Below, piece after piece: positions 1 to 64,000 of a DNA stretch of 64,000 bases. Below the pieces are notes generated by a model. The model worked only from the letters and a program-made list of their open reading frames with translations. It searched no databases and was not told the origin of the DNA. Both the position numbers and the translations under genes were made by a program. The stretch's first letter is position 1; each line of letters opens with the position of its first letter. Source of the stretch: Acidicapsa ligni (GTDB taxonomy: Bacteria > Acidobacteriota > Terriglobia > Terriglobales > Acidobacteriaceae); NCBI RefSeq assembly GCF_025685655.1, contig NZ_JAGSYG010000001.1:372001-436000 (forward strand), written 5' to 3'.

Positions 1-249
1 CGCCCGCCAAACCGCCCTCACCCGCTCCACAACACTCACGCAACCCCCTCATAAATCCAAAAATCCACATAAACAAAAAGAGGCCCAGCCAAAGGCCAGA
101 CCCCCATTCTTTTCCGTTGTTCGTTTCAATTCCTAAACTGGCTGGTTATCCATCTGCAAGCGGGATAACCGAAATCCCCCGGACAACAAATACCGCTAAC
201 CAGCTAACTCGCTAAGCCTGCTGCAAGCCGACACTGACAAGCTAAACAG
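1..249. other. Intergenic left edge with short repeats
   Basis: No gene is visible. The region holds the probable terminator of the leftward DUF3037 gene (74-104), an inverted repeat GGTTATCC...GGATAACC with an 11-nt loop at 144-170, and several short GCTAA-type direct repeats between about 198 and 256. The inverted repeat has no T-run, so I assign it no function. Confidence 0.5.
74..104 (-). terminator. Putative Rho-independent terminator of the HipA_2/DUF3037 operon
   Basis: On the minus strand a stem of about 9 bp (GGTCTGGCC with GGCTGGGCC, including G-U pairs) is followed by TCTTTTTGTTT. It lies about 150 nt beyond the stop codon of the DUF3037 gene, in the correct direction. Confidence 0.55.
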
Positions 250-1119
250 CTAAACCCCCAACTCCCGCCGAGCCGTCTCCGCTACCCGCCCCAGATCCGC
301 AGTAGTCACCACCCGAATCCGATGCTCCTCCATAGTCTCGACAGCAAACCGGTACAACCCCAGCCGTTCCAGCTCCGCCCCTGCAAACCGCGAAACCGGC
401 TCCACCACCGCCGTCAATTCCAGCCCAACCCGCTCCACCCGCTCCACCCCGGCAATCAAACTCGCCGCAGAAAACGCCAGCACCTTGGCCATCTCCAAAC
501 CAGGCTCCAGACTCACCGCCTGAAACATCCGAACCTGACCACTCGCCGGACCATTTGAGCCATCGAGAACATCTATCCGATACCCGCAATCCAACCGCAG
601 CGGATCGCCCACCCGCGTATACAACGCCGCATCAATCCGCTTACGCATCAAATCCCAAACCCCGGCCCGCTCAAACTCCCCGCGCATCGCCGCCTGAATC
701 GCCGCCCGTCCACTCAGCCTCGAAACCCGCTCCCGCTTCTGCGGCTCCACATACAACCGCATCAGCTCCTCAACGCCCGCCTCGATACTCTCAGCCAGGT
801 AAGCCTTCCCGCGCGTCATCTGCACACAGTTGGAAAACGAATCCTCCAGCACATGAAACAGATTTCCCTCCGGCTCCTGCTCAAACCGCCTCCGAAGCTC
901 GCTCTCCAACCCCTCCAGCATCTCCGTATCCGTATCCGGATCGAGGCACCGCACCCGCCGCCAATCCGCAGTGAACTTCACCGCCGCCACGCGCCCCGCC
1001 AAACCATCCTTCGCGGCCTCGCGCAATATCACGCCCACATGCACAAACTCATTCCGCACCGGGTCCGGCACATACCGCAGCAGAAAGAACTCGCACTCCA
1101 GCCGTTCACTCATAAACAC
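250..1119 (-). CDS. DUF3037 family protein, partner of HipA-like kinase
   Basis: The 289-aa protein starts with the features typical of DUF3037: an aromatic-rich strand (CEFFLLRYVPDPVRNEF) followed by VHVGVILRE. The function of DUF3037 is unknown. From my knowledge of the family it is usually encoded beside a HipA-like kinase, as here, where the kinase gene ends 33 nt upstream on the same strand, so the two probably form one transcript. The start could also be the third codon (ATG at 1113). There is no signal peptide or membrane segment, so it should be cytoplasmic. A role as regulator or substrate of the kinase is inference from gene pairing only. Confidence 0.85.
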   Translation of the reverse strand: MFMSERLECEFFLLRYVPDPVRNEFVHVGVILREAAKDGLAGRVAAVKFTADWRRVRCLDPDTDTEMLEGLESELRRRFEQEPEGNLFHVLEDSFSNCVQMTRGKAYLAESIEAGVEELMRLYVEPQKRERVSRLSGRAAIQAAMRGEFERAGVWDLMRKRIDAALYTRVGDPLRLDCGYRIDVLDGSNGPASGQVRMFQAVSLEPGLEMAKVLAFSAASLIAGVERVERVGLELTAVVEPVSRFAGAELERLGLYRFAVETMEEHRIRVVTTADLGRVAETARRELGV

Positions 1120-1152
1120 TCAATCGTAATCCGATTCCCGCCCTGCCCACTC

Positions 1153-1974
1153 TCAATTCACAAACCTTTTGCCCATCCCCACCCATTTCGGAAACGGCTC
1201 CCTCGCCGACCGCGCAAACGCCTCAATCAATTCCCGAATCCGTCTCTGCCGCCCAATCAGCACCTCAACCAGCGCTTCCATTGAACTAAGATCGCCCTCA
1301 TACCACTCCGGCGGAATCTCCTCCGCCGCGCGCCACACCACTGCGGCATCCATCGTCTCCAGCCGCGTCAGCCAGGGCTCAAAACTCTCCCACCCACTCA
1401 CGTCCGCATAAACCCTGTTCCGCGGATACACCCCGCGCAGCGGCAAATCCTCAAACCGCCACTCCCCCGCATGAAAGCAATATCCCTGGTCGATAAACGA
1501 AGCGCTATACCGCCGCTCCCGGGCCTTTCTCGAAAACACCGCCTGCCGCCCGTTCGCATTCCCCGTCCACTTATCCAGCGCCAGCATCCCGGCAAACTCC
1601 TCCAGGTTGCGAATCTCGCCCAACTGCTCCTCCGGCAGATAATCCACCACCTGCCCCGGCATCAACCCGCCCACATACCGAGCCCCAAACTGCAAACCCT
1701 CCCGGCACCGAACCCGCACCCGGCCCATATCCACCTCCAGTTCAGGAGTGTTCTTGATCAGCCATTTCGAAACCTCGATCACTTCCGTCTGCGGCACCGT
1801 CAACCCCGCCGCCGCAGCCAGTCGCGTCGCCAGCATCTCATTCGCCAGCACCCGAATATGCTGCGGATTGTTCTGAAACTTCACCACCCACAACTGCTCA
1901 TCCGCGCCCAGCATCAAATGCCCCTGAGCCCCGCCCCGCATCCGCCGAATCTGCTGTACCGCCTGTACCGCCAA
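1153..1974 (-). CDS. HipA-like kinase (HipA_2 family)
   Basis: The protein (273 aa from the chosen start) resembles the stand-alone HipA-like kinase family (HipA_2). It has an N-terminal QIRRMRGGAQGHLM segment, VVKFQNNPQH (ATP-binding lysine candidate), a central LDKWTGNANGRQ stretch matching the catalytic D..N region of HipA kinases, and an SFIDQGYCFH segment like the metal-binding D. I chose the TTG at 1974 because GGGAGG lies 4-5 nt upstream and family members begin near this point; an ATG-initiated ORF would add 32 atypical residues up to 2070. No HipB-type HTH antitoxin is present; DUF3037 follows instead. It probably phosphorylates a protein, but the target is unknown. Confidence 0.8.
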   Translation of the reverse strand: MAVQAVQQIRRMRGGAQGHLMLGADEQLWVVKFQNNPQHIRVLANEMLATRLAAAAGLTVPQTEVIEVSKWLIKNTPELEVDMGRVRVRCREGLQFGARYVGGLMPGQVVDYLPEEQLGEIRNLEEFAGMLALDKWTGNANGRQAVFSRKARERRYSASFIDQGYCFHAGEWRFEDLPLRGVYPRNRVYADVSGWESFEPWLTRLETMDAAVVWRAAEEIPPEWYEGDLSSMEALVEVLIGRQRRIRELIEAFARSAREPFPKWVGMGKRFVN

Positions 1975-2209
1975 GGGGCCTCCCGGCCTCTGAATCCAAT
2001 AGCCAACCATCCAATAGCCAGCCCAATAGCCAGCCAAAGAACGGACCAAAGAATCGCCCGCACAACCCAATAGCTTCCCCCATGCGATCTCAATCGCAAT
2101 CCGGAAAAGCTTCCTTCAAATTTTCAAATCTGATTCGTTAATCGGATTCTACCCGACCCACCCATAATTCTCCGCAACAAAGACCAAACCCACCCTCACC
2201 CCAGCCGCT

Positions 2210-2336
2210 CGCAGTTGCAGTTGCAGTTGCAGTTGCCCTTGCCCTTGCCCTTGCAGTTGCCCCTGCTTCTGCCCTTGTCCTTGCTTTTCTGTCTGTCATT
2301 CCCGAAGGGAATCTGCTGTTATCCCTTGCCGTTGCC
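2210..2336 (+). repeat. Hexamer array + palindromic core, copy 1
   Basis: About a dozen imperfect NNTTGC hexamers precede the core palindrome ATTCCCGAAGGGAAT at 2298-2312, followed by CTGCTGTTA and more hexamers. It sits between the 3' end of the terminase-like gene and the 5' end of the HipA-like kinase gene. Confidence 0.9.
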
Positions 2337-2378
2337 ACCACCCCTGGCCCTTCTAACCACCCTCCCCAAAACCAAAAA

Positions 2379-3920
2379 TCACCTCCGCCGCCCCAACAAC
2401 TCCCCCCGGGCCGCCAACCCGATCGCCATAGCCATCACCCGGTCATCATGCGCCCCACTCCGCGCCCCAACATTCCCATTCGCCAACCGCACAAAACTCC
2501 GGCACTCCACCAGCAGCTTCCTGCTATGAAACAGCTCCGCAGACTCCACCAACGCCGCCGACATCCGCGCCAGCATCTGCGGCCTGCTCACCGAAGTAGT
2601 CAAAAACCCCGCCTGCCCATCCGCACCCCGATAAATCTCCCTATACCCACGGTCCTCCAACAGGCAAAGCAATCCCGAACCATGATTGTTTCGCTCCACC
2701 ACCAGCCACGCCGTGTTGTAATCCCATGCAATATTGCGCGCCGTTTCCATCAGCTCCAGGCCAGCCACATGCCCCGCATACTCCGCGCACTGCATCCCCG
2801 TTTCCATATCCAGAACCTGGATCGCCGACCAATCCCCCTCCGACCCACCGCCAGCCGGATCCACCGCCACCACATACAGCCTGCCCGCCATAGGAGGAAA
2901 CCAAATCTCCAACCTCCCGCTGTCCTTGTGAATTCCCGCTTCCGGTACAACCTCCAGCCGCCGCTCCACCGCCTCCATGTCAAAATACGGCTCCCCGCTC
3001 ACCCGAAAGCAGCTCTCCGCATCCTCCACAAACTCCTGCCGCGCCATCCCCCGCAACCCGGCCCGCATCGCCCGTCGAAACCCGATCTGCTCAAGATTCA
3101 GCGCCACATCCGGCCTGGTCATCAGCTCAAGCTCTTCCTCCGTCAGCGTCGCCTCATCCACCCCAGGCCCCCTGTATCCCGCATCCATCCACCACGGAAA
3201 AAAATGCCGCACCATCCCCGTCTCATGCGCCCGCTGCCACTCGTCATAAAAGCACCCACCAACCCCATTCGGCGTGGACTCCAGCATCACCTCAGCCCCC
3301 GGCGGCAACCCCGCCCGCAGCCCCGCCAAAGTCTCCGCCGCCGCGTCTCCCGAGCCCGCTCCCAGCCCATTCATACCCCATCGCGAAACCTCCGAACAAT
3401 GCAGATTCTGCACCGTCATCCCTCGCCCCGCATTTCGATCCGAAGCACTCTCCACTCGAAACTCCGAATCTATCTCCGGAAACACAATCTGCCGCACATT
3501 CGACCTCGCCGTCCGCAGCGCCCCCATCCGCAATCCCACCGGCAGATGCTCCACAAACCGATGCACAATCCGCAGGATCTCCTCAGCCGACTCCTGCGTA
3601 TGCGCCACCTGCAAAGTAAGCGTCCCCGGCTGCGTAATTGTCTTCAACAAAAACCGCCCCGCAACCCACGTAGTCAGCCCCATCTGCCGCGCCTTTAGAA
3701 CGATGTTCCCCGTACCGCGCCGCCGTTCAAACTCCCTCTGTACAGCATTCGCCCGCAGCGGCCGCAACTGCCCATCCTTCCCCCGAATGCGCAGCAAACT
3801 CTCCGCCAGAAACACCCCCACACTCCGCCCCCGCAACCGAGCATGAGGCTCATCCAACATCCTCCCCAAAATCTCCAACTCCCGCCGATCCCGCCCCGCA
3901 AAACCCAACCCCTCCACCAC
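2379..3920 (-). CDS. Terminase large subunit-like ATPase/nuclease
   Basis: The 513-aa protein has the two-domain layout of phage large terminases. Residues 76-84 (KARQMGLTT) form the variant Walker A loop, 172-177 (NLHCSE) fits a Walker B strand with S replacing the usual D, and 214-221 (ESTPNGVG) matches the coupling motif. A C-terminal RNase H-like nuclease domain begins at VVAVDPAGG (D353), with E409 (VERNNHG) and H491-D492-D493 (HDDR). All key nuclease acids appear present, so it looks intact. No portal, capsid or small-terminase gene is recognisable nearby, so it is either a prophage relic or a domesticated enzyme. The next gene upstream encodes a giant tail-fibre-like secreted protein. 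Confidence 0.85.
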   Translation of the reverse strand: MVEGLGFAGRDRRELEILGRMLDEPHARLRGRSVGVFLAESLLRIRGKDGQLRPLRANAVQREFERRRGTGNIVLKARQMGLTTWVAGRFLLKTITQPGTLTLQVAHTQESAEEILRIVHRFVEHLPVGLRMGALRTARSNVRQIVFPEIDSEFRVESASDRNAGRGMTVQNLHCSEVSRWGMNGLGAGSGDAAAETLAGLRAGLPPGAEVMLESTPNGVGGCFYDEWQRAHETGMVRHFFPWWMDAGYRGPGVDEATLTEEELELMTRPDVALNLEQIGFRRAMRAGLRGMARQEFVEDAESCFRVSGEPYFDMEAVERRLEVVPEAGIHKDSGRLEIWFPPMAGRLYVVAVDPAGGGSEGDWSAIQVLDMETGMQCAEYAGHVAGLELMETARNIAWDYNTAWLVVERNNHGSGLLCLLEDRGYREIYRGADGQAGFLTTSVSRPQMLARMSAALVESAELFHSRKLLVECRSFVRLANGNVGARSGAHDDRVMAMAIGLAARGELLGRRR

Positions 3921-3933
3921 AAATCCGCCCTAA

Positions 3934-4074
3934 CCCTCGCCGTTGTAGTTGCCGTTGCAGTCGCCCTCGTCTTTGCCCTCGCCCTTGCCCTTGCAGTTGC
4001 TTTTGCCCTTGCCTTTCTGTCTGTCATTCCCGAAGGGAATCTGCTTCTTCTTTTGCCCTTGCAGTTGCCCTTAC
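3934..4074 (+). repeat. Hexamer array + palindromic core, copy 2
   Basis: Imperfect NNTTGC hexamers flank the core palindrome at 4026-4040 on both sides. The element fills almost the whole gap between the terminase start and the end of the giant gene. Confidence 0.9.
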
Positions 4075-4089
4075 CCACACCAACAACCC

Positions 4090-7000
4090 TCAATTCCCCC
4101 CACACCAATACCGCACCGAATAAGCAGTAGAAGCCGCCAGCGCCACATTCCCCGTAAGCGTCACAGCCGCAGCACTCTCACTCCATCCCACCGAAGCAAC
4201 CACCCCACTCCCCGCCAACTGCACGCTCACCACGCAATTCGCCTGGCTAGTCCGCGTATTCGGAAAACTAAACGTCCCCAGACTTCCCGTCGTCGTAGAA
4301 GCCCCCGTAGTTAACGTCGCCGCACCACTCACCCCATCGCAAACATGACTCGCCGTACAGGCAAACGAAGCACCGCTCCCCGCCGCTGCCCCCGCAGCAA
4401 AGCTCATCGTCCCCGTCCCGCTCATCGTCTTCCCATCGATAAATCCAGCCGTCGTAACATTGCCGCTGCCCGTAACAATCGCCACCTGCAACGGAGTAGC
4501 CCCGCCCGAGAACACCGCCAACCCACCCGTTCCCGAACCAGCCTCGCGGTTCACCGACACATACCCCGTTCCATTCGCATTCAGCATCGTCTCGCCACTC
4601 TGATAAGCCTTGAAATGATCCGTCCCATCAATCGCCGAATTCAACGACCAGTTATTTCCCGCATCCTTCACCATGTACCACTGCGAAGCACCGTTCCAAT
4701 CCTTGTAGATAAACGATTCCTTCTGAGCCGCACTCAGCCCCGCCCACAGCGTCGAATCGATCTCCGCATCCGCCCCGTTCTTCACCGTCGCCGAGCCCTT
4801 CAACGTCGATGCTCCGCCCACCTGCAGGCTCCCCGTAAAGTTCGCATCGCCCGCGCCATCGATAGTCGCCACCGTAGTTTCCGTCGCACCGCCAGACCCA
4901 ATCACCAATCCGCCCGATCCCGCATTCGTCGAACCATTCAGCACCACGGCGCCCGTACCCGTCGCATTCAGAACAGTCTGATTATTCGTGCCTCCCGCAC
5001 TCGTAATCTCCGCTACCGCATTCGCCGATGTGGTCTGGTTCGTCCCCGTGAAAGTCAGCGTCGGCTGCGACGTATATCCACTCCCATTCGCAGTCATCGA
5101 CACGCTCAATACCGTGTTGCCTCCGGCACAGCTCGGCGAAGCAGTCGTCGCCATAACAGCCGTCGCCGCAGCACCCGATCCACCGCCGCCCGCAAAGCCG
5201 ATAGCCGGTGGAGTCGAAGACGTATAACACCCGCCATTGTTCACAATCACGTTGGTCACCGTATTCGCCACAGTGCTCAGATACTGCCCGATCGAAAGCC
5301 GATTGACACTGCTCAAAACATCCGTGATGTTATAAAACTGCTCCCCCGAACTCCCATCCCCCAACCCCACCGTCCACCGGTATCCATAATCCGTCTGGTA
5401 TTCATTCAACAACCCGCGCTCGTTTCCATTTCCTGTTCCCACGCGCACATGATTCGTCACAGTCGAATCCATCTGGCTCGCATACCAGTCGCCCTTCACC
5501 CCATTGAACGTTCGATGAAATGCATCCAGAAAACTGTTTCGCGAACCGTTATCCGTCAACGCCCCCGTAAACATCGTCCCACCCGTAATCCACGAGTTAT
5601 ACGTACTGCCTGCATCCGCGATAACCTGGCTCGAAGAGTTCTCATTGCGCACCCCGACAAACGTGTTGTTCTGCGCATTCGCTCCCAGGTGCAATGCCGT
5701 AGCGCAACCCTCAACATCCCCGCCAGTGAACGTATTGCCATCTCCCTGCGCCAGGTTGATTCCATACGTCCCCGCAATCGGATTCCCGCCACTCGTCGGG
5801 CAATCGATATGCAATCGGATAAACGTACTCGCATTCATCCAATCCGTAGTCGCCGCATTCGCCGCCTGGTGCCCAATGCCATTCACCGCCGTGTGCCAGC
5901 CATTGAATGCCAGGTCATAAAAACTTCCGCCCGAGTAATTCCCCGTACCATCCACCGTCATACCCGTCTGGTTCGAATTCCCCAGTAAATACAGGCTCTC
6001 CAGGTCCATCTCCTGCACCCTGTAAGCCACCAGCGCCTGCGTCGCCGCATTCGTCGAATCAGTCGTGTTGATCACCACATCATCGAGATGAAAGCCCATC
6101 GTGTCCGCCGCATACGTCGGATCGCCCACCTGCACCGCAGCACCGGCACCCGAATACAACAGCACCGTCCCACCCTGGCTTCCACTCGCCCCCGAAGCAC
6201 CACGCAAACCGCAGCCCTTCAGCGTCACATTGCGCACCCCGGCCGGCACCACAATCTGCGCCGAAGTCGAGATCGTCGCACACGGCAGCAACACCGTGGC
6301 ATTCGCCACATTCAACGTCAGTGTCGAAGCCATCGTCACCGTCCCGGTAAAATTCCGCGCATCGCAAATCCCGCCATACACCGAACTCAACCCAGCCAGG
6401 CAAGCCGATAACTTACTCCCGATATCCGAACCCGCAAACTGGTCCGCTTGGTAAGCCCCGCCCACCGCCAACGCCGTCAGTTGACCTCCGAAGTGACTCA
6501 CCGCCGCATTCAAACTCGCCCCACCCAGGTTCGCCAACGCCTGCTGCGCCGTAGTCGCACCCGTGCCTCCGTTTGCAATCCCAACCGAGCCCGTAGTGAT
6601 GTTCGCCGCATTCAACCCAGTTAAGTTTCCGCCATAAAAATTCGGCGCACTCTGCCACACCGCCGAACTCGTACTCGACCCCGTTCCCGTCTCCATCAAC
6701 ACCGCCGGAGTAGTCGACAAATTTCCCGCCAGCCGTCCAGGATTTCCGTTCCCATCGCCCATCACCAGGTCGCCCTGCGTAGTCGTCAACGGATTCGTCG
6801 CCACCGGCGCACCGCCACTCACCGCCGGAGTAGCCGAAGCCGCACCGCCCGCCAGCAGAAACGCATAGTACCTGCCCGCCGGATAGTTCTGCGCCAGCGT
6901 CGAAGGATTGCAAACCGTCAGCGCCAACGTATTCGCCGCCGTCACACTGCCGCTCATCTGTAACTGCCCCGCCGATGCCGAAGGCCGCACAAACAGCACC

Positions 7001-10000
7001 CCATCCGTAGCCACCGCACCCGGCACCGTAATCCCCGCCACCGTCGCGCATGTTTCGCCGCTCACCGTACCCGCCGCAATCGCAAACGCCTGCTCTGAAA
7101 AATCTGTAACCGGCAGCGTCGTATCGGTCCCGCTGATCAGCCCTGGCCGCACCCGCAACCCCGGCATCTGCACCGCTGTCTGGCCCGTAAATCCGGCGTA
7201 CCCATCGTTCTCCATCGTCAGATAACGCGGCATTGTCCCACCGCTCGCATAAGCCTGCTCCACAGACCGCATGCACCACTCATCCACAAAACCGGAGTTC
7301 ACACCCTTCAGACACAGCTCACCCGAATCCGTATTCGTCACCCCCGGCGGGTACGAAGTGTTGGACCATCCCAGGATCAGCCTGCCCGTAGCCACCGGCT
7401 GCACCCGCGGAGCCACCGGTGTATCCGCCGAGCTTTGTAGATTCGTCAGCTCTAAACGAAAATCCTCCAACTGCTGCGCCGCGCTCACCTGTTGCGGCTC
7501 CGCAATCGACTCCAGAACAGCTCCGCTCGCACCGATATTCCTTGCCGAAATATTCTGAAACCCACTCAGCAAAATCGCCCCGGGCAATTGGTTATTCACG
7601 CTGTCATACGGGCTCGGGCAACTCGTCGAACCATAGTTCCCGTTTGCCGCCGCGCCGTTGCAATACCCCACATCCTCCAGCCCCAGCCCATCGATCACCC
7701 AACCACCCGCAGCCGTCGCCACAATCGGATAATTCTGCGTCTCCTTCACATTCGCGTTGTGAATCGTCACCCCAAGCACCGGCCGTCCATAACGCGAATA
7801 AGCGGCAAACATCACGTGATAGATACCCCGCCACATGGAGTCTGTGATCACCCCAAAACCCGCCTGGTTCTGATCGGTCAGCCTTGCCTGGTTGTCACTC
7901 ACATGAAAGAAATACGTATTGAACCACGTGTCCAAAGCATTCTGCACCGTCTGCGCCTGGCTCACCGATGCCCAGTTCGCGCCGTAAAACACCATCCCAT
8001 CCAGCGCCGTTGAATCACCCAGGTTCTCCGCATTTAAAAACACTTCTCCACTCGTGCTCGTCGACGGAGCACGCGATCCCCACCAGCCGCCCACAATGAT
8101 GCCCGCTTCGCTATTCTGAATAAACGTGTCCTGAAAGGTGTCGTACTGCGACGATCCCGCCAGCACCGCAATCCCCACCCCGGCCATGTTCACTCGCTGC
8201 CAGCGCCAGTAAGCTCCCGCCTGTGTCGCCGCGCCGATAAACGCCTTGTTGATACTCACATCAAAAAGATTCCAACTCGCGATAGGACTGTCCGAACCAA
8301 ACACCGCAAAATAAGGCGCGTTCATCGTGTAAGTCGCAGCCGTCGCAGCCGCCGGCGTATAACTCGAAACAATCGTCGCCCCATTGCCATAAATCGTCAG
8401 CGGAAACGATTGCTCACTCTGCACTCGAATCGCGTATCCGAGATATCCCGGCGTCTCCGGCGCAATGTTTGTACACGCCACTCCTCCACACGTATCCGTA
8501 CTCGGCGCCGTTCCGTCATCCCACGCCGTCTGCATATAACCCGTGATGGTTCCAATGAAATAAGTCTTCCCCTGCGTCAGCGTGACCGATCCCGCACGCG
8601 TCCCATTCTGCGTCGCATAACTGATCGCGTTATTGAAGCACTGCGTATCATCCGTCACTCCATCGGCAGCGCAGCCAAAATCATCCACCCGCACTTCGGC
8701 TGAATAACTCGTAACTCCCCGCCTCTGATCCAGCACAGGAATCGGCACAGCCACAGCAGGCGGCGCAGCCACGGAGATATTCGGACAACTCGTATATCCC
8801 GACCCTCCGTTCGTCACCGTGTAACTCGCCACCTGTCCGCCACTCACATTCGCAGTAACAGCCAGCCCCGCTCCACCACCGCCCGTAATCGACAACACAG
8901 GAGCACTCGAATATCCCTGTCCCAACTGCCCCGGCATCACCGCCGTCACCTTGCCGCCCTGCGTCGCGTCATACACACACAGCGCCGTAGCATTCATCGC
9001 AGCATTCTGCGCATACATCCCCACCGTCCCCGACGGAATCAGCGCCGAACTCGCCGTAGCCACACAACTCCCCACCGAAGAAGACAAAGCGCAATCCGTA
9101 GTCCCATCGATCACCGGAGCAGTCAACGCACCCGTCAGCGTTCCACCCGCAATCGGCAACGCACCCGTTCCACTCCCACCGCCCGAACCAATTGCACTCG
9201 AAATCTGCGTATCCACATACGCCTTGTTCGTAGCCTGGTTCGCCGCAGTCGGAGCATTCGCAATCAGCACCTGTTGAAACGCCGGCACAAAAGCCATCCA
9301 CGCCGTCTCAACATTCGTCACAACACCCGGCGATAACCCAACAGCATTGACAGCATTCCCCTGCGTAGCCGCATCGCAACCCGTGTTCCCCGTCACCGTG
9401 TTGTAAGGGATGCGAAACACCTGCCAACTCGTAGTCAGGCTCACCATCTGGTCAGCGAAAACGCAGCCTGCCGCGCCACTCCCCGCCAGCTTCAACTCCT
9501 GCGTAGTCGCAACATCCGCCTTGGCCGCGACCTCCCACGTTCCCGTTCCGGCCGGAAATCCCTTCCCCAAAACCAGCGCTCCCGCAACCCCACGAAGCGC
9601 CCAAACACCCGACGTATCCCACGCCCCACCCAACGCCTTCACATACGATCCAGTCACCGGAGCCGCAGGATCCTTGCCAAACGAACTCCCCACCGCAACC
9701 GACTCACCTCCAGCCGAATACAAATCCTCCGCCGAAAAGAAAAGATCGTTCAAGCTAGGAAACGCCTGGTTCGCCGCACCTCCACCCAGCAACGCAAAAT
9801 CCGCCGAAACCACCTGCGGAGTCGCCCGTGAAGCCTCTAACCCAGCCTGTCCAAATCCCGAAGCACTGGACTGCACAAACACATTCCCCAGTCCCCCATC
9901 GGACAACCCGGCAGCGGCAATCCCCAGCCCATTGAACCTGTTCTGCGAACCCAGGTAACTCCCCGAATCACCCACCACCAGCGCCGGATAAGCCGTAGTC

Positions 10001-12195
10001 GAAGCCGCCAGCGTTCCACCGCCACCCAGCGCCATCCCCTGCGTGCGCGAACCCTCTGCGTTCCAGATCGTGTATCCGCCGCTTCCCTTCAGCAGATTCC
10101 CACCCAGAAACGTCATTCCATTTCCCGCAATCAAATTCACCGGCCTGGCAGGCACAGCAATTCCCGAAACACCCACCATCGCCGTAGTCGTACTCGAACA
10201 ACCCACCCCGCCTGCACTCACCGTCACAGCTCCCAGCGAACCATCCGCATTCACCGCCGCCACAGCCGCTGCCGTGCATCCCCCGGAAAACTGAATCGGC
10301 ACCGCAGCCCCATAAGCCTCAAATCCCAACCCATGCTCCGGCCCCACCGAAACCGACGTAATCGCCCCACCCGTAGCGTGAACCACCAACGCAGGCTGCA
10401 CCGCCACCCACTCCGGCAGCACCGCAGCATTCCGCACCGTCCAGCCAGCCTGCACCCCCATGCCCGCACCCGCAAAATCCAGCACCAGCCCGGTAGCCGC
10501 CTCGCCCGTAGCCGCCGAACTCCACGCACTCACCACCACATCGTCCAGCACATCGTTCGACCCGGCAGCCACTGCAAAACCATGCGTCGCCTGAACCGTT
10601 ACGTTCTGCCAGCGATTCGCATCCGCAACCAATCCATTCGGCACAGCCACCGGCAACCCCGGCAAAGCAATCCCCGTTCCCACCCCGCGAATGTCGATAT
10701 TCCTGAAGTCAGAAGCAGTCGGCCACTGCGCCAGGTACAGCCCGCACGTATGCGTCGAATGCGCTCCCGCATACAACGCCAGCGGATCCGTCCCCGTCGC
10801 CGTCGCCGCAATCGCCACATTCTCAATCTCACCAACGCGCAACCCATTCCCACCCGCGCCCGTAACGGCAGGCATGGCAATCGCACAGTTGCCAATCGAC
10901 CACCCCGCCCCTGTCCCTGCAACGCCAGTCAACCCATTCCCACCCGGCGAAAAAACCGACCCTACCTCCATCGGCCGATTCACTCCACAACTACCCGCCG
11001 CAGCCCGTCCCTGCGCCGGGGAGCACGAAACATCCACGCTCCCATCCACATAGATCGTGAAGTCATGTAGCCGTGTATTCGCCAGCAGATTCGTAGCATC
11101 CGCAGCCGTAGCCAACACATCCTGTCCTGGAAAACCCATCAGCCCCGAAACCTGCCGCCCCTGTCCGCCAATCGACTCCCCATGCCACACCAGTTGCTGC
11201 GTCTTGCAAACCCCGGCAGGCAGCGTCAGCGCGACCCCAAGTCCTGCCGGACCATGCCCCGCCGCACTCTGCGCAAACGCAAAATTGATCGCCGCCTGCA
11301 ACGCCGCCGTATCATCCGTAACCCCATCGCAGACCGCCCCAAACTCCTTCACACTCCGCTCATGCTGCTGAGCGCCCGTAGCCCGAAGATCCTCCACCCG
11401 AATCCCCGCAGCATTCGTAAATGTATCCGTCCCCGTATAAGTCGAAGGCACCATAACCGAGCCCCCGGCAGCAGCAGCAGCCGTCTGCGTAGCCTGCAAC
11501 GTAGCCTGCGAAGTACCCGTCTCCGGTGAGAAAACCCCATTCACCGACTCCGCATTCAACGGCCCCGCAATCACCCCACCACCCGACGAAAGCCCCCCTG
11601 CAAACACCTGGTCCACATAGTGTTTGTCCGCAGCCATCAACGGCGTCGTAGGATCAGCCGCCAAAATCAGCGGTCCCGTAAGCGTCCCGCCATCGGTCGT
11701 CAACAGGCTTCCCTGCAACTGCGCCACAGCCTGGTCCACATACGACTTGCTCACTGTCTGCACCGCCTGCGCCGCTGGCATCAACTGCGCCCGCACCTGC
11801 GCAATCGAAGCCGAAGCCGCACCCGAAGCCGTCGCTGGCACCACCCAATACTCCGTGTTCACCGTCCCATCCGCCAGGTGATACACCGCCGTGTAATACA
11901 GCCCCGCCGGACTCGCTCCCAGATTCGGCGCAAGGTTCAAACTAGCAAACCCATCCGCCCCAATCTGAACAGCAACATTGCCCGCCACCACAGCCTGATT
12001 CGCCGCCGTAGTAAAGGCTGGCCAGCTCACCAGCAACGTGCCTGAACTAGGCACACCCGCAGCGTTATAGACCGTCCCCTGCACGGTCGTCGTGGTTACC
12101 GTCTGCGCCCAGCCGACCACAGTCAACAGGCAAACCATCGCGCAAAATGAAACCCCTCTACCCAAACGCAACCACGTCGAATTCGTGCTCTTCAT
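4090..12195 (-). CDS. Giant secreted tail-fibre-like protein with pectate-lyase-fold domains
   Basis: This 2701-aa protein begins with a signal peptide (cleavage after about WAQ, residue 31). Residues 150-200 contain phage tail-fibre-type units (TGPLILAADP, ADKHYVDQ) that recur further on as TNKAYVD and GGTLTGALTAP; a GGTGATTAQQALANLGG unit, typical of tail fibres, lies near residue 1885. Two stretches (near 283-300 and 1170-1185) carry the GxxxDGxTDDT signature that opens pectate-lyase-3 (right-handed beta-helix) domains, and a third helix-like region starts near 1925. The ATG at 12195 was chosen because GGAAGG lies 9 nt upstream; the open frame continues 72 codons through repeat copy 3 but that stretch is low complexity. 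Enzyme activity is unproven; glycan binding or cleavage is inferred from the fold. Confidence 0.8.
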   Translation of the reverse strand: MKSTNSTWLRLGRGVSFCAMVCLLTVVGWAQTVTTTTVQGTVYNAAGVPSSGTLLVSWPAFTTAANQAVVAGNVAVQIGADGFASLNLAPNLGASPAGLYYTAVYHLADGTVNTEYWVVPATASGAASASIAQVRAQLMPAAQAVQTVSKSYVDQAVAQLQGSLLTTDGGTLTGPLILAADPTTPLMAADKHYVDQVFAGGLSSGGGVIAGPLNAESVNGVFSPETGTSQATLQATQTAAAAAGGSVMVPSTYTGTDTFTNAAGIRVEDLRATGAQQHERSVKEFGAVCDGVTDDTAALQAAINFAFAQSAAGHGPAGLGVALTLPAGVCKTQQLVWHGESIGGQGRQVSGLMGFPGQDVLATAADATNLLANTRLHDFTIYVDGSVDVSCSPAQGRAAAGSCGVNRPMEVGSVFSPGGNGLTGVAGTGAGWSIGNCAIAMPAVTGAGGNGLRVGEIENVAIAATATGTDPLALYAGAHSTHTCGLYLAQWPTASDFRNIDIRGVGTGIALPGLPVAVPNGLVADANRWQNVTVQATHGFAVAAGSNDVLDDVVVSAWSSAATGEAATGLVLDFAGAGMGVQAGWTVRNAAVLPEWVAVQPALVVHATGGAITSVSVGPEHGLGFEAYGAAVPIQFSGGCTAAAVAAVNADGSLGAVTVSAGGVGCSSTTTAMVGVSGIAVPARPVNLIAGNGMTFLGGNLLKGSGGYTIWNAEGSRTQGMALGGGGTLAASTTAYPALVVGDSGSYLGSQNRFNGLGIAAAGLSDGGLGNVFVQSSASGFGQAGLEASRATPQVVSADFALLGGGAANQAFPSLNDLFFSAEDLYSAGGESVAVGSSFGKDPAAPVTGSYVKALGGAWDTSGVWALRGVAGALVLGKGFPAGTGTWEVAAKADVATTQELKLAGSGAAGCVFADQMVSLTTSWQVFRIPYNTVTGNTGCDAATQGNAVNAVGLSPGVVTNVETAWMAFVPAFQQVLIANAPTAANQATNKAYVDTQISSAIGSGGGSGTGALPIAGGTLTGALTAPVIDGTTDCALSSSVGSCVATASSALIPSGTVGMYAQNAAMNATALCVYDATQGGKVTAVMPGQLGQGYSSAPVLSITGGGGAGLAVTANVSGGQVASYTVTNGGSGYTSCPNISVAAPPAVAVPIPVLDQRRGVTSYSAEVRVDDFGCAADGVTDDTQCFNNAISYATQNGTRAGSVTLTQGKTYFIGTITGYMQTAWDDGTAPSTDTCGGVACTNIAPETPGYLGYAIRVQSEQSFPLTIYGNGATIVSSYTPAAATAATYTMNAPYFAVFGSDSPIASWNLFDVSINKAFIGAATQAGAYWRWQRVNMAGVGIAVLAGSSQYDTFQDTFIQNSEAGIIVGGWWGSRAPSTSTSGEVFLNAENLGDSTALDGMVFYGANWASVSQAQTVQNALDTWFNTYFFHVSDNQARLTDQNQAGFGVITDSMWRGIYHVMFAAYSRYGRPVLGVTIHNANVKETQNYPIVATAAGGWVIDGLGLEDVGYCNGAAANGNYGSTSCPSPYDSVNNQLPGAILLSGFQNISARNIGASGAVLESIAEPQQVSAAQQLEDFRLELTNLQSSADTPVAPRVQPVATGRLILGWSNTSYPPGVTNTDSGELCLKGVNSGFVDEWCMRSVEQAYASGGTMPRYLTMENDGYAGFTGQTAVQMPGLRVRPGLISGTDTTLPVTDFSEQAFAIAAGTVSGETCATVAGITVPGAVATDGVLFVRPSASAGQLQMSGSVTAANTLALTVCNPSTLAQNYPAGRYYAFLLAGGAASATPAVSGGAPVATNPLTTTQGDLVMGDGNGNPGRLAGNLSTTPAVLMETGTGSSTSSAVWQSAPNFYGGNLTGLNAANITTGSVGIANGGTGATTAQQALANLGGASLNAAVSHFGGQLTALAVGGAYQADQFAGSDIGSKLSACLAGLSSVYGGICDARNFTGTVTMASTLTLNVANATVLLPCATISTSAQIVVPAGVRNVTLKGCGLRGASGASGSQGGTVLLYSGAGAAVQVGDPTYAADTMGFHLDDVVINTTDSTNAATQALVAYRVQEMDLESLYLLGNSNQTGMTVDGTGNYSGGSFYDLAFNGWHTAVNGIGHQAANAATTDWMNASTFIRLHIDCPTSGGNPIAGTYGINLAQGDGNTFTGGDVEGCATALHLGANAQNNTFVGVRNENSSSQVIADAGSTYNSWITGGTMFTGALTDNGSRNSFLDAFHRTFNGVKGDWYASQMDSTVTNHVRVGTGNGNERGLLNEYQTDYGYRWTVGLGDGSSGEQFYNITDVLSSVNRLSIGQYLSTVANTVTNVIVNNGGCYTSSTPPAIGFAGGGGSGAAATAVMATTASPSCAGGNTVLSVSMTANGSGYTSQPTLTFTGTNQTTSANAVAEITSAGGTNNQTVLNATGTGAVVLNGSTNAGSGGLVIGSGGATETTVATIDGAGDANFTGSLQVGGASTLKGSATVKNGADAEIDSTLWAGLSAAQKESFIYKDWNGASQWYMVKDAGNNWSLNSAIDGTDHFKAYQSGETMLNANGTGYVSVNREAGSGTGGLAVFSGGATPLQVAIVTGSGNVTTAGFIDGKTMSGTGTMSFAAGAAAGSGASFACTASHVCDGVSGAATLTTGASTTTGSLGTFSFPNTRTSQANCVVSVQLAGSGVVASVGWSESAAAVTLTGNVALAASTAYSVRYWCGGN

Positions 12196-12507
12196 AATCA
12201 GCATCCTTCCCAAAATCAAAACGAGCCGCGGCGTAGCCGCGCAAAAATTTTTTCCATACGGAGAGGTGCCCCAAGTCTCGCACCCAACCCCCCAGACACA
12301 AAATCTCCCCACCCAAGCCCCAGCAGTCGCCTTTGCCCTTGCTTCTGCAGTTGCAGCTGCCCTTGCCTTTGCCCTTGCCCTTGCCCTTGCCCTTGCTTTT
12401 CTAGCTGTCATTCCCGAAGGGAATCTGCTGCTAGCTGTTGCCCTTGCCTTTGCCCTTCAGCCCCCACCAAAAAAACCGCGAGCAAAGCCGAAGCCCGCCC
12501 GCGGTCC
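12196..12507. promoter_or_regulatory. Leader of the giant secreted protein gene
   Basis: The gap holds repeat copy 3 and, at 12227-12241, a perfect CGCGGC-GTA-GCCGCG hairpin lying in the 5' leader of the leftward giant gene, next to a run of A then T (12243-12253). I cannot place a promoter with confidence. Confidence 0.35.
12323..12460 (+). repeat. Hexamer array + palindromic core, copy 3
   Basis: At least eleven NNTTGC hexamers in a continuous period-6 phase run into the core palindrome at 12410-12424, followed by CTGCTGCTAGC and further hexamers. It lies after the 3' end of the small acidic-protein gene. Confidence 0.9.
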
Positions 12508-12879
12508 CTATTTCCCAACTTCGTCCTGCTCCTTCAGCCCCTTCCAAAGCACCTCAGCAAGGCTCTGGTAGTCTTCCATCGGAATATTCTGCTTATCCTC
12601 CACCCGTTCCGCCAGATCACACAGCAGCTTCACACTCGGCAGATGATTCGCCTCGATATTTCGGACAATGCACTTCACTATCTGAACGAAGTTCTCTACC
12701 AGCGCCTCTTCGGCCTTCTTTCGCAATAAGTCCATCGTCTTACCAGTCCCAACCTTGCCAGTCCCAACCGGCAGGCCATTCTCCGGACCCGCCCCTGAAC
12801 CAGCACTAGAACCAGCCATCCCCACCACAACCGGCTTATTGCCCTCAACTACACCACCAGCTTCTTCCTCTTCGGCCAT
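12508..12879 (-). CDS. Small hypothetical protein
   Basis: I do not recognise the family. From the chosen ATG (12879) it is 123 aa: an acidic start (MAEEEEAG), a Gly/Ala/Val-rich linker, then a helical C-terminal half (from about DLLRKKAEEAL) with EANHLPSVKLLCDLAERV and an acidic end. A longer ORF begins at 12951, but its first part overlaps a terminator-like hairpin (12920-12947), so the internal ATG is preferred. It is the first gene of the leftward series leading to the giant protein and the terminase, and might be related to them; that is inference from position only. Confidence 0.5.
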   Translation of the reverse strand: MAEEEEAGGVVEGNKPVVVGMAGSSAGSGAGPENGLPVGTGKVGTGKTMDLLRKKAEEALVENFVQIVKCIVRNIEANHLPSVKLLCDLAERVEDKQNIPMEDYQSLAEVLWKGLKEQDEVGK

Positions 12880-12919
12880 TGCACCGCCATTTACCACCGA
12901 TTTCCCCGCCAAAACAAAA

Positions 12920-12947
12920 AGAGGAGGCAGCGTCGCAGCGCTCCTCC
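12920..12947 (-). terminator. Terminator-like hairpin, possible attenuator
   Basis: On the minus strand GGAGG-AGCG pairs with CGCT-G-CCTCC (one bulged G), followed by TCTTTTTGTTTTG. It lies upstream of the small acidic-protein start with no leftward gene before it, so it may act as a leader attenuator or end a short transcript. Confidence 0.4.
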
Positions 12948-13159
12948 CCATCTCATCCCAACGATTATCCCCAGCTTACCCAATCCCCATCAAATTCCCT
13001 GCAATTCCCAAATCCAGACTCAACCTGAACAAAATAAACCGGATACCTTTGATTTAACTTCCCCCAATCGTTGACAGGCCTTCTATTCTTGCTCCTTTTT
13101 CCCAAATACCCATCGGTTCCTGTTGACATCCGACCCAGCCAGGCGCAAACTCATCTCGG

Positions 13160-13522
13160 ATGCCTACCCAAAGCCAACAACCCGACCGCACCCCGCTCCT
13201 TCAGGGAACACTCGACCTGCTCATCCTCCGCACCCTCGCCCCCAGTCGCAGCCACGGACAAGGCATAGCCCGTATCATCCAGCGCCAGTCCGAAGAAGCC
13301 TTCCTCGTCGACCACGGCTCCCTCTATCTCGCCCTCCAGCGCCTCGAAGATCGCGAACTCCTCGCCGCCGAGTGGGGACTCTCCGAAAACAATCGCAAAG
13401 CTCGCTTCTACTCCCTCACCCCCAAAGGCCGCGCCGAACTCACCGCCAAAACCCAGCAATGGCGCAAACTCTCCCACGCCATCGGCCTCATTCTCGATCC
13501 AGTTTTAGAAGAAGGAGCATAA
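13160..13522 (+). CDS. PadR family transcriptional regulator
   Basis: The 120-aa protein is a PadR-type winged-helix repressor: [23 protein letters not shown], then a wing region with [13 protein letters not shown] and [12 protein letters not shown]. Length and motifs match the short PadR regulators that acidobacteria place in front of ADOP permeases. Its stop codon is 2 nt before the permease ATG, so the two genes are co-transcribed and the regulator most likely controls its own operon in response to an unknown ligand. TTGACA hexamers occur upstream at about 13072 and 13123, but no convincing -10 partner can be fixed by eye. Confidence 0.93.
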
Positions 13523-13524
13523 CC

Positions 13525-16149
13525 ATGCCGAACTCCTCCAGGCGTTCCCCAGAAGACTTCGCCGCAGAAATCCGCTCCCATCTCGAACTGGAAACAGACG
13601 ACCTCAAAGCCGAAGGCATGAGCGAAAAAGAAGCCCACCGCCGCGCCCGCGCCACCTTCGGCAGCCGAGCCGCAGCCCAGGAACGCTTCTACCTCCGCAG
13701 CCGCGTCGAATGGCTCGACAATCTCCGTCGTGACCTCGCCTACGGCGTGCGCGGCATGGCTCGTAATCCCGGCTTCACCCTCACCGTCATCCTCACCCTC
13801 GCGCTGGCCATCGGAGCCAACACTGCCATCTTCTCCCTGGTCAACGCTCTCCTGATCAAATCCCTGCCCTACAACCACCCCGAGCAACTCGCCACCACCT
13901 ACGCCCACTACGCCGGTCCCGAAACGACCGACAGCGGCAGCGACCTCGACGGCGAACAATGGGAACTCCTCCGCGACAACGTCCCCTCAATCCTCTCCGC
14001 CATCTCCAGCGGCATCGCCTCCGGAGTCAACCTCCAGGCAAAGACTCAATCCGGACTCCACATCCAATACCTCCACGCCGGCCGCGTCTCCGCCCATTAC
14101 TTCGATGTCCTCGCCCTGCATCCTGTCCTCGGCCGCAATTTCTCTGAAGTAGAGGACCACCCCAACGGCCCTCGCGTCGCCCTGCTCAGTTACAGCCTCT
14201 GGCACACCACCTTCAACAGCGACCCCAACATCCTCGGCCAGCCCATCACCCTCAAGGGCGAGCCTTACACCATCGTAGGAGTCCTCCCCGACGCACCAAC
14301 CCCGCTCAATGCCGACGTCTACACCGCCCTCCAGCCCAGCCGCGAAGGAGAAGGCGCCGGCACAAATTTCAACGCCATCGTCCGCCTGCGCGACGGAGCA
14401 ACCTGGCAGCAGGCCAACTCTGAACTCAACCGCGCCTGGACCGCCATCGCCACCCGTATCGCCAAAAACTATCCCGGTTACCACGCCTCCTTTTACCTCG
14501 TTCCACTCCAGAAAAGCTCCACCGAAGACTTGCGTCCCCAGGTTCTCGTACTCATGCTCGCCGCCGGATTCATCCTCCTCATCGCCTGCGCCAATCTCGC
14601 CGGACTCACCCTCGTCCGCACCATGCGCCGCACTTCCGAGATCGCCACTCGCCTCGCCCTCGGTGCCTCACGCTGGCAGATCCAGCGCCAGCTCTGGATT
14701 GAAAACCTCCTGCTCGCCCTCACTGGAGGCATCGTCAGCATCGGCGTCGGCTATCTCGCCCTCCACAGCCTGCTCACCCTGCTCCCCGAGCACTTCCTAC
14801 CCATCGCCTCCATCCATCTCGATTTGCGCGTCCTCGCGTTTACCCTCTGCGTCTCCCTCGTCACCAGCATCCTCTTCGGCATGCTCCCCGCACTCACCAC
14901 GCGCAAAATCGATATCCGCTCCGCCATAGCCACCCGCGGATCCTCCGGCAACTCCAGCTTCCGCCTTCGCCAATCCCTCATCGCTGGCGAAGTCGCACTG
15001 ACCGTACTCCTCCTCGCCGCCTCAGGACTACTGATCCGCACCCTCATCCATCTCGAAACCCTCCCGCCCGGCTTCAGTCCCAACGGAGTCATCTCCGCCA
15101 AAGCCTCCCTGGACGACGCCCGGTACCACGACCACTCTGCCTTCGACACACTCCTCGCCAACAGCACCGCCGCCATGCGCCAGATCCCCGGAGTCCAAAA
15201 CGCCGCCGTCGGCCTCAACCTGCCCTACGAACGCCCCCTCAACGACAGCGTCACCCTCAACGACGGCCCATTCGCCGGAAAAAGCACCGGAGCCGACGAA
15301 ATCTACGTCACCCCCGGCTACTTCGAAACCCTCCAGATTCCCGTCCTCGCCGGACGCACCTTCACCGATAGCGACACCACCACCTCGCAGCACGTCGTCA
15401 TCGTCAACCAGACCTTCGCCCGCAAATTCTTCGCAAATCAAAACCCTGTGGGCCACTACCTCAACAAAGACACACGAATCATCGGCCTCGTAGCCGACGT
15501 CATCACCAAACCAGGATTCACCGCAGGCGCACCCATCTCCGCCGAAGAAACCACCTACATCCCCGCCACCCAGGTCAACCCCAAACTCCTCGCCCTCGTC
15601 CACACCTGGTTCCAGCCCAGTTGGATCGTCCGCACCAGCCACCCAATCGAAGGCCTGACAGAACAAATGCAACACGCCCTGGCCGGCGCCGATCCCAACC
15701 TGCCCTTCAGCGGCTTCTACAGCATGAGCGACCTGCTCGCCACCACCCTCGCCATCCAGCGCATTGAGGTAGCCCTGCTCTCCGCCATGGCCGGACTGGC
15801 CCTGCTCCTCAGCGCCATCGGCATCTTCTCCCTGGTCGCCAACATAGTCGCCCAGCGCACCCGGGAAATCGGCATCCGCATCGCCTTGGGCTCTACCATC
15901 CGCCAGGCAATGCTGAACGTAGGCAGCAGCGGCATCCTCGCCTCCATCGCAGGCCTGCTGATCGGCCTCGCCCTCAGCGCAATGGCCCTGCGAACCATGC
16001 ACTCCGTCCTCTTCGGCATAGGCGTCTACGACCCCGCCACCCTGACCGCCGTAATCCTGACCCTCGCCCTGATCACCCTATTGGCCACCACCCTGCCAAC
16101 CCTGAAAATAGCCAGAATAGACCCAGCAAAAACCCTCCGCGAAGACTAA
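13525..16149 (+). CDS. ADOP-family ABC transporter permease
   Basis: The 874-aa protein matches the acidobacterial duplicated orphan permease (ADOP) family. It has a short helical N-terminal domain (residues 1-70, with FAAEIRSHLELETDDL), then a MacB/FtsX-like unit beginning at RNPGFTLTVILTLALAIGAN (first membrane segment about 85-105), a periplasmic MacB-core-like domain, an FtsX membrane block near 350-470 (MLAAGFILLIACANLAG), and a second periplasmic domain and FtsX block with a TREIGIRIALG motif near the C-terminus. The ATG at 13525 has GAAGGAG upstream; the longer open frame from 13123 overlaps padR and is rejected. No ATP-binding subunit is adjacent, as is usual for this family. The substrate is unknown. 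Confidence 0.92.
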   Translation: MPNSSRRSPEDFAAEIRSHLELETDDLKAEGMSEKEAHRRARATFGSRAAAQERFYLRSRVEWLDNLRRDLAYGVRGMARNPGFTLTVILTLALAIGANTAIFSLVNALLIKSLPYNHPEQLATTYAHYAGPETTDSGSDLDGEQWELLRDNVPSILSAISSGIASGVNLQAKTQSGLHIQYLHAGRVSAHYFDVLALHPVLGRNFSEVEDHPNGPRVALLSYSLWHTTFNSDPNILGQPITLKGEPYTIVGVLPDAPTPLNADVYTALQPSREGEGAGTNFNAIVRLRDGATWQQANSELNRAWTAIATRIAKNYPGYHASFYLVPLQKSSTEDLRPQVLVLMLAAGFILLIACANLAGLTLVRTMRRTSEIATRLALGASRWQIQRQLWIENLLLALTGGIVSIGVGYLALHSLLTLLPEHFLPIASIHLDLRVLAFTLCVSLVTSILFGMLPALTTRKIDIRSAIATRGSSGNSSFRLRQSLIAGEVALTVLLLAASGLLIRTLIHLETLPPGFSPNGVISAKASLDDARYHDHSAFDTLLANSTAAMRQIPGVQNAAVGLNLPYERPLNDSVTLNDGPFAGKSTGADEIYVTPGYFETLQIPVLAGRTFTDSDTTTSQHVVIVNQTFARKFFANQNPVGHYLNKDTRIIGLVADVITKPGFTAGAPISAEETTYIPATQVNPKLLALVHTWFQPSWIVRTSHPIEGLTEQMQHALAGADPNLPFSGFYSMSDLLATTLAIQRIEVALLSAMAGLALLLSAIGIFSLVANIVAQRTREIGIRIALGSTIRQAMLNVGSSGILASIAGLLIGLALSAMALRTMHSVLFGIGVYDPATLTAVILTLALITLLATTLPTLKIARIDPAKTLRED

Positions 16150-16162
16150 CCCAAACCCCCGC

Positions 16163-16266
16163 CATTGCTTTCGCAGTCGCCTCTGCCCTTGCCGTTGCCG
16201 TTGCTCTTGCCCTTGCAGTTGCCCTTGCCTTTCTGTCTGTCATTCCCGAAGAGAATCTGCTTTTAA
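16163..16266 (+). repeat. Hexamer array + mutated palindromic core, copy 4
   Basis: About ten hexamers precede the core at 16242-16256, where one stem base is changed (GAAGAGAAT for GAAGGGAAT). It begins 13 nt after the ADOP stop codon. Confidence 0.88.
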
Positions 16267-16990
16267 CCCCTTACCTCCCCCACCCGCAAAGAAAACCACC
16301 AACTTATCCACCACCCCCACCCCGCTGTGCAAACAGTGGACAACCCATCCCCCCTGCAAAACCCAGCACACAAAAACCCGCTCCAGCAGCGGCTGAAACC
16401 TCATTTCCCACTCGTCCAACCAATAAATCCACACCCCAAATCCAACCCCCTGTTGAAACAGTGGACACCCCGGTCCCCAATTACCCCCTCGAAATCCACC
16501 TTTCCACTTCCCCTCAATTCCACAGGCAAGTTTTAGAAAACTAGCCCACCCCGCAACCCCGCGCCAATCGCGGATTTTCTCCGATTTCCACTTTTCCGCG
16601 CTGAACGGCTGCTACGGCGGGGCTACATAACTCTCTTTTCTTCTTTTTTACTCAATACCCGTCGCATCCTCAGCATCCCCAAAAACAAAAACCCTCCCAC
16701 TAGAGGGGCGCGACCAACCGGTCTCTTTCCAACCGAAGACCAACAAGACTCCCTCATGCCCCAAAAGCGCACGACCACACCAAGCCGCTACGATGCCGGA
16801 TAACAAATCCCCCTGTATTTCCTAGTTAAAGGCTGGATTTCCACCTGCAAGGATTTCTCAATTTCAATACAATCAAGCAAGGGAAAACACTGCATTCCCA
16901 CGCAACACTCGCGTAATGTAGAGTTGCATCACGCGCCGTTCGTGGCTAAGCAACGCAGATCCAGAACTCGGGATTCAGGAGAAAAACACC
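16267..16990. promoter_or_regulatory. Long dnaN upstream region with DnaA-box-like sites
   Basis: More than 700 nt without a credible gene precede dnaN. Sites resembling the DnaA box TTATCCACA are seen: TTATCCACC at 16304-16312, AGTGGACAA near 16336 (reverse orientation), AAATCCACA near 16425, AGTGGACAC near 16460 and GAAATCCACC at about 16491. Two of them lie in a repeated unit, CTGT-(4 nt or GA)-ACAG followed by TGGACA. A pyrimidine-rich AT tract (16627-16655) lies between these sites and dnaN. It could be the replication origin or only a regulated dnaN promoter; no dnaA gene is adjacent. Confidence 0.35.
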
Positions 16991-18178
16991 ATGCCATCGC
17001 TCGGACTCGAACCGGAAATCACCACCGAACAGGGCGCATCCGCCCAGGGGTCAGTCATGGAAATTACCGTCACCCGTCAGGATCTGCTCAAAGAGCTCAC
17101 CGCTACGCAAAGCGTAGTCGAGCGCAAGACCACCATCCCCATCCTTTCCAACTTCCTCATCGAAGCCGCGGACGATGCCGTCAACATCACCGCCACCGAC
17201 CTCGACCAGGCCATCCGCACCAGTTGCAAAGCCAAGGTCAAAAAGGCCGGCTCCTGCACCATCCCCGCGCGCAAGCTCTACGACTACGTCAAGCTCCTGC
17301 CCGAGGGCGAAATCTCCATCAAGCTCCTCGACAATCACTGGGTACAGATTCGCTCCGGCCGTTCCAACACCAAGATGGTCGGCCTCGGTCGCGCCAACTA
17401 TCCCCAGGTTCCCGAGCTACCCCAGATTGCCAGCGTCAAGATTCCTGTGCCGGTTCTCAAAACCCTCATCGCACGCACCATCTTCTCCATCTCAAACGAA
17501 GAGTCGCGTTACACCCTCAACGGCGCTCTGCTGATCCTCAAGGCTGAATCCCTCGCCATGGTAGCCACTGACGGCCACCGCCTCTCCTTCGTAGAAAAGG
17601 CAGAAGAGACCCTGGAAGGCGTCAGCGGCGAAAAGCGCATCCTCATCCCGCGCAAAGCCCTCGCCGAGCTCCAGACCCTTCTAAACTCCACTGAAGCCGA
17701 ACACATCGAGTTCGCCGATGACGACCTATGGCTTTTCTTCCGCGTAGGCCATCGCACCCTGAGTTCGCGCAAACTTACCGGCCAGTTCCCCAACTACGAA
17801 GCCGTCATGCCCCGCGACAACACCAAGTTCGTAGTAGTCCGCTGCTCTGAACTTTCCGCCGCCATCGGCCGTGTAGCCCAGTTCGCCGACGAACGCTCCG
17901 GCGCCATCCGCATGAAGATGGAGCAGAACGAACTCAAGATCACTGCCCAGTCCACCGAGTCCGGCGAATCCGAAGACTCCATCGAAACCCCCTACACCAG
18001 CGACCCATTGGTAGTAGGCTTCAACAGCAGCTATATGCTCGACTTCCTGAAGGCTCTAAGCAACGAAGGCGAAGTCCGTCTCGAATTCAAAGACGCCCAA
18101 TCCGCCGGCCAAATGCGCCCCGAAGACCCCGAAGCCGAATACAAATACCGCTACGTCCTCATGCCAATGCGCATCTGA
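16991..18178 (+). CDS. dnaN: DNA polymerase III beta subunit (sliding clamp)
   Basis: DnaN forms the ring-shaped dimer that tethers DNA polymerase III to the template. The sequence has the conserved N-terminus LLKELTATQSVVERKTTIPI, the IPARKLYDYVKLLP motif, YTLNGALL, ATDGHRLSFVE of the second domain, and the C-terminal YRYVLMPMRI. The start at 16991 gives 395 aa and has an AGGAG site 8 nt upstream; the internal ATG at 17057 (MEITVTRQ) gives 372 aa, the usual family length, and has a weaker AGGGG. Either may be used. It stands alone, without dnaA or recF, after a long intergenic region, and is followed by a strong terminator. Confidence 0.97.
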   Translation: MPSLGLEPEITTEQGASAQGSVMEITVTRQDLLKELTATQSVVERKTTIPILSNFLIEAADDAVNITATDLDQAIRTSCKAKVKKAGSCTIPARKLYDYVKLLPEGEISIKLLDNHWVQIRSGRSNTKMVGLGRANYPQVPELPQIASVKIPVPVLKTLIARTIFSISNEESRYTLNGALLILKAESLAMVATDGHRLSFVEKAEETLEGVSGEKRILIPRKALAELQTLLNSTEAEHIEFADDDLWLFFRVGHRTLSSRKLTGQFPNYEAVMPRDNTKFVVVRCSELSAAIGRVAQFADERSGAIRMKMEQNELKITAQSTESGESEDSIETPYTSDPLVVGFNSSYMLDFLKALSNEGEVRLEFKDAQSAGQMRPEDPEAEYKYRYVLMPMRI

Positions 18179-18219
18179 GCGTTCCACGCTCTTGATCGAG
18201 TGCAGACGCACTCAAAAGC

Positions 18220-18249
18220 AAAGGCCCGGTTTTTAGCCGGGCCTTTATT
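18220..18249 (+). terminator. Rho-independent terminator of dnaN
   Basis: AAAGGCCCGG and CCGGGCCTTT pair perfectly around a TTTTTAG loop, followed by ATTA, 42 nt after the dnaN stop codon. Confidence 0.85.
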
Positions 18250-18258
18250 ACGTTGATG

Positions 18259-18350
18259 TAGCTTTCGCTTTTGTCTTGCCCTTGCTTTTCTAGCTGTCAT
18301 TCCCGAAGGGAATCTGCTGTTAGCCCTTGCCGTTGCAGTTGCCTTTCCAG
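18259..18350 (+). repeat. Hexamer array + palindromic core, copy 5
   Basis: Short hexamer stretch, core palindrome at 18299-18313, CTGCTGTTAGCCC and more hexamers. It sits between the convergent ends of dnaN and the collagen-like gene. Confidence 0.9.
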
Positions 18351-18369
18351 CCCCTATCCAAGCAACCCA

Positions 18370-19290
18370 TCAATTCCGGCTAGGATATATCCCCAAAACA
18401 CAAATCGAGTACTGCATCCCCTGCGGCGCAAAAGGCCTCAAATCCGGCAACCCAAACGTAGTGATCCCATCCCCACCAAACCGCGTCCCCATGATAGAAA
18501 ACACAGCAACGTTTTGATTGATGGGCAACAACCTGCCATCCGCTGGCAGTGCCCCCTCCCCATAAGAGTTCACCGACAGAATGGCATCCCCCAGCATGCA
18601 TGTAGCGTTATAAGTAAAGTCTTCATTGGAATAACCGTTCGTCCCCAGCGCACCCGAAAGCGCCGTGATGTTAGCCGGAATAGGATTCACCGAGCCAGGA
18701 AGCCCCCGCGCCCCAACCGGCCCGGTAGGCCCAGTGGCACCCGTAGCGCCAGCCACTCCCTTAGCTCCCTCCGGACCGGTCAATCCCTGCAATCCACGCG
18801 GTCCGGCAGGCCCCGTCAAACCAGTTACCCCACGAGGTCCCACCGGTCCAGAGGCGCCAGGAAGTCCACGTACTCCAGCAGGCCCAGCAACACCCGTAAG
18901 CCCTCTAGGCCCCGTTGCCCCTGTCAAACCGGTAACTCCACGTGGCCCAACCGGACCGGTAGCACCAGGAAGTCCCCGCACTCCAACTGGTCCCGCCGGT
19001 CCGGCTGGCCCGACTGCTCCAGTTGCCCCAGTCAATCCCACTAACCCAATAGGTCCAGCAGGCCCCACGGGACCAGTGATATTCCACTCATCCAATATCT
19101 CCGTAGCCGTATTACAAGCAGTCGTAGCCGTAACAATTCGCGGAATAGCCGTCATCATATTCACGCAGGCGATAACCGTATTCGTGGTGGTGTCAGCAGG
19201 TACAACCGCCGTCTTCGATTGCGAAGAAGCGATCGTCCCAACAGAGAGAAACAACGCAAAAGAGAGAGCAAATGGTTTATCCAAGCGCAT
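18370..19290 (-). CDS. Secreted collagen-like protein with C-terminal tail-collar-like domain
   Basis: The 306-aa protein starts with a signal peptide (MRLDKPFALSFALFLSVG...), then a Thr/Val-rich segment to about residue 65, then about 45 Gly-X-Y collagen triplets (GPVGPAGPIGLVGLTG onward, to about residue 205). The C-terminal 80 residues (CMLGDAILSVN...LPADGRLLPI...FGLPDLRPFAPQGMQY) resemble the phage tail-collar / microcystin-dependent-protein domain. Bacterial collagen-like proteins form triple helices on cell or phage surfaces, so a trimeric secreted or surface fibre is the likely product. It is a single gene; its start lies 86 nt from the photolyase stop. Confidence 0.85.
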   Translation of the reverse strand: MRLDKPFALSFALFLSVGTIASSQSKTAVVPADTTTNTVIACVNMMTAIPRIVTATTACNTATEILDEWNITGPVGPAGPIGLVGLTGATGAVGPAGPAGPVGVRGLPGATGPVGPRGVTGLTGATGPRGLTGVAGPAGVRGLPGASGPVGPRGVTGLTGPAGPRGLQGLTGPEGAKGVAGATGATGPTGPVGARGLPGSVNPIPANITALSGALGTNGYSNEDFTYNATCMLGDAILSVNSYGEGALPADGRLLPINQNVAVFSIMGTRFGGDGITTFGLPDLRPFAPQGMQYSICVLGIYPSRN

Positions 19291-19376
19291 AGAGCCTCCA
19301 GAAAATCAATCTACTGTGATCTATTTCCGCGAAGCGTATCACCTGAAAAACAAATAAGTCGACAACTTATTACCGT

Positions 19377-20774
19377 TCAACGACCATACATCTCGATATA
19401 TTTCTTCGAATCAAACTTCTTTCCGGTAGAAGCCCCCGACATATACCGCACCATTCCAAACACCGGTCGATCAAACCACGGTCTATCATGCTTGCCAACA
19501 ATCGCCCACGCAATCCCCGCATATCCATTCGGATCGCGCCCATCCAGCTCATACCTGTCATTCAACTCAACAGCCCACGCAAACGCCTTCTCCGGCGTGG
19601 GAGCCCACTCCAGGATCTTCTTCCCCCAGTACATCCGCATATAGTTATGCATCCATCCATCGCGCACCATCTGCCACTGCGCGGCATTCCATAGCGGATC
19701 ATGCGTCTCCGCCTGCTCTAACTGCTTCAATGTATAACTCCACGGCCGCGCATCCCCTGCATGGGCAGTCAATGTCTTCTTAGCCCAGGGTTCAGCGCAC
19801 TCCCAGTTATCGTAGTTAGGATTGTACTTACAAAATAAAATCGCTAACTCCCGCCACCCAATCATCTCGTCGAGATACTTATCCGCGACTGCCTTGGTAG
19901 CCTTGCCATCTCTCACCGCATCCAACACAGTCAGCGCAATCGTAATCGGAGAAATATGCCCATAATGCAGGTAAGGCGACATCTCACTGGTCCCCCGCAC
20001 CTCCGGATGATTCCTCTTCTCGTCATACTCCCCAAGCCGTAAATCTGTAAACTCCTTCAGTCTCTTCAATGCTGCCTTAGTCCCACCAACAAACGTATCC
20101 ACCGGTCCAACCGAACGATCCAACTTATCGAACCCGGCAGTAATATCCTTGTCTAATGAATAACTCCGCACATGCTGATTCCATTTATATACACCCTTAA
20201 CTATCTTCACCGGAACCATAAACTCTTCTAACTGCACATGTAACTTCGGCCGAAAATGATGCAGCAAAACAAACGTCTTCCCAAACACCGCCGAGGGCAC
20301 CACCACATCTGCATCCACAGTAAAGAAAGGCACGCGAAGCTTCCTCGCCAGCGCTGCCCGCCAACGCTCCGGCTCGCGGCAGACATTCTCATCGCCCACC
20401 ACCATAGCCGCGCCAACCTCATCCAGAAAAGCCTCAAGAGTATCTCCATCCGTAGGCCGCCGCACAACAAACCCCACCCCTCGCTTCGCCATTCCCTCCG
20501 CCACGTCATGCAATCCCTGCTGCAAAAAGAGATAGTGCCGCAAGTTAGCATTGGGATAATTCGGAATCACAGAAAAGTAAGCCACCACCGGCAATCCCAG
20601 CGCATTCCCGCAAGCAATCGCGACCTCCAGCGCAGGATTATCCAAAGCCCGCTGCGCACGCTGCAACCAGTAAACAACGCACTTTCCATCCGCCCTCGGC
20701 TCACCTCCGCGGCGAACAGTGACCCGCTTATCCGCCGCAATATCCGCTAACATGCCCGGTAACTCAACCGCCAT
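19377..20774 (-). CDS. phr: Class II CPD photolyase (deoxyribodipyrimidine photo-lyase)
   Basis: Light-driven repair of cyclobutane pyrimidine dimers with FAD. The 465-aa protein carries class II photolyase motifs: a Rossmann-like N-terminal antenna domain (YWLQRAQRALDNPAL, FSVIPNYPNANLRHY), then the helical FAD domain with TSEMSPYLHYGHISP, LDEMIGWRELAILFC, HDPLWNAAQWQMVRDG, WMHNYMRMYWGKKILEW and LNDRYELDGRDPNGYAGIAW. These C-terminal motifs separate class II from the class I / cryptochrome branch. Length is normal and all FAD-domain blocks are present, so it should be active. It appears to be a single-gene unit. Confidence 0.96.
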   Translation of the reverse strand: MAVELPGMLADIAADKRVTVRRGGEPRADGKCVVYWLQRAQRALDNPALEVAIACGNALGLPVVAYFSVIPNYPNANLRHYLFLQQGLHDVAEGMAKRGVGFVVRRPTDGDTLEAFLDEVGAAMVVGDENVCREPERWRAALARKLRVPFFTVDADVVVPSAVFGKTFVLLHHFRPKLHVQLEEFMVPVKIVKGVYKWNQHVRSYSLDKDITAGFDKLDRSVGPVDTFVGGTKAALKRLKEFTDLRLGEYDEKRNHPEVRGTSEMSPYLHYGHISPITIALTVLDAVRDGKATKAVADKYLDEMIGWRELAILFCKYNPNYDNWECAEPWAKKTLTAHAGDARPWSYTLKQLEQAETHDPLWNAAQWQMVRDGWMHNYMRMYWGKKILEWAPTPEKAFAWAVELNDRYELDGRDPNGYAGIAWAIVGKHDRPWFDRPVFGMVRYMSGASTGKKFDSKKYIEMYGR

Positions 20775-20810
20775 CCAACCCTCCGCTTCAACTCCATCCT
20801 ACCGTGGCTC

Positions 20811-20847
20811 AAATAAAAAACGGCCCCCAGCAAAAGCCGAAGGCCGT
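20811..20847 (-). terminator. Rho-independent terminator of the DUF2235 gene
   Basis: On the minus strand AACGGCC pairs with GGCCGTT, followed by TTTTTATTT, just after the stop codon of the DUF2235 hydrolase gene. Confidence 0.75.
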
Positions 20848-20863
20848 TCTATACCCAATCAAT

Positions 20864-21889
20864 TTAACTTGCAGCCGGAGGCGTATCGACGACATCAACA
20901 AACGAATACCCACTGCCCAGCGCCGAATTCGCAAATGTAAGCGTCCCCGGACGATACTGCGCATCCTGCGTACACCGTATCTGCACACTATTCGAGAGAT
21001 CAGAATTTGCAGCGATACTGCGCGGCCTCGGAAATCCCCAAAGCACCGACCAGGATTCATGCTTGATATCCAACGCATGCTTCGCATTCATCGGCGAATA
21101 TTGCGCCACAGCCGTCTGATCCAACTGCAACCCCAGCGCCATCGCCTTGCCCATCATCCAACTCAGCGTGATATCCGACAGCCCCGTCTCCGGATACCCG
21201 CCGCCCACATCGCAATGCACGCCTGTAAACCAGACCTGCTCCAGCGTCTGCCCCGGTGCCGGAGTCGTCGTCCAAAGCGTCGGCGGAAACTCCACACGCC
21301 GTTCATCGATAGCCAGCGCCTGGTACGCATGCACCACTTTCGAATTCAATGAAGTATCCAGGAACTGAAACTGGAGAGGATCGACGCCACCCACGATTGC
21401 AGGAATCCCCAACGATCCAACCGTGTCCCACACGCCCACCATCAGGATCGTCGCTGCTTCCACCGCATACTTCGCCTGCAACCCGGCTAGAATAGTAGCC
21501 CGATCATTCTTGTTGCGATACGCATTGAAAGCAGCTTCAAGAAATGCATCATCAAACTGTGCCGTAGGTAATCCCACTGCCGCAATCATGCCCGCCAGGC
21601 TGCGCGCCGTATAAGCACCGCGGCTGAACCCGAAGATATAAATCTGGTCCCCCGACTCATACACATGCGCTATCTTCGAATATCCATCTTTGATCTTTTG
21701 AAACAGCCCAATACCAAACGCTCCACCTGCCAGCTTTTCAATCGGATTCCCATCCGAACCAACACCATCGTCGTAATAAGGAACCTGTGTCGCCGTTGTC
21801 AGGCAAGCCTTGAACAACTTGTAAGGATTCGTATTGTTGGCACTCGAATCCCACGTACCATCCGCGCAATACACAATATTCTTTGCCAT
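20864..21889 (-). CDS. DUF2235 alpha/beta hydrolase (Tle1-like phospholipase family)
   Basis: The 341-aa protein begins with VYCADGTWDSSANNTNPYKL, typical of DUF2235, and has the nucleophile elbow GFSRGAYTARS (S89), VGVWDTVGSLG (acid region) and GVHCDVGGGYPETGLSD (histidine region). DUF2235 is the domain of Tle1 phospholipase effectors of type VI secretion, but many members are stand-alone. No VgrG, PAAR or immunity gene is visible here, so an effector role is not supported; intracellular lipase/esterase is a safer reading. There is no signal peptide. Its leftward transcript ends at the terminator near 20811-20847. Confidence 0.85.
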   Translation of the reverse strand: MAKNIVYCADGTWDSSANNTNPYKLFKACLTTATQVPYYDDGVGSDGNPIEKLAGGAFGIGLFQKIKDGYSKIAHVYESGDQIYIFGFSRGAYTARSLAGMIAAVGLPTAQFDDAFLEAAFNAYRNKNDRATILAGLQAKYAVEAATILMVGVWDTVGSLGIPAIVGGVDPLQFQFLDTSLNSKVVHAYQALAIDERRVEFPPTLWTTTPAPGQTLEQVWFTGVHCDVGGGYPETGLSDITLSWMMGKAMALGLQLDQTAVAQYSPMNAKHALDIKHESWSVLWGFPRPRSIAANSDLSNSVQIRCTQDAQYRPGTLTFANSALGSGYSFVDVVDTPPAAS

Positions 21890-22103
21890 CGTTCCCCTCG
21901 TTTTCTCTCGCGTTCCGCCCCGCCGATCGCATAACCAGTGGTGACAAAGAGGTTCGCAGCGTTACATCCATAACGCTGCTAAACCTACCAGCCCTACTTA
22001 AAGCAGACAAGTATTTTCGTGAAGAACACAGGAATAAGTCTTTAACTACCGCAATACTGTTTCTACATATATAGCGATTCTCTAATGCAGAATTTGTAAC
22101 TTG
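21890..22103. other. Intergenic region before the DUF2235 gene
   Basis: AT-richer than the surroundings, especially at 22000-22085. It lies between the DUF2235 start and the oxidoreductase 3' end and probably holds the DUF2235 promoter. I see no RNA gene. Confidence 0.3.
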
Positions 22104-23186
22104 TTATGTCGTCGAAAAGAAGCTCGCCAGTCCCGCCTTGCCCGCATGAACTTCCATCGCCCTTTGAATCTCCAGCGCCAGCGCCAGTGCCTCACGACCC
22201 TGCCGCGCCGTGACCCTAGGAGTCTTCCGGCTTCGGACAGCGTCAAGAAACGAACAAATCTCCAGCCGCAGCGGCTCTCCCGGAGCAACCTCCGGCTTCG
22301 TAAACGACAGCCCCGGCAACCCATCTGCAAATCCAGCAGCAGCCCCCAGCGCCATCGCCTTCTCAATTGAAAACTCGGCATCCACCGCGATCACCAGCAC
22401 GTCCTTGCGCGCATAGTCGATCGAGACATACTGCCTCGGCTCAAAGAACCGCAGCTTCCGTACCCGCTCCGTCGAAACCCGCGAAGCCGTAAAATTTGCC
22501 ACGCATCCCGATTCAAACTCCACCCGAACATTCGCAATATCCACCTTCGGCGAAAGAATAGGCAGCCCAACCGCCCGTACCTCTTTCACCGGTGAATTCG
22601 CAAACGTCAGCACCACGTCCAGATCATGGATCATCAGATCCAGCACAACATCCACATCCAAAGATCGAGGAGTAAAAATAGAAAGCCGATGCGCCTCAAA
22701 AAACATCGGCCTCGTCAGAGCAGGCTCAATCGCCAGCACCGCCGGATTAAACCGCTCCAGGTGCCCAGGCTGCAGAACCCGCTCATGCTTTTCCGCCAGC
22801 GCAATCAAGTCATCCGCCTCCGATAGAGAAGCAGTAATCGGCTTCTCCACCAGGCAGTCAACTCCGGCAGACAGCAACTGACTCGCCGCAGCATGATGAT
22901 GCACCGTAGGCACAGCAACCGAAGCTGCATCCAGCTTTAAATCAGCCGAAAGCGCAGCCTCAACCGAAGCAAATACTGGAATCCCATAAGCCTCCGTAAC
23001 CTCAGCAGCACGCCCGGCATCCGGCTCAACAGCCGCAACCAGCGTCACTCCCTCAGAGGCCAGCTCTTTGTAAACCCGCAGATGGTTGCGCCCAAAGGCG
23101 CCAGTCCCTACCACAGCAACGCGCAAAGGCCGCTGCCCTGCAGGCCCAGGAGATGTGGGCCTAGGAGAAATGTCCAGTTGCCCCAC
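22104..23186 (-). CDS. Gfo/Idh/MocA family oxidoreductase
   Basis: NAD(P)-dependent sugar dehydrogenase-type enzyme. The Rossmann motif VAVVGTGAFGRNH lies near the N-terminus, the conserved CLVEKPITASLSEAD contains the catalytic-lysine EKP motif, and the C-terminal domain has LDLMIHDLDVVLTF. About 360 aa from the GTG at 23186, which lies just after the stop codon of the upstream small gene (AAAGGG near); an ATG at 23228 would overlap that gene by 40 nt and add a Pro-rich stretch. The close coupling to the small protein suggests one operon. The substrate cannot be read from sequence; acidobacterial relatives include lipid A and cell-surface sugar enzymes. Confidence 0.87.
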   Translation of the reverse strand: MGQLDISPRPTSPGPAGQRPLRVAVVGTGAFGRNHLRVYKELASEGVTLVAAVEPDAGRAAEVTEAYGIPVFASVEAALSADLKLDAASVAVPTVHHHAAASQLLSAGVDCLVEKPITASLSEADDLIALAEKHERVLQPGHLERFNPAVLAIEPALTRPMFFEAHRLSIFTPRSLDVDVVLDLMIHDLDVVLTFANSPVKEVRAVGLPILSPKVDIANVRVEFESGCVANFTASRVSTERVRKLRFFEPRQYVSIDYARKDVLVIAVDAEFSIEKAMALGAAAGFADGLPGLSFTKPEVAPGEPLRLEICSFLDAVRSRKTPRVTARQGREALALALEIQRAMEVHAGKAGLASFFSTT

Positions 23187-23188
23187 CC

Positions 23189-23413
23189 TTAACCCTTTAC
23201 TCCCTTGCCATCCACCACATTCAGGCAACGGCTATACAGATCCAGCAGTTGATTGATCTGTTCCTCAGGCTTGGGCGCAGCCGTTCCACTAAACCCGGTA
23301 GAGGGCACAGCCGCCCGTCCAAACCCAGTCGAACCAGCCACAAACTTCAACAAGTCCAGCGCGATATCTTCCTTGCTCCGCGCACCGCTCACAACCGCAC
23401 CACTAGATTCCAT
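23189..23413 (-). CDS. Small conserved-looking protein upstream of the oxidoreductase
   Basis: A 74-aa protein with a strong ribosome-binding site (GGAGG, 6 nt before the ATG). It has a helical N-terminal part (SKEDIALDLLKFVAGSTGFG), a Gly/Ala/Pro linker and a C-terminal helix (PEEQINQLLDLYSRCLNVVDG). I do not recognise the family. The stop codon almost touches the oxidoreductase GTG, so translation is probably coupled. It may be a small regulatory or accessory subunit; this is inference from gene order. Confidence 0.65.
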   Translation of the reverse strand: MESSGAVVSGARSKEDIALDLLKFVAGSTGFGRAAVPSTGFSGTAAPKPEEQINQLLDLYSRCLNVVDGKGVKG

Positions 23414-23463
23414 GCAAACCTCCGAATTAATCCTACCAACCCAATCCTACCAACAGCCCCACA

Positions 23464-23650
23464 GCTTTTGCCGCAGCCCCTGTCTTTGTCTTTGCCTTTG
23501 TCGTTGCCCTTGCTGTTGTAGTTGCCCTTGTCTTTGTTGTTGCTGTTGTTCTTGCCTTTGTCTTTGCCGTTGCCCTTGCAGTTCTGTCTGTCATTCCCGC
23601 AGGGAATCTGCTGTTAGCTTCTGCTGTTGTTATTGCTTCAGCCCTGGCCG
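23464..23650 (+). repeat. Longest hexamer array + palindromic core, copy 6
   Basis: Roughly nineteen hexamers, many of the type NNTTGT, lead to a core with changed loop (ATTCCC-GCA-GGGAAT, 23593-23607), then CTGCTGTTAGC and more hexamers. It lies just after the 3' end of the XRE/S24-like regulator. Confidence 0.9.
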
Positions 23651-23663
23651 CTCCTCTTAACCC

Positions 23664-24371
23664 TCACCACAAATTCAAAACCCGCACCACCCGCCCCACC
23701 AAAAAATCCCCAGGAGCCTCAGCCACCCCCACCGCAATCACCTGCAAAGAAAACTCCGCCCGATGCGCCCTCAATACCACGCGTCCCGCTTGAAACTCCG
23801 CATACCGCACCACCAGCAGACTCCCGCTCCGCGCCGCATATAAATTCACTTCCCCGTCCCTGTAAGCATGAAATGAGTTGTAGTGGCGATCCACCACCAC
23901 CAGCGCCTCCGCACGTACCACAGGCTCCATCGGCACCGCCTCCGCTGCAGAGATCCGCACCGCCACAAATCTCTCCCACTGCAAACGAGCCTTTGAACAT
24001 CGCGCCCGCAAAGCCCCCAGCTCCGCCATAGGAAACGGCATCATCTGCTGCACATTCGACGCACGAATATACGGGTCATCCATCGCCACCCCATGCCCCA
24101 CCAGAGGCACGTATCCCATCTCGACAAACTGCGATTTCAGCATCCCGCTCTGCCGTGTCACCGGCAACAGATCCGCCACTTCCATCCGCAACGCATCCAG
24201 AACTTTGTCCAGAGCCTTCAAAGAAAGCCCGCGCTGCTGATGCAGAAAATTTGAAATGTGCGGCTGACCCAGTCCCGTCTTTCGCGCCAGCAACGACACG
24301 CTCATCGTCCCGCGCTCAACCCTGCGCCGCAGTTCGAGTCGAACCCGCTCTTGCAGTTGACTAAAGTTCAT
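23664..24371 (-). CDS. XRE-type regulator with S24-like C-terminal domain
   Basis: The 235-aa protein has an N-terminal HTH (about residues 10-65: SVSLLARKTGLGQPHISNFL, then GLSLKALDKVLDALRM) and a C-terminal beta-rich domain resembling the S24/LexA-CI fold (EALVVVDRHYNSFHAYRDGE, LLVVRYAEF, GRVVRVL). I see no clear Ser-Lys self-cleavage pair, so it may only dimerise. This is a phage-repressor-like layout, but no phage genes adjoin it. Its ATG is preceded by more than 500 nt without a gene, which may contain its operator. Confidence 0.8.
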   Translation of the reverse strand: MNFSQLQERVRLELRRRVERGTMSVSLLARKTGLGQPHISNFLHQQRGLSLKALDKVLDALRMEVADLLPVTRQSGMLKSQFVEMGYVPLVGHGVAMDDPYIRASNVQQMMPFPMAELGALRARCSKARLQWERFVAVRISAAEAVPMEPVVRAEALVVVDRHYNSFHAYRDGEVNLYAARSGSLLVVRYAEFQAGRVVLRAHRAEFSLQVIAVGVAEAPGDFLVGRVVRVLNLW

Positions 24372-24899
24372 GATGTGGAGACATCACCGACCGCAGCACC
24401 CCCAGCGCTTTGCCGGGAGCAATAGCTCCAGTAGCATCGATATTTCTTCCAGCAAATCCAAACATGTTGGAATATGGCTATTTTCAAGCCTCGCCCTCTT
24501 ACGTCATCGGTCGCATTGCGAAATAGAAACAAATTGATTGACTCAAAAGAGATAGAACCTTAGATTTAGCTCACTTTCTCAAACACTGTTGGAGGAAAAT
24601 CTCTGGGCCAAAGTTGCCCCAGGTGCGTGCCAGCCGAATGCGGCGGACGCCCAGGGCATCCCTGTCCCAGCGAACCCATCACCGCGCCTTCGATCGCTCA
24701 GCGATCCACGCGGCATAACAAGGAATGAGCTTCCAGTATCTGCGCGCCATGAGCATGACCATCTATCGTCGAACGCGAAACGCCATCCCCCAGCAGGGCA
24801 CAAGACACCTGCACGGCGCTCTCGCCTTCCTCTTGCCCTGCATCCTGCACCCTCTAAAAGACAGGCTGTGGGCTAACTATGCCTTGGGAGAAATAAGTC
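24372..24899. promoter_or_regulatory. Divergent intergenic region
   Basis: A 528-nt gap between the leftward XRE/S24-like regulator and the rightward zinc-ribbon gene. It contains the palindrome GATCGCTCAGCGATC (24692-24706) and an AT-rich stretch around 24520-24590. The small ORFs in it have no ribosome-binding site or domain that I can support. It is a good place for the regulator's operator. Confidence 0.4.
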
Positions 24900-25280
24900 A
24901 TGGAATTGCGCGTCCAATTGAAAGTTTGCGAAGCCTGCGGTTGCCTCTGGTATCGCCCTACACTCGAAGTCAGGGCCTATTGCACAACCTGTAACGAACG
25001 GCTCAAGGAGTTCCCAACCCCACAGAGCCGCAAACGCCGCGGTCGGCCAAGAAAGGTATCCCTGCCCACAGTCTGGGCCGTACAAGCCACTTCAGAACAC
25101 GATTCATTCAATGAGGAAGGCATAGCTCTGAATGGGCGAACTTTCAGCCGCCACACACGCTCCCAGGCCACATATTTCGAGAAAGCTGCATGGCCTTCAG
25201 ACCCCGACGGAGTGCCTCAACTCCCCGTCCTTGTTGCTCAATCCGCAACCTTCACCAACCATGCCGGGGGTGCCCAATGA
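24900..25280 (+). CDS. Zinc-ribbon and AT-hook small protein
   Basis: The 126-aa protein has a four-cysteine zinc ribbon (C10-x2-C13 ... C28-x2-C31) followed by a basic AT-hook-like segment SRKRRGRPRK (about residues 43-52) and an unstructured C-terminal half. The combination points to DNA or RNA-polymerase binding. Its stop codon overlaps the start of the next gene (ATGA), so the two are translationally coupled. I know no named family for it. Start: ATG at 24900, with GGGAG about 10 nt upstream. Confidence 0.72.
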   Translation: MELRVQLKVCEACGCLWYRPTLEVRAYCTTCNERLKEFPTPQSRKRRGRPRKVSLPTVWAVQATSEHDSFNEEGIALNGRTFSRHTRSQATYFEKAAWPSDPDGVPQLPVLVAQSATFTNHAGGAQ

Positions 25281-25816
25281 GCGCCGCCCTCCAACTGCCA
25301 ATACTCCAGTTACCCGCACTTCGCGTTGCCAAAGTATGGGCAACCGTCGACGGCTCGCAGCGCCCGCCAATCGCCAACGCAGTTCGCATGATCCGCGAAC
25401 AGGCAACAAAGCCGGCGCATCCATCAGAAGCGGAAACAGAGCCATGCGTCACCTATGCCTTCTACCGCAAACACACAGAGAACCTGCTGCGGCGCTATCT
25501 CTACGCCTCCATGCAGGTCGGCCGATCGCCGTCTCTCCTGGGAGAATCCGTAGGCCGCGGCTGGGTCTCAAGCCGTCGCGTCCGCACCTTTGAAGACGCA
25601 GTCATATTCGTCCTCGATGTCGAACGCTGCCTCAAGAAACTCAGCCCGTTAGATCGCCAGATGATCACCCGCCTCGTTCTCCAGGAATACACCCAGCCAG
25701 AAGCCGCATCCCTGCTGGGAATCAGCGCGAGAACCATCTGTACAAAGTTCCCAAAAGCCCTGGATCGACTGACAGAAGCACTGGTCCAATCCGAGCTGCT
25801 GGTTCTTCCCGATTAA
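25277..25816 (+). CDS. Sigma-70 region 4-like HTH protein
   Basis: A 179-aa protein starting at the ATGA overlap with the zinc-ribbon gene. Residues about 115-165 (LSPLDRQMITRLVLQEYTQ, PEAASLLGISARTICTKF) look like sigma-70 region 4, with a helix-turn-helix for -35 recognition. The N-terminal half has basic/aromatic helices but no clear region 2, so it is not a complete ECF sigma factor. It may work as a two-part regulator with the zinc-ribbon/AT-hook protein. An ORF extending to 25190 is out of the coupled arrangement and is rejected. Confidence 0.72.
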   Translation: MSAALQLPILQLPALRVAKVWATVDGSQRPPIANAVRMIREQATKPAHPSEAETEPCVTYAFYRKHTENLLRRYLYASMQVGRSPSLLGESVGRGWVSSRRVRTFEDAVIFVLDVERCLKKLSPLDRQMITRLVLQEYTQPEAASLLGISARTICTKFPKALDRLTEALVQSELLVLPD

Positions 25817-25894
25817 AGCAAAAGCCTTCGATAGAAGCAGCTCTTTAAACAATAAGAAAAGTCATCTGTAGCGTTATAAAGAAACACTCGTGAG

Positions 25895-25927
25895 CTGCCC
25901 TTGTCGCCTTCTTAGCGACAAGGGCAG
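25895..25927. terminator. Bidirectional terminator hairpin
   Basis: A perfect 13-bp stem (CTGCCCTTGTCGC / GCGACAAGGGCAG) with a short loop, between the convergent sigma-like gene and the GH76-like gene. Confidence 0.7.
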
Positions 25928-25971
25928 GCCAGAGGCCAGAGAACTCCTGAGATCGCCTTTATCGCATCCAG

Positions 25972-27147
25972 CTATCGCATCTCTATCGCCGCAATCAAAG
26001 CATCCAGCGCAGCAGTTTGCCTCGTGCCATCTCCGGAATCAAACGGACCTTCCCAATTCTCACCAAACTGATGCTTTACTTCCTGACGACTCACTTCCTG
26101 ATTGCTACGCCAGACACTGTCTGCATTCTTCTTCGCGAAATCCCTATACTCCCCACGCGGAGACGCCCAGTAAAGCCGCGTCAAATTGCGCATGAAGATG
26201 CCCTTGAACTGCGGCCGATCAGGCCCCTTGCCATCGAGTTCCTTAAGAACACCCGTCGTCGTAATCAAGTTCGTCATAGTAGCTTTGGCGATAGCCTGCG
26301 CCTCCGTCAGCAACGCAGGGTCATGGTCGGCCTTCGACAATTCGGCCAATCCACCTAGAATGACCCCCTGGTTATAAGTCCAGGTCGTTCCATTGTTATT
26401 TGTGCAAGCCGCAGGGTTAGCCGCGTTCAGGCCATCGTTGATCATGTTGCGAGAGTTGATCATGCCCGACGCCTTGAACCATCGCCATTCCTTCTCTGCC
26501 CATGCCAGGTATTGCAGCTTCTGTGTGCGATCCGTCTCACGGTTTGCCAGCGACGCCGCAATCTCCAGAAACAGTTCATTGGTGACCGCGTTCTTGTATG
26601 GCGAATTTTTCAGATCCTTGCTCCACCACACCCCGCCGCCGCATGTCGTCGTATCCCACTGCGTCGTCATGTCTTTGAAGATGACCTCGGCCATCGCCAG
26701 GTAGCCAGGCTTCTTCGTCAGATCGTAGGCGTCGATCCATGCCACAGCCCACCAGCCTTCGTCATCGTTCGAGTCATTGATGAAGTCTGTAGTGCCGTAA
26801 GCCTTGTTCGCATTGCTAAAAGTGTTGGCAACCGCGCTGAGATATTGTGTCGTGTGAGTTGCTCTGGAGTAATCCACCAGCACCGTGATCGCATTCGCCG
26901 AGTTCCACCAATCGGTAGGCTTCTGATAGAGGCCAGAGCTCGGAACATACCAGCCCTGCAGCGTTTCAACGCCATAAGCCGCCTGTTGGGTATAACTCGG
27001 AGTCACATTCGCCGCAGGGTTCGTCTCCGCGAAACCCATCGAAGAAGCGCTCACACAACAGGCCACGCAGCAAGCCATAAAAATCAGAAAAGGAAGTTCG
27101 CGCAGCAAGGCATTGCCGCTGCGATTATTTTTTAGAGTATTGTCCAT
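25972..27147 (-). CDS. Secreted GH76-like glycoside hydrolase
   Basis: The protein (391 aa from ATG 27147) has an N-terminal hydrophobic signal segment (LPFLIFMACCVACCVSASS) and an alpha/alpha-barrel sequence typical of family GH76 (endo-alpha-1,6-mannanase-like). Landmarks are WWNSANAITVLVDY, INDSNDDEGWWAVAWIDAYD with the adjacent acidic residues expected as catalytic pair, CGGGVWWSKD and TYNQGVILGGLAEL. Export and fold suggest digestion of fungal or plant mannan outside the cell. A start 13 codons upstream (27186) is possible. It is a single leftward gene ending at the shared hairpin. Confidence 0.87.
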   Translation of the reverse strand: MDNTLKNNRSGNALLRELPFLIFMACCVACCVSASSMGFAETNPAANVTPSYTQQAAYGVETLQGWYVPSSGLYQKPTDWWNSANAITVLVDYSRATHTTQYLSAVANTFSNANKAYGTTDFINDSNDDEGWWAVAWIDAYDLTKKPGYLAMAEVIFKDMTTQWDTTTCGGGVWWSKDLKNSPYKNAVTNELFLEIAASLANRETDRTQKLQYLAWAEKEWRWFKASGMINSRNMINDGLNAANPAACTNNNGTTWTYNQGVILGGLAELSKADHDPALLTEAQAIAKATMTNLITTTGVLKELDGKGPDRPQFKGIFMRNLTRLYWASPRGEYRDFAKKNADSVWRSNQEVSRQEVKHQFGENWEGPFDSGDGTRQTAALDALIAAIEMR

Positions 27148-27225
27148 CTTGCATCGAGTGTTCACTCTAAAAAAGTAGCATCTCACCTTCCCCTCAGTCC
27201 CAGTAGCAGTCCCAATCGCACTCGA

Positions 27226-28191
27226 TCAGCGTTCGTCGCCATCCACTCCAACCCACCACGAATCCCCAGCCACCACATCCATCACCCGCACCCCTTCACC
27301 CATCCTCGGAGTAGTCACCCGAACCCCGCGCCCCACAGCCACCGCCGTAATCCGCTCCAGCGGCTCCTGCCACGCATGCATCGCCAGATCGAATGTTCCA
27401 TTATGAATCGGCAGCAACCAACGCCCGCGCAGATCGAGATGCGCCTGCACCGTCTCCTCCGGCTGCATGTGAATCCCCGGCCAGTTCACGTTGTAAGCCC
27501 CATTCTCCAGCAGCGTAAGATCGAACGGACCATACGCATCCCCAATCGACTTGAACCCACCAAAATACCCCGAGTCCGCCCCATAAAAGATCCGCGACTC
27601 ACCATCTACAATCACCCACGAACACCACAAAGTCCGGTTGCGATTCAGAAGCCCACGCCCTGAAAAATGCTGCGTAGGCGTATTCACAAATTGAATTCCA
27701 TCCACCTCGGTGGACTGCCACCATTCCAACTGCCGTACCTTGGCCGCATCCACACCCCAGCCAATCAAAAGATCCCCAACCCCTCGCGGAGCAAGAAAGA
27801 ATTCCACCTTCTTTGCCAGCTTCCGAATAGCATTGCGGTCCAGATGGTCGTAGTGATCATGCGAAAGAATCACCGCTTTGATCGGCGGCAACTCCTCAAT
27901 CGAAATCGGCGGCGCATGAAACCGCTTCGGCCCCGCAAACTGAAACGGCGAAGCTCGCTTACTGAACACCGGATCAGTCAACCAGAACGCCCCACGCAAC
28001 TTCAGCAGCACCGTCGAATGCCCCAGCCGAAACACACTCCGATCAGGCGCATCCATCAGCCCCACCCGCGTAAGCCTCTGCACCGGAATCACCCCGGCAG
28101 GCACAGTATTCGCAGGCTTATTAAAGAAGAAATTCCAAGCCAATCGTAACGTCATCAAAAGCCCACCACCCAGCGAACCCCGCCAAAACAC
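27226..28191 (-). CDS. MBL-fold metallohydrolase (UlaG/NAPE-PLD-like)
   Basis: The 321-aa protein carries the metallo-beta-lactamase-fold signature ILSHDHYDHLD (metal ligands H, D, H), a second histidine (TPTQHFSGRG) and FYGADSGYFGGF with the bridging aspartate, then LPIHNGTFDLAMH with the last histidine. The FRLGHSTVLLKLRG start and FQFAGPKRFHAPP segment are typical of the UlaG-like / NAPE-PLD group. The N-terminal 20 residues contain a hydrophobic stretch that may be a membrane anchor. The substrate is unknown; lactone or phospholipid-type ester hydrolysis is a family-based guess. Confidence 0.88.
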   Translation of the reverse strand: MFWRGSLGGGLLMTLRLAWNFFFNKPANTVPAGVIPVQRLTRVGLMDAPDRSVFRLGHSTVLLKLRGAFWLTDPVFSKRASPFQFAGPKRFHAPPISIEELPPIKAVILSHDHYDHLDRNAIRKLAKKVEFFLAPRGVGDLLIGWGVDAAKVRQLEWWQSTEVDGIQFVNTPTQHFSGRGLLNRNRTLWCSWVIVDGESRIFYGADSGYFGGFKSIGDAYGPFDLTLLENGAYNVNWPGIHMQPEETVQAHLDLRGRWLLPIHNGTFDLAMHAWQEPLERITAVAVGRGVRVTTPRMGEGVRVMDVVAGDSWWVGVDGDER

Positions 28192-28385
28192 AGCATCAGC
28201 ATAACCCCATCCCCAAACCCCAGCGGATGCCCAGCCAGTGCGCCCTCGGCCAACTTCTCAGCAGTATCATCCATCAATCGATTCAATCGATGCGCTCCCA
28301 TGCCAGCCAGATCTCATCTTTCATTCCATGTAAGATGAGCCTGCACAGCGGTCCGCTTCACTTCTTAAACTGTTATCCCTGCGCG

Positions 28386-31300
28386 TCAGTACTGTTCCGT
28401 CCGCAAACTACTATTTGGTACCAGCACCAGTTCGCATGCGCCTGAACTCGAACAGCTTAGTACCCCACTGCGCAGCAAATGCGCCTTCGACCCTGTAGGC
28501 ACCAACTCTGGAAACTTCATTTCGTTGATCGTTTTGCTCAGGCTCGCCAGCTTCTTCTCTCCGCTCATCTGTTGCGAAGCAATGACCCCGGTCTCCGCAA
28601 TCTGCAATCGAAAAGTTCCCCATCCACTCAATCCAACCGGTCCTGCAAGTTTGTAGGTGCGTAACTCCTGCAACGCCTGCTTGCCTGTTCCTTTATCCGG
28701 TTTAGCTCCCGCTGCTTTCAGCCGAGCAATACTGTCGGAGATATGTTTGCTTACGTCAGGCGCTAGTCCATCCTGCTCCGTCGAAGCATTTGCCTGGATA
28801 TACGCAGTTAACGCCGAATCCTTGTGCTCCATTGCTTCATAGAGCTGTCCCAGATGGTCGCCGGCTTCCGATCGAAGACTATTCATCCAGGAGGCCTCCA
28901 GGAGAGGTTTCGCCTCTTTCAGCTTGCCCTCGCGAAACAGAATCCACCCCAGCGTGTCCCATGAAGACACCAACAGCGTCGCTTGTACAAACGTATTGCT
29001 GTTTGCCTCCGCCGTTGTCACACTTGCGCTCTTGAGTTCCAGCGTCTCAATGCTCTTGCGTGACGCCGTCTCCGCATCCGCAAGATCCAGTTCCGCATCC
29101 GCCAGGACATACGCCGCATTGTTCAGCAATAGGGCATCGTCCGTACCATCAAGCACACTCTTTGCCGCCGCTGCTGCCTCGTCGGTTCGATTTAGCTTTA
29201 ACAACATTTGGCTGATCTGCAAGCGCATTACCCGGTCATCTGGATCTTCATCCGCTGCAACTTGTAACGTCTTCAGCGCTCCGGCGTAATCTTCTTCTTT
29301 TGCCTGCAACCGGGCGAGTGTCAGCGATAGCGATTTGTTTCCAGAATGCCCCGGCAGATAATCTTTCAGAGTCTTGCGCGCTGCCGCCGCATCTCCGCTT
29401 CGCTCATCCGCCTCCGCCAATGCGGCGATCGCCATTGCATTGTCTGGATGACCAGCAATCTCTTTCGCAAAATCCGCCTTTGCGTCGTCATAGTTTCTGT
29501 GTGACTCTGCAATTGCCCCATACAGAAGCCACAAATACTGCTCTTTCGGATTCCTCGTCTTTACCTTGTCCAAGGTTGCTGTAGCACTCGTAAAGTCGCC
29601 TGATTGGATCTGCTGTCCTGCAGCCTTCATCAAATCCTGCGTCGATGCGTCCCCAGGTAATTCGGGAACCTTGGTCTGCGCATCTCCTCCATCAGGAGTA
29701 GCCACCTGGATAAACACTGTTCGTTCATCCGCCTCATGCCCGATTCTCGTCCCTGCCTTGCCAGCGCCCCCGGCATCAGGCGGCGGAATCGGAATCGGCT
29801 TCGAAGCAACCATCACCGTAGGCCGAATCAATTGGATCCATGGCTCACCGTTCAGGCTGATGTCCTTGGTGAATGTCAGATACCGCTTCCAATCCTCTTT
29901 CACTAATTTTTTCTTCAGCACTACCTGCGTACGTTCAACCACAATTTCCTTCCCGTCAAAGCGGTAGGTTTTGTCATAGGTTGCAAAATCTGTCTTCACG
30001 TGAATCGCATCCGGCAAATCTGTGTGATATCCCTCCGGAAGACGAATATGAGCTATCGCCGTTACAGTGCGCGGCGCGCCCAACTCAATGTCCGCATCCG
30101 GTGCCTTGTCGTCGTCCTGCAGCAAGCCAAATTCGGCTAAGGGGAACGGAGGAATAATCCGGCGGTTGTCCCAATCTCCATAAGGATGCCTGGTGTACTC
30201 GTACGTCACCTCAATCGGTTTAGAAAGATCATCTAACTCCTTGAACTGCGTATCGCTTGTTGTCCCGCTAAAACCAGTGTTGGCCACAATATACTGCGAA
30301 GCCTTGTCCCACTCAGACGGAGCCACGCCTCTCGCCATCGTGCGCACAAACACCTCATCATCCGTCCGATAACTCGCCGTTACTTTGCCGACAAATTTGC
30401 CATCTGCATCTAGTGTGCCGGTCGATTCAAATCGCGCCACAAACGGATAAGGTGCAGCCTCCGGTGTGTGTTCCAGCATTGCTGTACCTTCCGCTGGAAC
30501 CACCAGCGCAGCCTCATCCCGTATCGCTGCCGAGAGATAGCGATACGGCGCGACCTCCGGCGTACTATCCAGCCAGATTCGGCCACTCGGTAGCTGAACC
30601 GTCGTAATCACATGATTGAACGTCGCAGGGGAAGGCACCTCTGGCGTCGGCGTGACTCCCACCCCCACCAGCGCGGGAGCAGTCTTGAACCCCTTCGCCT
30701 TCAACAACGCCTCCAGCAGCGTGTCCTTGTCCTTGCAATCCCCATACTGGTTCGCCAGTACCTCTGCGGCCAGGTGTGGTTGATACCGTCCCACCCCAAA
30801 ATCAATTCCTACATAGCGCGTCCGTGCCGAAACAAACTGGTAAATAGCCTGCGCCTGTTCTTCAGGAGTTTTTGCTCCCTTCGTAATCTCCTCAGCCTTT
30901 GCCCGTAACGCATCATCCGGTTGCGCACGGACTAGCGCGAGGCTCCGATACCAATCTCCAACCTCTCCCCACGTATGAAAAGTAGTCCATGCCACTGAAG
31001 GTAGCTTGCGCCCATCCACATCCTCATCAGGATCCTTGAGAGTCTTCTTTTTCGCAATGCCATCCTGGTCAGTCGCCGCATTTTTTGGAGCCGGTATCAA
31101 CTGTGAAACATTCCAGCTATAGCTGACTATCCCATCATGTTCCGTCACAACAGCCTTGTGATTCGGGCTCCACACTTGCACATACTTGTCTTTAGGAACC
31201 TCAACGATCAGTACCTCCGACTTCACAACAATCGACCCCGGTAACGTGAAGTGGTACGAACCCCAGAACTGTCCCGGCGCCTCCGGCTTGTTAATTGTCA

Positions 31301-31769
31301 TCATCACGTCATACTCCAGCGTGTCCCCATTCGATAAGGACCGCACCGGAATGTGTTTCTCCTTCAAATCACTGTACAAAGGAGCCTCTCGCGTTACGGC
31401 AGCAGGCATATCGATTGCATCCGCAACCGGCGTGTCCACTGTCGTTCCATCTGCCTTATGTACCCGCACCAATGTGATGTGTGGCGCTTCGCTCGCCGCG
31501 GCATATCCAAACGACAACACACTGAACTGCCGTGCAGCCGCCTCGGATTGTATTCGCACCAGCACATGATTACCCCGCTCGCCCGTGCCATCCGAATGCA
31601 TCCGGTAGCTCGTCTCAGAGCGCTCAAAGACCAGCCCCTCATCTCGAAAATCATCCACTGCCACCGTCTTCACGGGATCTTTAGCTGGAGGTTTGAGATG
31701 AGTCTGAGCAACTGCAACACTACAGAAACAGGTAAGGGCCAAAACAATACGAAGAGTCAAGGGATACAT
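28386..31769 (-). CDS. Exported DUF3857-transglutaminase-TPR protein
   Basis: A large protein (about 1127 aa from ATG 31769; 1136 aa from 31796). After a signal peptide (LTLRIVLALTCFCSVAVAQ) comes a DUF3857 domain (about 40-280), then a transglutaminase-like core (about 310-420) with a Cys (YGDCKDKD), His (FNHVITT) and Asp (LDSTPE) in the catalytic order, then a long C-terminal half with TPR repeats (LWLLYGAIAESH, NAMAIAALAEADERSGDAA). It is periplasmic. DUF3857 + transglutaminase proteins are common in acidobacteria; the substrate is unknown. It stands alone with divergent upstream spacing. Confidence 0.87.
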   Translation of the reverse strand: MYPLTLRIVLALTCFCSVAVAQTHLKPPAKDPVKTVAVDDFRDEGLVFERSETSYRMHSDGTGERGNHVLVRIQSEAAARQFSVLSFGYAAASEAPHITLVRVHKADGTTVDTPVADAIDMPAAVTREAPLYSDLKEKHIPVRSLSNGDTLEYDVMMTINKPEAPGQFWGSYHFTLPGSIVVKSEVLIVEVPKDKYVQVWSPNHKAVVTEHDGIVSYSWNVSQLIPAPKNAATDQDGIAKKKTLKDPDEDVDGRKLPSVAWTTFHTWGEVGDWYRSLALVRAQPDDALRAKAEEITKGAKTPEEQAQAIYQFVSARTRYVGIDFGVGRYQPHLAAEVLANQYGDCKDKDTLLEALLKAKGFKTAPALVGVGVTPTPEVPSPATFNHVITTVQLPSGRIWLDSTPEVAPYRYLSAAIRDEAALVVPAEGTAMLEHTPEAAPYPFVARFESTGTLDADGKFVGKVTASYRTDDEVFVRTMARGVAPSEWDKASQYIVANTGFSGTTSDTQFKELDDLSKPIEVTYEYTRHPYGDWDNRRIIPPFPLAEFGLLQDDDKAPDADIELGAPRTVTAIAHIRLPEGYHTDLPDAIHVKTDFATYDKTYRFDGKEIVVERTQVVLKKKLVKEDWKRYLTFTKDISLNGEPWIQLIRPTVMVASKPIPIPPPDAGGAGKAGTRIGHEADERTVFIQVATPDGGDAQTKVPELPGDASTQDLMKAAGQQIQSGDFTSATATLDKVKTRNPKEQYLWLLYGAIAESHRNYDDAKADFAKEIAGHPDNAMAIAALAEADERSGDAAAARKTLKDYLPGHSGNKSLSLTLARLQAKEEDYAGALKTLQVAADEDPDDRVMRLQISQMLLKLNRTDEAAAAAKSVLDGTDDALLLNNAAYVLADAELDLADAETASRKSIETLELKSASVTTAEANSNTFVQATLLVSSWDTLGWILFREGKLKEAKPLLEASWMNSLRSEAGDHLGQLYEAMEHKDSALTAYIQANASTEQDGLAPDVSKHISDSIARLKAAGAKPDKGTGKQALQELRTYKLAGPVGLSGWGTFRLQIAETGVIASQQMSGEKKLASLSKTINEMKFPELVPTGSKAHLLRSGVLSCSSSGACELVLVPNSSLRTEQY

Positions 31770-31921
31770 AGAACACCAGTTATACCCCAAACTCATAAAG
31801 AATTAAGAAATCAAATGTCAGTTACACAGAATCGCCACCCATCTCTCGATTTCGAGATACAAGCATCATCCCCGATCTCAGATTTTGCATCTGCCCCTTT
31901 GCATTTACCCTAAGCAGTGAC

Positions 31922-32908
31922 ATGTCGAATACCCAAACCCGCACCCCAGTCCTGATCGTCCACGGCGGCGCCTGGGCCATCCCGCCCGAAATGGCCGAAG
32001 ACCATCAGCGCGGAGTAGCCAACGCCCTCGCCACCGGCTACGCAATCCTGGAAAAAGGCGGTACCGCCACCGACGCAGTAGAAGCCGCCGTCACCGTCCT
32101 CGAAGACGATCCCACCTTCGACGCCGGCCGTGGCAGCTTTCTCACCTCCGAAGGCCGCGTCCAACTCGACGCCCTGCTCATGGACGGACACACCCTCCGC
32201 GCCGGCGGCGTAGCCTGCGTCGAACACCTTCGCAATCCCATCCAGGCCGCCCGCCTCGTCCTCGACAAAAGCCCCCACGTCTACTTCGTAGGAACAGGCG
32301 CCGAAGCCTTCGCCCAGCAGCACGGCATGAAACTGATCGACAATTCAGAACTAGTCCTCGATCGCGAAAGAGTACGCCTAGAACAAGCCCGCCAGCGCCT
32401 CTCTGAAGGCCTGGCCGACATCACCTTCAGCGGCCCCATCGCCAAAGACGACAAAGGCCCCGAAACCGCCTCCGAACACCTCAACTCCCATGACACCGTA
32501 GGTGCAGTAGCCCTCGACCAATACGGCAACCTGGCCGCAGGTACCAGCACCGGAGGCACCCTGAATAAAGCCCCCGGCCGCGTAGGCGATAGCTCCCTGA
32601 TCGGCTGCGGCTGCTACGCCGACAACCACAGCGCAGCAGTCTCATTGACCGGCTGGGGCGAACCAATCATGAAGTTAGTCCTGGGTAAGTGGGCCACCGA
32701 CCGAGTAAGTCAGGGAGTCACCCCGGAGTTAGCCGCCCAGCAAGCCATAAGCTATCTCTTCACTCGACTGGGCGGCCACGGCGGCATCATCCTTCTCGGC
32801 CCCGACGGCCAACTGGGAATAGCCCACAACACCCCCGGCATGGCCTGGGGCATAGCCGACAAAAACAGCCAACGCACCGGCCTTGCCATCGAGTTCGCCA
32901 GGGAATAA
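31922..32908 (+). CDS. iaaA: Isoaspartyl peptidase / L-asparaginase (Ntn hydrolase)
   Basis: The 328-aa precursor belongs to the plant-type asparaginase family. It has VHGGAWAIPPEM near the start, NPTFDAGRGS-like FDAGRGSFLT, and the autocleavage site SHDTVGAVALD with the nucleophile T192, followed by AGTSTGG and GDSSLIGCG. The precursor splits at D191/T192 to give alpha and beta subunits. It hydrolyses isoaspartyl dipeptides and asparagine in the cytoplasm. No signal peptide. maf and a glycosyltransferase follow on the same strand but with gaps of more than 100 nt. Confidence 0.93.
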   Translation: MSNTQTRTPVLIVHGGAWAIPPEMAEDHQRGVANALATGYAILEKGGTATDAVEAAVTVLEDDPTFDAGRGSFLTSEGRVQLDALLMDGHTLRAGGVACVEHLRNPIQAARLVLDKSPHVYFVGTGAEAFAQQHGMKLIDNSELVLDRERVRLEQARQRLSEGLADITFSGPIAKDDKGPETASEHLNSHDTVGAVALDQYGNLAAGTSTGGTLNKAPGRVGDSSLIGCGCYADNHSAAVSLTGWGEPIMKLVLGKWATDRVSQGVTPELAAQQAISYLFTRLGGHGGIILLGPDGQLGIAHNTPGMAWGIADKNSQRTGLAIEFARE

Positions 32909-33013
32909 TAGTTCGCCTTCCAGAGCGCACTGCAATCGAATGGGCTTCTACGAAACCGCGAAGCTATTGCAATAAGGAACTACTGCATAAGAACCTCCTG
33001 CAATAATCCAATC

Positions 33014-33586
33014 ATGCTAGTCCTGGCCTCAGCCTCACCCCGCCGCCGCGAACTCCTCACCCAAGCCGGCTATCAATTCGATATCCACCCCGCCTACATC
33101 CCCGAAGATCCCCACCCCGACGAAGATCCAATAGCCTACGTAACCCGTCTCGCGCGTGAAAAGGCTCAAGCCGTTTACAACAAACTCTCGCCAGCCGATC
33201 CCGGCGTCCTCGTCCTCGGCTCAGACACCACCGTGACCCTGGACAATGAAATTCTCGGCAAACCCGAAAACCAGGCAGACGCCGCGCGAATGCTCCGCCT
33301 CCTGTCCGGCCGCACCCACCGCGTCATCACCGGAGTCTCACTGATCGGCGCCGCCAGATCCCAGACCGCGGCCGAAGTAACGGCCGTCCAGTTCCTGACC
33401 ATCTCCGAAGCCGAAATCGCCGCCTACATCGCCACCGGCGAGCCCATGGACAAAGCCGGCGCCTACGCTATCCAGGGCCATGCCGCCCGCTGGATTCCCC
33501 GCATCGAAGGCTGCTACTTCAACGTAGTCGGTCTCCCCATCTCCCTCGTGGCCACCCTGCTGGATTCCCCACCTTTGGACATTTAA
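33014..33586 (+). CDS. maf: Maf-like nucleotide pyrophosphatase
   Basis: The 190-aa protein has the Maf signature LASASPRRRELL, the nucleotide-binding GSDTTVTLDNEILGKP segment and YAIQGHAARWIPRIEGCYFNVVGLP. Maf proteins hydrolyse non-canonical or pyrimidine nucleotides to monophosphates and are linked to septum control. Length is normal. Start ATG 33014. Confidence 0.95.
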   Translation: MLVLASASPRRRELLTQAGYQFDIHPAYIPEDPHPDEDPIAYVTRLAREKAQAVYNKLSPADPGVLVLGSDTTVTLDNEILGKPENQADAARMLRLLSGRTHRVITGVSLIGAARSQTAAEVTAVQFLTISEAEIAAYIATGEPMDKAGAYAIQGHAARWIPRIEGCYFNVVGLPISLVATLLDSPPLDI

Positions 33587-33706
33587 GATAACTGCGGTAC
33601 CCGTTCTCGACAGGGTTCTGCCAACCCCGCAAGGCAAGCAGTCCCTCAGCCCAACACAAACCATAATCTCGACGTCATCATCCCCGATCTACCCCGAGGT
33701 CGACCA

Positions 33707-34723
33707 TTGAAAATCCTTGTCAGTTCTCATAGCTTTCATCCCGCCATCGGCGGCCTTGAAACCGCCTCTCGCCTCTTTGCTGAAGAATTCGCCAAAGCCG
33801 GTCACGACGTCACCGTCATCACCCAGACGCCCCCATCCGTCACCCAATCCGACGTCTACGCATACAAAGTCGTGCGCCAGCCCAGCAACAGCCAACTCAC
33901 CGCGCTCGGTCGCGGCACCGACATCCATTTCCAGAACAACATCTCTCTGAAAACCCTCCTGCCACTGCTCCTTCTTCGCAAACCAACCTTCATTACCCAT
34001 CAGACGTGGCTCCATCAATCCGACGGCCGCGTCGCCCCGCAGGACAGGCTCAAGCGCATCCTCCTTCGCTTCGCCCACAACATCTCCATCAGCAAAGCCA
34101 TAGCCGACTCCATCCCCGTTCGATCCATTCTCATTGGCAATCCCTACGAGAGCCACGCCTTCGCCCAATATCGCGAAACCCCCAAGACCAAAGACATCGT
34201 CTTCATGGGTCGCCTCGTCTCCGATAAAGGAGGCGATCTCATCCTGCAAGCCCTGTCGCTCCTGAAAAACGAAGGTCTCACCCCCACCCTGACCTTCATC
34301 GGCGACGGAACCCAGCGTCAAAATCTTGAAGCCCTGACCGTCCAGCTAGGCCTCACAAATCAAGTCACATTCCTCGGCAACCTGACCCACGAGCGCGGCC
34401 TCGAAGTAGCCCGCCACAAAATTATGGTCATCCCCTCCCGCTGGGCCGAACCTTTCGGCATCGTCGCTCTCGAAGGTCTGGCCGCAGGCTGCGTCCTCGC
34501 AGCCTCCAACCTCGGCGGCCTGCCAGAAGCCGTAGGCCCCTGCGGCGAACTCTTCCCCAACGGAGACGCCCCCGCCTTAGCCGCCGCCCTGAAACGCCTT
34601 CTAACCGACGAATCCCTCCGCACAAAACTATTAGCCCAAAGTACCGCCCATCTGGAAAACTTCAACCCCACAGTAGTAGCCAAACAATATCTAAACTTCT
34701 TCCAAAACCCAAAAAACCGATAA
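33707..34723 (+). CDS. Glycosyltransferase family 4 protein
   Basis: The 338-aa protein opens with KILVSSHSFHPAIGGLETASR (GT4 N-terminal loop), has IVFMGRLVSDKGGDLILQAL and, near the C-terminus, the nucleotide-sugar motif EPFGIVALEGLAAGC followed by EAVGPCGELFPNGD. It starts at a TTG (33707) with GAGGT upstream; no ATG-initiated form covers the N-terminal motif. It should add a sugar to a cell-surface or exopolysaccharide acceptor. Its only neighbours are maf and a glycosidase, so no pathway can be assigned. Confidence 0.87.
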   Translation: MKILVSSHSFHPAIGGLETASRLFAEEFAKAGHDVTVITQTPPSVTQSDVYAYKVVRQPSNSQLTALGRGTDIHFQNNISLKTLLPLLLLRKPTFITHQTWLHQSDGRVAPQDRLKRILLRFAHNISISKAIADSIPVRSILIGNPYESHAFAQYRETPKTKDIVFMGRLVSDKGGDLILQALSLLKNEGLTPTLTFIGDGTQRQNLEALTVQLGLTNQVTFLGNLTHERGLEVARHKIMVIPSRWAEPFGIVALEGLAAGCVLAASNLGGLPEAVGPCGELFPNGDAPALAAALKRLLTDESLRTKLLAQSTAHLENFNPTVVAKQYLNFFQNPKNR

Positions 34724-34732
34724 CCCCACCCC

Positions 34733-34762
34733 CTGGACCGCGCAGCCCATCGCACGGTCCAG
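34733..34762. terminator. Hairpin after the glycosyltransferase gene
   Basis: CTGGACCG and CGGTCCAG pair across a 14-nt loop, 10 nt after the glycosyltransferase stop. There is no T-run on the + strand, so it may slow decay rather than stop transcription. Confidence 0.4.
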
Positions 34763-34784
34763 AAGAAAAAACCAAACCCACCCG

Positions 34785-34890
34785 TAGCCCTTGCCCTTGC
34801 CCTTGCAGTTGCTTTTCTGGCTGTCATTCCCGAAGGGAATCTGCTGTTAGCCTTTGCCCTTGCCGTTGTAGTTGCCCTTGCCTTTCCGTC
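34785..34890 (+). repeat. Hexamer array + palindromic core, copy 7
   Basis: Core palindrome at 34826-34840 with hexamers on both sides. A degraded second core (ATTCCCAAAGCAAAT) lies just beyond at 34899-34913. Confidence 0.9.
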
Positions 34891-35025
34891 CATCCACCAT
34901 TCCCAAAGCAAATCCCAACCAACCCAAGCCCATCCATCCCTAATTCCAACGAATCTCCCCCAACCACCCCAAAAAGCAAAAAATCCATACCCAGATGTGC
35001 TCTGAAACGTTTAAACTTGCCGCCA

Positions 35026-37644
35026 ATGAGCAACATAAACAGTCCTCGCGCCCTCGCCCTTCTTGCTTCCCTGTTCGTCGCCGCTACAGCAGCGCAAGCC
35101 CAGTCACTGGCCCCGATCCCTGCCTTTCCCCTCGAAACCAAAGGACTGGTCATCGACCGCCCCGTCCAACCCGTCCAGCCCTTCACCGTAGCTGGCGAAC
35201 GCGGCGTCCTCCTCGGCCAGCAAAACGGCTCCTTCGAGTCCTGGATCATGCCCGTCAAGCTTCTCAGCGGATTTACCATCGAGGCCCAGATCGAGGGCTA
35301 CCCGGTTCCAATCGCCGTCAATCCCCAGGCCGCGCAGATCGAGGTCCGTCCCGACCACACCACCATCACCTACACCCATACCGGCTTTACCATCCGCCAG
35401 ATCATGTTCTCGCCCAACACTCCCGATCCGGAGCAAGGCAAACACCCCAGCACCGGTCCCGTAGTCCTCTTCCAGATCGACGCCATCCACCCCGTCGACT
35501 TCACCTTCCGCTTCAATCCTGAGCTGCGCTGGATGTGGCCCCGCCGCAGCGACGGAACCCCCAGCCCCGACTGGGTTCCGGCCACTCCCGCAAGATCGGC
35601 GACCGCTTCAGCACCGGCTAAATCCGCCGATGGCTTCTACATCCTTGAGCTCGATTACCCTGATATGGCCGGAGCAATCACCATCCCCGGAGCCCAGCCC
35701 GGCATCCTCGCCCCATATCAGGAACGTCCCCAGGAACACCCCCTCGAACTCAAGCTCCATTACGATCCCAAACGGGACGGCGACAAATACTTCCCGCTCC
35801 TCATGGCCGTCGGCACCAACGCTGAGAGCTCCACCGTAGCCGCCCTCGGCCACGCCCTCGAACATCTCAACGCCGCCATTCCCGCCGACTACGCCGCCCA
35901 TCTCGCCAGCTACCAGAAGCTCCAATCCGAATCCACCTCCATCACCACCCCCGACACCGCCCTCAACCAGGCCTTCCAATGGGGAGTAGTCTCCATCGAG
36001 CAGCTCCGCGCCCGCGAATACACCACCGGCGACCGCGCCCTCGTCGCCGGTTACTACTCCAGCGGAGACAGTGCCCGCCCCGGCTTCGGCTGGTTCTTCG
36101 GCCGCGACTCGCTCTACACCCTCTACGCCATCAACGGCTTCGGCGACTTCGCCCTCACCCGCGATGAACTCAACTTCCTCACCGCCCGCCAGCGCACCGA
36201 CGGCAAAATCATGCACGAATACTCGCAAACCGCCGCCGACCCCAGCGTCAATTGGAAGTCCTTCTCCTACATGTACGCCGCCGCCGATGCCACGCCTCTC
36301 TACCTGATGGCCATGCGCGACTACCTCCGCTCCAGCGGCGACCTCGCCTACCTCAAGCAAAATCGCGAAGCCATCGAAAAAGCCTGGTCCTTCGAAACCG
36401 CCGCCACCTCCGACACCGATCACGACGGCATCTATGACAACTCCCAGGGCACAGGATGGGTAGAAAGCTGGCCACCCGCCATGCCCCATCAGGAGATCTA
36501 CATGGCCCTCCTCGATGAACAGGCCAGCAACGCCTACGCCGCGATGGAAAAAGCCTTCGGAGACGAAGAAAAGTCCGCCACAGCCACCACCCGAGCCGCC
36601 AAAATCAAGTCTCTCGTCGAGTCCGAATACTACGACTCCGCCAAGTCCTGCTATGCCTTCAGCAAAGGTATGGACAGCACACAGGACAAGACCAGCACCG
36701 TCTATCCTGCCATCGGCTACTGGGATTCGGGAGCCGGACTAGCCCAGCCCAAAAACTGCCTCCAGCAATTCGCCGCACCCACCCTCGACACCGACTGGGG
36801 CACCCGCGACGTCTCCTCCACCGAATCCATCTACGACGGCATGAGCTATCACCAGGGCTCCGTCTGGCCACTCTTCACCGGCTGGGCCACCCTCGCCGAA
36901 TACCGCGCCAACCAGCCACTCCCCGGCCAGCAGATGCTCATGCAAAATGTCGATCTCACCTGGGCGCAAGACCCCGGCGCCGTCACCGAACTACTCTCCG
37001 GCGATTTCTACATTCCAATGGGCCGCAGTACCAGCCACCAGCTCTGGTCCAGCGCGATGGTCATCATCCCAACCCTGCGCGGTCTCTTCGGAATCGACCT
37101 GGACGCCGCCACCAACACCATCACCGTCAATCCGCACCTGCCCGCCGACTGGTCTCACGCCGAAGTCAAAAATCTCCACCTCGGCAACCAACTCATCGAC
37201 CTGACCTTCACCCGCGACAAAGGCCTGTTGCGAATCACCAGCAACGCCAAAGGCGCAGCGCTCAAACTACGCTCAGACGAAGCAAACGCAAACACGCGTC
37301 CCTCCAAAGGCGAACAGTCAGCACAGCTTGAGATTCCGCTCCCGGCAATCGAAATAAGCCTCTTGAACCACGCCCTGCCCACCCCCGGAGCCCGGCCAGC
37401 CCAGCTAAAAATTCTCTCCACCGAATACGGCCCCCGCAGCCTGACCATCAAAGCCGAGGGCCAACCCGGAACCCAAAGCCGCCTAGCCCTGCAGCGCAAT
37501 CAACCAGTCACACCCAAAATCACCACCACCACCGAATCAAAGCTGGAACCCTCCGGCCCACAACACCCCCAGGACCAATCCCTGATCCTGAATTTCCCCC
37601 AGGGCCAAGGCTGGCAAACCACAGAGCTAACCCTGACCTGGTAA
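35026..37644 (+). CDS. Secreted GH15/debranching-like glycoside hydrolase
   Basis: An 872-aa protein with a signal peptide (MSNINSPRALALLASLFVAATAAQA). It has an N-terminal beta-rich domain (about 40-290) and an (alpha/alpha)6-barrel of the amylo-alpha-1,6-glucosidase type (about 300-700), with GFGWFFGRDSLYTLYAING, RQRTDGKIMHEYSQTA, DGIYDNSQGTGWVESWPPAMPHQEIYMA and DWGTRDVSSTES. The conserved acids in these segments are the probable catalytic pair. The C-terminal 170 residues are beta-rich. It should cleave glucan or heteroglycan side chains in the periplasm or outside. A TTG at 35017 could also start it. No operon is visible. Confidence 0.82.
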   Translation: MSNINSPRALALLASLFVAATAAQAQSLAPIPAFPLETKGLVIDRPVQPVQPFTVAGERGVLLGQQNGSFESWIMPVKLLSGFTIEAQIEGYPVPIAVNPQAAQIEVRPDHTTITYTHTGFTIRQIMFSPNTPDPEQGKHPSTGPVVLFQIDAIHPVDFTFRFNPELRWMWPRRSDGTPSPDWVPATPARSATASAPAKSADGFYILELDYPDMAGAITIPGAQPGILAPYQERPQEHPLELKLHYDPKRDGDKYFPLLMAVGTNAESSTVAALGHALEHLNAAIPADYAAHLASYQKLQSESTSITTPDTALNQAFQWGVVSIEQLRAREYTTGDRALVAGYYSSGDSARPGFGWFFGRDSLYTLYAINGFGDFALTRDELNFLTARQRTDGKIMHEYSQTAADPSVNWKSFSYMYAAADATPLYLMAMRDYLRSSGDLAYLKQNREAIEKAWSFETAATSDTDHDGIYDNSQGTGWVESWPPAMPHQEIYMALLDEQASNAYAAMEKAFGDEEKSATATTRAAKIKSLVESEYYDSAKSCYAFSKGMDSTQDKTSTVYPAIGYWDSGAGLAQPKNCLQQFAAPTLDTDWGTRDVSSTESIYDGMSYHQGSVWPLFTGWATLAEYRANQPLPGQQMLMQNVDLTWAQDPGAVTELLSGDFYIPMGRSTSHQLWSSAMVIIPTLRGLFGIDLDAATNTITVNPHLPADWSHAEVKNLHLGNQLIDLTFTRDKGLLRITSNAKGAALKLRSDEANANTRPSKGEQSAQLEIPLPAIEISLLNHALPTPGARPAQLKILSTEYGPRSLTIKAEGQPGTQSRLALQRNQPVTPKITTTTESKLEPSGPQHPQDQSLILNFPQGQGWQTTELTLTW

Positions 37645-37710
37645 CCAACCACAACCCCAAAAGCCACCCAAGTAGCAGCCCAAAGCGACAAGGGTGGCAA
37701 CAACAAAATG

Positions 37711-37785
37711 CAGTTGTAGCTGCCCTTGCCTTTGCAGTTGCAGTTGCCTTTCTGGCTGTCATTCCCGAAGGGAATCTGCTTCACC
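37711..37785 (+). repeat. Hexamer array + palindromic core, copy 8
   Basis: Core palindrome at 37761-37775 with hexamers to its left, between the convergent glycosidase and the 755-aa unknown gene. Confidence 0.9.
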
Positions 37786-37819
37786 CGTCCTCCCCAAAAA
37801 ACCAAAATCCCCAAACCAA

Positions 37820-40087
37820 TCACAAATAACGAACCACAACCCCAACCACCCTGCCCCCCGAACCCACCGGCCCCACCACCACCGCCGGAGGAGCAACCGC
37901 ACACAACCGCACCAACCCCAACCCCGTAGAAGCCAGAAAATCCGGCGAAACATCATTCGCAATAATCGACTTCATCCTCGCCACCAGCGCATTCCAACTA
38001 CCCTGGTTAGCCTCAACCTCGGCCGCCTGCGCCAGTGTCTTCAGCGCCTCGCAAAGGTTCATAAAATCCTGAACAGCCCCCAGCGCATACCCCGCCAGCG
38101 AGTTAGCCCCACCCTGCGGAAACTGCAAATTCAAATACCCCAACCCACTCGCCGGATTTCCAGTCTGCGTCCTGTCAGGCAACTCTCCATCTGAAGAAGG
38201 CGGCCACCGATCGATGCAGGCAATATTCCAATTACTCCACGTCGAGTAACCCAGCCTCTGCGACCCATAACTGAAGTTAGCCGGCTCACCATCAAATAAC
38301 TCCGAACAAGCCGTTCCAAACGCATTGAAGTTATCCTGATCTGGACCCTGATTATCCGGCTTGCCATGCGTAATCGTCGACGAACCAAGTCGCCTATAAG
38401 CCGCCGACGGCAACACCACCTGCAATGTCTGCGTTCCACCCTTGGCCGCCGCCGCCTTCAACGTCGCAACAATCGAAGCAACATCCGCACTGCCCAGATC
38501 CGCAGTCATCAACCCTAGGAAACCGGCAATATAATTCCCAAACTTCGCATTGTTCACAGCCTTCAAAATCAAATGCAATTGCGGAGCACCCAACGGCAAT
38601 GCCGCCGCACTCAAATCTGCCTCCGCGGCAAAATACAAATCAATCTCGCGTCCACTCTTACCCAGCGAAGAAAGCGTCTGCCGCCCCTCATCCGCGATCA
38701 GGTGAAAAGTATTGTTCCCCGCATACACCATGCTTGAGTTATCCAACACGGAGTTATCCCAGCTCGCCTTCAGCTTCCCAAACAAACACAGCGTCACCGA
38801 AGTAGTCCGGCTATACAACTTCTCAATCCCACTCCCCACCGCAATCGAAACACCGCCATCCGGCGTCTGCAGCGCATCCATAAATCGCGCGCCATAAGCC
38901 GCCGACCACCCCGAAGCAAACGCCGCAGCCGATAAGTCGAACGTGTAATCCAGTAATAGAAATGTCTGCTGCGTACTGCCTATCGCAACCTCCAGCGACG
39001 AGCCAACCTGCGTCTTTGAAGTCAGCCACGAAGTCAGCGTATTGGCAGCATCTCCAGCAAAAGAAGCAATCTCCGCAGACGCCTTACCCGCTAACGTATC
39101 GCCCTGCGGAACACTCTGCGTCAACAGCCCGTTCACCTGCTCCGTCACTGCCTTCACACATATCGTTGGGTCCGCGGCCAGGGTCATGCCAAACGTCGCT
39201 CCCAGGCTCTTATCCTGCTCCGTGGAGCGATATAGATGCAGCCGCCCCGTTGCCAGCCCGGTTACATCTGCATCTTTCCATAGCAACGCCTCAAACGTTC
39301 CCGCATACTCCAGCTTGAACGCTAAATTAGCCCCGACATGCACCGTCGGAGACACCGAACCCGTTACCGCCAGCGCTCCCGCATTCGTCGGAAGATCCGC
39401 CGTATATTGCCCTGCATATAACACCTTGTTCAAGCCAACGCTCGCGCCCAGGCCCACCTGTAAGCAACCGTTGAAGTTATAGTGAAGATAGTCCCCGACC
39501 TCTAAGTTATTCAGCGTCTCCGCATGCAGCGGCAACACAAATCCAGCAATCGCCTCTTTCAAAGCGCTACTCAAAATATCCGCAGGCAGGCATTTCTTGC
39601 TGAACGTCACAGTGAACGTATCGCTGTCATTCACACTCCCGCACACACCATAGATTCCCGATGTAAGTGTCGCCGATATCCCACCCTTCAGCTTCACCGT
39701 CAGGGACACAGCTACATAGGCCGCACCCGCCGGGACCGCAATAGCCTTCGTGTTCTTCTTGTTCGCCGCCGCCGGATCGCCAACCGAAACCTCCGTCGGA
39801 AACTCATCCGTGTAACTCAGCAGCGACCCCGAAGTAGCAATCGAAATCTTACCAGTCGCCCCACCGCAAAGCGAAAACGTAAAGTCGCCAGCCGTCCATG
39901 ACTGGTTTCCGCTCGTATAACTAATTCCCGTATTCTGTAACTCTTTAGGCAGCGCCGAAATAGGCTTATCCAGCCAGTCCTGAAAGTCGTCACCCAAATG
40001 CAGAAGAGTATCTACGTCGCTCTTAAGATCCTTCAAACTGCTCACCGCAAACGGATCGCGATTTCCAATAATCAAACTGATTCCCAT
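37820..40087 (-). CDS. Large unrecognised protein
   Basis: I do not recognise the family. It is 755 aa, starts with strong AAGGAG 8 nt upstream of the ATG, and has no signal peptide. The N-terminus is polar and helical (DPFAVSSLKDLKSDVDTLLHLGDDFQDWLD); much of the rest is beta-rich and Gly/Ala-rich (for example AVPAGAAYVAVSLTVKL, GATFGMTLAADPT). A segment GYALGAVQDFMNLCEALKTLA near the C-terminus is helical. Composition and spacing are those of a real gene. It could be a large structural or surface-related protein; nothing here shows an enzymatic site. Confidence 0.7.
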   Translation of the reverse strand: MGISLIIGNRDPFAVSSLKDLKSDVDTLLHLGDDFQDWLDKPISALPKELQNTGISYTSGNQSWTAGDFTFSLCGGATGKISIATSGSLLSYTDEFPTEVSVGDPAAANKKNTKAIAVPAGAAYVAVSLTVKLKGGISATLTSGIYGVCGSVNDSDTFTVTFSKKCLPADILSSALKEAIAGFVLPLHAETLNNLEVGDYLHYNFNGCLQVGLGASVGLNKVLYAGQYTADLPTNAGALAVTGSVSPTVHVGANLAFKLEYAGTFEALLWKDADVTGLATGRLHLYRSTEQDKSLGATFGMTLAADPTICVKAVTEQVNGLLTQSVPQGDTLAGKASAEIASFAGDAANTLTSWLTSKTQVGSSLEVAIGSTQQTFLLLDYTFDLSAAAFASGWSAAYGARFMDALQTPDGGVSIAVGSGIEKLYSRTTSVTLCLFGKLKASWDNSVLDNSSMVYAGNNTFHLIADEGRQTLSSLGKSGREIDLYFAAEADLSAAALPLGAPQLHLILKAVNNAKFGNYIAGFLGLMTADLGSADVASIVATLKAAAAKGGTQTLQVVLPSAAYRRLGSSTITHGKPDNQGPDQDNFNAFGTACSELFDGEPANFSYGSQRLGYSTWSNWNIACIDRWPPSSDGELPDRTQTGNPASGLGYLNLQFPQGGANSLAGYALGAVQDFMNLCEALKTLAQAAEVEANQGSWNALVARMKSIIANDVSPDFLASTGLGLVRLCAVAPPAVVVGPVGSGGRVVGVVVRYL

Positions 40088-40353
40088 TCTCGATCTCCTT
40101 ACAGAATTTCTCCAGTTCCGCGAATGCCACCCACCCTACTATTCAAACTATGGTTTGGCAATGCAGTAATATGCTCTGCAGGCACCACAACATTCACTTA
40201 CACGCAGTTACTGCAAGCCGAATCCAGATCAAGACGACTTACATAAACTTGAATGCATAGATATACGTCCACCCGCAGCCCATACCCCGCGGGAACATCC
40301 ATCGACCCTCCGGTGTCTATCTCGTCATACCAGGCACCAATCGGAGGCAGGCA

Positions 40354-41082
40354 ATGTTCGAAGACGCAACCTTCCACTCCAGCGGCATCCTCCACGACAA
40401 AACCCCAAGGTGGATGCTCCTCACGTTCGCTATCAACCTGTGCGTAATCTCAGCTCTGATCGCTCTGCCTCTCATCTCCCCGGAAAGCCTCCCGTCGCGC
40501 CTCCTGAAAGCAACTCTCTTCGCGCCTCCAGTCCTTCCTGTAACCGTCACGCCAATCCGCCTGGCGACCGCTCAACAGGCAACCGCCACGATGCAGTCCC
40601 AGGCACCGTCAATCCGCAACCCCTTCGAACCACCACGCCAAATCCCCAATACCATCACCACCCAGGACACGGCACCACCACCCGGAACCGGCACCCAGAT
40701 CCCAGCCGACGCAACACCCGGCGGCATGGAGGCCCAAACCAATCTCCTGCGCCCCACCACGCAACCCACCGTCCGTGCAGCACCGACGCAGAAGACGCGA
40801 ATCTCCGAGGGAGTAGCTCAAGGCCAACTCCTCTCCAAAACCGCTCCCAACTATCCAGCCATCGCCAAAACTGTCGGTGTCTCAGGCACCGTCGTCCTCA
40901 CCGCCACCATTTCCAAAACCGGCACGATTGAGAACCTTCAGGTTGTGAGCGGCAGCCCCTTGCTACGCCAGGCAGCAATCGACGCCGTCCAGAACTGGCG
41001 CTACCGCCCATTCCTCCTCAGCGGCCAACCCGTCGAAGTCGAAACCACCATCAACGTGGTCTTCTCTCTCAGCAGTCATTAG
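40354..41082 (+). CDS. TonB energy-transducing protein
   Basis: The 242-aa protein has one N-terminal membrane segment (about residues 20-42), a long Pro/Thr/Gln-rich linker to span the periplasm, and a C-terminal TonB domain (YPAIAKTVGVSGTVVLTATI, IENLQVVSGSPLLRQAAIDAV, NWRYRPFLLSGQPVEVETTI). TonB links inner-membrane energy to outer-membrane transporters. ExbB/ExbD are not adjacent, common for accessory TonB genes. The start has GGAGGCAGGC upstream. Confidence 0.93.
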   Translation: MFEDATFHSSGILHDKTPRWMLLTFAINLCVISALIALPLISPESLPSRLLKATLFAPPVLPVTVTPIRLATAQQATATMQSQAPSIRNPFEPPRQIPNTITTQDTAPPPGTGTQIPADATPGGMEAQTNLLRPTTQPTVRAAPTQKTRISEGVAQGQLLSKTAPNYPAIAKTVGVSGTVVLTATISKTGTIENLQVVSGSPLLRQAAIDAVQNWRYRPFLLSGQPVEVETTINVVFSLSSH

Positions 41083-41571
41083 CAGCCTCCGTTGAGATAA
41101 CCGTTGCCGCAATCAGCCGCAAAAAAGAAAATGCCGCTTGTCCACTCGGGGTATCCCGAAGACAAGCGGCTCTTAGCACTTCTTAGCAGATAAAACCGGT
41201 ACATCTACTCCCCGATGTTCAATGAAGGGCTCCTCTTCCCTTCATCCAACTTGCCACCCCGGACAACACAAAACATGATGCAGACCGCAGCAACGTTTCA
41301 TGTCAAAACCGGACTGTTCGGAGAACAGCTTACACTCGTCCTGCTACCCTTCACCGCGGAGGTACCAGTGAAGTACAGCATCATCCTAGTCACCTGAAAA
41401 TCATCTACAAGTTCCATCGGGTAGTGGATGGGGGTTCTATACGTCCGTTTCCCTGTCTTTCAACGCCGCCTTTTCTTGAAATCAGCCCTCAATTCCCCAA
41501 AAGAACCAGCTTTTTGAGGAATTCACGCGAAACCGCTCAGTTCCTCGATACAGTCATGGACATTCGTCGGA
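41083..41571. other. Intergenic region after tonB
   Basis: It holds the tonB terminator and about 400 nt without a supported gene. Short ORFs (41215-41397 and 41424 onward) lack ribosome-binding sites or domains. It probably contains the promoter of the gene starting at 41572. Confidence 0.35.
41133..41170 (+). terminator. Terminator after tonB
   Basis: GCCGCTTGTC pairs with GACAAGCGGC; the loop carries a further short stem (TCGGGG...CCCGA). TCTTAG follows. It lies 50 nt after the TonB stop. Confidence 0.65.
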
Positions 41572-43086
41572 ATGGCTCCGTATCATACTGGTTCGGAGCC
41601 AATCAACGAAGTGACACACGTCCCAAAGTCGTCGTCAGAACCCGATGCGGCCGTTTTTCAGTCCGGTCCATCTTCCAGTTCGCCTTCAAGCTCGCCTTCA
41701 AGTTCGCGCAGCAACCGGGCCACACTCGAACCCTGGGTACCGCAATCGGCCGCCGAAAAGTCCGCAGTGCTCGCCCAACTCGACCTGCTTCTCGTACACC
41801 CGCTCTTCTCCCAGAGCAAGCGCTACCCGACTCTCCTTAGATATGTCGTCGAGCAAACCCTCGACGGCCAGGCCGACCAGATCAAAGAGCGCTCCATCGC
41901 CATCGAAGTCTTCAACCGCCCTCCAACCTACGACTCCAACGCCGACCCCATCGTCCGCGTAACCGCCGGAGAAATCCGCAAGCGCCTGGCCCAGTACTAC
42001 TACGACCCCAGCCACGCCGACGAACTCCGCATCGAACTCCCCACCGGCTCCTATGTCCCGGTCTTCCAGCGCCTCACAGAGCTGGCGGTAGAACGCATCC
42101 CAACACCAATCGATGCCCAGATTCCGGTATCGATCCCTGTATCGATCGATCTTTCAGCAGCCCTTCCCCTCGAACCAGCCGCTCCCGTCGAATACTCCCA
42201 GCCAGCTCCCCTCGCGCCTCCGACCGCTCATCCGGCGGCCTTCCATCTACCCGCCCAACGCCAACATCACCCATCCCACCCCTTCGCCCTTACCGCTCTT
42301 CTCGTCGTTCTCGCCCTCGTCGGTGGACTCATCGCCGGCTATACCTACCGCCACTCAAAAACCCCCATCGCCATCCCCGTCGACCACACCGTCGACGATT
42401 TCTGGCAGCCGCTCACCGCCGGTCCGGCGACCGTGACCTTTTGCCTCGGCGAGCCCGCCCGCGATTCCAGCGGAGACGACGATCCCTCCAAACCCATTCG
42501 CCGCACCCAACCCACCGAGCCCCTTTACTTCAAGCTGCGCCAGTCAGGGCTCTTCGCTCTCGCCGATGTCGTCTCGCTCACCCGCATGTCAGCGCCGCTC
42601 CAGAAGCAGCACAAAGCCTTCCGCGTCTCCGCAGCCTCAGAGGCCAGTTACGCCCAGCTCCGCGAAGGTCCCGCCGTCCTCATCGGCGCCTACGACAATC
42701 TTTGGACCATGCGCCTCACCCGCGATCTGCGCTTCGGCTTCGATTCCATCGACGGCAAAGCCCGCATCATCGATCGCAAAAGTCCCTCCAAAACCACTTG
42801 GTCCACCGCGTGGGATATCCCCTCCGTAAACCTCACCCGCGACTATGCCATCGTCGCCCGCTATCGCGACACCATGATCGGCCAGCCCGTCGTCCTCGCC
42901 TCCGGCATCTCTGAAGAGGGCACCGAAGCAGCAGGCGAACTCGTTTCCAATCCCACCGATCTCGCCGCGCTCCTGAAACATGCCCCCGCCAACTGGCGCA
43001 ACATGAACATGGAGGCCGTCATCGAAACGCAGGTCATTGACGGGCACTCCGGTCCCCCACAGGTTCTCGCCGTGGAGTTCTGGTAA
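41572..43086 (+). CDS. Membrane protein with acidobacterial N-terminal cytoplasmic domain
   Basis: The 504-aa protein has a low-complexity Ser-rich start, then a conserved-looking cytoplasmic domain (about 65-150: LLLVHPLFSQSKRYPTLLRY, QIKERSIAIEVFNRPPTYDS, DPIVRVTAGEIRKRLAQYYY), a Pro-rich linker, one membrane segment (about 243-266) and a C-terminal extracytoplasmic domain (from DHTVDDFWQPLT). I recall the N-terminal domain in many acidobacterial membrane proteins with varied C-terminal parts, but it has no function I know. The layout suggests transmembrane signalling. The start may be further downstream. Confidence 0.75.
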   Translation: MAPYHTGSEPINEVTHVPKSSSEPDAAVFQSGPSSSSPSSSPSSSRSNRATLEPWVPQSAAEKSAVLAQLDLLLVHPLFSQSKRYPTLLRYVVEQTLDGQADQIKERSIAIEVFNRPPTYDSNADPIVRVTAGEIRKRLAQYYYDPSHADELRIELPTGSYVPVFQRLTELAVERIPTPIDAQIPVSIPVSIDLSAALPLEPAAPVEYSQPAPLAPPTAHPAAFHLPAQRQHHPSHPFALTALLVVLALVGGLIAGYTYRHSKTPIAIPVDHTVDDFWQPLTAGPATVTFCLGEPARDSSGDDDPSKPIRRTQPTEPLYFKLRQSGLFALADVVSLTRMSAPLQKQHKAFRVSAASEASYAQLREGPAVLIGAYDNLWTMRLTRDLRFGFDSIDGKARIIDRKSPSKTTWSTAWDIPSVNLTRDYAIVARYRDTMIGQPVVLASGISEEGTEAAGELVSNPTDLAALLKHAPANWRNMNMEAVIETQVIDGHSGPPQVLAVEFW

Positions 43087-43359
43087 CTCGCGGATAGATG
43101 ATGACAAGTCAGTTTTTCGGAGTTATCCGGTAACTATCTCAAGTTAGCCTCATGCCAATAGCACGTGTGTGATTTCATGAAATTTTCACGGTAGTAAAGA
43201 GTATAAAAATAAACTTATATTTCCAGCCTGCAGCACAAAGACCGCAGTCAATGACTGCGGTCCGCCGGTAAAACATCCGCTTTGCGTACCCAGCAGAATC
43301 TACCAGATTCCAAATATCAGAGTAAGCCACTCGGCAGACTACAGCCGCATAACTAGTAC
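43087..43359. other. Intergenic region between convergent genes
   Basis: An AT-rich stretch (43175-43222) and the terminator of the small basic-protein gene. No gene is supported. Confidence 0.35.
43240..43262 (-). terminator. Terminator of the small basic protein gene
   Basis: GACCGCAGTC-AAT-GACTGCGGTC-type stem with a 3-nt loop (on the minus strand), followed by TTTGTG, about 100 nt beyond the stop codon of the gene that ends at 43360. Confidence 0.65.
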
Positions 43360-43626
43360 TTAAGCATTGGCCTTCTGTGCTGCCCAGCGCCTGCGCTGTG
43401 CATCTGCAATCGCCTTGCGCGCTTCAGGGCTAAGAACACGCTTGACGGATTTTCCCTTTGAAGCTGTCTTGGCTGCCTTAACCTTGACTTTAACTTTCTT
43501 GGCGGCCTTGGGTTTAACGGCAGTAATCTTGGCTTCGACCTTGCCAGTTGCCGAAAGAAGATTCCGTACTTGCTTTAATCGCGAAATCTCCGCATCTAGT
43601 TGAGCGATGATATTTTCAATAGCCAT
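43360..43626 (-). CDS. Small basic histone-like/nucleoid protein
   Basis: An 88-aa protein: N-terminal helix (ENIIAQLDAEISRLKQVRNLL), a Lys/Ala/Val-rich central stretch (KPKAAKKVKVKVKAAKTA) and a C-terminal SPEARKAIADAQRRRWAAQK motif. That last motif is found in bacterial H-NS/H1-like small proteins. It should bind DNA or RNA. Upstream lies a short in-frame relic with similar KKAVRKK repeats (43682-43750). The start is the ATG at 43626. Confidence 0.78.
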   Translation of the reverse strand: MAIENIIAQLDAEISRLKQVRNLLSATGKVEAKITAVKPKAAKKVKVKVKAAKTASKGKSVKRVLSPEARKAIADAQRRRWAAQKANA

Positions 43627-43681
43627 AGCCCAAAGAATATCGTATTCCTGTGGATAAGTCGATGAAGCTCACATCTGGCTA

Positions 43682-43750
43682 GTAGGTCACTCTGCAAACA
43701 GCCTTCTTGCGAACAGCCTTCTTACGAACTGCCTTTTTACGAACTGCATT
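43682..43750 (-). pseudogene. Possible remnant of a KKAVR-repeat basic tail
   Basis: Read leftward, a run of 23 codons between two stop codons gives NAVRKKAVRKKAVRKKAVCR followed by VTY, with the DNA made of near-identical 15-bp units. It has no start codon. It resembles the Lys/Ala tails of histone H1-like proteins and lies upstream of the small basic protein on the same strand, so it may be a broken duplicate. A chance satellite is also possible. Confidence 0.35.
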
Positions 43751-43761
43751 CTAGTTCTAAG

Positions 43762-43873
43762 CTTTTGTTCTAGCCCTGGCCGTTGTCCTTGCCTTTCTGT
43801 CTCTCATTCCCGAAGGGAATCTGCTGTTAGCCCTTGCCGTTGCCTTTCTAATTGTTATTCCCAAAGGGAACCT
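43762..43873 (+). repeat. Hexamer array + two palindromic cores, copy 9
   Basis: First core at 43806-43820 and a second, altered core (ATTCCC-AAA-GGGAAC) at 43857-43871, 51 bp apart and same orientation. It lies about 300 nt beyond the 3' end of the giant ASH-repeat gene. Confidence 0.9.
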
Positions 43874-44169
43874 CTTCACAAAAAAACAATCCCCTCAAAC
43901 TGACTCAATACCAGCATCCATCTCGATGCGGCAAATATTCAAGAGGCCCGCACTATCTACACGCATAAGTCACAGATCGTTTCACATGAGAAAGCACGGC
44001 AAAGCGAACTCTCACCCCATATAAATTAGGCGGTAACGCATCCTTCGCAGTCAAAATTTGAAACGCTTCATTTTGAGGCCATACTCTCCGCATTCTTACA
44101 ACCTTGCCGTCTCCCAGCTAGCTCCCGATTGCCCTCTTACATCACACAAATCCAGTTAAAGACAAGCCT
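43874..44169. other. Intergenic region before the giant ASH gene 3' end
   Basis: About 300 nt with no supported gene and no clear terminator. It is AT-richer than the flanks. Confidence 0.3.
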
Positions 44170-47100
44170 CTAATTAACCACCAGTGTCACCATAAAAGTA
44201 TGTGTAACACCCGAAGCACTGGCCGTAATCGTAACTGGATAAGTCCCCGACGGCGTTCCGCCGGTAGGTATTTTCTTTCCTCCACCCGGTCCGCCCTGTC
44301 CGCCCGAACTCGTGCAACTGCTCATCATGCCAACCGCTCCAGCCGCTGCCGCCAACAGCACCACTCCCAATAGCAAGCTCCTTCGTTTACGCCACGCCCA
44401 CGGCATGGCCAGTAACCCGCACAGCAAAACTCCAGCTGCAGGCCATGCGCTCTCCCGTGACACATTTCGCGACGCATTTGAAGATGTAGGCGCACCCGTA
44501 GATATCCCCACCGAGACATTCCCGTTAACATTCTCCGGCAGTCCTTGCAGCGTCATCGGATTCAAGCTGCACGTCGCATTCGCTGGCAACGTCCCGCACT
44601 GAAATGTAAAGCTTCCCGGCGCTCCCAGCGGAGTTACAGACAATGTGTAGTTAGCCGTCTGCCCCTGCACCACCGACGCCGACGCGCTTCCCACCACCCC
44701 CATTTGAAAGTCGAACCCAGTCCCACCCAGCGTCAGCATCGCAGTATTCGTCCCGTTCGTACTGGAGATAGCCAGGTTTCCTGTAAGTTGCCCCACCGCC
44801 GTCGGAGTAAACGTCACATTGACCGTGCAACTGCCGCCAGCCGCCAGGGTCACCCCGCATGTACTTCCACTTAGTCCAAACCCCGCCTGCATCCCCGCCG
44901 CATCAACCGCCAGCTTCAGCCCGGTAAGCCCCGTAACTGTCCCGGTATTGGTTAACGTCACCTGGATTGGCTGAGCCGCCTGCCCGATCCCCGTAGCTCC
45001 AATTCCAGTAGCCCCAGCCCCAGTCGCCCCGAACAGCACCAGCGCCTCCGGCATCGTCTGAATCCCCGGTGGCAACGCCGCCGTCCCATTCAGCGCAACC
45101 GTTGCCGGAGCCGTTCCACTCTCCGCCGACACCGCCGAACTAACAGTGAGCGCCCCCGTAATTGCACCGCCCGCCACCGGAGCAAACGCCACTCCCACCG
45201 CGCAGTTAGCTCCCGCCAACAGGGTCGTCGTGCAGGTCGTCCTAGCAGCATCCACTTCAAATCCCGGCGTCGCATACAAGCTCAGGTCTGGAACCGTCGT
45301 CTGCCCGCTATTCGTCACCGTCACCGTCTGCGTCGCACTCACCTGCCCCAGCAACGTCGTAGCAAACGTCAGTTGAACCGGAGTCACCGTCAGCACCGCC
45401 GGAGTCAGCCCCGTTCCCGCCAGCGTAGCCACAGCGCTCGCAGTAGTACTTGAAACCGTCAAAGACGCCTGCCGCCCGCCCGCTCCCGTCGGCGAAAAAT
45501 ACACCCGCACCGAACACGCAGCTCCCACCTCCAGCGTTCCCGTGCACGTCGCCGTGCCCATGTGAAAGTCCGCCGCCGCCGTTCCTGAAATCCCCAGCGT
45601 CAGCCCGGTCAACTCCTGCCCACCCGTATTGCTGATCGTCACCGTCTGCGAAAGAGTCGTCAGACCCACCGTTGTCGCCACAAAGTTCACCGTCTGCGGA
45701 GACACCGCCACCGCTGGCGGCACCACTCCCGTCCCCGTCACCGGTACAGTCGCCGCCGCCACCCCCAGGCTGGTAGTCGATATCGTCACCATCCCGCTCG
45801 CATCCCCACCCGCCGTCGGCACAAACGTCACCGGAACCGAACAACTGGCCCCCGCATCCAGGCTCTCTCCACAATTTCCCGGCCCCAGCGCGAACGGCTC
45901 CGTTCCGGCTCCAGTTCCAGCCCCACTTCCAGCCCCGGTACCCGCTCCAGTGAAACCACCCGCCACGCCAAAGTGCAGCCCCGTCAACGCCTCCGCTCCA
46001 CCATTCGTCACCGTCAACTGCAACGCCGCACTGCTCATTCCCACAGCCACCGAACCAAACAGCAGTTGCGTCGGAGCAGCCGCCAGCTTCGCCGACGACA
46101 AGCCCGTCCCCGTCAGCCCCACCACCACCGGCACAAACCCCGCGTTGGTCGAAGATATCGTCACCGATCCAATCAGCGTTCCATCCTGTAGCGGCGCAAA
46201 ACTCACCTCCATGCTGCAACTTGCGCCACTCAAAAGCTCCACCCCGCAACTGTTCTGCGTCAGGTTGTAATTCCCCGCGATCACATATTGCAGTCCCTCA
46301 AGCGCGATCAGTCCCACATTCGTCACCGTCACCATCTGCGCGGAACTCGTCTGTCCCTCCACTATCTCGCCAAAGCTGACCACTGCCGGATTGATCTCCA
46401 GCTCTCCCGCCGGAATCCCCGTCCCCATGATTCCCACCGTCCCCGGCATCACCCCCGCCGAAGTCGTATTCACCGTAAGCACCCCCGCCTGGTTCCCGCT
46501 GGTCGAGGGAGTAAAGGTCACCCCCGTCGTGCAACTCGCCCCCGCCGCCAGAGTATCCCCGCACATGTTCCCGCTCAATCCGAACTCCCCGGTCACGGTT
46601 CCAGTAACACTCACCTTCACCCCCGCCAGGTCCGCCTCGCCCACATTCGTCACCGTCGCCGTCTGCGCAGCGGAGGTATCTCCCAGCACCTCGCTCCCAA
46701 ACGTCATCTGCGTCGGCATCAATTGAATCAGCCCCACAGCCACGCCGGTTCCATCCAGCGGCACCGTCAGCGAAGCAACCGCAATATTCGTCACCGTCGC
46801 CATCAGCGTTCCCGGCGCATCCCCGCTCGCCGTCGGATCGAAACTCACCCCCACCGTGCATGAAGTCACCGCCGTCAGCTTCGTTCCGCACGTCGTCAGC
46901 GACGGGACAAATTGATATGGCCCGGCCAGCGCCAACGCCAGCCCATTCGCCATCTGCCGCCCCAGGTTGCTTATTGAGACCGTAAGCGGCGCGCTCGCCG
47001 TTCCCTCCGGAGTCTTCGGAAAACTCAAACTCATCGGATTTGCCTGCAACAGGATCAGCGGCGTTCCCGTTCCCATCAGGCTCACCGTCGTCGGCGACTG

Positions 47101-50100
47101 CAACGCACCCACCGCCGTTACCGTCAGCTCCGCAGTCTCCACGCCCACCAGTGTTGGAGAAAAGATCACCTGTATGCTGCACATCGCCGCCGGTGCCAGT
47201 GCGCCTGTACATGCCGGAATATCCGTCGGAACCTGCAGCGCAAAATCCGCCACATTCGCCCCGGTAATCGCGAACGTAGGCTGGTTCATCGCCGTCTGCC
47301 CCGTGTTCGTCACCTGCACCGTATAAGCGTTCGTCGAATTACCCACCACCAGCGCGCCCAGGTTTAGCGACGCTGGAGACACCCCAAGCGTCGGCGGTGT
47401 CAGCCCTGTCCCCATCAGCGCCACCGTCCCCGTCGCCACCCCCGGACTGCTCGATCCCACCGTCAGCGTCGCCGTCGTAGCACCCGCCGCCAGCGGAGTA
47501 AAGATCACCTGCACCGTGCACGAACTACCGTTCGTAAGGCTCGTTCCGCAACTCGTCGTACCCACCGAAAAACTCGCACTCCCCGGCCCCGTAAACGTGA
47601 ACCCCGGATTCGCCAGCGGCGACCCGCCCGAGTTTCCGATCGTCAGCGTCTTCGCTGCGCTGGCAACAAACATCTGCACGCTGCCAAAGTTCATCGTCAC
47701 CGGATTCACCGTAATCACCGCCGGCCGCAACCCCGTTCCCGTCAGCTTCACCGTCTGCGATTTCAACGCATCCGAAATCAACAGCGAAGCCCCCGCCGCT
47801 CCCGAAGCCGTAGGCGCAAACGTCACCGACACCGCACACGAAGCCCCCGCCGCCAGAGTGCTCCCGCAATTGCTCACCGCCGAATACTCAGCCGCCTGCG
47901 CTCCCGTCAACGAAGTCCCAATCCCCGTCAGCGGCAACCCTCCCGAATTCGTAATCTGTATCGATAGCGGCGCCGAAACCTGCCCCATCACCGTCGATGG
48001 AAAACTCAGGCTCGTCGTCGATAACGTATCCGTTGCCCCGGTAATCCCCGTCCCAGTCAGCGCAGCGCTCTGCGTTCCCAAACTATCCTTCACTGAGAAC
48101 GTACCTGTAACCGGCCCCGCCTGCGTCGGCGTAAAACCCACCGTGACCGCGCATGCCGAGTTAGCGGCCAGCGAACTTCCGCATGTACTGGCCGACTTCA
48201 CAAACGGAGCAGTCACCGTCACCGAACTAATCGTCGCCGAGCTTCCGCCAACATTCTGCACATTGATCACCTGCGTCGTCGCACTGGTCGCAACCTGCAC
48301 CGTCCCAAAGCTCAGACTCGTCGGCAGCAGCGTCACATTCCCCGCCGCCAATCCCGTCCCATTCACCGCAACCTGCATCTGCCCGCCAGTTACATTCGCT
48401 TCAATCACCAGCTCGCCGCTACGGCTCCCCGCATCTGTCGGCGCAAAACTCACCTTCACCACGCACGTGGCATTCTTCATCAGCGCCTGCCCCACACACG
48501 TATCCGTCTCGCTGAAATCCGCCGCATCGCCCGTGAACGCAACACTCGTTACCGCAAGCGCCGCAGACCCCGTATTCTTCACCGTCACACTCTGCGCCGT
48601 AGAACTCACCCCCACCGTGTAGCTCCCAAACGTAAGCGAAGCCGGCGAAACCGTCGCCGTGGCTACCGCCACCCCCGCCGACGCCAGCGGAATCTGCCAC
48701 ACTCCCCGCCCATACGTTCCCGCCGTCAGCACCGCACTCGTCGCCGTCGTCGGCGTGGCAATCAACTGCGTCACCGGCGACTGCGGCAATCCCGTTCCAT
48801 ACGGAGCCCAGCAAGCCGCACCCGTCCCGCAACTCCCCACATCCCGCGTAACGAACACCCCAATATCCATCGCCACATAAACCGTGTTCGCATCCTGCGG
48901 GTCCACCACCACCGCATTCGCCGGAGCATTCGATAGATTCCCGGTAAGCGCCGTCCACTGCGCTTCAGCCCCAACCGCCCCAACCATCCCGTACACCTGC
49001 TGCGTCGGCTCCTGCACACTTGAAAATCCCGCAATCGTTGCATAAACCGTTCCGCCCGTAGCGTCATGCGGATCGGCATACAAACTGCTCACATCCATCC
49101 CAAACGCATTGAACGCAAGCTGCGTATTCGTCACCCCGGCCAGCGATAGATCCGTCCATCCACTCACCACCCCGGTCGCAGAAACAGTCGCCATAAACAC
49201 ATGCCCCGCGACCACCCCGCCGCCATCCTCCTGCCCCGCCATTCCTACGTAGATCACCTCGCCGCCGCCCGCAGTCCCCATAGCCGCAATCGATCGGATC
49301 AGCCCATTCCCCTCGCAGCTTCCGCCCGCGCCGTTCCCGCCCCCACCCGTGCCGTCCAGCACCGGAGAAATAGCATTCGCACCCGTCCATCCCGCGCCCG
49401 TCGCCGGCCCACGCCAAACCCGGCAAGTCCCCACCAGCAACTGCGTGGCATCTGCCGCATCCATCCGAAAGCTCGCCGGATAGGCCATCGTCAATCCGTC
49501 ATTCGCCACCTGGGCCTCGCCAATCACCGGCCCCGTACTTACCCCAAAAGCCCCCGGCGTACAAGCCGTACTCGAATCGCAGTGGTAGATCGCCACTCCT
49601 GCCCCCGCATTCGCAAACCAGCTATTCACATGGCTCGTCTGATCAATTGCCACCGAACCTCCCTCGCCGCCCAGCACCGAACTCCAGTCTCCCGCCACCG
49701 CCGGAGCATTCACCACCCCCGCAAACCCATTCGCCCCCATCCCAATCAGCATCGTCCCCGCCGTCGCCCCCGACTGCGCCAGCGACTCCACCTCCGTCAG
49801 CGATCCCGATACCCCCAGGCTCGCATTCAGATTCTGCACATGCCCTGCATCCGTCCCCGCGCACACCGAACCCGTCTCGCCCACATCATCCCAGGAACGC
49901 CACAATCCCCCATCCGTCCCCAAAAACATCAGCAGCGAATTCCCCGTATTCCACGCCACCGCATGCTCATACTCCGCCACATCCGCGCTCATGCACGTCG
50001 TCGAATTCGTCGTATTCCGCCACACGCAGCCCGCCGCCAAACTGCACTTCCATAGGTCGTTTCCACCCGCGAACAACAGCGTATCCTGCAGCGAAGGCAC

Positions 50101-51528
50101 CGCCGCCAGCGCCAGGTTGTAGTCTCCATTGGCAATCGTCAAATCGCCATTCGCCGGGTCAGCCTCAAGCGCCGCCGTATTCAACTGTGCTCCAAATGAA
50201 ATCGTCTGGTTCGAGCACACCCCGCCGCTCAGCCCGCACTGGTCCTGCCAGATCCCCTGGTCCTGGCTGAACTCATCTACGCTCCACGCAAATGTATCCC
50301 CCGTAAACGGATTCACCGCCAGGCTCCCTCGAAACATCGGGCACCCCGCTACCCCCGGTTCGCCCGCCTCCGTCGGACAATTCCCCGCAGTCAGCCCCGA
50401 TCCCGGCTGGGCCGTCATACGCGTCCACGTCACCCCATCGCTCGACTGGTAATACCCATGAAACCGTACCGCAGCCACAAATACCTGCCGCTCCGGATTC
50501 CACACCACCGCCGTCGCCGCATTTCCGTCCGGCAGCGTAAACACATCCTCCGGCCCCTGCACATCCTGACCGCCTCCATCCGTAATCCGCGCCAGGTGCC
50601 AGCTCGCGCCCCCGTCATTGGAGTAGTACAACCCCTCATAACTCGCCGCCCCGCCGCCCGCGCTCGCCGAGACAATACCGGCATTGACCAGCGTTCCCTC
50701 ATACGCCTGGCTCACCGCCGCCACGACCAATTGAACATTCGTCGTGCTCCACGCAAACCCCGCAAACCCCTCGCCCACAAAGGAGTAATCCTGCGTGCTG
50801 AATCCCTGCTCAAAGTCCACTGTCTGTTGGATCAACGACCACGTCGCCCCGCCATCCGTAGACCGCAGCAAACCCGCGCCATAGTAAGAGTCCAGCGCGT
50901 CATTCGGATCGCCCAGCCCCGCCAGCATCACCCCCGTAGCCCCTGGCTGCACCGTCACCGCGCCCACACTGATTCCCGCCTGCTGCACTCCTGTCAGCGC
51001 CGCCAATCGGTCCGTCAACGGCAAAAACACCACGCTCGCCGAATTGCTGGCCGCCGCATTTACTGACTCCCACAAACCACCGCCCGTCGTCCCGACAAAC
51101 ACATGGTTCCCCGTAGCATCCGACGGATCGAACGCCACCGAACTCACCCGCCCCGTAACCAGCCCAAACGCAGCAGAATTAACCCCAACCGGCCCACCAG
51201 CAGCCCACACCTGCCCCGTCGCAGCAGCCTCAGGCCCCGCCTTAACAGACCCAGCAGCATGACCTGCCCGTCTAACCTGCCCCTGTCGAGCACCCCGCCA
51301 TCCCCGCCGCTCCAGAAACCGCCGCGCCGCCCGCACCCGCGCCGGTTCAGACGCTTGTTTAGGCACCGGTCCAGACACCGGCCCAGCAACCGGTTGAAGC
51401 CCAGCTTTCGCCCCAACCGTCACCTGCCCCCATGCGCAGACAACCCCCAGCCACACTCCTGCCCACAGTCCAAACATCAGACAGACCCGGCGAATACAGA
51501 CCCGGCAAACAGTTCCGCGCATCCTCAC
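44170..51528 (-). CDS. Giant secreted beta-propeller protein with 12 ASH repeats
   Basis: A 2452-aa protein. A signal peptide (to about residue 35) is followed by an Arg/Ala-rich region, then a BNR/sortilin-like propeller (about 110-950: AFDPSDATGNHVFVGTTGGG, STDGGATW, SNDGGASWH, TAGTYGRGVWQIPL). Twelve choice-of-anchor D/ASH units follow (about 959-2270), each opening with a P-x-x-L/M/V-x-F strand (SPASLTFGSYTVG, LPTSLSFGTVQVA, TPVQLTFATTLLG). Near the C-terminus are two hydrophobic segments (about 2365-2385 and 2390-2410, with a KRR between) and a final Gly/Ser/Thr-rich part. It starts at GTG 51528 or ATG 51522. It probably is a large surface adhesin or polymer-binding protein anchored at the membrane. 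Confidence 0.86.
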   Translation of the reverse strand: MRMRGTVCRVCIRRVCLMFGLWAGVWLGVVCAWGQVTVGAKAGLQPVAGPVSGPVPKQASEPARVRAARRFLERRGWRGARQGQVRRAGHAAGSVKAGPEAAATGQVWAAGGPVGVNSAAFGLVTGRVSSVAFDPSDATGNHVFVGTTGGGLWESVNAAASNSASVVFLPLTDRLAALTGVQQAGISVGAVTVQPGATGVMLAGLGDPNDALDSYYGAGLLRSTDGGATWSLIQQTVDFEQGFSTQDYSFVGEGFAGFAWSTTNVQLVVAAVSQAYEGTLVNAGIVSASAGGGAASYEGLYYSNDGGASWHLARITDGGGQDVQGPEDVFTLPDGNAATAVVWNPERQVFVAAVRFHGYYQSSDGVTWTRMTAQPGSGLTAGNCPTEAGEPGVAGCPMFRGSLAVNPFTGDTFAWSVDEFSQDQGIWQDQCGLSGGVCSNQTISFGAQLNTAALEADPANGDLTIANGDYNLALAAVPSLQDTLLFAGGNDLWKCSLAAGCVWRNTTNSTTCMSADVAEYEHAVAWNTGNSLLMFLGTDGGLWRSWDDVGETGSVCAGTDAGHVQNLNASLGVSGSLTEVESLAQSGATAGTMLIGMGANGFAGVVNAPAVAGDWSSVLGGEGGSVAIDQTSHVNSWFANAGAGVAIYHCDSSTACTPGAFGVSTGPVIGEAQVANDGLTMAYPASFRMDAADATQLLVGTCRVWRGPATGAGWTGANAISPVLDGTGGGGNGAGGSCEGNGLIRSIAAMGTAGGGEVIYVGMAGQEDGGGVVAGHVFMATVSATGVVSGWTDLSLAGVTNTQLAFNAFGMDVSSLYADPHDATGGTVYATIAGFSSVQEPTQQVYGMVGAVGAEAQWTALTGNLSNAPANAVVVDPQDANTVYVAMDIGVFVTRDVGSCGTGAACWAPYGTGLPQSPVTQLIATPTTATSAVLTAGTYGRGVWQIPLASAGVAVATATVSPASLTFGSYTVGVSSTAQSVTVKNTGSAALAVTSVAFTGDAADFSETDTCVGQALMKNATCVVKVSFAPTDAGSRSGELVIEANVTGGQMQVAVNGTGLAAGNVTLLPTSLSFGTVQVATSATTQVINVQNVGGSSATISSVTVTAPFVKSASTCGSSLAANSACAVTVGFTPTQAGPVTGTFSVKDSLGTQSAALTGTGITGATDTLSTTSLSFPSTVMGQVSAPLSIQITNSGGLPLTGIGTSLTGAQAAEYSAVSNCGSTLAAGASCAVSVTFAPTASGAAGASLLISDALKSQTVKLTGTGLRPAVITVNPVTMNFGSVQMFVASAAKTLTIGNSGGSPLANPGFTFTGPGSASFSVGTTSCGTSLTNGSSCTVQVIFTPLAAGATTATLTVGSSSPGVATGTVALMGTGLTPPTLGVSPASLNLGALVVGNSTNAYTVQVTNTGQTAMNQPTFAITGANVADFALQVPTDIPACTGALAPAAMCSIQVIFSPTLVGVETAELTVTAVGALQSPTTVSLMGTGTPLILLQANPMSLSFPKTPEGTASAPLTVSISNLGRQMANGLALALAGPYQFVPSLTTCGTKLTAVTSCTVGVSFDPTASGDAPGTLMATVTNIAVASLTVPLDGTGVAVGLIQLMPTQMTFGSEVLGDTSAAQTATVTNVGEADLAGVKVSVTGTVTGEFGLSGNMCGDTLAAGASCTTGVTFTPSTSGNQAGVLTVNTTSAGVMPGTVGIMGTGIPAGELEINPAVVSFGEIVEGQTSSAQMVTVTNVGLIALEGLQYVIAGNYNLTQNSCGVELLSGASCSMEVSFAPLQDGTLIGSVTISSTNAGFVPVVVGLTGTGLSSAKLAAAPTQLLFGSVAVGMSSAALQLTVTNGGAEALTGLHFGVAGGFTGAGTGAGSGAGTGAGTEPFALGPGNCGESLDAGASCSVPVTFVPTAGGDASGMVTISTTSLGVAAATVPVTGTGVVPPAVAVSPQTVNFVATTVGLTTLSQTVTISNTGGQELTGLTLGISGTAAADFHMGTATCTGTLEVGAACSVRVYFSPTGAGGRQASLTVSSTTASAVATLAGTGLTPAVLTVTPVQLTFATTLLGQVSATQTVTVTNSGQTTVPDLSLYATPGFEVDAARTTCTTTLLAGANCAVGVAFAPVAGGAITGALTVSSAVSAESGTAPATVALNGTAALPPGIQTMPEALVLFGATGAGATGIGATGIGQAAQPIQVTLTNTGTVTGLTGLKLAVDAAGMQAGFGLSGSTCGVTLAAGGSCTVNVTFTPTAVGQLTGNLAISSTNGTNTAMLTLGGTGFDFQMGVVGSASASVVQGQTANYTLSVTPLGAPGSFTFQCGTLPANATCSLNPMTLQGLPENVNGNVSVGISTGAPTSSNASRNVSRESAWPAAGVLLCGLLAMPWAWRKRRSLLLGVVLLAAAAGAVGMMSSCTSSGGQGGPGGGKKIPTGGTPSGTYPVTITASASGVTHTFMVTLVVN

Positions 51529-51826
51529 CCCGCCACAGGCACTTCAGCAGGACCGCAAACGCAGCCACACACCAAAGAACCCTTATCGAATCAAACGGCG
51601 AGACCTGAGGAACATGTACAGTTCTGCAAGGGCAATAACACTGGTTTTTCTTGTTTTGGAATTTGGCGTAATTATAGCCTGAACTTATACCGCAGCCGCG
51701 AAACTACAAAATATCCAGTATGTAGCACAACCAAAAATTGAAGTTATACCATCCACAAACAACATAGAAGACAACGCATTTATAAGCCCCTCCAACCTTA
51801 ATGGGGATAACTGACTCTAACCCCGT
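51529..51826. promoter_or_regulatory. Divergent promoter region
   Basis: The 298-nt gap between the leftward giant gene and the rightward kinase gene is AT-rich in its right half (51630-51800) and must hold both promoters. No operator can be identified by eye. Confidence 0.4.
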
Positions 51827-53473
51827 ATGAACGCGCACGCCCGGCCACCCCACATCGAGCCCTCCGTACGCCATCTCATCCCTGCCGTGGGAGCTATGGC
51901 CGATCGCATCCGGGCTCATGCGTGGTCTTCTACAGCTCTCGGCCCCATCCAGGGCTGGTCGGACACGCTCCTCGCCTGTATCAATCTCATCCTGTCCTCG
52001 CCCATAAGCATCGCCATCTTCTGGGGTCCCAGGTACACACTTCTCTATAACGACGCCTACCGGCCATTCATCCCAAACCATCATTCCAATCCAGACGCCG
52101 AAGCCCTCGGCTGCTCCGGCGAAGAAGTATGGAAAGATATCTGGACCACCCTTGGCCCTGAATACGATGCCGTCTTTCACCGAGGCGAATCCTTTCGCGA
52201 ACACAACATTCTCCTCCCTCATGCAATAAATGGCACCCTTCAGAACTTCACCCTCACCCCCATCTATAACCGTGGCGCAGTAGTCGGAGTCCTCAGCGAA
52301 GCAGCCGAATCGCCCTTGCAGGACGACGAATGCGCCCGCGTTCAAGCCACTCTCCGCACCAGCGAAGAGCGCATACGCCAGATCCTCGCCAGCACCCGCG
52401 ACTGCATCAAGGTGCTCGACCTCGATGGAAACATCCTGTCCATGAATGACGAAGGCCTCGCCCGCCTCGGTATCGCCGACATTTCCGTTGTCGAACATCT
52501 GCCCTGGCTAAGCTTCTGGCGAGTCAACAACAGGCAAAGCGCAGAACAGGCCCTGCGTACGGCCCGTTTCGGCGGAGTAGGCACATGCGAAGGCAGCTAC
52601 ATCACCCCCACCGGCGAAGAAACATGGTGGGAGAACACCATCACGCCTATCCGCAACGATAACTTCGCAAACTCCGCAGACGAAAGCTCCAACATCTCCC
52701 AACTGCTCGTAGTATCCCGCGAAATCACCCGCAAAAAGCTGACCGAAGACGCCCTCCTCAAGAGCGAAAGACTCGCCGCCCTCGGCCGTCTCGCCAGCTC
52801 CATCGCCCACGAGATCAACAACCCATTGGAAGCCGTCACCAACCTGCTCTATCTCGCCAACCACAGCGACGAGCTACCCCAGATCCACGAATTTCTCTCC
52901 ATCGCCGAACGCGAAATTCGCCGCGTCTCGGTCATCGCCAACCAGACCCTACGCTTTCATAAGCAGACCAAAGATCCGCGCGCCGTCACCTGCGACGAAC
53001 TCCTCGAAACCGTGCTCTCCATCTATCATGGCCGCATCCTCAGCCACCGCGTCCGCGTGGAGCGCCGCCGTTCTACGTCACAGAAGATTGTCTGTTTTGA
53101 CGGTGAGATACGGCAGATACTCAATAACCTCGTATCCAACGCCGTAGATTCCATGAGCGCCCACGGCGGCCGCCTCATCCTGAGCAGCCAGTCCGCGACC
53201 GATTGGAAAACAGGCGAGAGCGGCGTAAGAATCACCGTAGCCGACACCGGCTCAGGTATGAGCCGCGAAACCAGGAATCATATCTTCGAAGCCTTCTTCA
53301 CCACCAAAGGACTAGGCGGCGCAGGCCTGGGCCTCTGGCTAAGCAAAGAAATCATAGACCGCGACGGCGGCCGCCTAAACGTACGCAGCAATCAGGGCCC
53401 AGACTGCAACGGCACAGTCTTCACCTTGTTCCTACCCCTGACCCCACCAACCCCCCAAACAAAAAACAACTAA
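51827..53473 (+). CDS. Orphan sensor histidine kinase with PAS domains
   Basis: The 548-aa soluble kinase has two N-terminal PAS-like regions (about 30-165 and 180-300), with the first carrying AIFWGPRYTLLYNDAYRPFI, a common PAS start. HisKA follows with the phospho-accepting histidine H328 in ASSIAHEINNPLEAV. The ATPase domain has the N box (EIRQILNNLVSNAVDSM), ITVADTGSGM and LGGAGLGLWLSKEI. There is no membrane segment and no receiver domain. No response-regulator gene lies nearby, so the partner is elsewhere. The signal is probably intracellular. Confidence 0.93.
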   Translation: MNAHARPPHIEPSVRHLIPAVGAMADRIRAHAWSSTALGPIQGWSDTLLACINLILSSPISIAIFWGPRYTLLYNDAYRPFIPNHHSNPDAEALGCSGEEVWKDIWTTLGPEYDAVFHRGESFREHNILLPHAINGTLQNFTLTPIYNRGAVVGVLSEAAESPLQDDECARVQATLRTSEERIRQILASTRDCIKVLDLDGNILSMNDEGLARLGIADISVVEHLPWLSFWRVNNRQSAEQALRTARFGGVGTCEGSYITPTGEETWWENTITPIRNDNFANSADESSNISQLLVVSREITRKKLTEDALLKSERLAALGRLASSIAHEINNPLEAVTNLLYLANHSDELPQIHEFLSIAEREIRRVSVIANQTLRFHKQTKDPRAVTCDELLETVLSIYHGRILSHRVRVERRRSTSQKIVCFDGEIRQILNNLVSNAVDSMSAHGGRLILSSQSATDWKTGESGVRITVADTGSGMSRETRNHIFEAFFTTKGLGGAGLGLWLSKEIIDRDGGRLNVRSNQGPDCNGTVFTLFLPLTPPTPQTKNN

Positions 53474-53480
53474 TACCCCA

Positions 53481-53654
53481 AGCAGTTGCAGTTGCCTTTG
53501 CTTTTGTTCTTGCTGTTGCCCTTGCTTTTCTAGCTGTCGTTCCCGAAGGGAATCTGCTGTTAGCCCTTGCTTTTGCTGTTGCCCTTGCTTTTAGCTCTTG
53601 CCTTCGCCCTTGCCGTTCCATCTGTCATTCCCGAAGGGAGTCTGCTGTCAACCC
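53481..53654 (+). repeat. Hexamer array + two palindromic cores, copy 10
   Basis: First core at 53539-53553 (GTTCCC variant) and second at 53627-53641 (GGGAGT variant), 88 bp apart, with hexamers before and between. It sits between convergent genes. Confidence 0.9.
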
Positions 53655-53701
53655 ACTCAAAGCCAAAAAATCAGCCCACAAAACAAACGAGAACAACCAC
53701 C

Positions 53702-54112
53702 CTACCCAACAATCCCCGCATGCCGGCGATCCACAAACGTCCAAACCAGCGTAGCCAGCGTCAGCAAAGAAATAATCCCCAGCGAACTCACGCAATACAC
53801 ACACCACACCAGCAACACATCTTTTTCAATGTGCGTCAGGTACAGCGAAAACCCCAGCCCAATCACCGCCCCCGTCAGCGTCAGACCCTTGCGCCGCCCC
53901 AGCGCCAATCCCGCCAGCACCAGGTAGCCAAGAATTCCTATCGCCGCCACAGGCACAGGCCCAATCACCGCATAAGGACTGTGGTTCACAATCCCGCAGT
54001 CCCATTTTTCATTAATGGAGCAGGGTTCGGTCGTCGTGGAGTAGTGCACCTGAAGCGCCAGTCCCGCCACGACTGCGCCCACCAAAGCCAAAAGAGCTAT
54101 TAAATATCGCAT
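53702..54112 (-). CDS. Vitamin K epoxide reductase-like membrane protein
   Basis: A 136-aa membrane protein with four hydrophobic segments and the VKOR cysteines: C31 and C39 (in a loop after the first segment) and the active-site C104-V-Y-C107. It probably re-oxidises a disulfide-forming thioredoxin partner and passes electrons to quinone. No DsbA-like gene is next to it. The ATG at 54112 has GGTAGG upstream; a GTG start at 54133 adds 7 residues. It ends about 50 nt from the repeat. Confidence 0.87.
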   Translation of the reverse strand: MRYLIALLALVGAVVAGLALQVHYSTTTEPCSINEKWDCGIVNHSPYAVIGPVPVAAIGILGYLVLAGLALGRRKGLTLTGAVIGLGFSLYLTHIEKDVLLVWCVYCVSSLGIISLLTLATLVWTFVDRRHAGIVG

Positions 54113-54168
54113 GACCAGAATCCTACCAGCCACACGTCTAATTCGAGAATCCCGTCCCAGGCAGAACT

Positions 54169-55539
54169 CTAAGCTACATCGGTGCGGCTATCCTCGTGTC
54201 CCAGGCGACCCTCCATACCGGCTCCCATGCCAGTCCCTAGCTCAGCCGCCAGTTCAGCCCCCCGGTCAGCATGGAGCGCCGCACGCACCTGCTTCTTGAT
54301 CGCCGCTCGTCTTTCAGCGTTGCCGCGTATCCCCAGCACTCCGCTGAAAGTAACCTCAGGCATCAGCGTCTGCTGGCAATCTCTGCCCGCATGCTTAGCC
54401 TGGTAAAGAGCCTCGTCCGCGCGCGCAATCAACGTCATCACATCGTCCTCAGGACCAGCCTCCGTGACCCCCACGCTCAGCGTAAGCTGGTGCGGAGTAC
54501 CCGGCAGATCCAGATCCCCCGTCGCTCGTCGCAGGCGCTCCATCACAAGCGTCGCCTCTACATTTGAAGTCTGTGGCAGCACCACCAGGAACTCATCCCC
54601 GCCATATCGCCCCAGGTAATCGCAGTTGCGTAGGCGCTTGCTAATGGCCGCCGCAATCTCCCGGATCGCCGCATTGCCTCTCGTATGTCCCAGCGTGTCG
54701 TTGATCTCCTTGAAATAATCGACATCCACCAGCGCAATCGACAGCTTTTGTTCATGCCGCATGCTTCGCGCTAACTCCAGCGTCAGCCGCGCCTCAATTC
54801 CTCGCCGATTGAACGCGCCCGACAGCGCATCCAACTCCATCGCTTCCCTGCTCCGCGTGATCATCTCGTTGCTCGTCATGAGCAAAAAGCAAAATCCCGA
54901 AGCACAGAGAAACAGAATCGTCGCCACCATCGTCGATGTCTGCATAGCATTCGCCGCCTGGTAATTCGAGGGCGCTCCACGCAGCACCGTCTCCACCATG
55001 CGTTCCAGGGTAAAGGCCGCATAAAGGCCCATAAAGCTTCCCAGGAACAGCATCGTCCCGCGGCTGACCGACGTGCGCGAGCGCTTCAGCAACTCATACG
55101 CAGCCATCCCCTGCAGCATCGCGGAAAACACCGTCATCGCCACAATGCGCGGCACAACATCATCTCGAACTTCGCTGTAGTAAGCCACCACTCCCAGGCT
55201 CACCGCAGCCGAAACGCACACCAGCCGCAACCGGCTCTTCCCATCGACGAACCGCATAACGCCGTTATAAATAAGCGAATAAGCTAGCAGCGCCATCAGG
55301 TTGCCGATCAGAATGGACACAGACGCAGAAATATCCCCCCGCAGCATCAGCAGCAGAGTGCAAGGCACGCCAAATGCAAATCCCAGCGCCGTGGATCGCA
55401 CTCCGCGCACTCCCGGGCAAACCCGGTTCATCCAGAAAAAGACCAAGGCAAATGTCACTGTCAGCAGGCTCTGACAGAGGAGCAAAGTTCGGCTATCAAA
55501 CCAGGAAAGTAGGTACATGGGTAACCGAAGTAACCTCAA
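54169..55539 (-). CDS. Membrane-bound diguanylate cyclase (GGDEF)
   Basis: The 456-aa protein has about seven hydrophobic segments (roughly 19-36 to 200-222), then a GGDEF domain. The active site reads RYGGDEF (GGDEF at 313-317), and the product-inhibition site RNCD (304-307) lies 5 residues before it, so the enzyme is predicted active and feedback-inhibited by c-di-GMP. The 60 C-terminal residues are Ala/Glu/Gly-rich and not assigned. It stands as a single gene. Confidence 0.93.
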   Translation of the reverse strand: MRLLRLPMYLLSWFDSRTLLLCQSLLTVTFALVFFWMNRVCPGVRGVRSTALGFAFGVPCTLLLMLRGDISASVSILIGNLMALLAYSLIYNGVMRFVDGKSRLRLVCVSAAVSLGVVAYYSEVRDDVVPRIVAMTVFSAMLQGMAAYELLKRSRTSVSRGTMLFLGSFMGLYAAFTLERMVETVLRGAPSNYQAANAMQTSTMVATILFLCASGFCFLLMTSNEMITRSREAMELDALSGAFNRRGIEARLTLELARSMRHEQKLSIALVDVDYFKEINDTLGHTRGNAAIREIAAAISKRLRNCDYLGRYGGDEFLVVLPQTSNVEATLVMERLRRATGDLDLPGTPHQLTLSVGVTEAGPEDDVMTLIARADEALYQAKHAGRDCQQTLMPEVTFSGVLGIRGNAERRAAIKKQVRAALHADRGAELAAELGTGMGAGMEGRLGHEDSRTDVA

Positions 55540-55634
55540 GTTTTCCCAATTCTAGCCGACTTCTGGATTTTTACAGCAAATATTTGAATAACTTCTACGA
55601 TTTCCTTTGACAGTCACCAGTTACCATAAATTTC

Positions 55635-56339
55635 ATGGGCATACATATTCCTGGTGGCAACCGGGTAGCTTTCTTTGGAGGAAGCTTCGATCCGCCACAT
55701 CTCGGACACATCTCCATTGCCCGCGCTGCCCAGCAAACCCTGGCCCTGGATCAGGTTCTCTTCGCGCCCGTAGGTCTCCAACCCCTCAAGCCCTCCGGTT
55801 CCACCGCCAGCTTTGAAGATCGCATCGCCATGACGGAACTAGCCATCGCCGATGAACCGAATTTCGCTCTCTCCCTGATCGATTCTCTAATCGACACACC
55901 AGCCCCAACCCCCAACTACACCATCGACACCCTGGCCCAGCTCCGCGCCGAGCTCAACACCCAGTTCAACACAAAGCTCCCGGGCTCAGAACTCTTCCTC
56001 CTCCTCGGCGCCGACTCCTTCCGCAACCTCGCCAACTGGCACCGTGCCTCCGAGATTCCCTTCGCCGCCACGCTCATCGTCGCCTCCCGCCCGGAAGAAG
56101 ACCTGACCACCCCCGGCAACTACCTCCCCGCATCCCTGACCCTAACCTCTACAAACGATCCTCATCACCACCGCATCCATAACTCCACAGGCCAACAAGC
56201 CGACCTATATATACTCCCCGACCTGAACTTCGAAATCAGCGCCACCGAAATACGCGACCAAATTCAAGACCACACCAAACCCCAACTAATCTCCCCCAAA
56301 GTCCTCAACTACATCCAACAACACCACCTCTACCAATAA
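55635..56339 (+). CDS. nadD: Nicotinate-nucleotide adenylyltransferase
   Basis: NadD makes deamido-NAD from nicotinate mononucleotide and ATP. The 234-aa protein has FFGGSFDPPHLGHISIA (HxGH motif), FLLLGADSFRNLANWHRA and the C-terminal ISATEIRDQI, so it is intact. It is the first gene of the rightward nadD-rsfS-rlmH cluster, although a repeat element separates it from rsfS. Confidence 0.95.
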   Translation: MGIHIPGGNRVAFFGGSFDPPHLGHISIARAAQQTLALDQVLFAPVGLQPLKPSGSTASFEDRIAMTELAIADEPNFALSLIDSLIDTPAPTPNYTIDTLAQLRAELNTQFNTKLPGSELFLLLGADSFRNLANWHRASEIPFAATLIVASRPEEDLTTPGNYLPASLTLTSTNDPHHHRIHNSTGQQADLYILPDLNFEISATEIRDQIQDHTKPQLISPKVLNYIQQHHLYQ

Positions 56340-56348
56340 CCAAACCCC

Positions 56349-56516
56349 CAGTTGCCCTGGCTGTTGTCTCTGTAGTTGCACTTGCCTTTGCAGTTGCCTT
56401 GGCCTTTGCAGTTGCCCTTGCCTTTCTGGCTGTCATTCCCGAAGGGAATCTGCTGTTAGCCTTTGCCCCTGCCTAGCCTTTCCATCCATTATTCCCAAAG
56501 GGAATCTGCTGTTCTC
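56349..56516 (+). repeat. Hexamer array + two palindromic cores, copy 11
   Basis: Cores at 56435-56449 and 56491-56505 (second with an AAA loop), 56 bp apart. It fills most of the nadD-rsfS gap. Confidence 0.9.
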
Positions 56517-56613
56517 CGTCCCCCTCACCAACATCCCCAAACAGAACCCAACCATCCACTAACAACAAACCCGATCAACTTACTAACCTGCTACCATAAA
56601 AAGGCCCTTTAAC

Positions 56614-57540
56614 ATGGCGCAGGAGACTCACCCACACATGGCAAGCCAGGAAACCCGCCGTCAGCTTCTCGTCGCCGTAGCCGCATGCGAAGACAAAAAA
56701 GGCGAAGATACCCGCATCCTAGAGCTCGACCCCGCCGACTCCGGCCTCGCCGATTTCTTCCTCATCACCTCGGCCACCAACGACCGCCAGGTTGTAGCCA
56801 TCGCCGACGAGATCGAATACCGTCTCAAGCAGGACTTCGGCCTCTACGCAACCTCCGTCGAAGGCCGCCGTCAAGGCGAGTGGATCCTCCTCGACTACGT
56901 CGACATCGTCATCCATGTCTTCCTCGCCGAGAAGCGCGCCTTCTACGACATCGAGCGCCTGCGCAAATCCGCACGCAACCTCACCGCCGCCGAATTAGAA
57001 GCCGAACTCAAGTCCGCACTCACTGAAAAAACCATTGCCGTGCGCAAAAAATCTACTCCGGCAAAAAAATCAGCCCCAGCTAAAAAATCTGCTAAGCCGC
57101 CTGCAAAAGCTGCTACAACCAAAGCTGCCGTCAAAGCAGCATCCAAGAAGAGCGCCAAAAAATCCTCCCCTGCAAGTAAGGTTGCAAGCAAAACCACTAT
57201 CGCTAAAGGAGATTCCAAAGTGAGCGCCAAACCAGCAAAAGCCGCAGCCAAAAAAGCAGCAGCCACAGCGACAAAAAAAACAGCACCCGCAGTAAAAAAA
57301 GCAGTAACAAAAACGCCGGCCAAGAAGGTCGTCGCTAAGAAAGCGACCAAGGCAACGAAGGCCGCACCACCAGCCAAGGCCCCGGCAAAAGCCGTAAAGA
57401 AAGCCGCACCCGTAAAGCAAGCGGCTAAGAAAGCAGCCAAGAAGACAGCCTCCAAAGCCGCTCTGGCCCCCAAGGCCCCAGCCCTGATCCAGGGCGCAAA
57501 GGCGATAAGCTTCGGAGCCAAGCCCCCAGTAGTAAAGTGA
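56614..57540 (+). CDS. rsfS: Ribosome silencing factor RsfS with histone-H1-like tail
   Basis: RsfS binds ribosomal protein L14 and blocks joining of the subunits when nutrients are scarce. Residues about 12-125 form the RsfS domain (RILELDPADSGLADFFLITS, QVVAIADEIEYRLKQDFGL, GRRQGEWILLDYVDIVIHVF). From about 140 to 300 the protein is a Lys/Ala/Pro-rich tail (TPAKKSAPAKKSAKPPAKAA and similar) much like histone H1 or bacterial H1-like proteins; ordinary RsfS is only 105-120 aa. The tail should be disordered and bind nucleic acid, perhaps rRNA. The start may be the second ATG (56638), which has AGGAG upstream. It lies between nadD and rlmH, the usual context. Confidence 0.93.
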   Translation: MAQETHPHMASQETRRQLLVAVAACEDKKGEDTRILELDPADSGLADFFLITSATNDRQVVAIADEIEYRLKQDFGLYATSVEGRRQGEWILLDYVDIVIHVFLAEKRAFYDIERLRKSARNLTAAELEAELKSALTEKTIAVRKKSTPAKKSAPAKKSAKPPAKAATTKAAVKAASKKSAKKSSPASKVASKTTIAKGDSKVSAKPAKAAAKKAAATATKKTAPAVKKAVTKTPAKKVVAKKATKATKAAPPAKAPAKAVKKAAPVKQAAKKAAKKTASKAALAPKAPALIQGAKAISFGAKPPVVK

Positions 57541-57601
57541 GGACACCACCAGTAGCACTCAACAGCGAATCCATGTAGGCATTGCTGAAGCTGGATGTCA
57601 C

Positions 57602-57647
57602 AAAGAGAGCGGGGAAGGCCAATCGGCCTTCCCCCGCTCTCTTTGTG
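57602..57647. terminator. Strong bidirectional terminator between rsfS and rlmH
   Basis: A stem of about 20 bp (AAAGAGAGCGGGG-AAGGCC / GGCCTT-CCCCCGCTCTCTTT) with a 4-nt loop, ending in TTTGTG. It separates rsfS from rlmH even though they belong to a conserved cluster. Confidence 0.85.
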
Positions 57648-57677
57648 CTCATCCCTCGTTACACTGGATGCACCGGC

Positions 57678-58136
57678 ATGCAACTAACCCTCGCCCATAT
57701 CGGCCCCAAACAGGCAAAATCCGGCCCCAAATCCGGCTACGATTCCCTCACCCGTCTTTATCTGGACCGCATCGCCCCCTACAATCCCATCCAGTCGGAA
57801 GCCTTCCCCACCGAAACCGCCTTCCTCGCCTGGCTCGGCAAGCAGCACACGCGCGTCCCCGCCCTGCCCATTCTTCTCGACCGCCAGGGCAAGCAGCTTT
57901 CCTCCTCAGAACTAGCTCACTGGTTGGGCAGCCGCCGTGACCAGGGCGCTCAGCACCTCATCTTCGCCATCGGACCACCCGACGGCTGGTCCGATGCAGC
58001 TCTCGCGCAAGCCCATTTCAAACTCTCCTTCGGCCCCATCACCCTGCCCCACGAACTAGCCCGGCTAGTCCTCGCCGAACAACTTTATCGCGCCTGTACA
58101 ATCCTCTCTGGCCACCCCTACCACTCCGGCCACTAG
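57678..58136 (+). CDS. rlmH: 23S rRNA pseudouridine-1915 N3-methyltransferase
   Basis: RlmH methylates a pseudouridine in helix 69 of 23S rRNA. The 152-aa protein has the SPOUT-family C-terminal motifs LIFAIGPPDGWSDAA and FGPITLPHELARLVLAEQLYRA with HPYH at the end. The usual IGGP motif reads IGPP here. The ATG at 57678 was chosen over an upstream ATG at 57582, whose extra codons run through the terminator. Length matches the family. Confidence 0.92.
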   Translation: MQLTLAHIGPKQAKSGPKSGYDSLTRLYLDRIAPYNPIQSEAFPTETAFLAWLGKQHTRVPALPILLDRQGKQLSSSELAHWLGSRRDQGAQHLIFAIGPPDGWSDAALAQAHFKLSFGPITLPHELARLVLAEQLYRACTILSGHPYHSGH

Positions 58137-58212
58137 AGCAACTCACGGTAGTAATTCAGCGCTTCTGTTTTGTAACTCGCTGCGGTAGCAATTTTTCAAA
58201 AGGAGTAACTCC

Positions 58213-58761
58213 ATGACCGACTCCCATTCTGAATCCCGAAAAGGCCTCATCCTCATCAACACCGGCCCCGGCAAAGGTAAAACCACCGCCGCCCTCGGCA
58301 CCGGTCTCCGCGCCGTCGGAGTAGGCATGCGCGTCCTCATGCTCCAGTTCCTCAAAGGCTCCTGGCATTACGGTGAACTCGACGCCGTCCACTCCTTCGG
58401 CGACAACTTCATCCTCAAGCAACTAGGCCGCGGATTCGTCAAAGTAGGCGGCGCCGAAACCGACCCCGAAGACCTCAGGATGGTTCACGAAGCATGGGAA
58501 GAGTCCAAAGCAGCCATACTCTCCGGCGAATGGGACTTGGTCATCCTCGACGAAATCAACTACGCCATAGGCTACGGCATGTTAGACCCCGCAGAAGTAG
58601 CCAAAACCCTCCTCGAACGCCCCGAAATGGTCCACGTAATCCTGACCGGCCGCAACGCCCACCCTACCCTGATCGAGATAGCCGACACAGTCACCGAGAT
58701 GCGCGAAGTAAAACACGCCTACCAAAAAGGCATCCTCGCCCAACGCGGCATCGAATACTAA
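58213..58761 (+). CDS. cobO: Cob(I)alamin adenosyltransferase
   Basis: CobO/BtuR transfers the adenosyl group of ATP to cobalamin. The 182-aa protein has the P-loop GPGKGKTT at residues 18-25, DLVILDEINYAIGYGML and LTGRNAHPTLIEIAD. AAGGAG precedes the ATG. No other cobalamin gene is near and I see no cobalamin riboswitch in the 76-nt gap upstream. Confidence 0.95.
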   Translation: MTDSHSESRKGLILINTGPGKGKTTAALGTGLRAVGVGMRVLMLQFLKGSWHYGELDAVHSFGDNFILKQLGRGFVKVGGAETDPEDLRMVHEAWEESKAAILSGEWDLVILDEINYAIGYGMLDPAEVAKTLLERPEMVHVILTGRNAHPTLIEIADTVTEMREVKHAYQKGILAQRGIEY

Positions 58762-58805
58762 GACAGCCAGTAAGTTATAAAAGCACTAAGTAAGTTCGCC
58801 GTCGC

Positions 58806-58955
58806 CCCTGCAGTTGCAGTTGTAGTTGCCCTTGTAGCTGTAGTTGCAGTTCTGTCTGTCATTCCCGAAGGGAATCTGCTTCTTCCGTTGCCGTTGTAGT
58901 TGCCATTGCCCTTGCAGTTCTGTCTGTCATTCCCGAAGGGATCTGCTGTTAGCCC
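58806..58955 (+). repeat. Hexamer array + two palindromic cores, copy 12
   Basis: First core at 58861-58875; second at 58929-58942 has lost one base (GGGAT for GGGAAT). The cores are 68 bp apart. It sits between convergent genes. Confidence 0.9.
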
Positions 58956-58990
58956 TCCATCCGCCACACCAAAAGCAAATCCCCCCAAAC

Positions 58991-61123
58991 TCAAGGCATC
59001 AACTGAAAATTCCCCAACAGAAGCTGCGTATTATCCGTCTCAATAACCAACCCCCGCGTACTATCCACCATGTACAAAGTAAAACTATTCACACTCGCAG
59101 GAGCAGCCGTACTAAACCCCGTAAACGTTCCTGGAAACACCCCATCCGAACCCGCCGTAAATGCCCCTGAAAATCCAAAGTCCGCCGGATTGTTATTCAA
59201 AGTCGCATAGCCCGTCAAAGCATTCGACCCACTCCCTGCCACCGAAGCAAACGACCCCAGCACCACCCCCTGCGAAGCAGTCGTAGATTGCGTCGAATTG
59301 ATCCCCTGGGCAGCATTCAATCCATAACTCCCACTCAGCGAAGCCGCACTGAATCCACCCGCCTGCTGCTGAAACGCCTCTCCGGCTAACTGATCGTTCA
59401 TATCGTTCGAGAGAATCAATCCACCGCCCGCCCCGGCATACAGCCACAGCGAGTAATTGAACGTATTCCCATCCGTTAAATTCGACAAGGTAACTCGCCC
59501 ATTGGCATCAATCGCATAACTCCCGGTAAATGCAATCGGAGCCTGCGCAGCCTTACCCGTCTGTTCATTCCAATTAAGCTTGCCCGTAACTCCCCCACTC
59601 GCATCCGCAGTAAGTACACCCGCAACCTGCAGCGTTCCACTCTGCCCCTCGCCGGATAACCCAAACACATAACTGTTTCCCGCCAGCGAACTGTTACCGA
59701 ACTTACCCGTACTACTCCCCTGCCCCAGCGCAACTCCTCCCTGCACACCAAGAAAGAGATCGCCCGCCGTCTCCAGCAATCGGATATGCGTAGCATCCAC
59801 CACGTATCCAACCAGGTACAGCGACTGCAGAACAGACGCAGTACCCGGCATCAATTGAAACTCCACTCGCCCAAAGGCATCCGGCGAAGATACCGTGCTG
59901 GCTGCCAGGGTTGCTTTTCCTGACTGGCCGCTCGCGCCATCCAGAACATCCAGCTCCGTGCCCGCCCCTGAAATTCCACCAGCACCATCCACATTCAGCA
60001 CTCCGCCAATCGACGCAGGTTGGCCGAACTTGTCCACGCCATAAGTGGACACAGCATACCCACCCGCAGGCGCAGCAGCACTCGTCTGCAACTCCAGCGT
60101 TCCATCCCCCAGCGAACCATAAAGCTGCCCGACAAACCCCTGCGAACCCGCTGTAACCATCCCATTCAGCGTTTCAGTAGCCCCCCCAAGGTTGAGACTA
60201 ATCAGCAACGCGCCACTCGGAGCCGTAGCATAACTCCCGCCCGTAATCGGCTGAGTTTGTGTATCGGAGCTAGCACCATTATCCGAGTCATTGTTATAGA
60301 AGATAGAGTCCTGCTCGCCGCCGGTGACAGCTCCATTCTTAGCCACAAAAACACCAGTCGTAAATGAGGACTGAAGCCCCGACGGCCCCGATAGCTGGAA
60401 CACATAACTTCCATTCGCCAGCGTTGGACCCGGCGCAGTAATCACCACATTCGCCGAAGCCGACTTAGTCGTATCCGTCATCGAAGTGATAGTTATAGTT
60501 ACACTGCCACCGGCAGGAACCGTCGCCGGAGCCGTATACATAGTCTGAGCTTCGCTCGTAGTGCTCGTCGGATTGAACGATCCACAACTCCCCCCGCCGC
60601 AACTCACTGCCCACGTCACTTCCGGATTGGCAGAGACATCGTTGGCAATTGCCGCGCTCAACGTGATCGTTGAACCAGCTTCCACCGACGCAGGCATCGG
60701 AGCATAGAAAGAAACAACAATCGGAATAGGCGGGACAATCGTGACCGTCGCAGAAATAGATTTCGTTGTATCTTCCGTAGCCGTTGCAGTAATCGTCACC
60801 GTAGTTCCCGCAGGAATGTTCGATGGCGCAGTATAAGTAACAGGGCTGCTGCTCAACGTAGGATTTGTGTCGAAACTTCCGCAAGCCCCCGCGCTGCTGC
60901 AAGTCACCGACCACGAGACCAGCGATGTCCCGTTTCCGTTGACCACTCCAGCCGAAAACGTCGCAGAAGATTTCACCGCCATCGACGTAGGCGGAGCACC
61001 GAGGAATAACACCGAGAGAGGTTTCGATGGCGGCGAAATTGGAGGCTGGCTCCCGATGCCACATCCACTTAGTCCAAGCGCACTAATGCCACAAAAGAGA
61101 AGAGCAAACATGCGGAATCGCAT
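58991..61123 (-). CDS. Lipoprotein with Ig-like domains
   Basis: The 710-aa protein has a lipoprotein signal peptide with lipobox LSGC (Cys about 21). Residues 40-230 contain two similar bacterial Ig-like units (TCSSAGACGSFDTNPTLSSS and SCGGGSCGSFNPTSTTSEA), and the rest is a long Gly/Ser/Ala-rich beta region with several repeated-looking strands (LAGNSYVFGLSGEGQSGTLQ, LANGSYVFQLSGPSGLQSS). It should be anchored to a membrane and face outward. Acidobacteria encode many such proteins; I know no function for it. Confidence 0.82.
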   Translation of the reverse strand: MRFRMFALLFCGISALGLSGCGIGSQPPISPPSKPLSVLFLGAPPTSMAVKSSATFSAGVVNGNGTSLVSWSVTCSSAGACGSFDTNPTLSSSPVTYTAPSNIPAGTTVTITATATEDTTKSISATVTIVPPIPIVVSFYAPMPASVEAGSTITLSAAIANDVSANPEVTWAVSCGGGSCGSFNPTSTTSEAQTMYTAPATVPAGGSVTITITSMTDTTKSASANVVITAPGPTLANGSYVFQLSGPSGLQSSFTTGVFVAKNGAVTGGEQDSIFYNNDSDNGASSDTQTQPITGGSYATAPSGALLISLNLGGATETLNGMVTAGSQGFVGQLYGSLGDGTLELQTSAAAPAGGYAVSTYGVDKFGQPASIGGVLNVDGAGGISGAGTELDVLDGASGQSGKATLAASTVSSPDAFGRVEFQLMPGTASVLQSLYLVGYVVDATHIRLLETAGDLFLGVQGGVALGQGSSTGKFGNSSLAGNSYVFGLSGEGQSGTLQVAGVLTADASGGVTGKLNWNEQTGKAAQAPIAFTGSYAIDANGRVTLSNLTDGNTFNYSLWLYAGAGGGLILSNDMNDQLAGEAFQQQAGGFSAASLSGSYGLNAAQGINSTQSTTASQGVVLGSFASVAGSGSNALTGYATLNNNPADFGFSGAFTAGSDGVFPGTFTGFSTAAPASVNSFTLYMVDSTRGLVIETDNTQLLLGNFQLMP

Positions 61124-61452
61124 TCCACACCTCGGTTTCGATCAATGCCGGCAACCATTAAGAAACCAGCAGCCAGTCCTGATTACATGGACGTAAGTAA
61201 TTGGAAATAAGTCAAAAGTATTTACAGCAATAATCTATCTAACCTAATACCACCCAAAGCTCTAACCCAGAATCCACTGTCAGCCCGAGCCCAAGCAGTT
61301 GCCCTAACCGTTGCAGTTGCTTTTGCTGTTGCCCTTGCCCTTCTGTCTGTCATTCCCGAAGGGAATCTGCTGTTAGCAGTTGCCCTTGTCTTTGCCTTGC
61401 CCTTCTATCCGTCATTCCCAAAAGAAAATCTGCTGTTCCCAACCAAAGCCTC
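61124..61452. other. Intergenic region with repeat copy 13
   Basis: Contains the promoter zone of the leftward lipoprotein gene (61124-61290) and the repeat. No gene is visible. Confidence 0.3.
61294..61440 (+). repeat. Hexamer array + two palindromic cores, copy 13
   Basis: First core at 61352-61366; a degenerate second one (ATTCCCAAAAGAAAAT) starts at 61414, 62 bp later. It lies just after the 3' end of the aldolase gene. Confidence 0.9.
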
Positions 61453-62175
61453 TCACAAAACCAACCCAGCCCGATCCTCAACCTCAGCCGCCTCTTCAAT
61501 CTCCATAGCAATCCCCGCATTCCGCAGATACCTCGCCCGCGCCGCATGCAACTGTTCCACCTGCTCCACCTCAAGCGGCTGCGCGGACCCAAGCTGATGT
61601 GCCACCAGCGCCACCTGCGCCAGGTGTTCCACCGTCTCCATCTTTAGAAAGGCATCCGTCAGCGTTTCGCCATAACTAACCACGCCATGATTCGCCATCA
61701 AAATCGCGTCATGCCCCAGGATATGCGGCACCAGGCTCGCAGCCACCTCATCCGTCCCCGTAGTCGCATAACTAGCCAGCGGAACAACCCCCAGCGTCAT
61801 CACCGCTTCCTGGCAAAGCATCTCGTCCAGCGCTCGTCCCGAACAGGCAAAAGCCGTAGCGATCGGCGGATGCGAATGAACCACCGCTCCCACATCCGCG
61901 CGCCGATGGTAGACGGCGAGATGCATACTGATCTCGCTCGTCACCTTCCGCGTTCCTTCGAGCAGGCCGCCGTGCATGTCCACAATCACCATGTCGGAAG
62001 CCTTCAGCAACGCCTTACTCATCCCCGTAGGCGTTACCAGCAACCGATGCCGATCCAGCCGGACCGACAGGTTCCCCGATGTCCCCGGCGTAAATCCAAG
62101 CCGCCCAAGCCACCTGCTGAATCGCGCCAGTTCTCGCCTTAGTTCTTCTTCCGGCTGGAATGCAAACTCTACCAA
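61453..62175 (-). CDS. Class II aldolase/adducin family protein
   Basis: The 240-aa protein belongs to the L-fuculose-phosphate aldolase family. Zinc-ligand histidines H100 and H102 lie in VVHSHPP and H163 in ANHGVV; E81 in KVTSEISMH fits the catalytic acid, and SGNLSVRL is the phosphate-binding region. It should cleave or rearrange a phosphorylated sugar or methylthioribulose-type substrate, which cannot be fixed by sequence. It is followed upstream by a radical SAM gene 41 nt away on the same strand, so they may be co-transcribed. Confidence 0.9.
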   Translation of the reverse strand: MVEFAFQPEEELRRELARFSRWLGRLGFTPGTSGNLSVRLDRHRLLVTPTGMSKALLKASDMVIVDMHGGLLEGTRKVTSEISMHLAVYHRRADVGAVVHSHPPIATAFACSGRALDEMLCQEAVMTLGVVPLASYATTGTDEVAASLVPHILGHDAILMANHGVVSYGETLTDAFLKMETVEHLAQVALVAHQLGSAQPLEVEQVEQLHAARARYLRNAGIAMEIEEAAEVEDRAGLVL

Positions 62176-62216
62176 AATGTCGCTCCCCTCACGTTGCTTG
62201 CGTCCTCAGGATTTCG

Positions 62217-63242
62217 TTACAGAATCTTGAACGGTGTCTGCTCCGCATGCAACATCGGCTTCGGAGAAACAAACCCCTGCAGCCTGCGCCAGCCTTTACC
62301 GATCCTGTCCGAAGCCAGAAAAAGATGTCCTGCCGTCAATCGTCCAAGTACCTTATGATGCCCTACCGCCGCCAACCCCATTGAAGCTATGCATCCACAC
62401 TGCTCGCAATCCGGCGTGCCCCCAAACTGGCACGGCGTAATCTGCGTAGTCAGGTCCGCTGAAATCGTTTCCGTCGTTCGTGCAAAGATACATTCCTCCG
62501 GGCTCTTTGGAGGAGATGCAATTTCATCGATCACGACTTCGGGCATGTCCAATACAGGATATGCCACCCGCAGCAGCCTCAGTTCCGCAATCACCCTTGC
62601 CCGCTGCGCAGGTGTAAGAATCTCCGCATCCGTCGCGCCCAACTGCGGAGTAAAAATACTGAACCACACCTTTTGAATCTCCGGCCTGCTGCTCCAAAAA
62701 TGAAGAAATTCATTCAGATAGCCAGGGCGTTCAACAATCTGCGAAGTAATCGTGCAATGAATCGTAACCTTCGCCCCCTGTATATTCTTCAGAATCCGCT
62801 CATAAGTAGCCGGCTTACGTCTCTCATCATGCTCCGGCTGCAATCCATCGATCGACACCACGACATTCAACTTCTTGTACTTCTGCCACGCCGCCGGTAT
62901 CTCGCGAAACGCGCTCGTCACAATCTGCGTATGAATTCCCCGCTTATCCATCTCCGGCAGCAGCAGCTCCAACTCGCGATATCGCACCAGCGGATCTCCC
63001 CCCACCAGCGACACATGCAGCGGCCTATGTTCATCGACCACCGCAAGCACCTTTGCCACCAGCTCATCGCCTTTAAAATCCGATAGCTGACGCAGTTGCG
63101 TCGATCCACCCAGATGAGCAGCATCGAAAGCGTAACAGCCGGGGCATCGTAGTGGACATTCTTTGGTAATCTCAATCGAAAGCGACGGTGCGCGTCCCGA
63201 TAAAATCGACGCCCAGGCCTGGACAACTTCAGATGTTTTCAT
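62217..63242 (-). CDS. Radical SAM enzyme with C-terminal cysteine cluster
   Basis: The 341-aa protein carries the radical SAM motif C29-x3-C33-x2-C36 (ITKECPLRCPGCYAFD), SLVGGDPLVRY and VVVSIDGLQPEHDE. Five more cysteines (C251, C271, C279, C282, C284) lie in a C-terminal segment with CQFGGTPDCEQCGC, which could bind a second iron-sulfur cluster in a SPASM/twitch-like way. The substrate is unknown. It is separated from the class II aldolase by 41 nt, suggesting a shared role. Confidence 0.87.
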   Translation of the reverse strand: MKTSEVVQAWASILSGRAPSLSIEITKECPLRCPGCYAFDAAHLGGSTQLRQLSDFKGDELVAKVLAVVDEHRPLHVSLVGGDPLVRYRELELLLPEMDKRGIHTQIVTSAFREIPAAWQKYKKLNVVVSIDGLQPEHDERRKPATYERILKNIQGAKVTIHCTITSQIVERPGYLNEFLHFWSSRPEIQKVWFSIFTPQLGATDAEILTPAQRARVIAELRLLRVAYPVLDMPEVVIDEIASPPKSPEECIFARTTETISADLTTQITPCQFGGTPDCEQCGCIASMGLAAVGHHKVLGRLTAGHLFLASDRIGKGWRRLQGFVSPKPMLHAEQTPFKIL

Positions 63243-63344
63243 GATCTCTCCGACACCGGATCGCCTACACGATCCATGTACTACATGGGATTCTCGCGCG
63301 GCTCAAAAGGAAGCAACGCCGAAAACTTCCACGGAGAACGCCAC

Positions 63345-63761
63345 TTAAATACGAATAGGTATGTTGTATGTACGCACTCCGGCATCAAGTCCTGGCGGGG
63401 ACAGAAATGTACCAATTAAGCGGCGCAAATCTCCGCGAGCGCACAACCGCTCCGTCAGCACAGCAGCCACTTTGTTAAGAATGGAAGGCAGCCATCGCCG
63501 CAGTCCAAGAATCGCAGCAACATCGTTCTTGCTCTGCTGTAAGAGCACCAGCACCAGGCCGACAACCGTCACCAGCGCCAGCATTCCAAACTCAAAATCC
63601 TCGCTGCTATTAGGGAAATTATCAAAGTGGCAAAAATACTCAGTCCACGGCATGATAAAAATCAGCAGAATCGAAAATAGAATAAGCGCACGGCCGCCAA
63701 TCGTATAACCATGGGAAGTCCTATCCCTGAGAGCGCGACTTGTAGCAGCATTCCGCCTCAA
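63345..63761 (-). CDS. Small membrane protein
   Basis: I do not recognise the family. The 138-aa ORF starts with TTG (63761) and has two hydrophobic segments (ALILFSILLIFIMPW, about residues 25-40; FGMLALVTVVGLVLVLL, about 58-74), then a polar basic C-terminal part. No other domain is visible. Confidence in the start is low. Confidence 0.5.
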   Translation of the reverse strand: MRRNAATSRALRDRTSHGYTIGGRALILFSILLIFIMPWTEYFCHFDNFPNSSEDFEFGMLALVTVVGLVLVLLQQSKNDVAAILGLRRWLPSILNKVAAVLTERLCARGDLRRLIGTFLSPPGLDAGVRTYNIPIRI

Positions 63762-63853
63762 GATCCCTAACCGCCTGCCCAGATTCTACTCGCATCCCCA
63801 AAACCTAGCGTACAATTTGAAACACCCACCCACTAAACCAACCCCAGCCCCGC

Positions 63854-63976
63854 CGCTGCAGATGCCTTTGCAGTTGCCCTTGCCTTTCTGTCTGTCATTC
63901 CCGCAGGGAATCTGCTGTTAGCCCTTGCCCTCGCCTTTCTATCTATCATTCCCGAAAGGAATCTGCTGTCAACCCC
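63854..63976 (+). repeat. Hexamer array + two palindromic cores, copy 14
   Basis: First core at 63897-63911 (GCA loop) and second at 63948-63962 (GAAAGGAAT), 51 bp apart. It lies beyond the start of the small membrane-protein gene at the window edge; the gene whose end it follows, if any, lies outside. Confidence 0.9.
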
Positions 63977-64000
63977 GTCCTTTCTCACCAATCATCCCCC

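Follow-up and report, generated by a model that had tools for sequence, protein, structure and literature searches.

A giant fibre protein with a predicted, conserved export signal in a phage-derived gene block of the Acidobacteriaceae, a candidate gene transfer agent

We analysed a 64,000-nucleotide stretch of the Acidicapsa ligni genome (contig NZ_JAGSYG010000001.1, positions 372,001 to 436,000; hereafter the window), which encodes a protein of 2701 aa resembling a phage fibre or tailspike. Judged from its sequence and gene neighbourhood, this protein is probably the receptor-binding or polysaccharide-cutting fibre of a phage-derived particle domesticated by the Acidobacteriaceae, a candidate gene transfer agent (GTA). 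Its gene opens a block of about 22.5 kb and 15 ORFs that extends past the left edge of the window (Table 1), and DNA transfer by the particle that this block would encode is plausible.

Table 1. Features of the fibre gene and the block that it opens (window positions unless marked as contig positions)
Feature	Position	Strand	Basis or content
Giant fibre/tailspike-like protein, 2701 aa	4090..12195	minus	ORF; Pfam, PHROG matches
Predicted Sec signal peptide, residues 1-30, MKSTNSTWLRLGRGVSFCAMVCLLTVVGWA followed by Q	12106..12195	minus	sequence; inferred cleavage site
Transthyretin-like virion-anchor domain, residues about 35-138	11782..12093	minus	model and structural alignment
Tail-fibre motifs (YVDQAV...GGTLTGPLILAADPTTPLMAADKHYVDQ)	11596..11748	minus	sequence
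First beta-helix opening, residues 280-308	11272..11358	minus	PF12708
Second beta-helix opening / weak PF12218 cap, residues 1177-1202	8590..8667	minus	profile; tailspike PHROG at residues 1162-1217
C-terminal domain, residues about 2575-2700	4096..4473	minus	tblastn 53-59% in L141, L187, L202 (near relatives)
Small ORF, 147 aa, upstream of fibre	12508..12951	minus	weak homologues at same place in some relatives
Cro/C1-type HTH protein	23664..24371	minus	homologues adjoin particle block in many relatives
Terminase large subunit (terL)	2379..3920	minus	phrog_2 9.9e-25; catalytic residues conserved
HipA-like kinase	1153..2070	minus	PF20613; PADLOC PDC-M66A
DUF3037 protein	250..1119	minus	PF11236; PADLOC PDC-M66B
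Portal gene, first codons	1..39	minus	block continues leftward
Block left of window	contig 362447-372039		portal, protease-like, coiled-coil, capsid, connector, ORFs of 150, 166, 328, 782, 79 aa

The fibre, its predicted export signal and its anchor

The fibre ORF runs on the minus strand from an ATG at 12195 to a stop at 4090 and has one match in its own genome. The tail-fibre motifs read by the first-pass annotation (ADKHYVDQ, GGTGATTAQQ and TGPLILAADP) are all present in the translation, as are the two GxxxDGxTDDT openings, in the forms GAVCDGVTDDT and GCAADGVTDDT. The pectate-lyase/RHGA profile PF12708 matched two stretches of the protein (34.1 bits, cut-off 27), and we predict that the fibre carries a pectate-lyase-like opening of a right-handed beta-helix of this type. 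The endosialidase N-terminal profile PF12218 matched weakly, below its cut-off (20.2 bits, cut-off 26.3), and in PHROGs it matched families of tail, connector and other virion proteins. Among phage records, the second helix found only weak matches to Klebsiella phage proteins (6 records), and a sequence search of the fibre against PDB chains returned nothing significant.

The reading frame is open upstream as far as a start at 12411, which would give a protein of 2773 aa; a true upstream start without a signal peptide had been named by the first-pass annotation as grounds for rejecting its reading. The 72 added residues cross a repeat array and begin within a dispersed genomic repeat, and GGAAGG, which resembles a ribosome-binding site, lies 9 nt ahead of the ATG at 12195. 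We therefore judge the 2701-aa start to be better and have set the 12411 start aside. Exchange of the fibre gene via flanking copies of the dispersed repeat is unsupported, because its 203 copies are scattered over the whole genome. Pfam, PHROG and further searches gave no name for the 147-aa ORF upstream of the fibre.

The signal peptide noticed on the giant protein is not peculiar to one gene. Of 50 fibres, 45 (that of the window among them) passed a home-made test for a signal-like stretch, compared with 14 of 379 N-termini from ten other block proteins; control proteins lacking a BLAST match or with an alignment starting past residue 60 were skipped, and repeat loci of one genome were excluded together with the distant terminases L200 and L201. 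The five fibres missed were those of L198, L149, L153, L172 and L165, the first four of which resemble signal peptides by eye, while the ORF of L165 is cut at the end of the fetched stretch. By eye, the conserved domain is preceded by positively charged first residues, then a hydrophobic segment and a site of AxA type, and the letters of this region vary freely among genera. Conservation of the predicted signal is thus well supported, and export of the fibre by the Sec pathway is predicted from it. Phage tail fibres are normally assembled inside the cytoplasm, and a signal-bearing fibre is at odds with particle assembly there.

Behind the signal, the first 100 residues of a modelled fibre fragment were predicted to be transthyretin-like, with pLDDT values of 87-98 per block. 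VIA-align matched this model to five chains from phage fibres, necks and tail tips with Z scores of 9.1-11.5, namely those of cyanophage A-1(L) (11.5 and 10.3), Bxb1 (10.4; 2.7 A over 83 residues), Ur-lambda (9.3) and XM1 (9.1), and the best Foldseek E value was 1.7e-4. Carboxypeptidase D domains also aligned at Z 8.7, and a transthyretin-like fold is therefore by itself no proof of function. On this model, the fold of the mature fibre N-terminus is that which attaches phage fibres to virions. The fibre and neck-fibre N-domains of A-1(L), Bxb1, Ur-lambda and XM1 share the fold but begin at residue 1-2 in the numbering of their entries, so the solved phage fibres lack a signal peptide, whereas the domain of the Acidicapsa fibre is preceded by one. 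The anchor region gave dN/dS values of 0.09-0.26 and the remainder of the fibre 0.25-0.73, saturated in one pair; the distal part of the fibre changes fast.

The particle block and the place of the fibre within it

The portal matched PF04860 (6e-56) and the head-tail connector phrog_442 (8.5e-16), while the protease-like ORF was named by its position and an invariant His and Ser (49/49). Residues K76, R78, G81, T84, E177 and D354 of terL are invariant in 62 of 62 sequences; both residue counts exclude repeat loci of one genome and the distant terminases L200 and L201. The capsid, protease-like and coiled-coil proteins and five tail-side ORFs had no family match above cut-off. A model of the capsid with a mean pLDDT of only 59.8 (best in residues 161-270) aligned, at Z scores as high as 14.2 and with a best Foldseek E of 1.1e-3, to encapsulins and phage capsids of the HK97 fold, suggesting that the block capsid has the HK97 fold. 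Sequence searches of PDB chains with the capsid, 782-aa and 328-aa proteins gave no significant match, two of the PDB searches listing two chance-level matches each (E 0.16-0.98), and two of the block's capsid proteins had no match among the phage records of INPHARED.

The 328-aa and 782-aa ORFs are adjacent in the window genome, with 152 bp and thus no room for a tape-measure gene between them, and also in the other family loci checked; a tail, if present, would therefore be unusual. In G217, a genome of another family (f7), a 420-aa ORF sits between the 328-aa-type and baseplate-like genes; it resembles a short tape measure in place and length only and had no match among the PHROGs. No lysis gene was identified in the block save the 79-aa ORF, which is holin-like by eye and beyond which lie host purE- and purK-like genes (named by eye). 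The Cro/C1-type HTH protein is a possible regulator of the block.

Conservation was assessed in 59 chromosomal loci with a terminase, after duplicate loci, L200, L201 and IMG/VR loci had been dropped. Where at least 7 kb upstream of terL was available, the fibre gene lies upstream of terL on the same strand in 49 of 52 loci, within 700 bp in 32 of these and with more sequence between the two genes in 17; L161, L163 and L169 have one or two extra ORFs in this interval, whose starts are signal-like by eye. The order hipA-DUF3037-portal is kept in 42 of the 47 loci with at least 5 kb downstream, the exceptions being L142 (in whose genome, G008, the remaining block is on a different contig), L164, L190, L192 and L194. 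The full set as far as the 79-aa gene, with purE-purK adjoining, is present in the window genome, L206, L207, L208 and L211, and L158, L159, L281, L347 and L348 are rearranged members. Most of the same genes are held by three genomes of family f7. G217 has the fibre at the far end of the block, and by eye both this fibre and a second tailspike-like protein of the same genome bear a signal; the fetched stretches of G199 and G344 contain no fibre. The terL gene of G199 is inverted and separate, and fusA-like and neighbouring genes are common to G217 and G199 (by eye).

An alternative is that the fibre has departed from the particle and serves the host as a Sec-secreted adhesin or as a depolymerase of exopolysaccharide, its place beside the particle genes being incidental. 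Besides the conserved signal-like stretch and the second signal-bearing protein of G217, this is favoured by fibre ORFs of 628-1464 aa, signal-bearing by eye, in G028, G015, G069 and G078. These genomes are not among the capsid-positive ones and gave no match in the terL search, and no particle genes lie near their fibres except a weak 79-aa-type match in G069, which favours at least partial independence. However, two further genomes without a capsid or terminase match (G014 and G049) retain short, decaying remnants of the fibre gene, as expected if it were useless without the particle, and both the position next to terL and the virion-anchor fold are conserved. We consider a fully departed fibre rather unlikely. 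Given the conserved block and the anchor fold, the simplest role for the fibre would be on the particle first and as a free surface or secreted protein second.

The first-pass annotation had proposed a tail-fibre-like module reused outside the cytoplasm. The fibre-like character and the conserved export signal agree with this proposal, but the module is not a stray one, as it heads a terminase-portal-capsid block. Location inside a complete prophage would have counted against the proposal; the gene does lie within a head-and-packaging block, which is not a complete prophage.

Inheritance, insertion site and selection

The capsid gene was found in 222 of 398 Acidobacteriaceae species genomes, in 166 of the 256 good ones and in 52 of 79 genera, with one match per positive genome except for five genomes with two. 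Across the class, 61 of 299 genomes have it, 58 of them in the family (G313 with a fragment only) and 3 outside, and across the phylum 25 of 297, every one in the Acidobacteriaceae. Thirty-nine other capsid proteins are 71-96% identical to that of the window genome.

A tree of terL and portal follows that of rpoB in 29 genomes (Mantel r 0.78, with 0 of 2000 permutations as high); G056 was excluded, its rpoB being cut by a contig end. The two trees share 13 of 26 splits (shuffled mean 0.26, maximum 4). Ten of the 15 strong terL-portal splits recur in the rpoB tree, none conflicts with a strong rpoB split, and 9 of 11 strong rpoB splits recur in the terL-portal tree; half of the terL-portal splits, including 5 of the 15 strong ones, are absent from the rpoB tree. 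In the genomes compared, the block occupies one fixed chromosomal site, where it also decays. From 16 capsid-less genomes, 11 had a purK match and seven sites were fetched. In all seven, the place next to purE-purK is empty or has only scars, which consist of a 79-aa-type gene, the HTH gene, hipA-DUF3037 or part of the block. In G313 the block at this site is cut, and its capsid gene is truncated.

The structural genes are under purifying selection. For terL, portal, protease-like, capsid and connector genes, dN/dS was 0.006-0.37 in seven pairs, where present (capsid 0.006, 0.023 and 0.25 in three pairs; terL 0.085-0.33 in seven pairs; portal 0.07-0.19), values that may be inflated by added non-coding codons, as ORFs were taken from stop to stop. 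For DUF3037 one pair reached 0.53, on a truncated stretch of 56 codons.

Such elements have been filed as prophages or proviruses, and related phage-like contigs exist. In Eichorst et al. 2018, prophage Cluster 153 includes Terracidiphilus gabretensis LAIJ01000009 700000-740000 (PMC5900883), an interval that contains our locus L198 (LAIJ01000009 708958-730439), which bears the block. The group (ii) proviruses of Terriglobales described in PMC11924767 are probably the same elements, going by host range and a Koribacter reference rather than by comparison of sequences. Phage-like contigs L316 and L317 encode a capsid 48-49% identical and several homologous head genes; the large contigs L312-L315 have a capsid gene 66-69% identical and almost none of the remaining block. 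Together with the 176 of 398 family genomes in which the capsid search found no match, these records could be explained by a single prophage family, ordinary or in decay, whose members repeatedly inserted at the same site. Against this explanation stand the single capsid match in all but five of the 222 positive genomes, the agreement with rpoB, the scars at the same site in capsid-negative genomes and the purifying selection. Moreover, no tyrosine integrase (PF00589) lies within about 80 kb of the block in any of ten genomes, in a search restricted to this profile. Nine of these ten genomes have a single portal; in the remaining one, G211, an extra portal lies 3.6 kb from an integrase and illustrates how a true prophage would appear. 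We regard repeated insertion of prophages as decidedly unlikely.

The block thus lacks what would mark a temperate prophage, an integrase and varying insertion sites, and combines what is expected of a GTA: chromosomal genes of phage origin for head and packaging, vertical inheritance, purifying selection on the structural genes and, on the PF00589 search of ten genomes, no self-mobilisation genes nearby. Domestication and vertical descent of the block are well supported.

Between the terminase and the portal lies the HipA/DUF3037 pair, recognised by PF20613 (34 bits, cut-off 27) and PF11236 (66.4 bits, cut-off 22.6). A HipA-like kinase gene followed by a DUF3037 gene is the arrangement of the HipAD / DS-6 / PDC-M66 systems (PMC12548924, PMC13092281), in which HipA acts as a toxin that DUF3037 neutralises; the Acidicapsa pair differs in its place within the block and in its weak PADLOC scores (1.6e-7 and 4e-6). 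The pair follows host descent as the block does (Mantel r 0.79 and 0.85, 28 genomes). The idea of a dedicated role in the particle nevertheless loses weight: DUF3037 matches were found in 34 genomes outside the family, and in every one of the 16 regions fetched from among them, all from other families of the class, the pair has no particle genes beside it.

The toxin-type pair, and a family block in which no tape measure was seen, could also suit a phage-derived particle with a task other than DNA transfer, such as killing, toxin delivery or a storage shell. The occurrence of the pair apart from particle genes speaks against this, as do the selection on terminase and portal and the intact catalytic residues of the terminase, with which DNA packing makes most sense. 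Such a task appears very improbable to us.

Proposed role and relation to known systems

Under the reading that we favour, a domesticated particle with an exported fibre, HK97-type heads would form in the cytoplasm of a minority of cells, and the terminase would pack DNA, probably that of the host, into them. The fibre would be exported by Sec, its signal peptide cut near A30/Q31, and would trimerise in the periplasm or outside the cell and not in the cytoplasm. On lysis, the anchor domain could mount the fibre on particles, and/or free fibre could open exopolysaccharide so that particles reach recipients, with the variable distal part setting the polysaccharide or strain recognised. More tentatively, and at somewhat less than an even chance, the block may be an independent GTA of the Acidobacteriaceae whose Sec-exported spike meets the capsid outside the cytoplasm or pre-clears exopolysaccharide, and in which HipA/DUF3037 may tie production to arrest or death. 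In Caulobacter, the immune-like system LypABC drives GTA lysis (PMC13236601), and by analogy one might guess that HipA/DUF3037 drives lysis here.

The RcGTA-type GTAs of Alphaproteobacteria likewise consist of a compact, chromosomal, host-inherited head-tail cluster (PMC10883770) and have a beta-helix tailspike. This tailspike, TspA, has a PF12218-like cap, detaches from particles and degrades biofilm, and is the nearest working analogue of the Acidicapsa fibre (PMC13420450). RcGTA belongs to another phylum and its tspA lies apart from the cluster, whereas the Acidicapsa fibre gene lies inside the block and encodes a signal peptide. TspA has a carbohydrate-binding-module-like N-terminal beta-sandwich; among the structures aligned, the N-terminal domain of the fibre is nearest to phage fibre domains. 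The block capsid, with no family match above cut-off and no INPHARED match, may differ from that of RcGTA. The Acidobacteriaceae block, for its part, is a candidate GTA.

Cluster 153 and group (ii) were read as temperate phages (PMC5900883, PMC11924767). Vertical descent, the fixed site, selection and the signal-bearing fibre do not occur in the portions of these two papers available to us. It has been suggested in general terms that cryptic phages passed down vertically might become GTAs, in a discussion of phage-like Sphagnum contigs, one of which (two ORFs) came from an Acidobacteriaceae genome (PMC12142844). In the open-access literature, searched mostly at listing level, we found no paper that treats the block as a GTA.

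Acidobacteria are common in soil and difficult to work with genetically. If our reading is true, the family would possess a native gene transfer particle in more than half of its sampled species genomes (222 of 398, counted by the capsid gene), which would bear on gene flow in soil and may offer a genetic tool for Acidobacteria. Some elements counted as soil viruses would then be organs of the host; of the 32 IMG/VR loci that the capsid profile detected, 26 are pieces of the block. A signal-bearing spike would also be an exception to the rule of cytoplasmic fibre assembly and mounting.

A dispersed repeat in the particle block

Several copies of a 21-base repeat with an internal palindrome, GATTCCCTTCGGGAATGACAG, lie in the intergenic spaces of the particle block, the phage-derived gene set that extends past the left edge of the window. 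Genome-wide, 203 copies were detected when up to one mismatch was allowed, against 0 for the control, and these keep one orientation over long stretches; among the copies listed, those at 344-452 kb of C1 are on the minus strand and those at 459-608 kb on the plus strand.

ORFs with signal-like starts and other ORFs

Further ORFs with signal-like starts occur in three remoter relatives between the gene for the fibre, the 2701-aa signal-bearing protein, and terL, the terminase large subunit gene. The window itself encodes, besides the fibre, a second protein with phage parts and a signal-like start, as well as a phospholipase-like ORF and a large ORF composed of Ig-like domains of families best known from the cilia and centrosomes of eukaryotes.

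Features and their coordinates
Feature	Location	Strand	Details
GATTCCCTTCGGGAATGACAG copies	window 2293, 4021, 12405, 18294, others; also L203
Extra ORF stretch, fibre-terL interval	L161:7113-12292		signal-like starts; beta-helix and Ig-like matches
Extra ORF stretch, fibre-terL interval	L163:7228-12391		signal-like starts
Extra ORF stretch, fibre-terL interval	L169:7081-12158		signal-like starts
Protein with signal-like start and phage parts	window 18373-19290	-	collagen-like repeats, Phage Tail Collar domain, MRLDKPFALSFALFLSVGTIASSQ...
Tle1-like phospholipase catalytic domain	window 20867-21889	-	PF09994, 1.1e-72
2452-aa ORF of Cep192/HYDIN/ASH-type Ig-like domains	window 44170-51528	-
HipA-DUF3037 pair	L344:16193-18128
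HipA-DUF3037 pair	16 class regions, L349-L364

Distribution of the HipA-DUF3037 pair and the capsid type

The HipA-DUF3037 pair is common across the class, where it is chromosomal and mostly single, and it also occurs without particle genes. On four IMG/VR contigs of 74-214 kb (L312-L315), the capsid gene is 66-69% identical to that of the particle block, and the other particle-block genes are almost all absent. These contigs apparently represent a separate phage group sharing the capsid type of the particle block.
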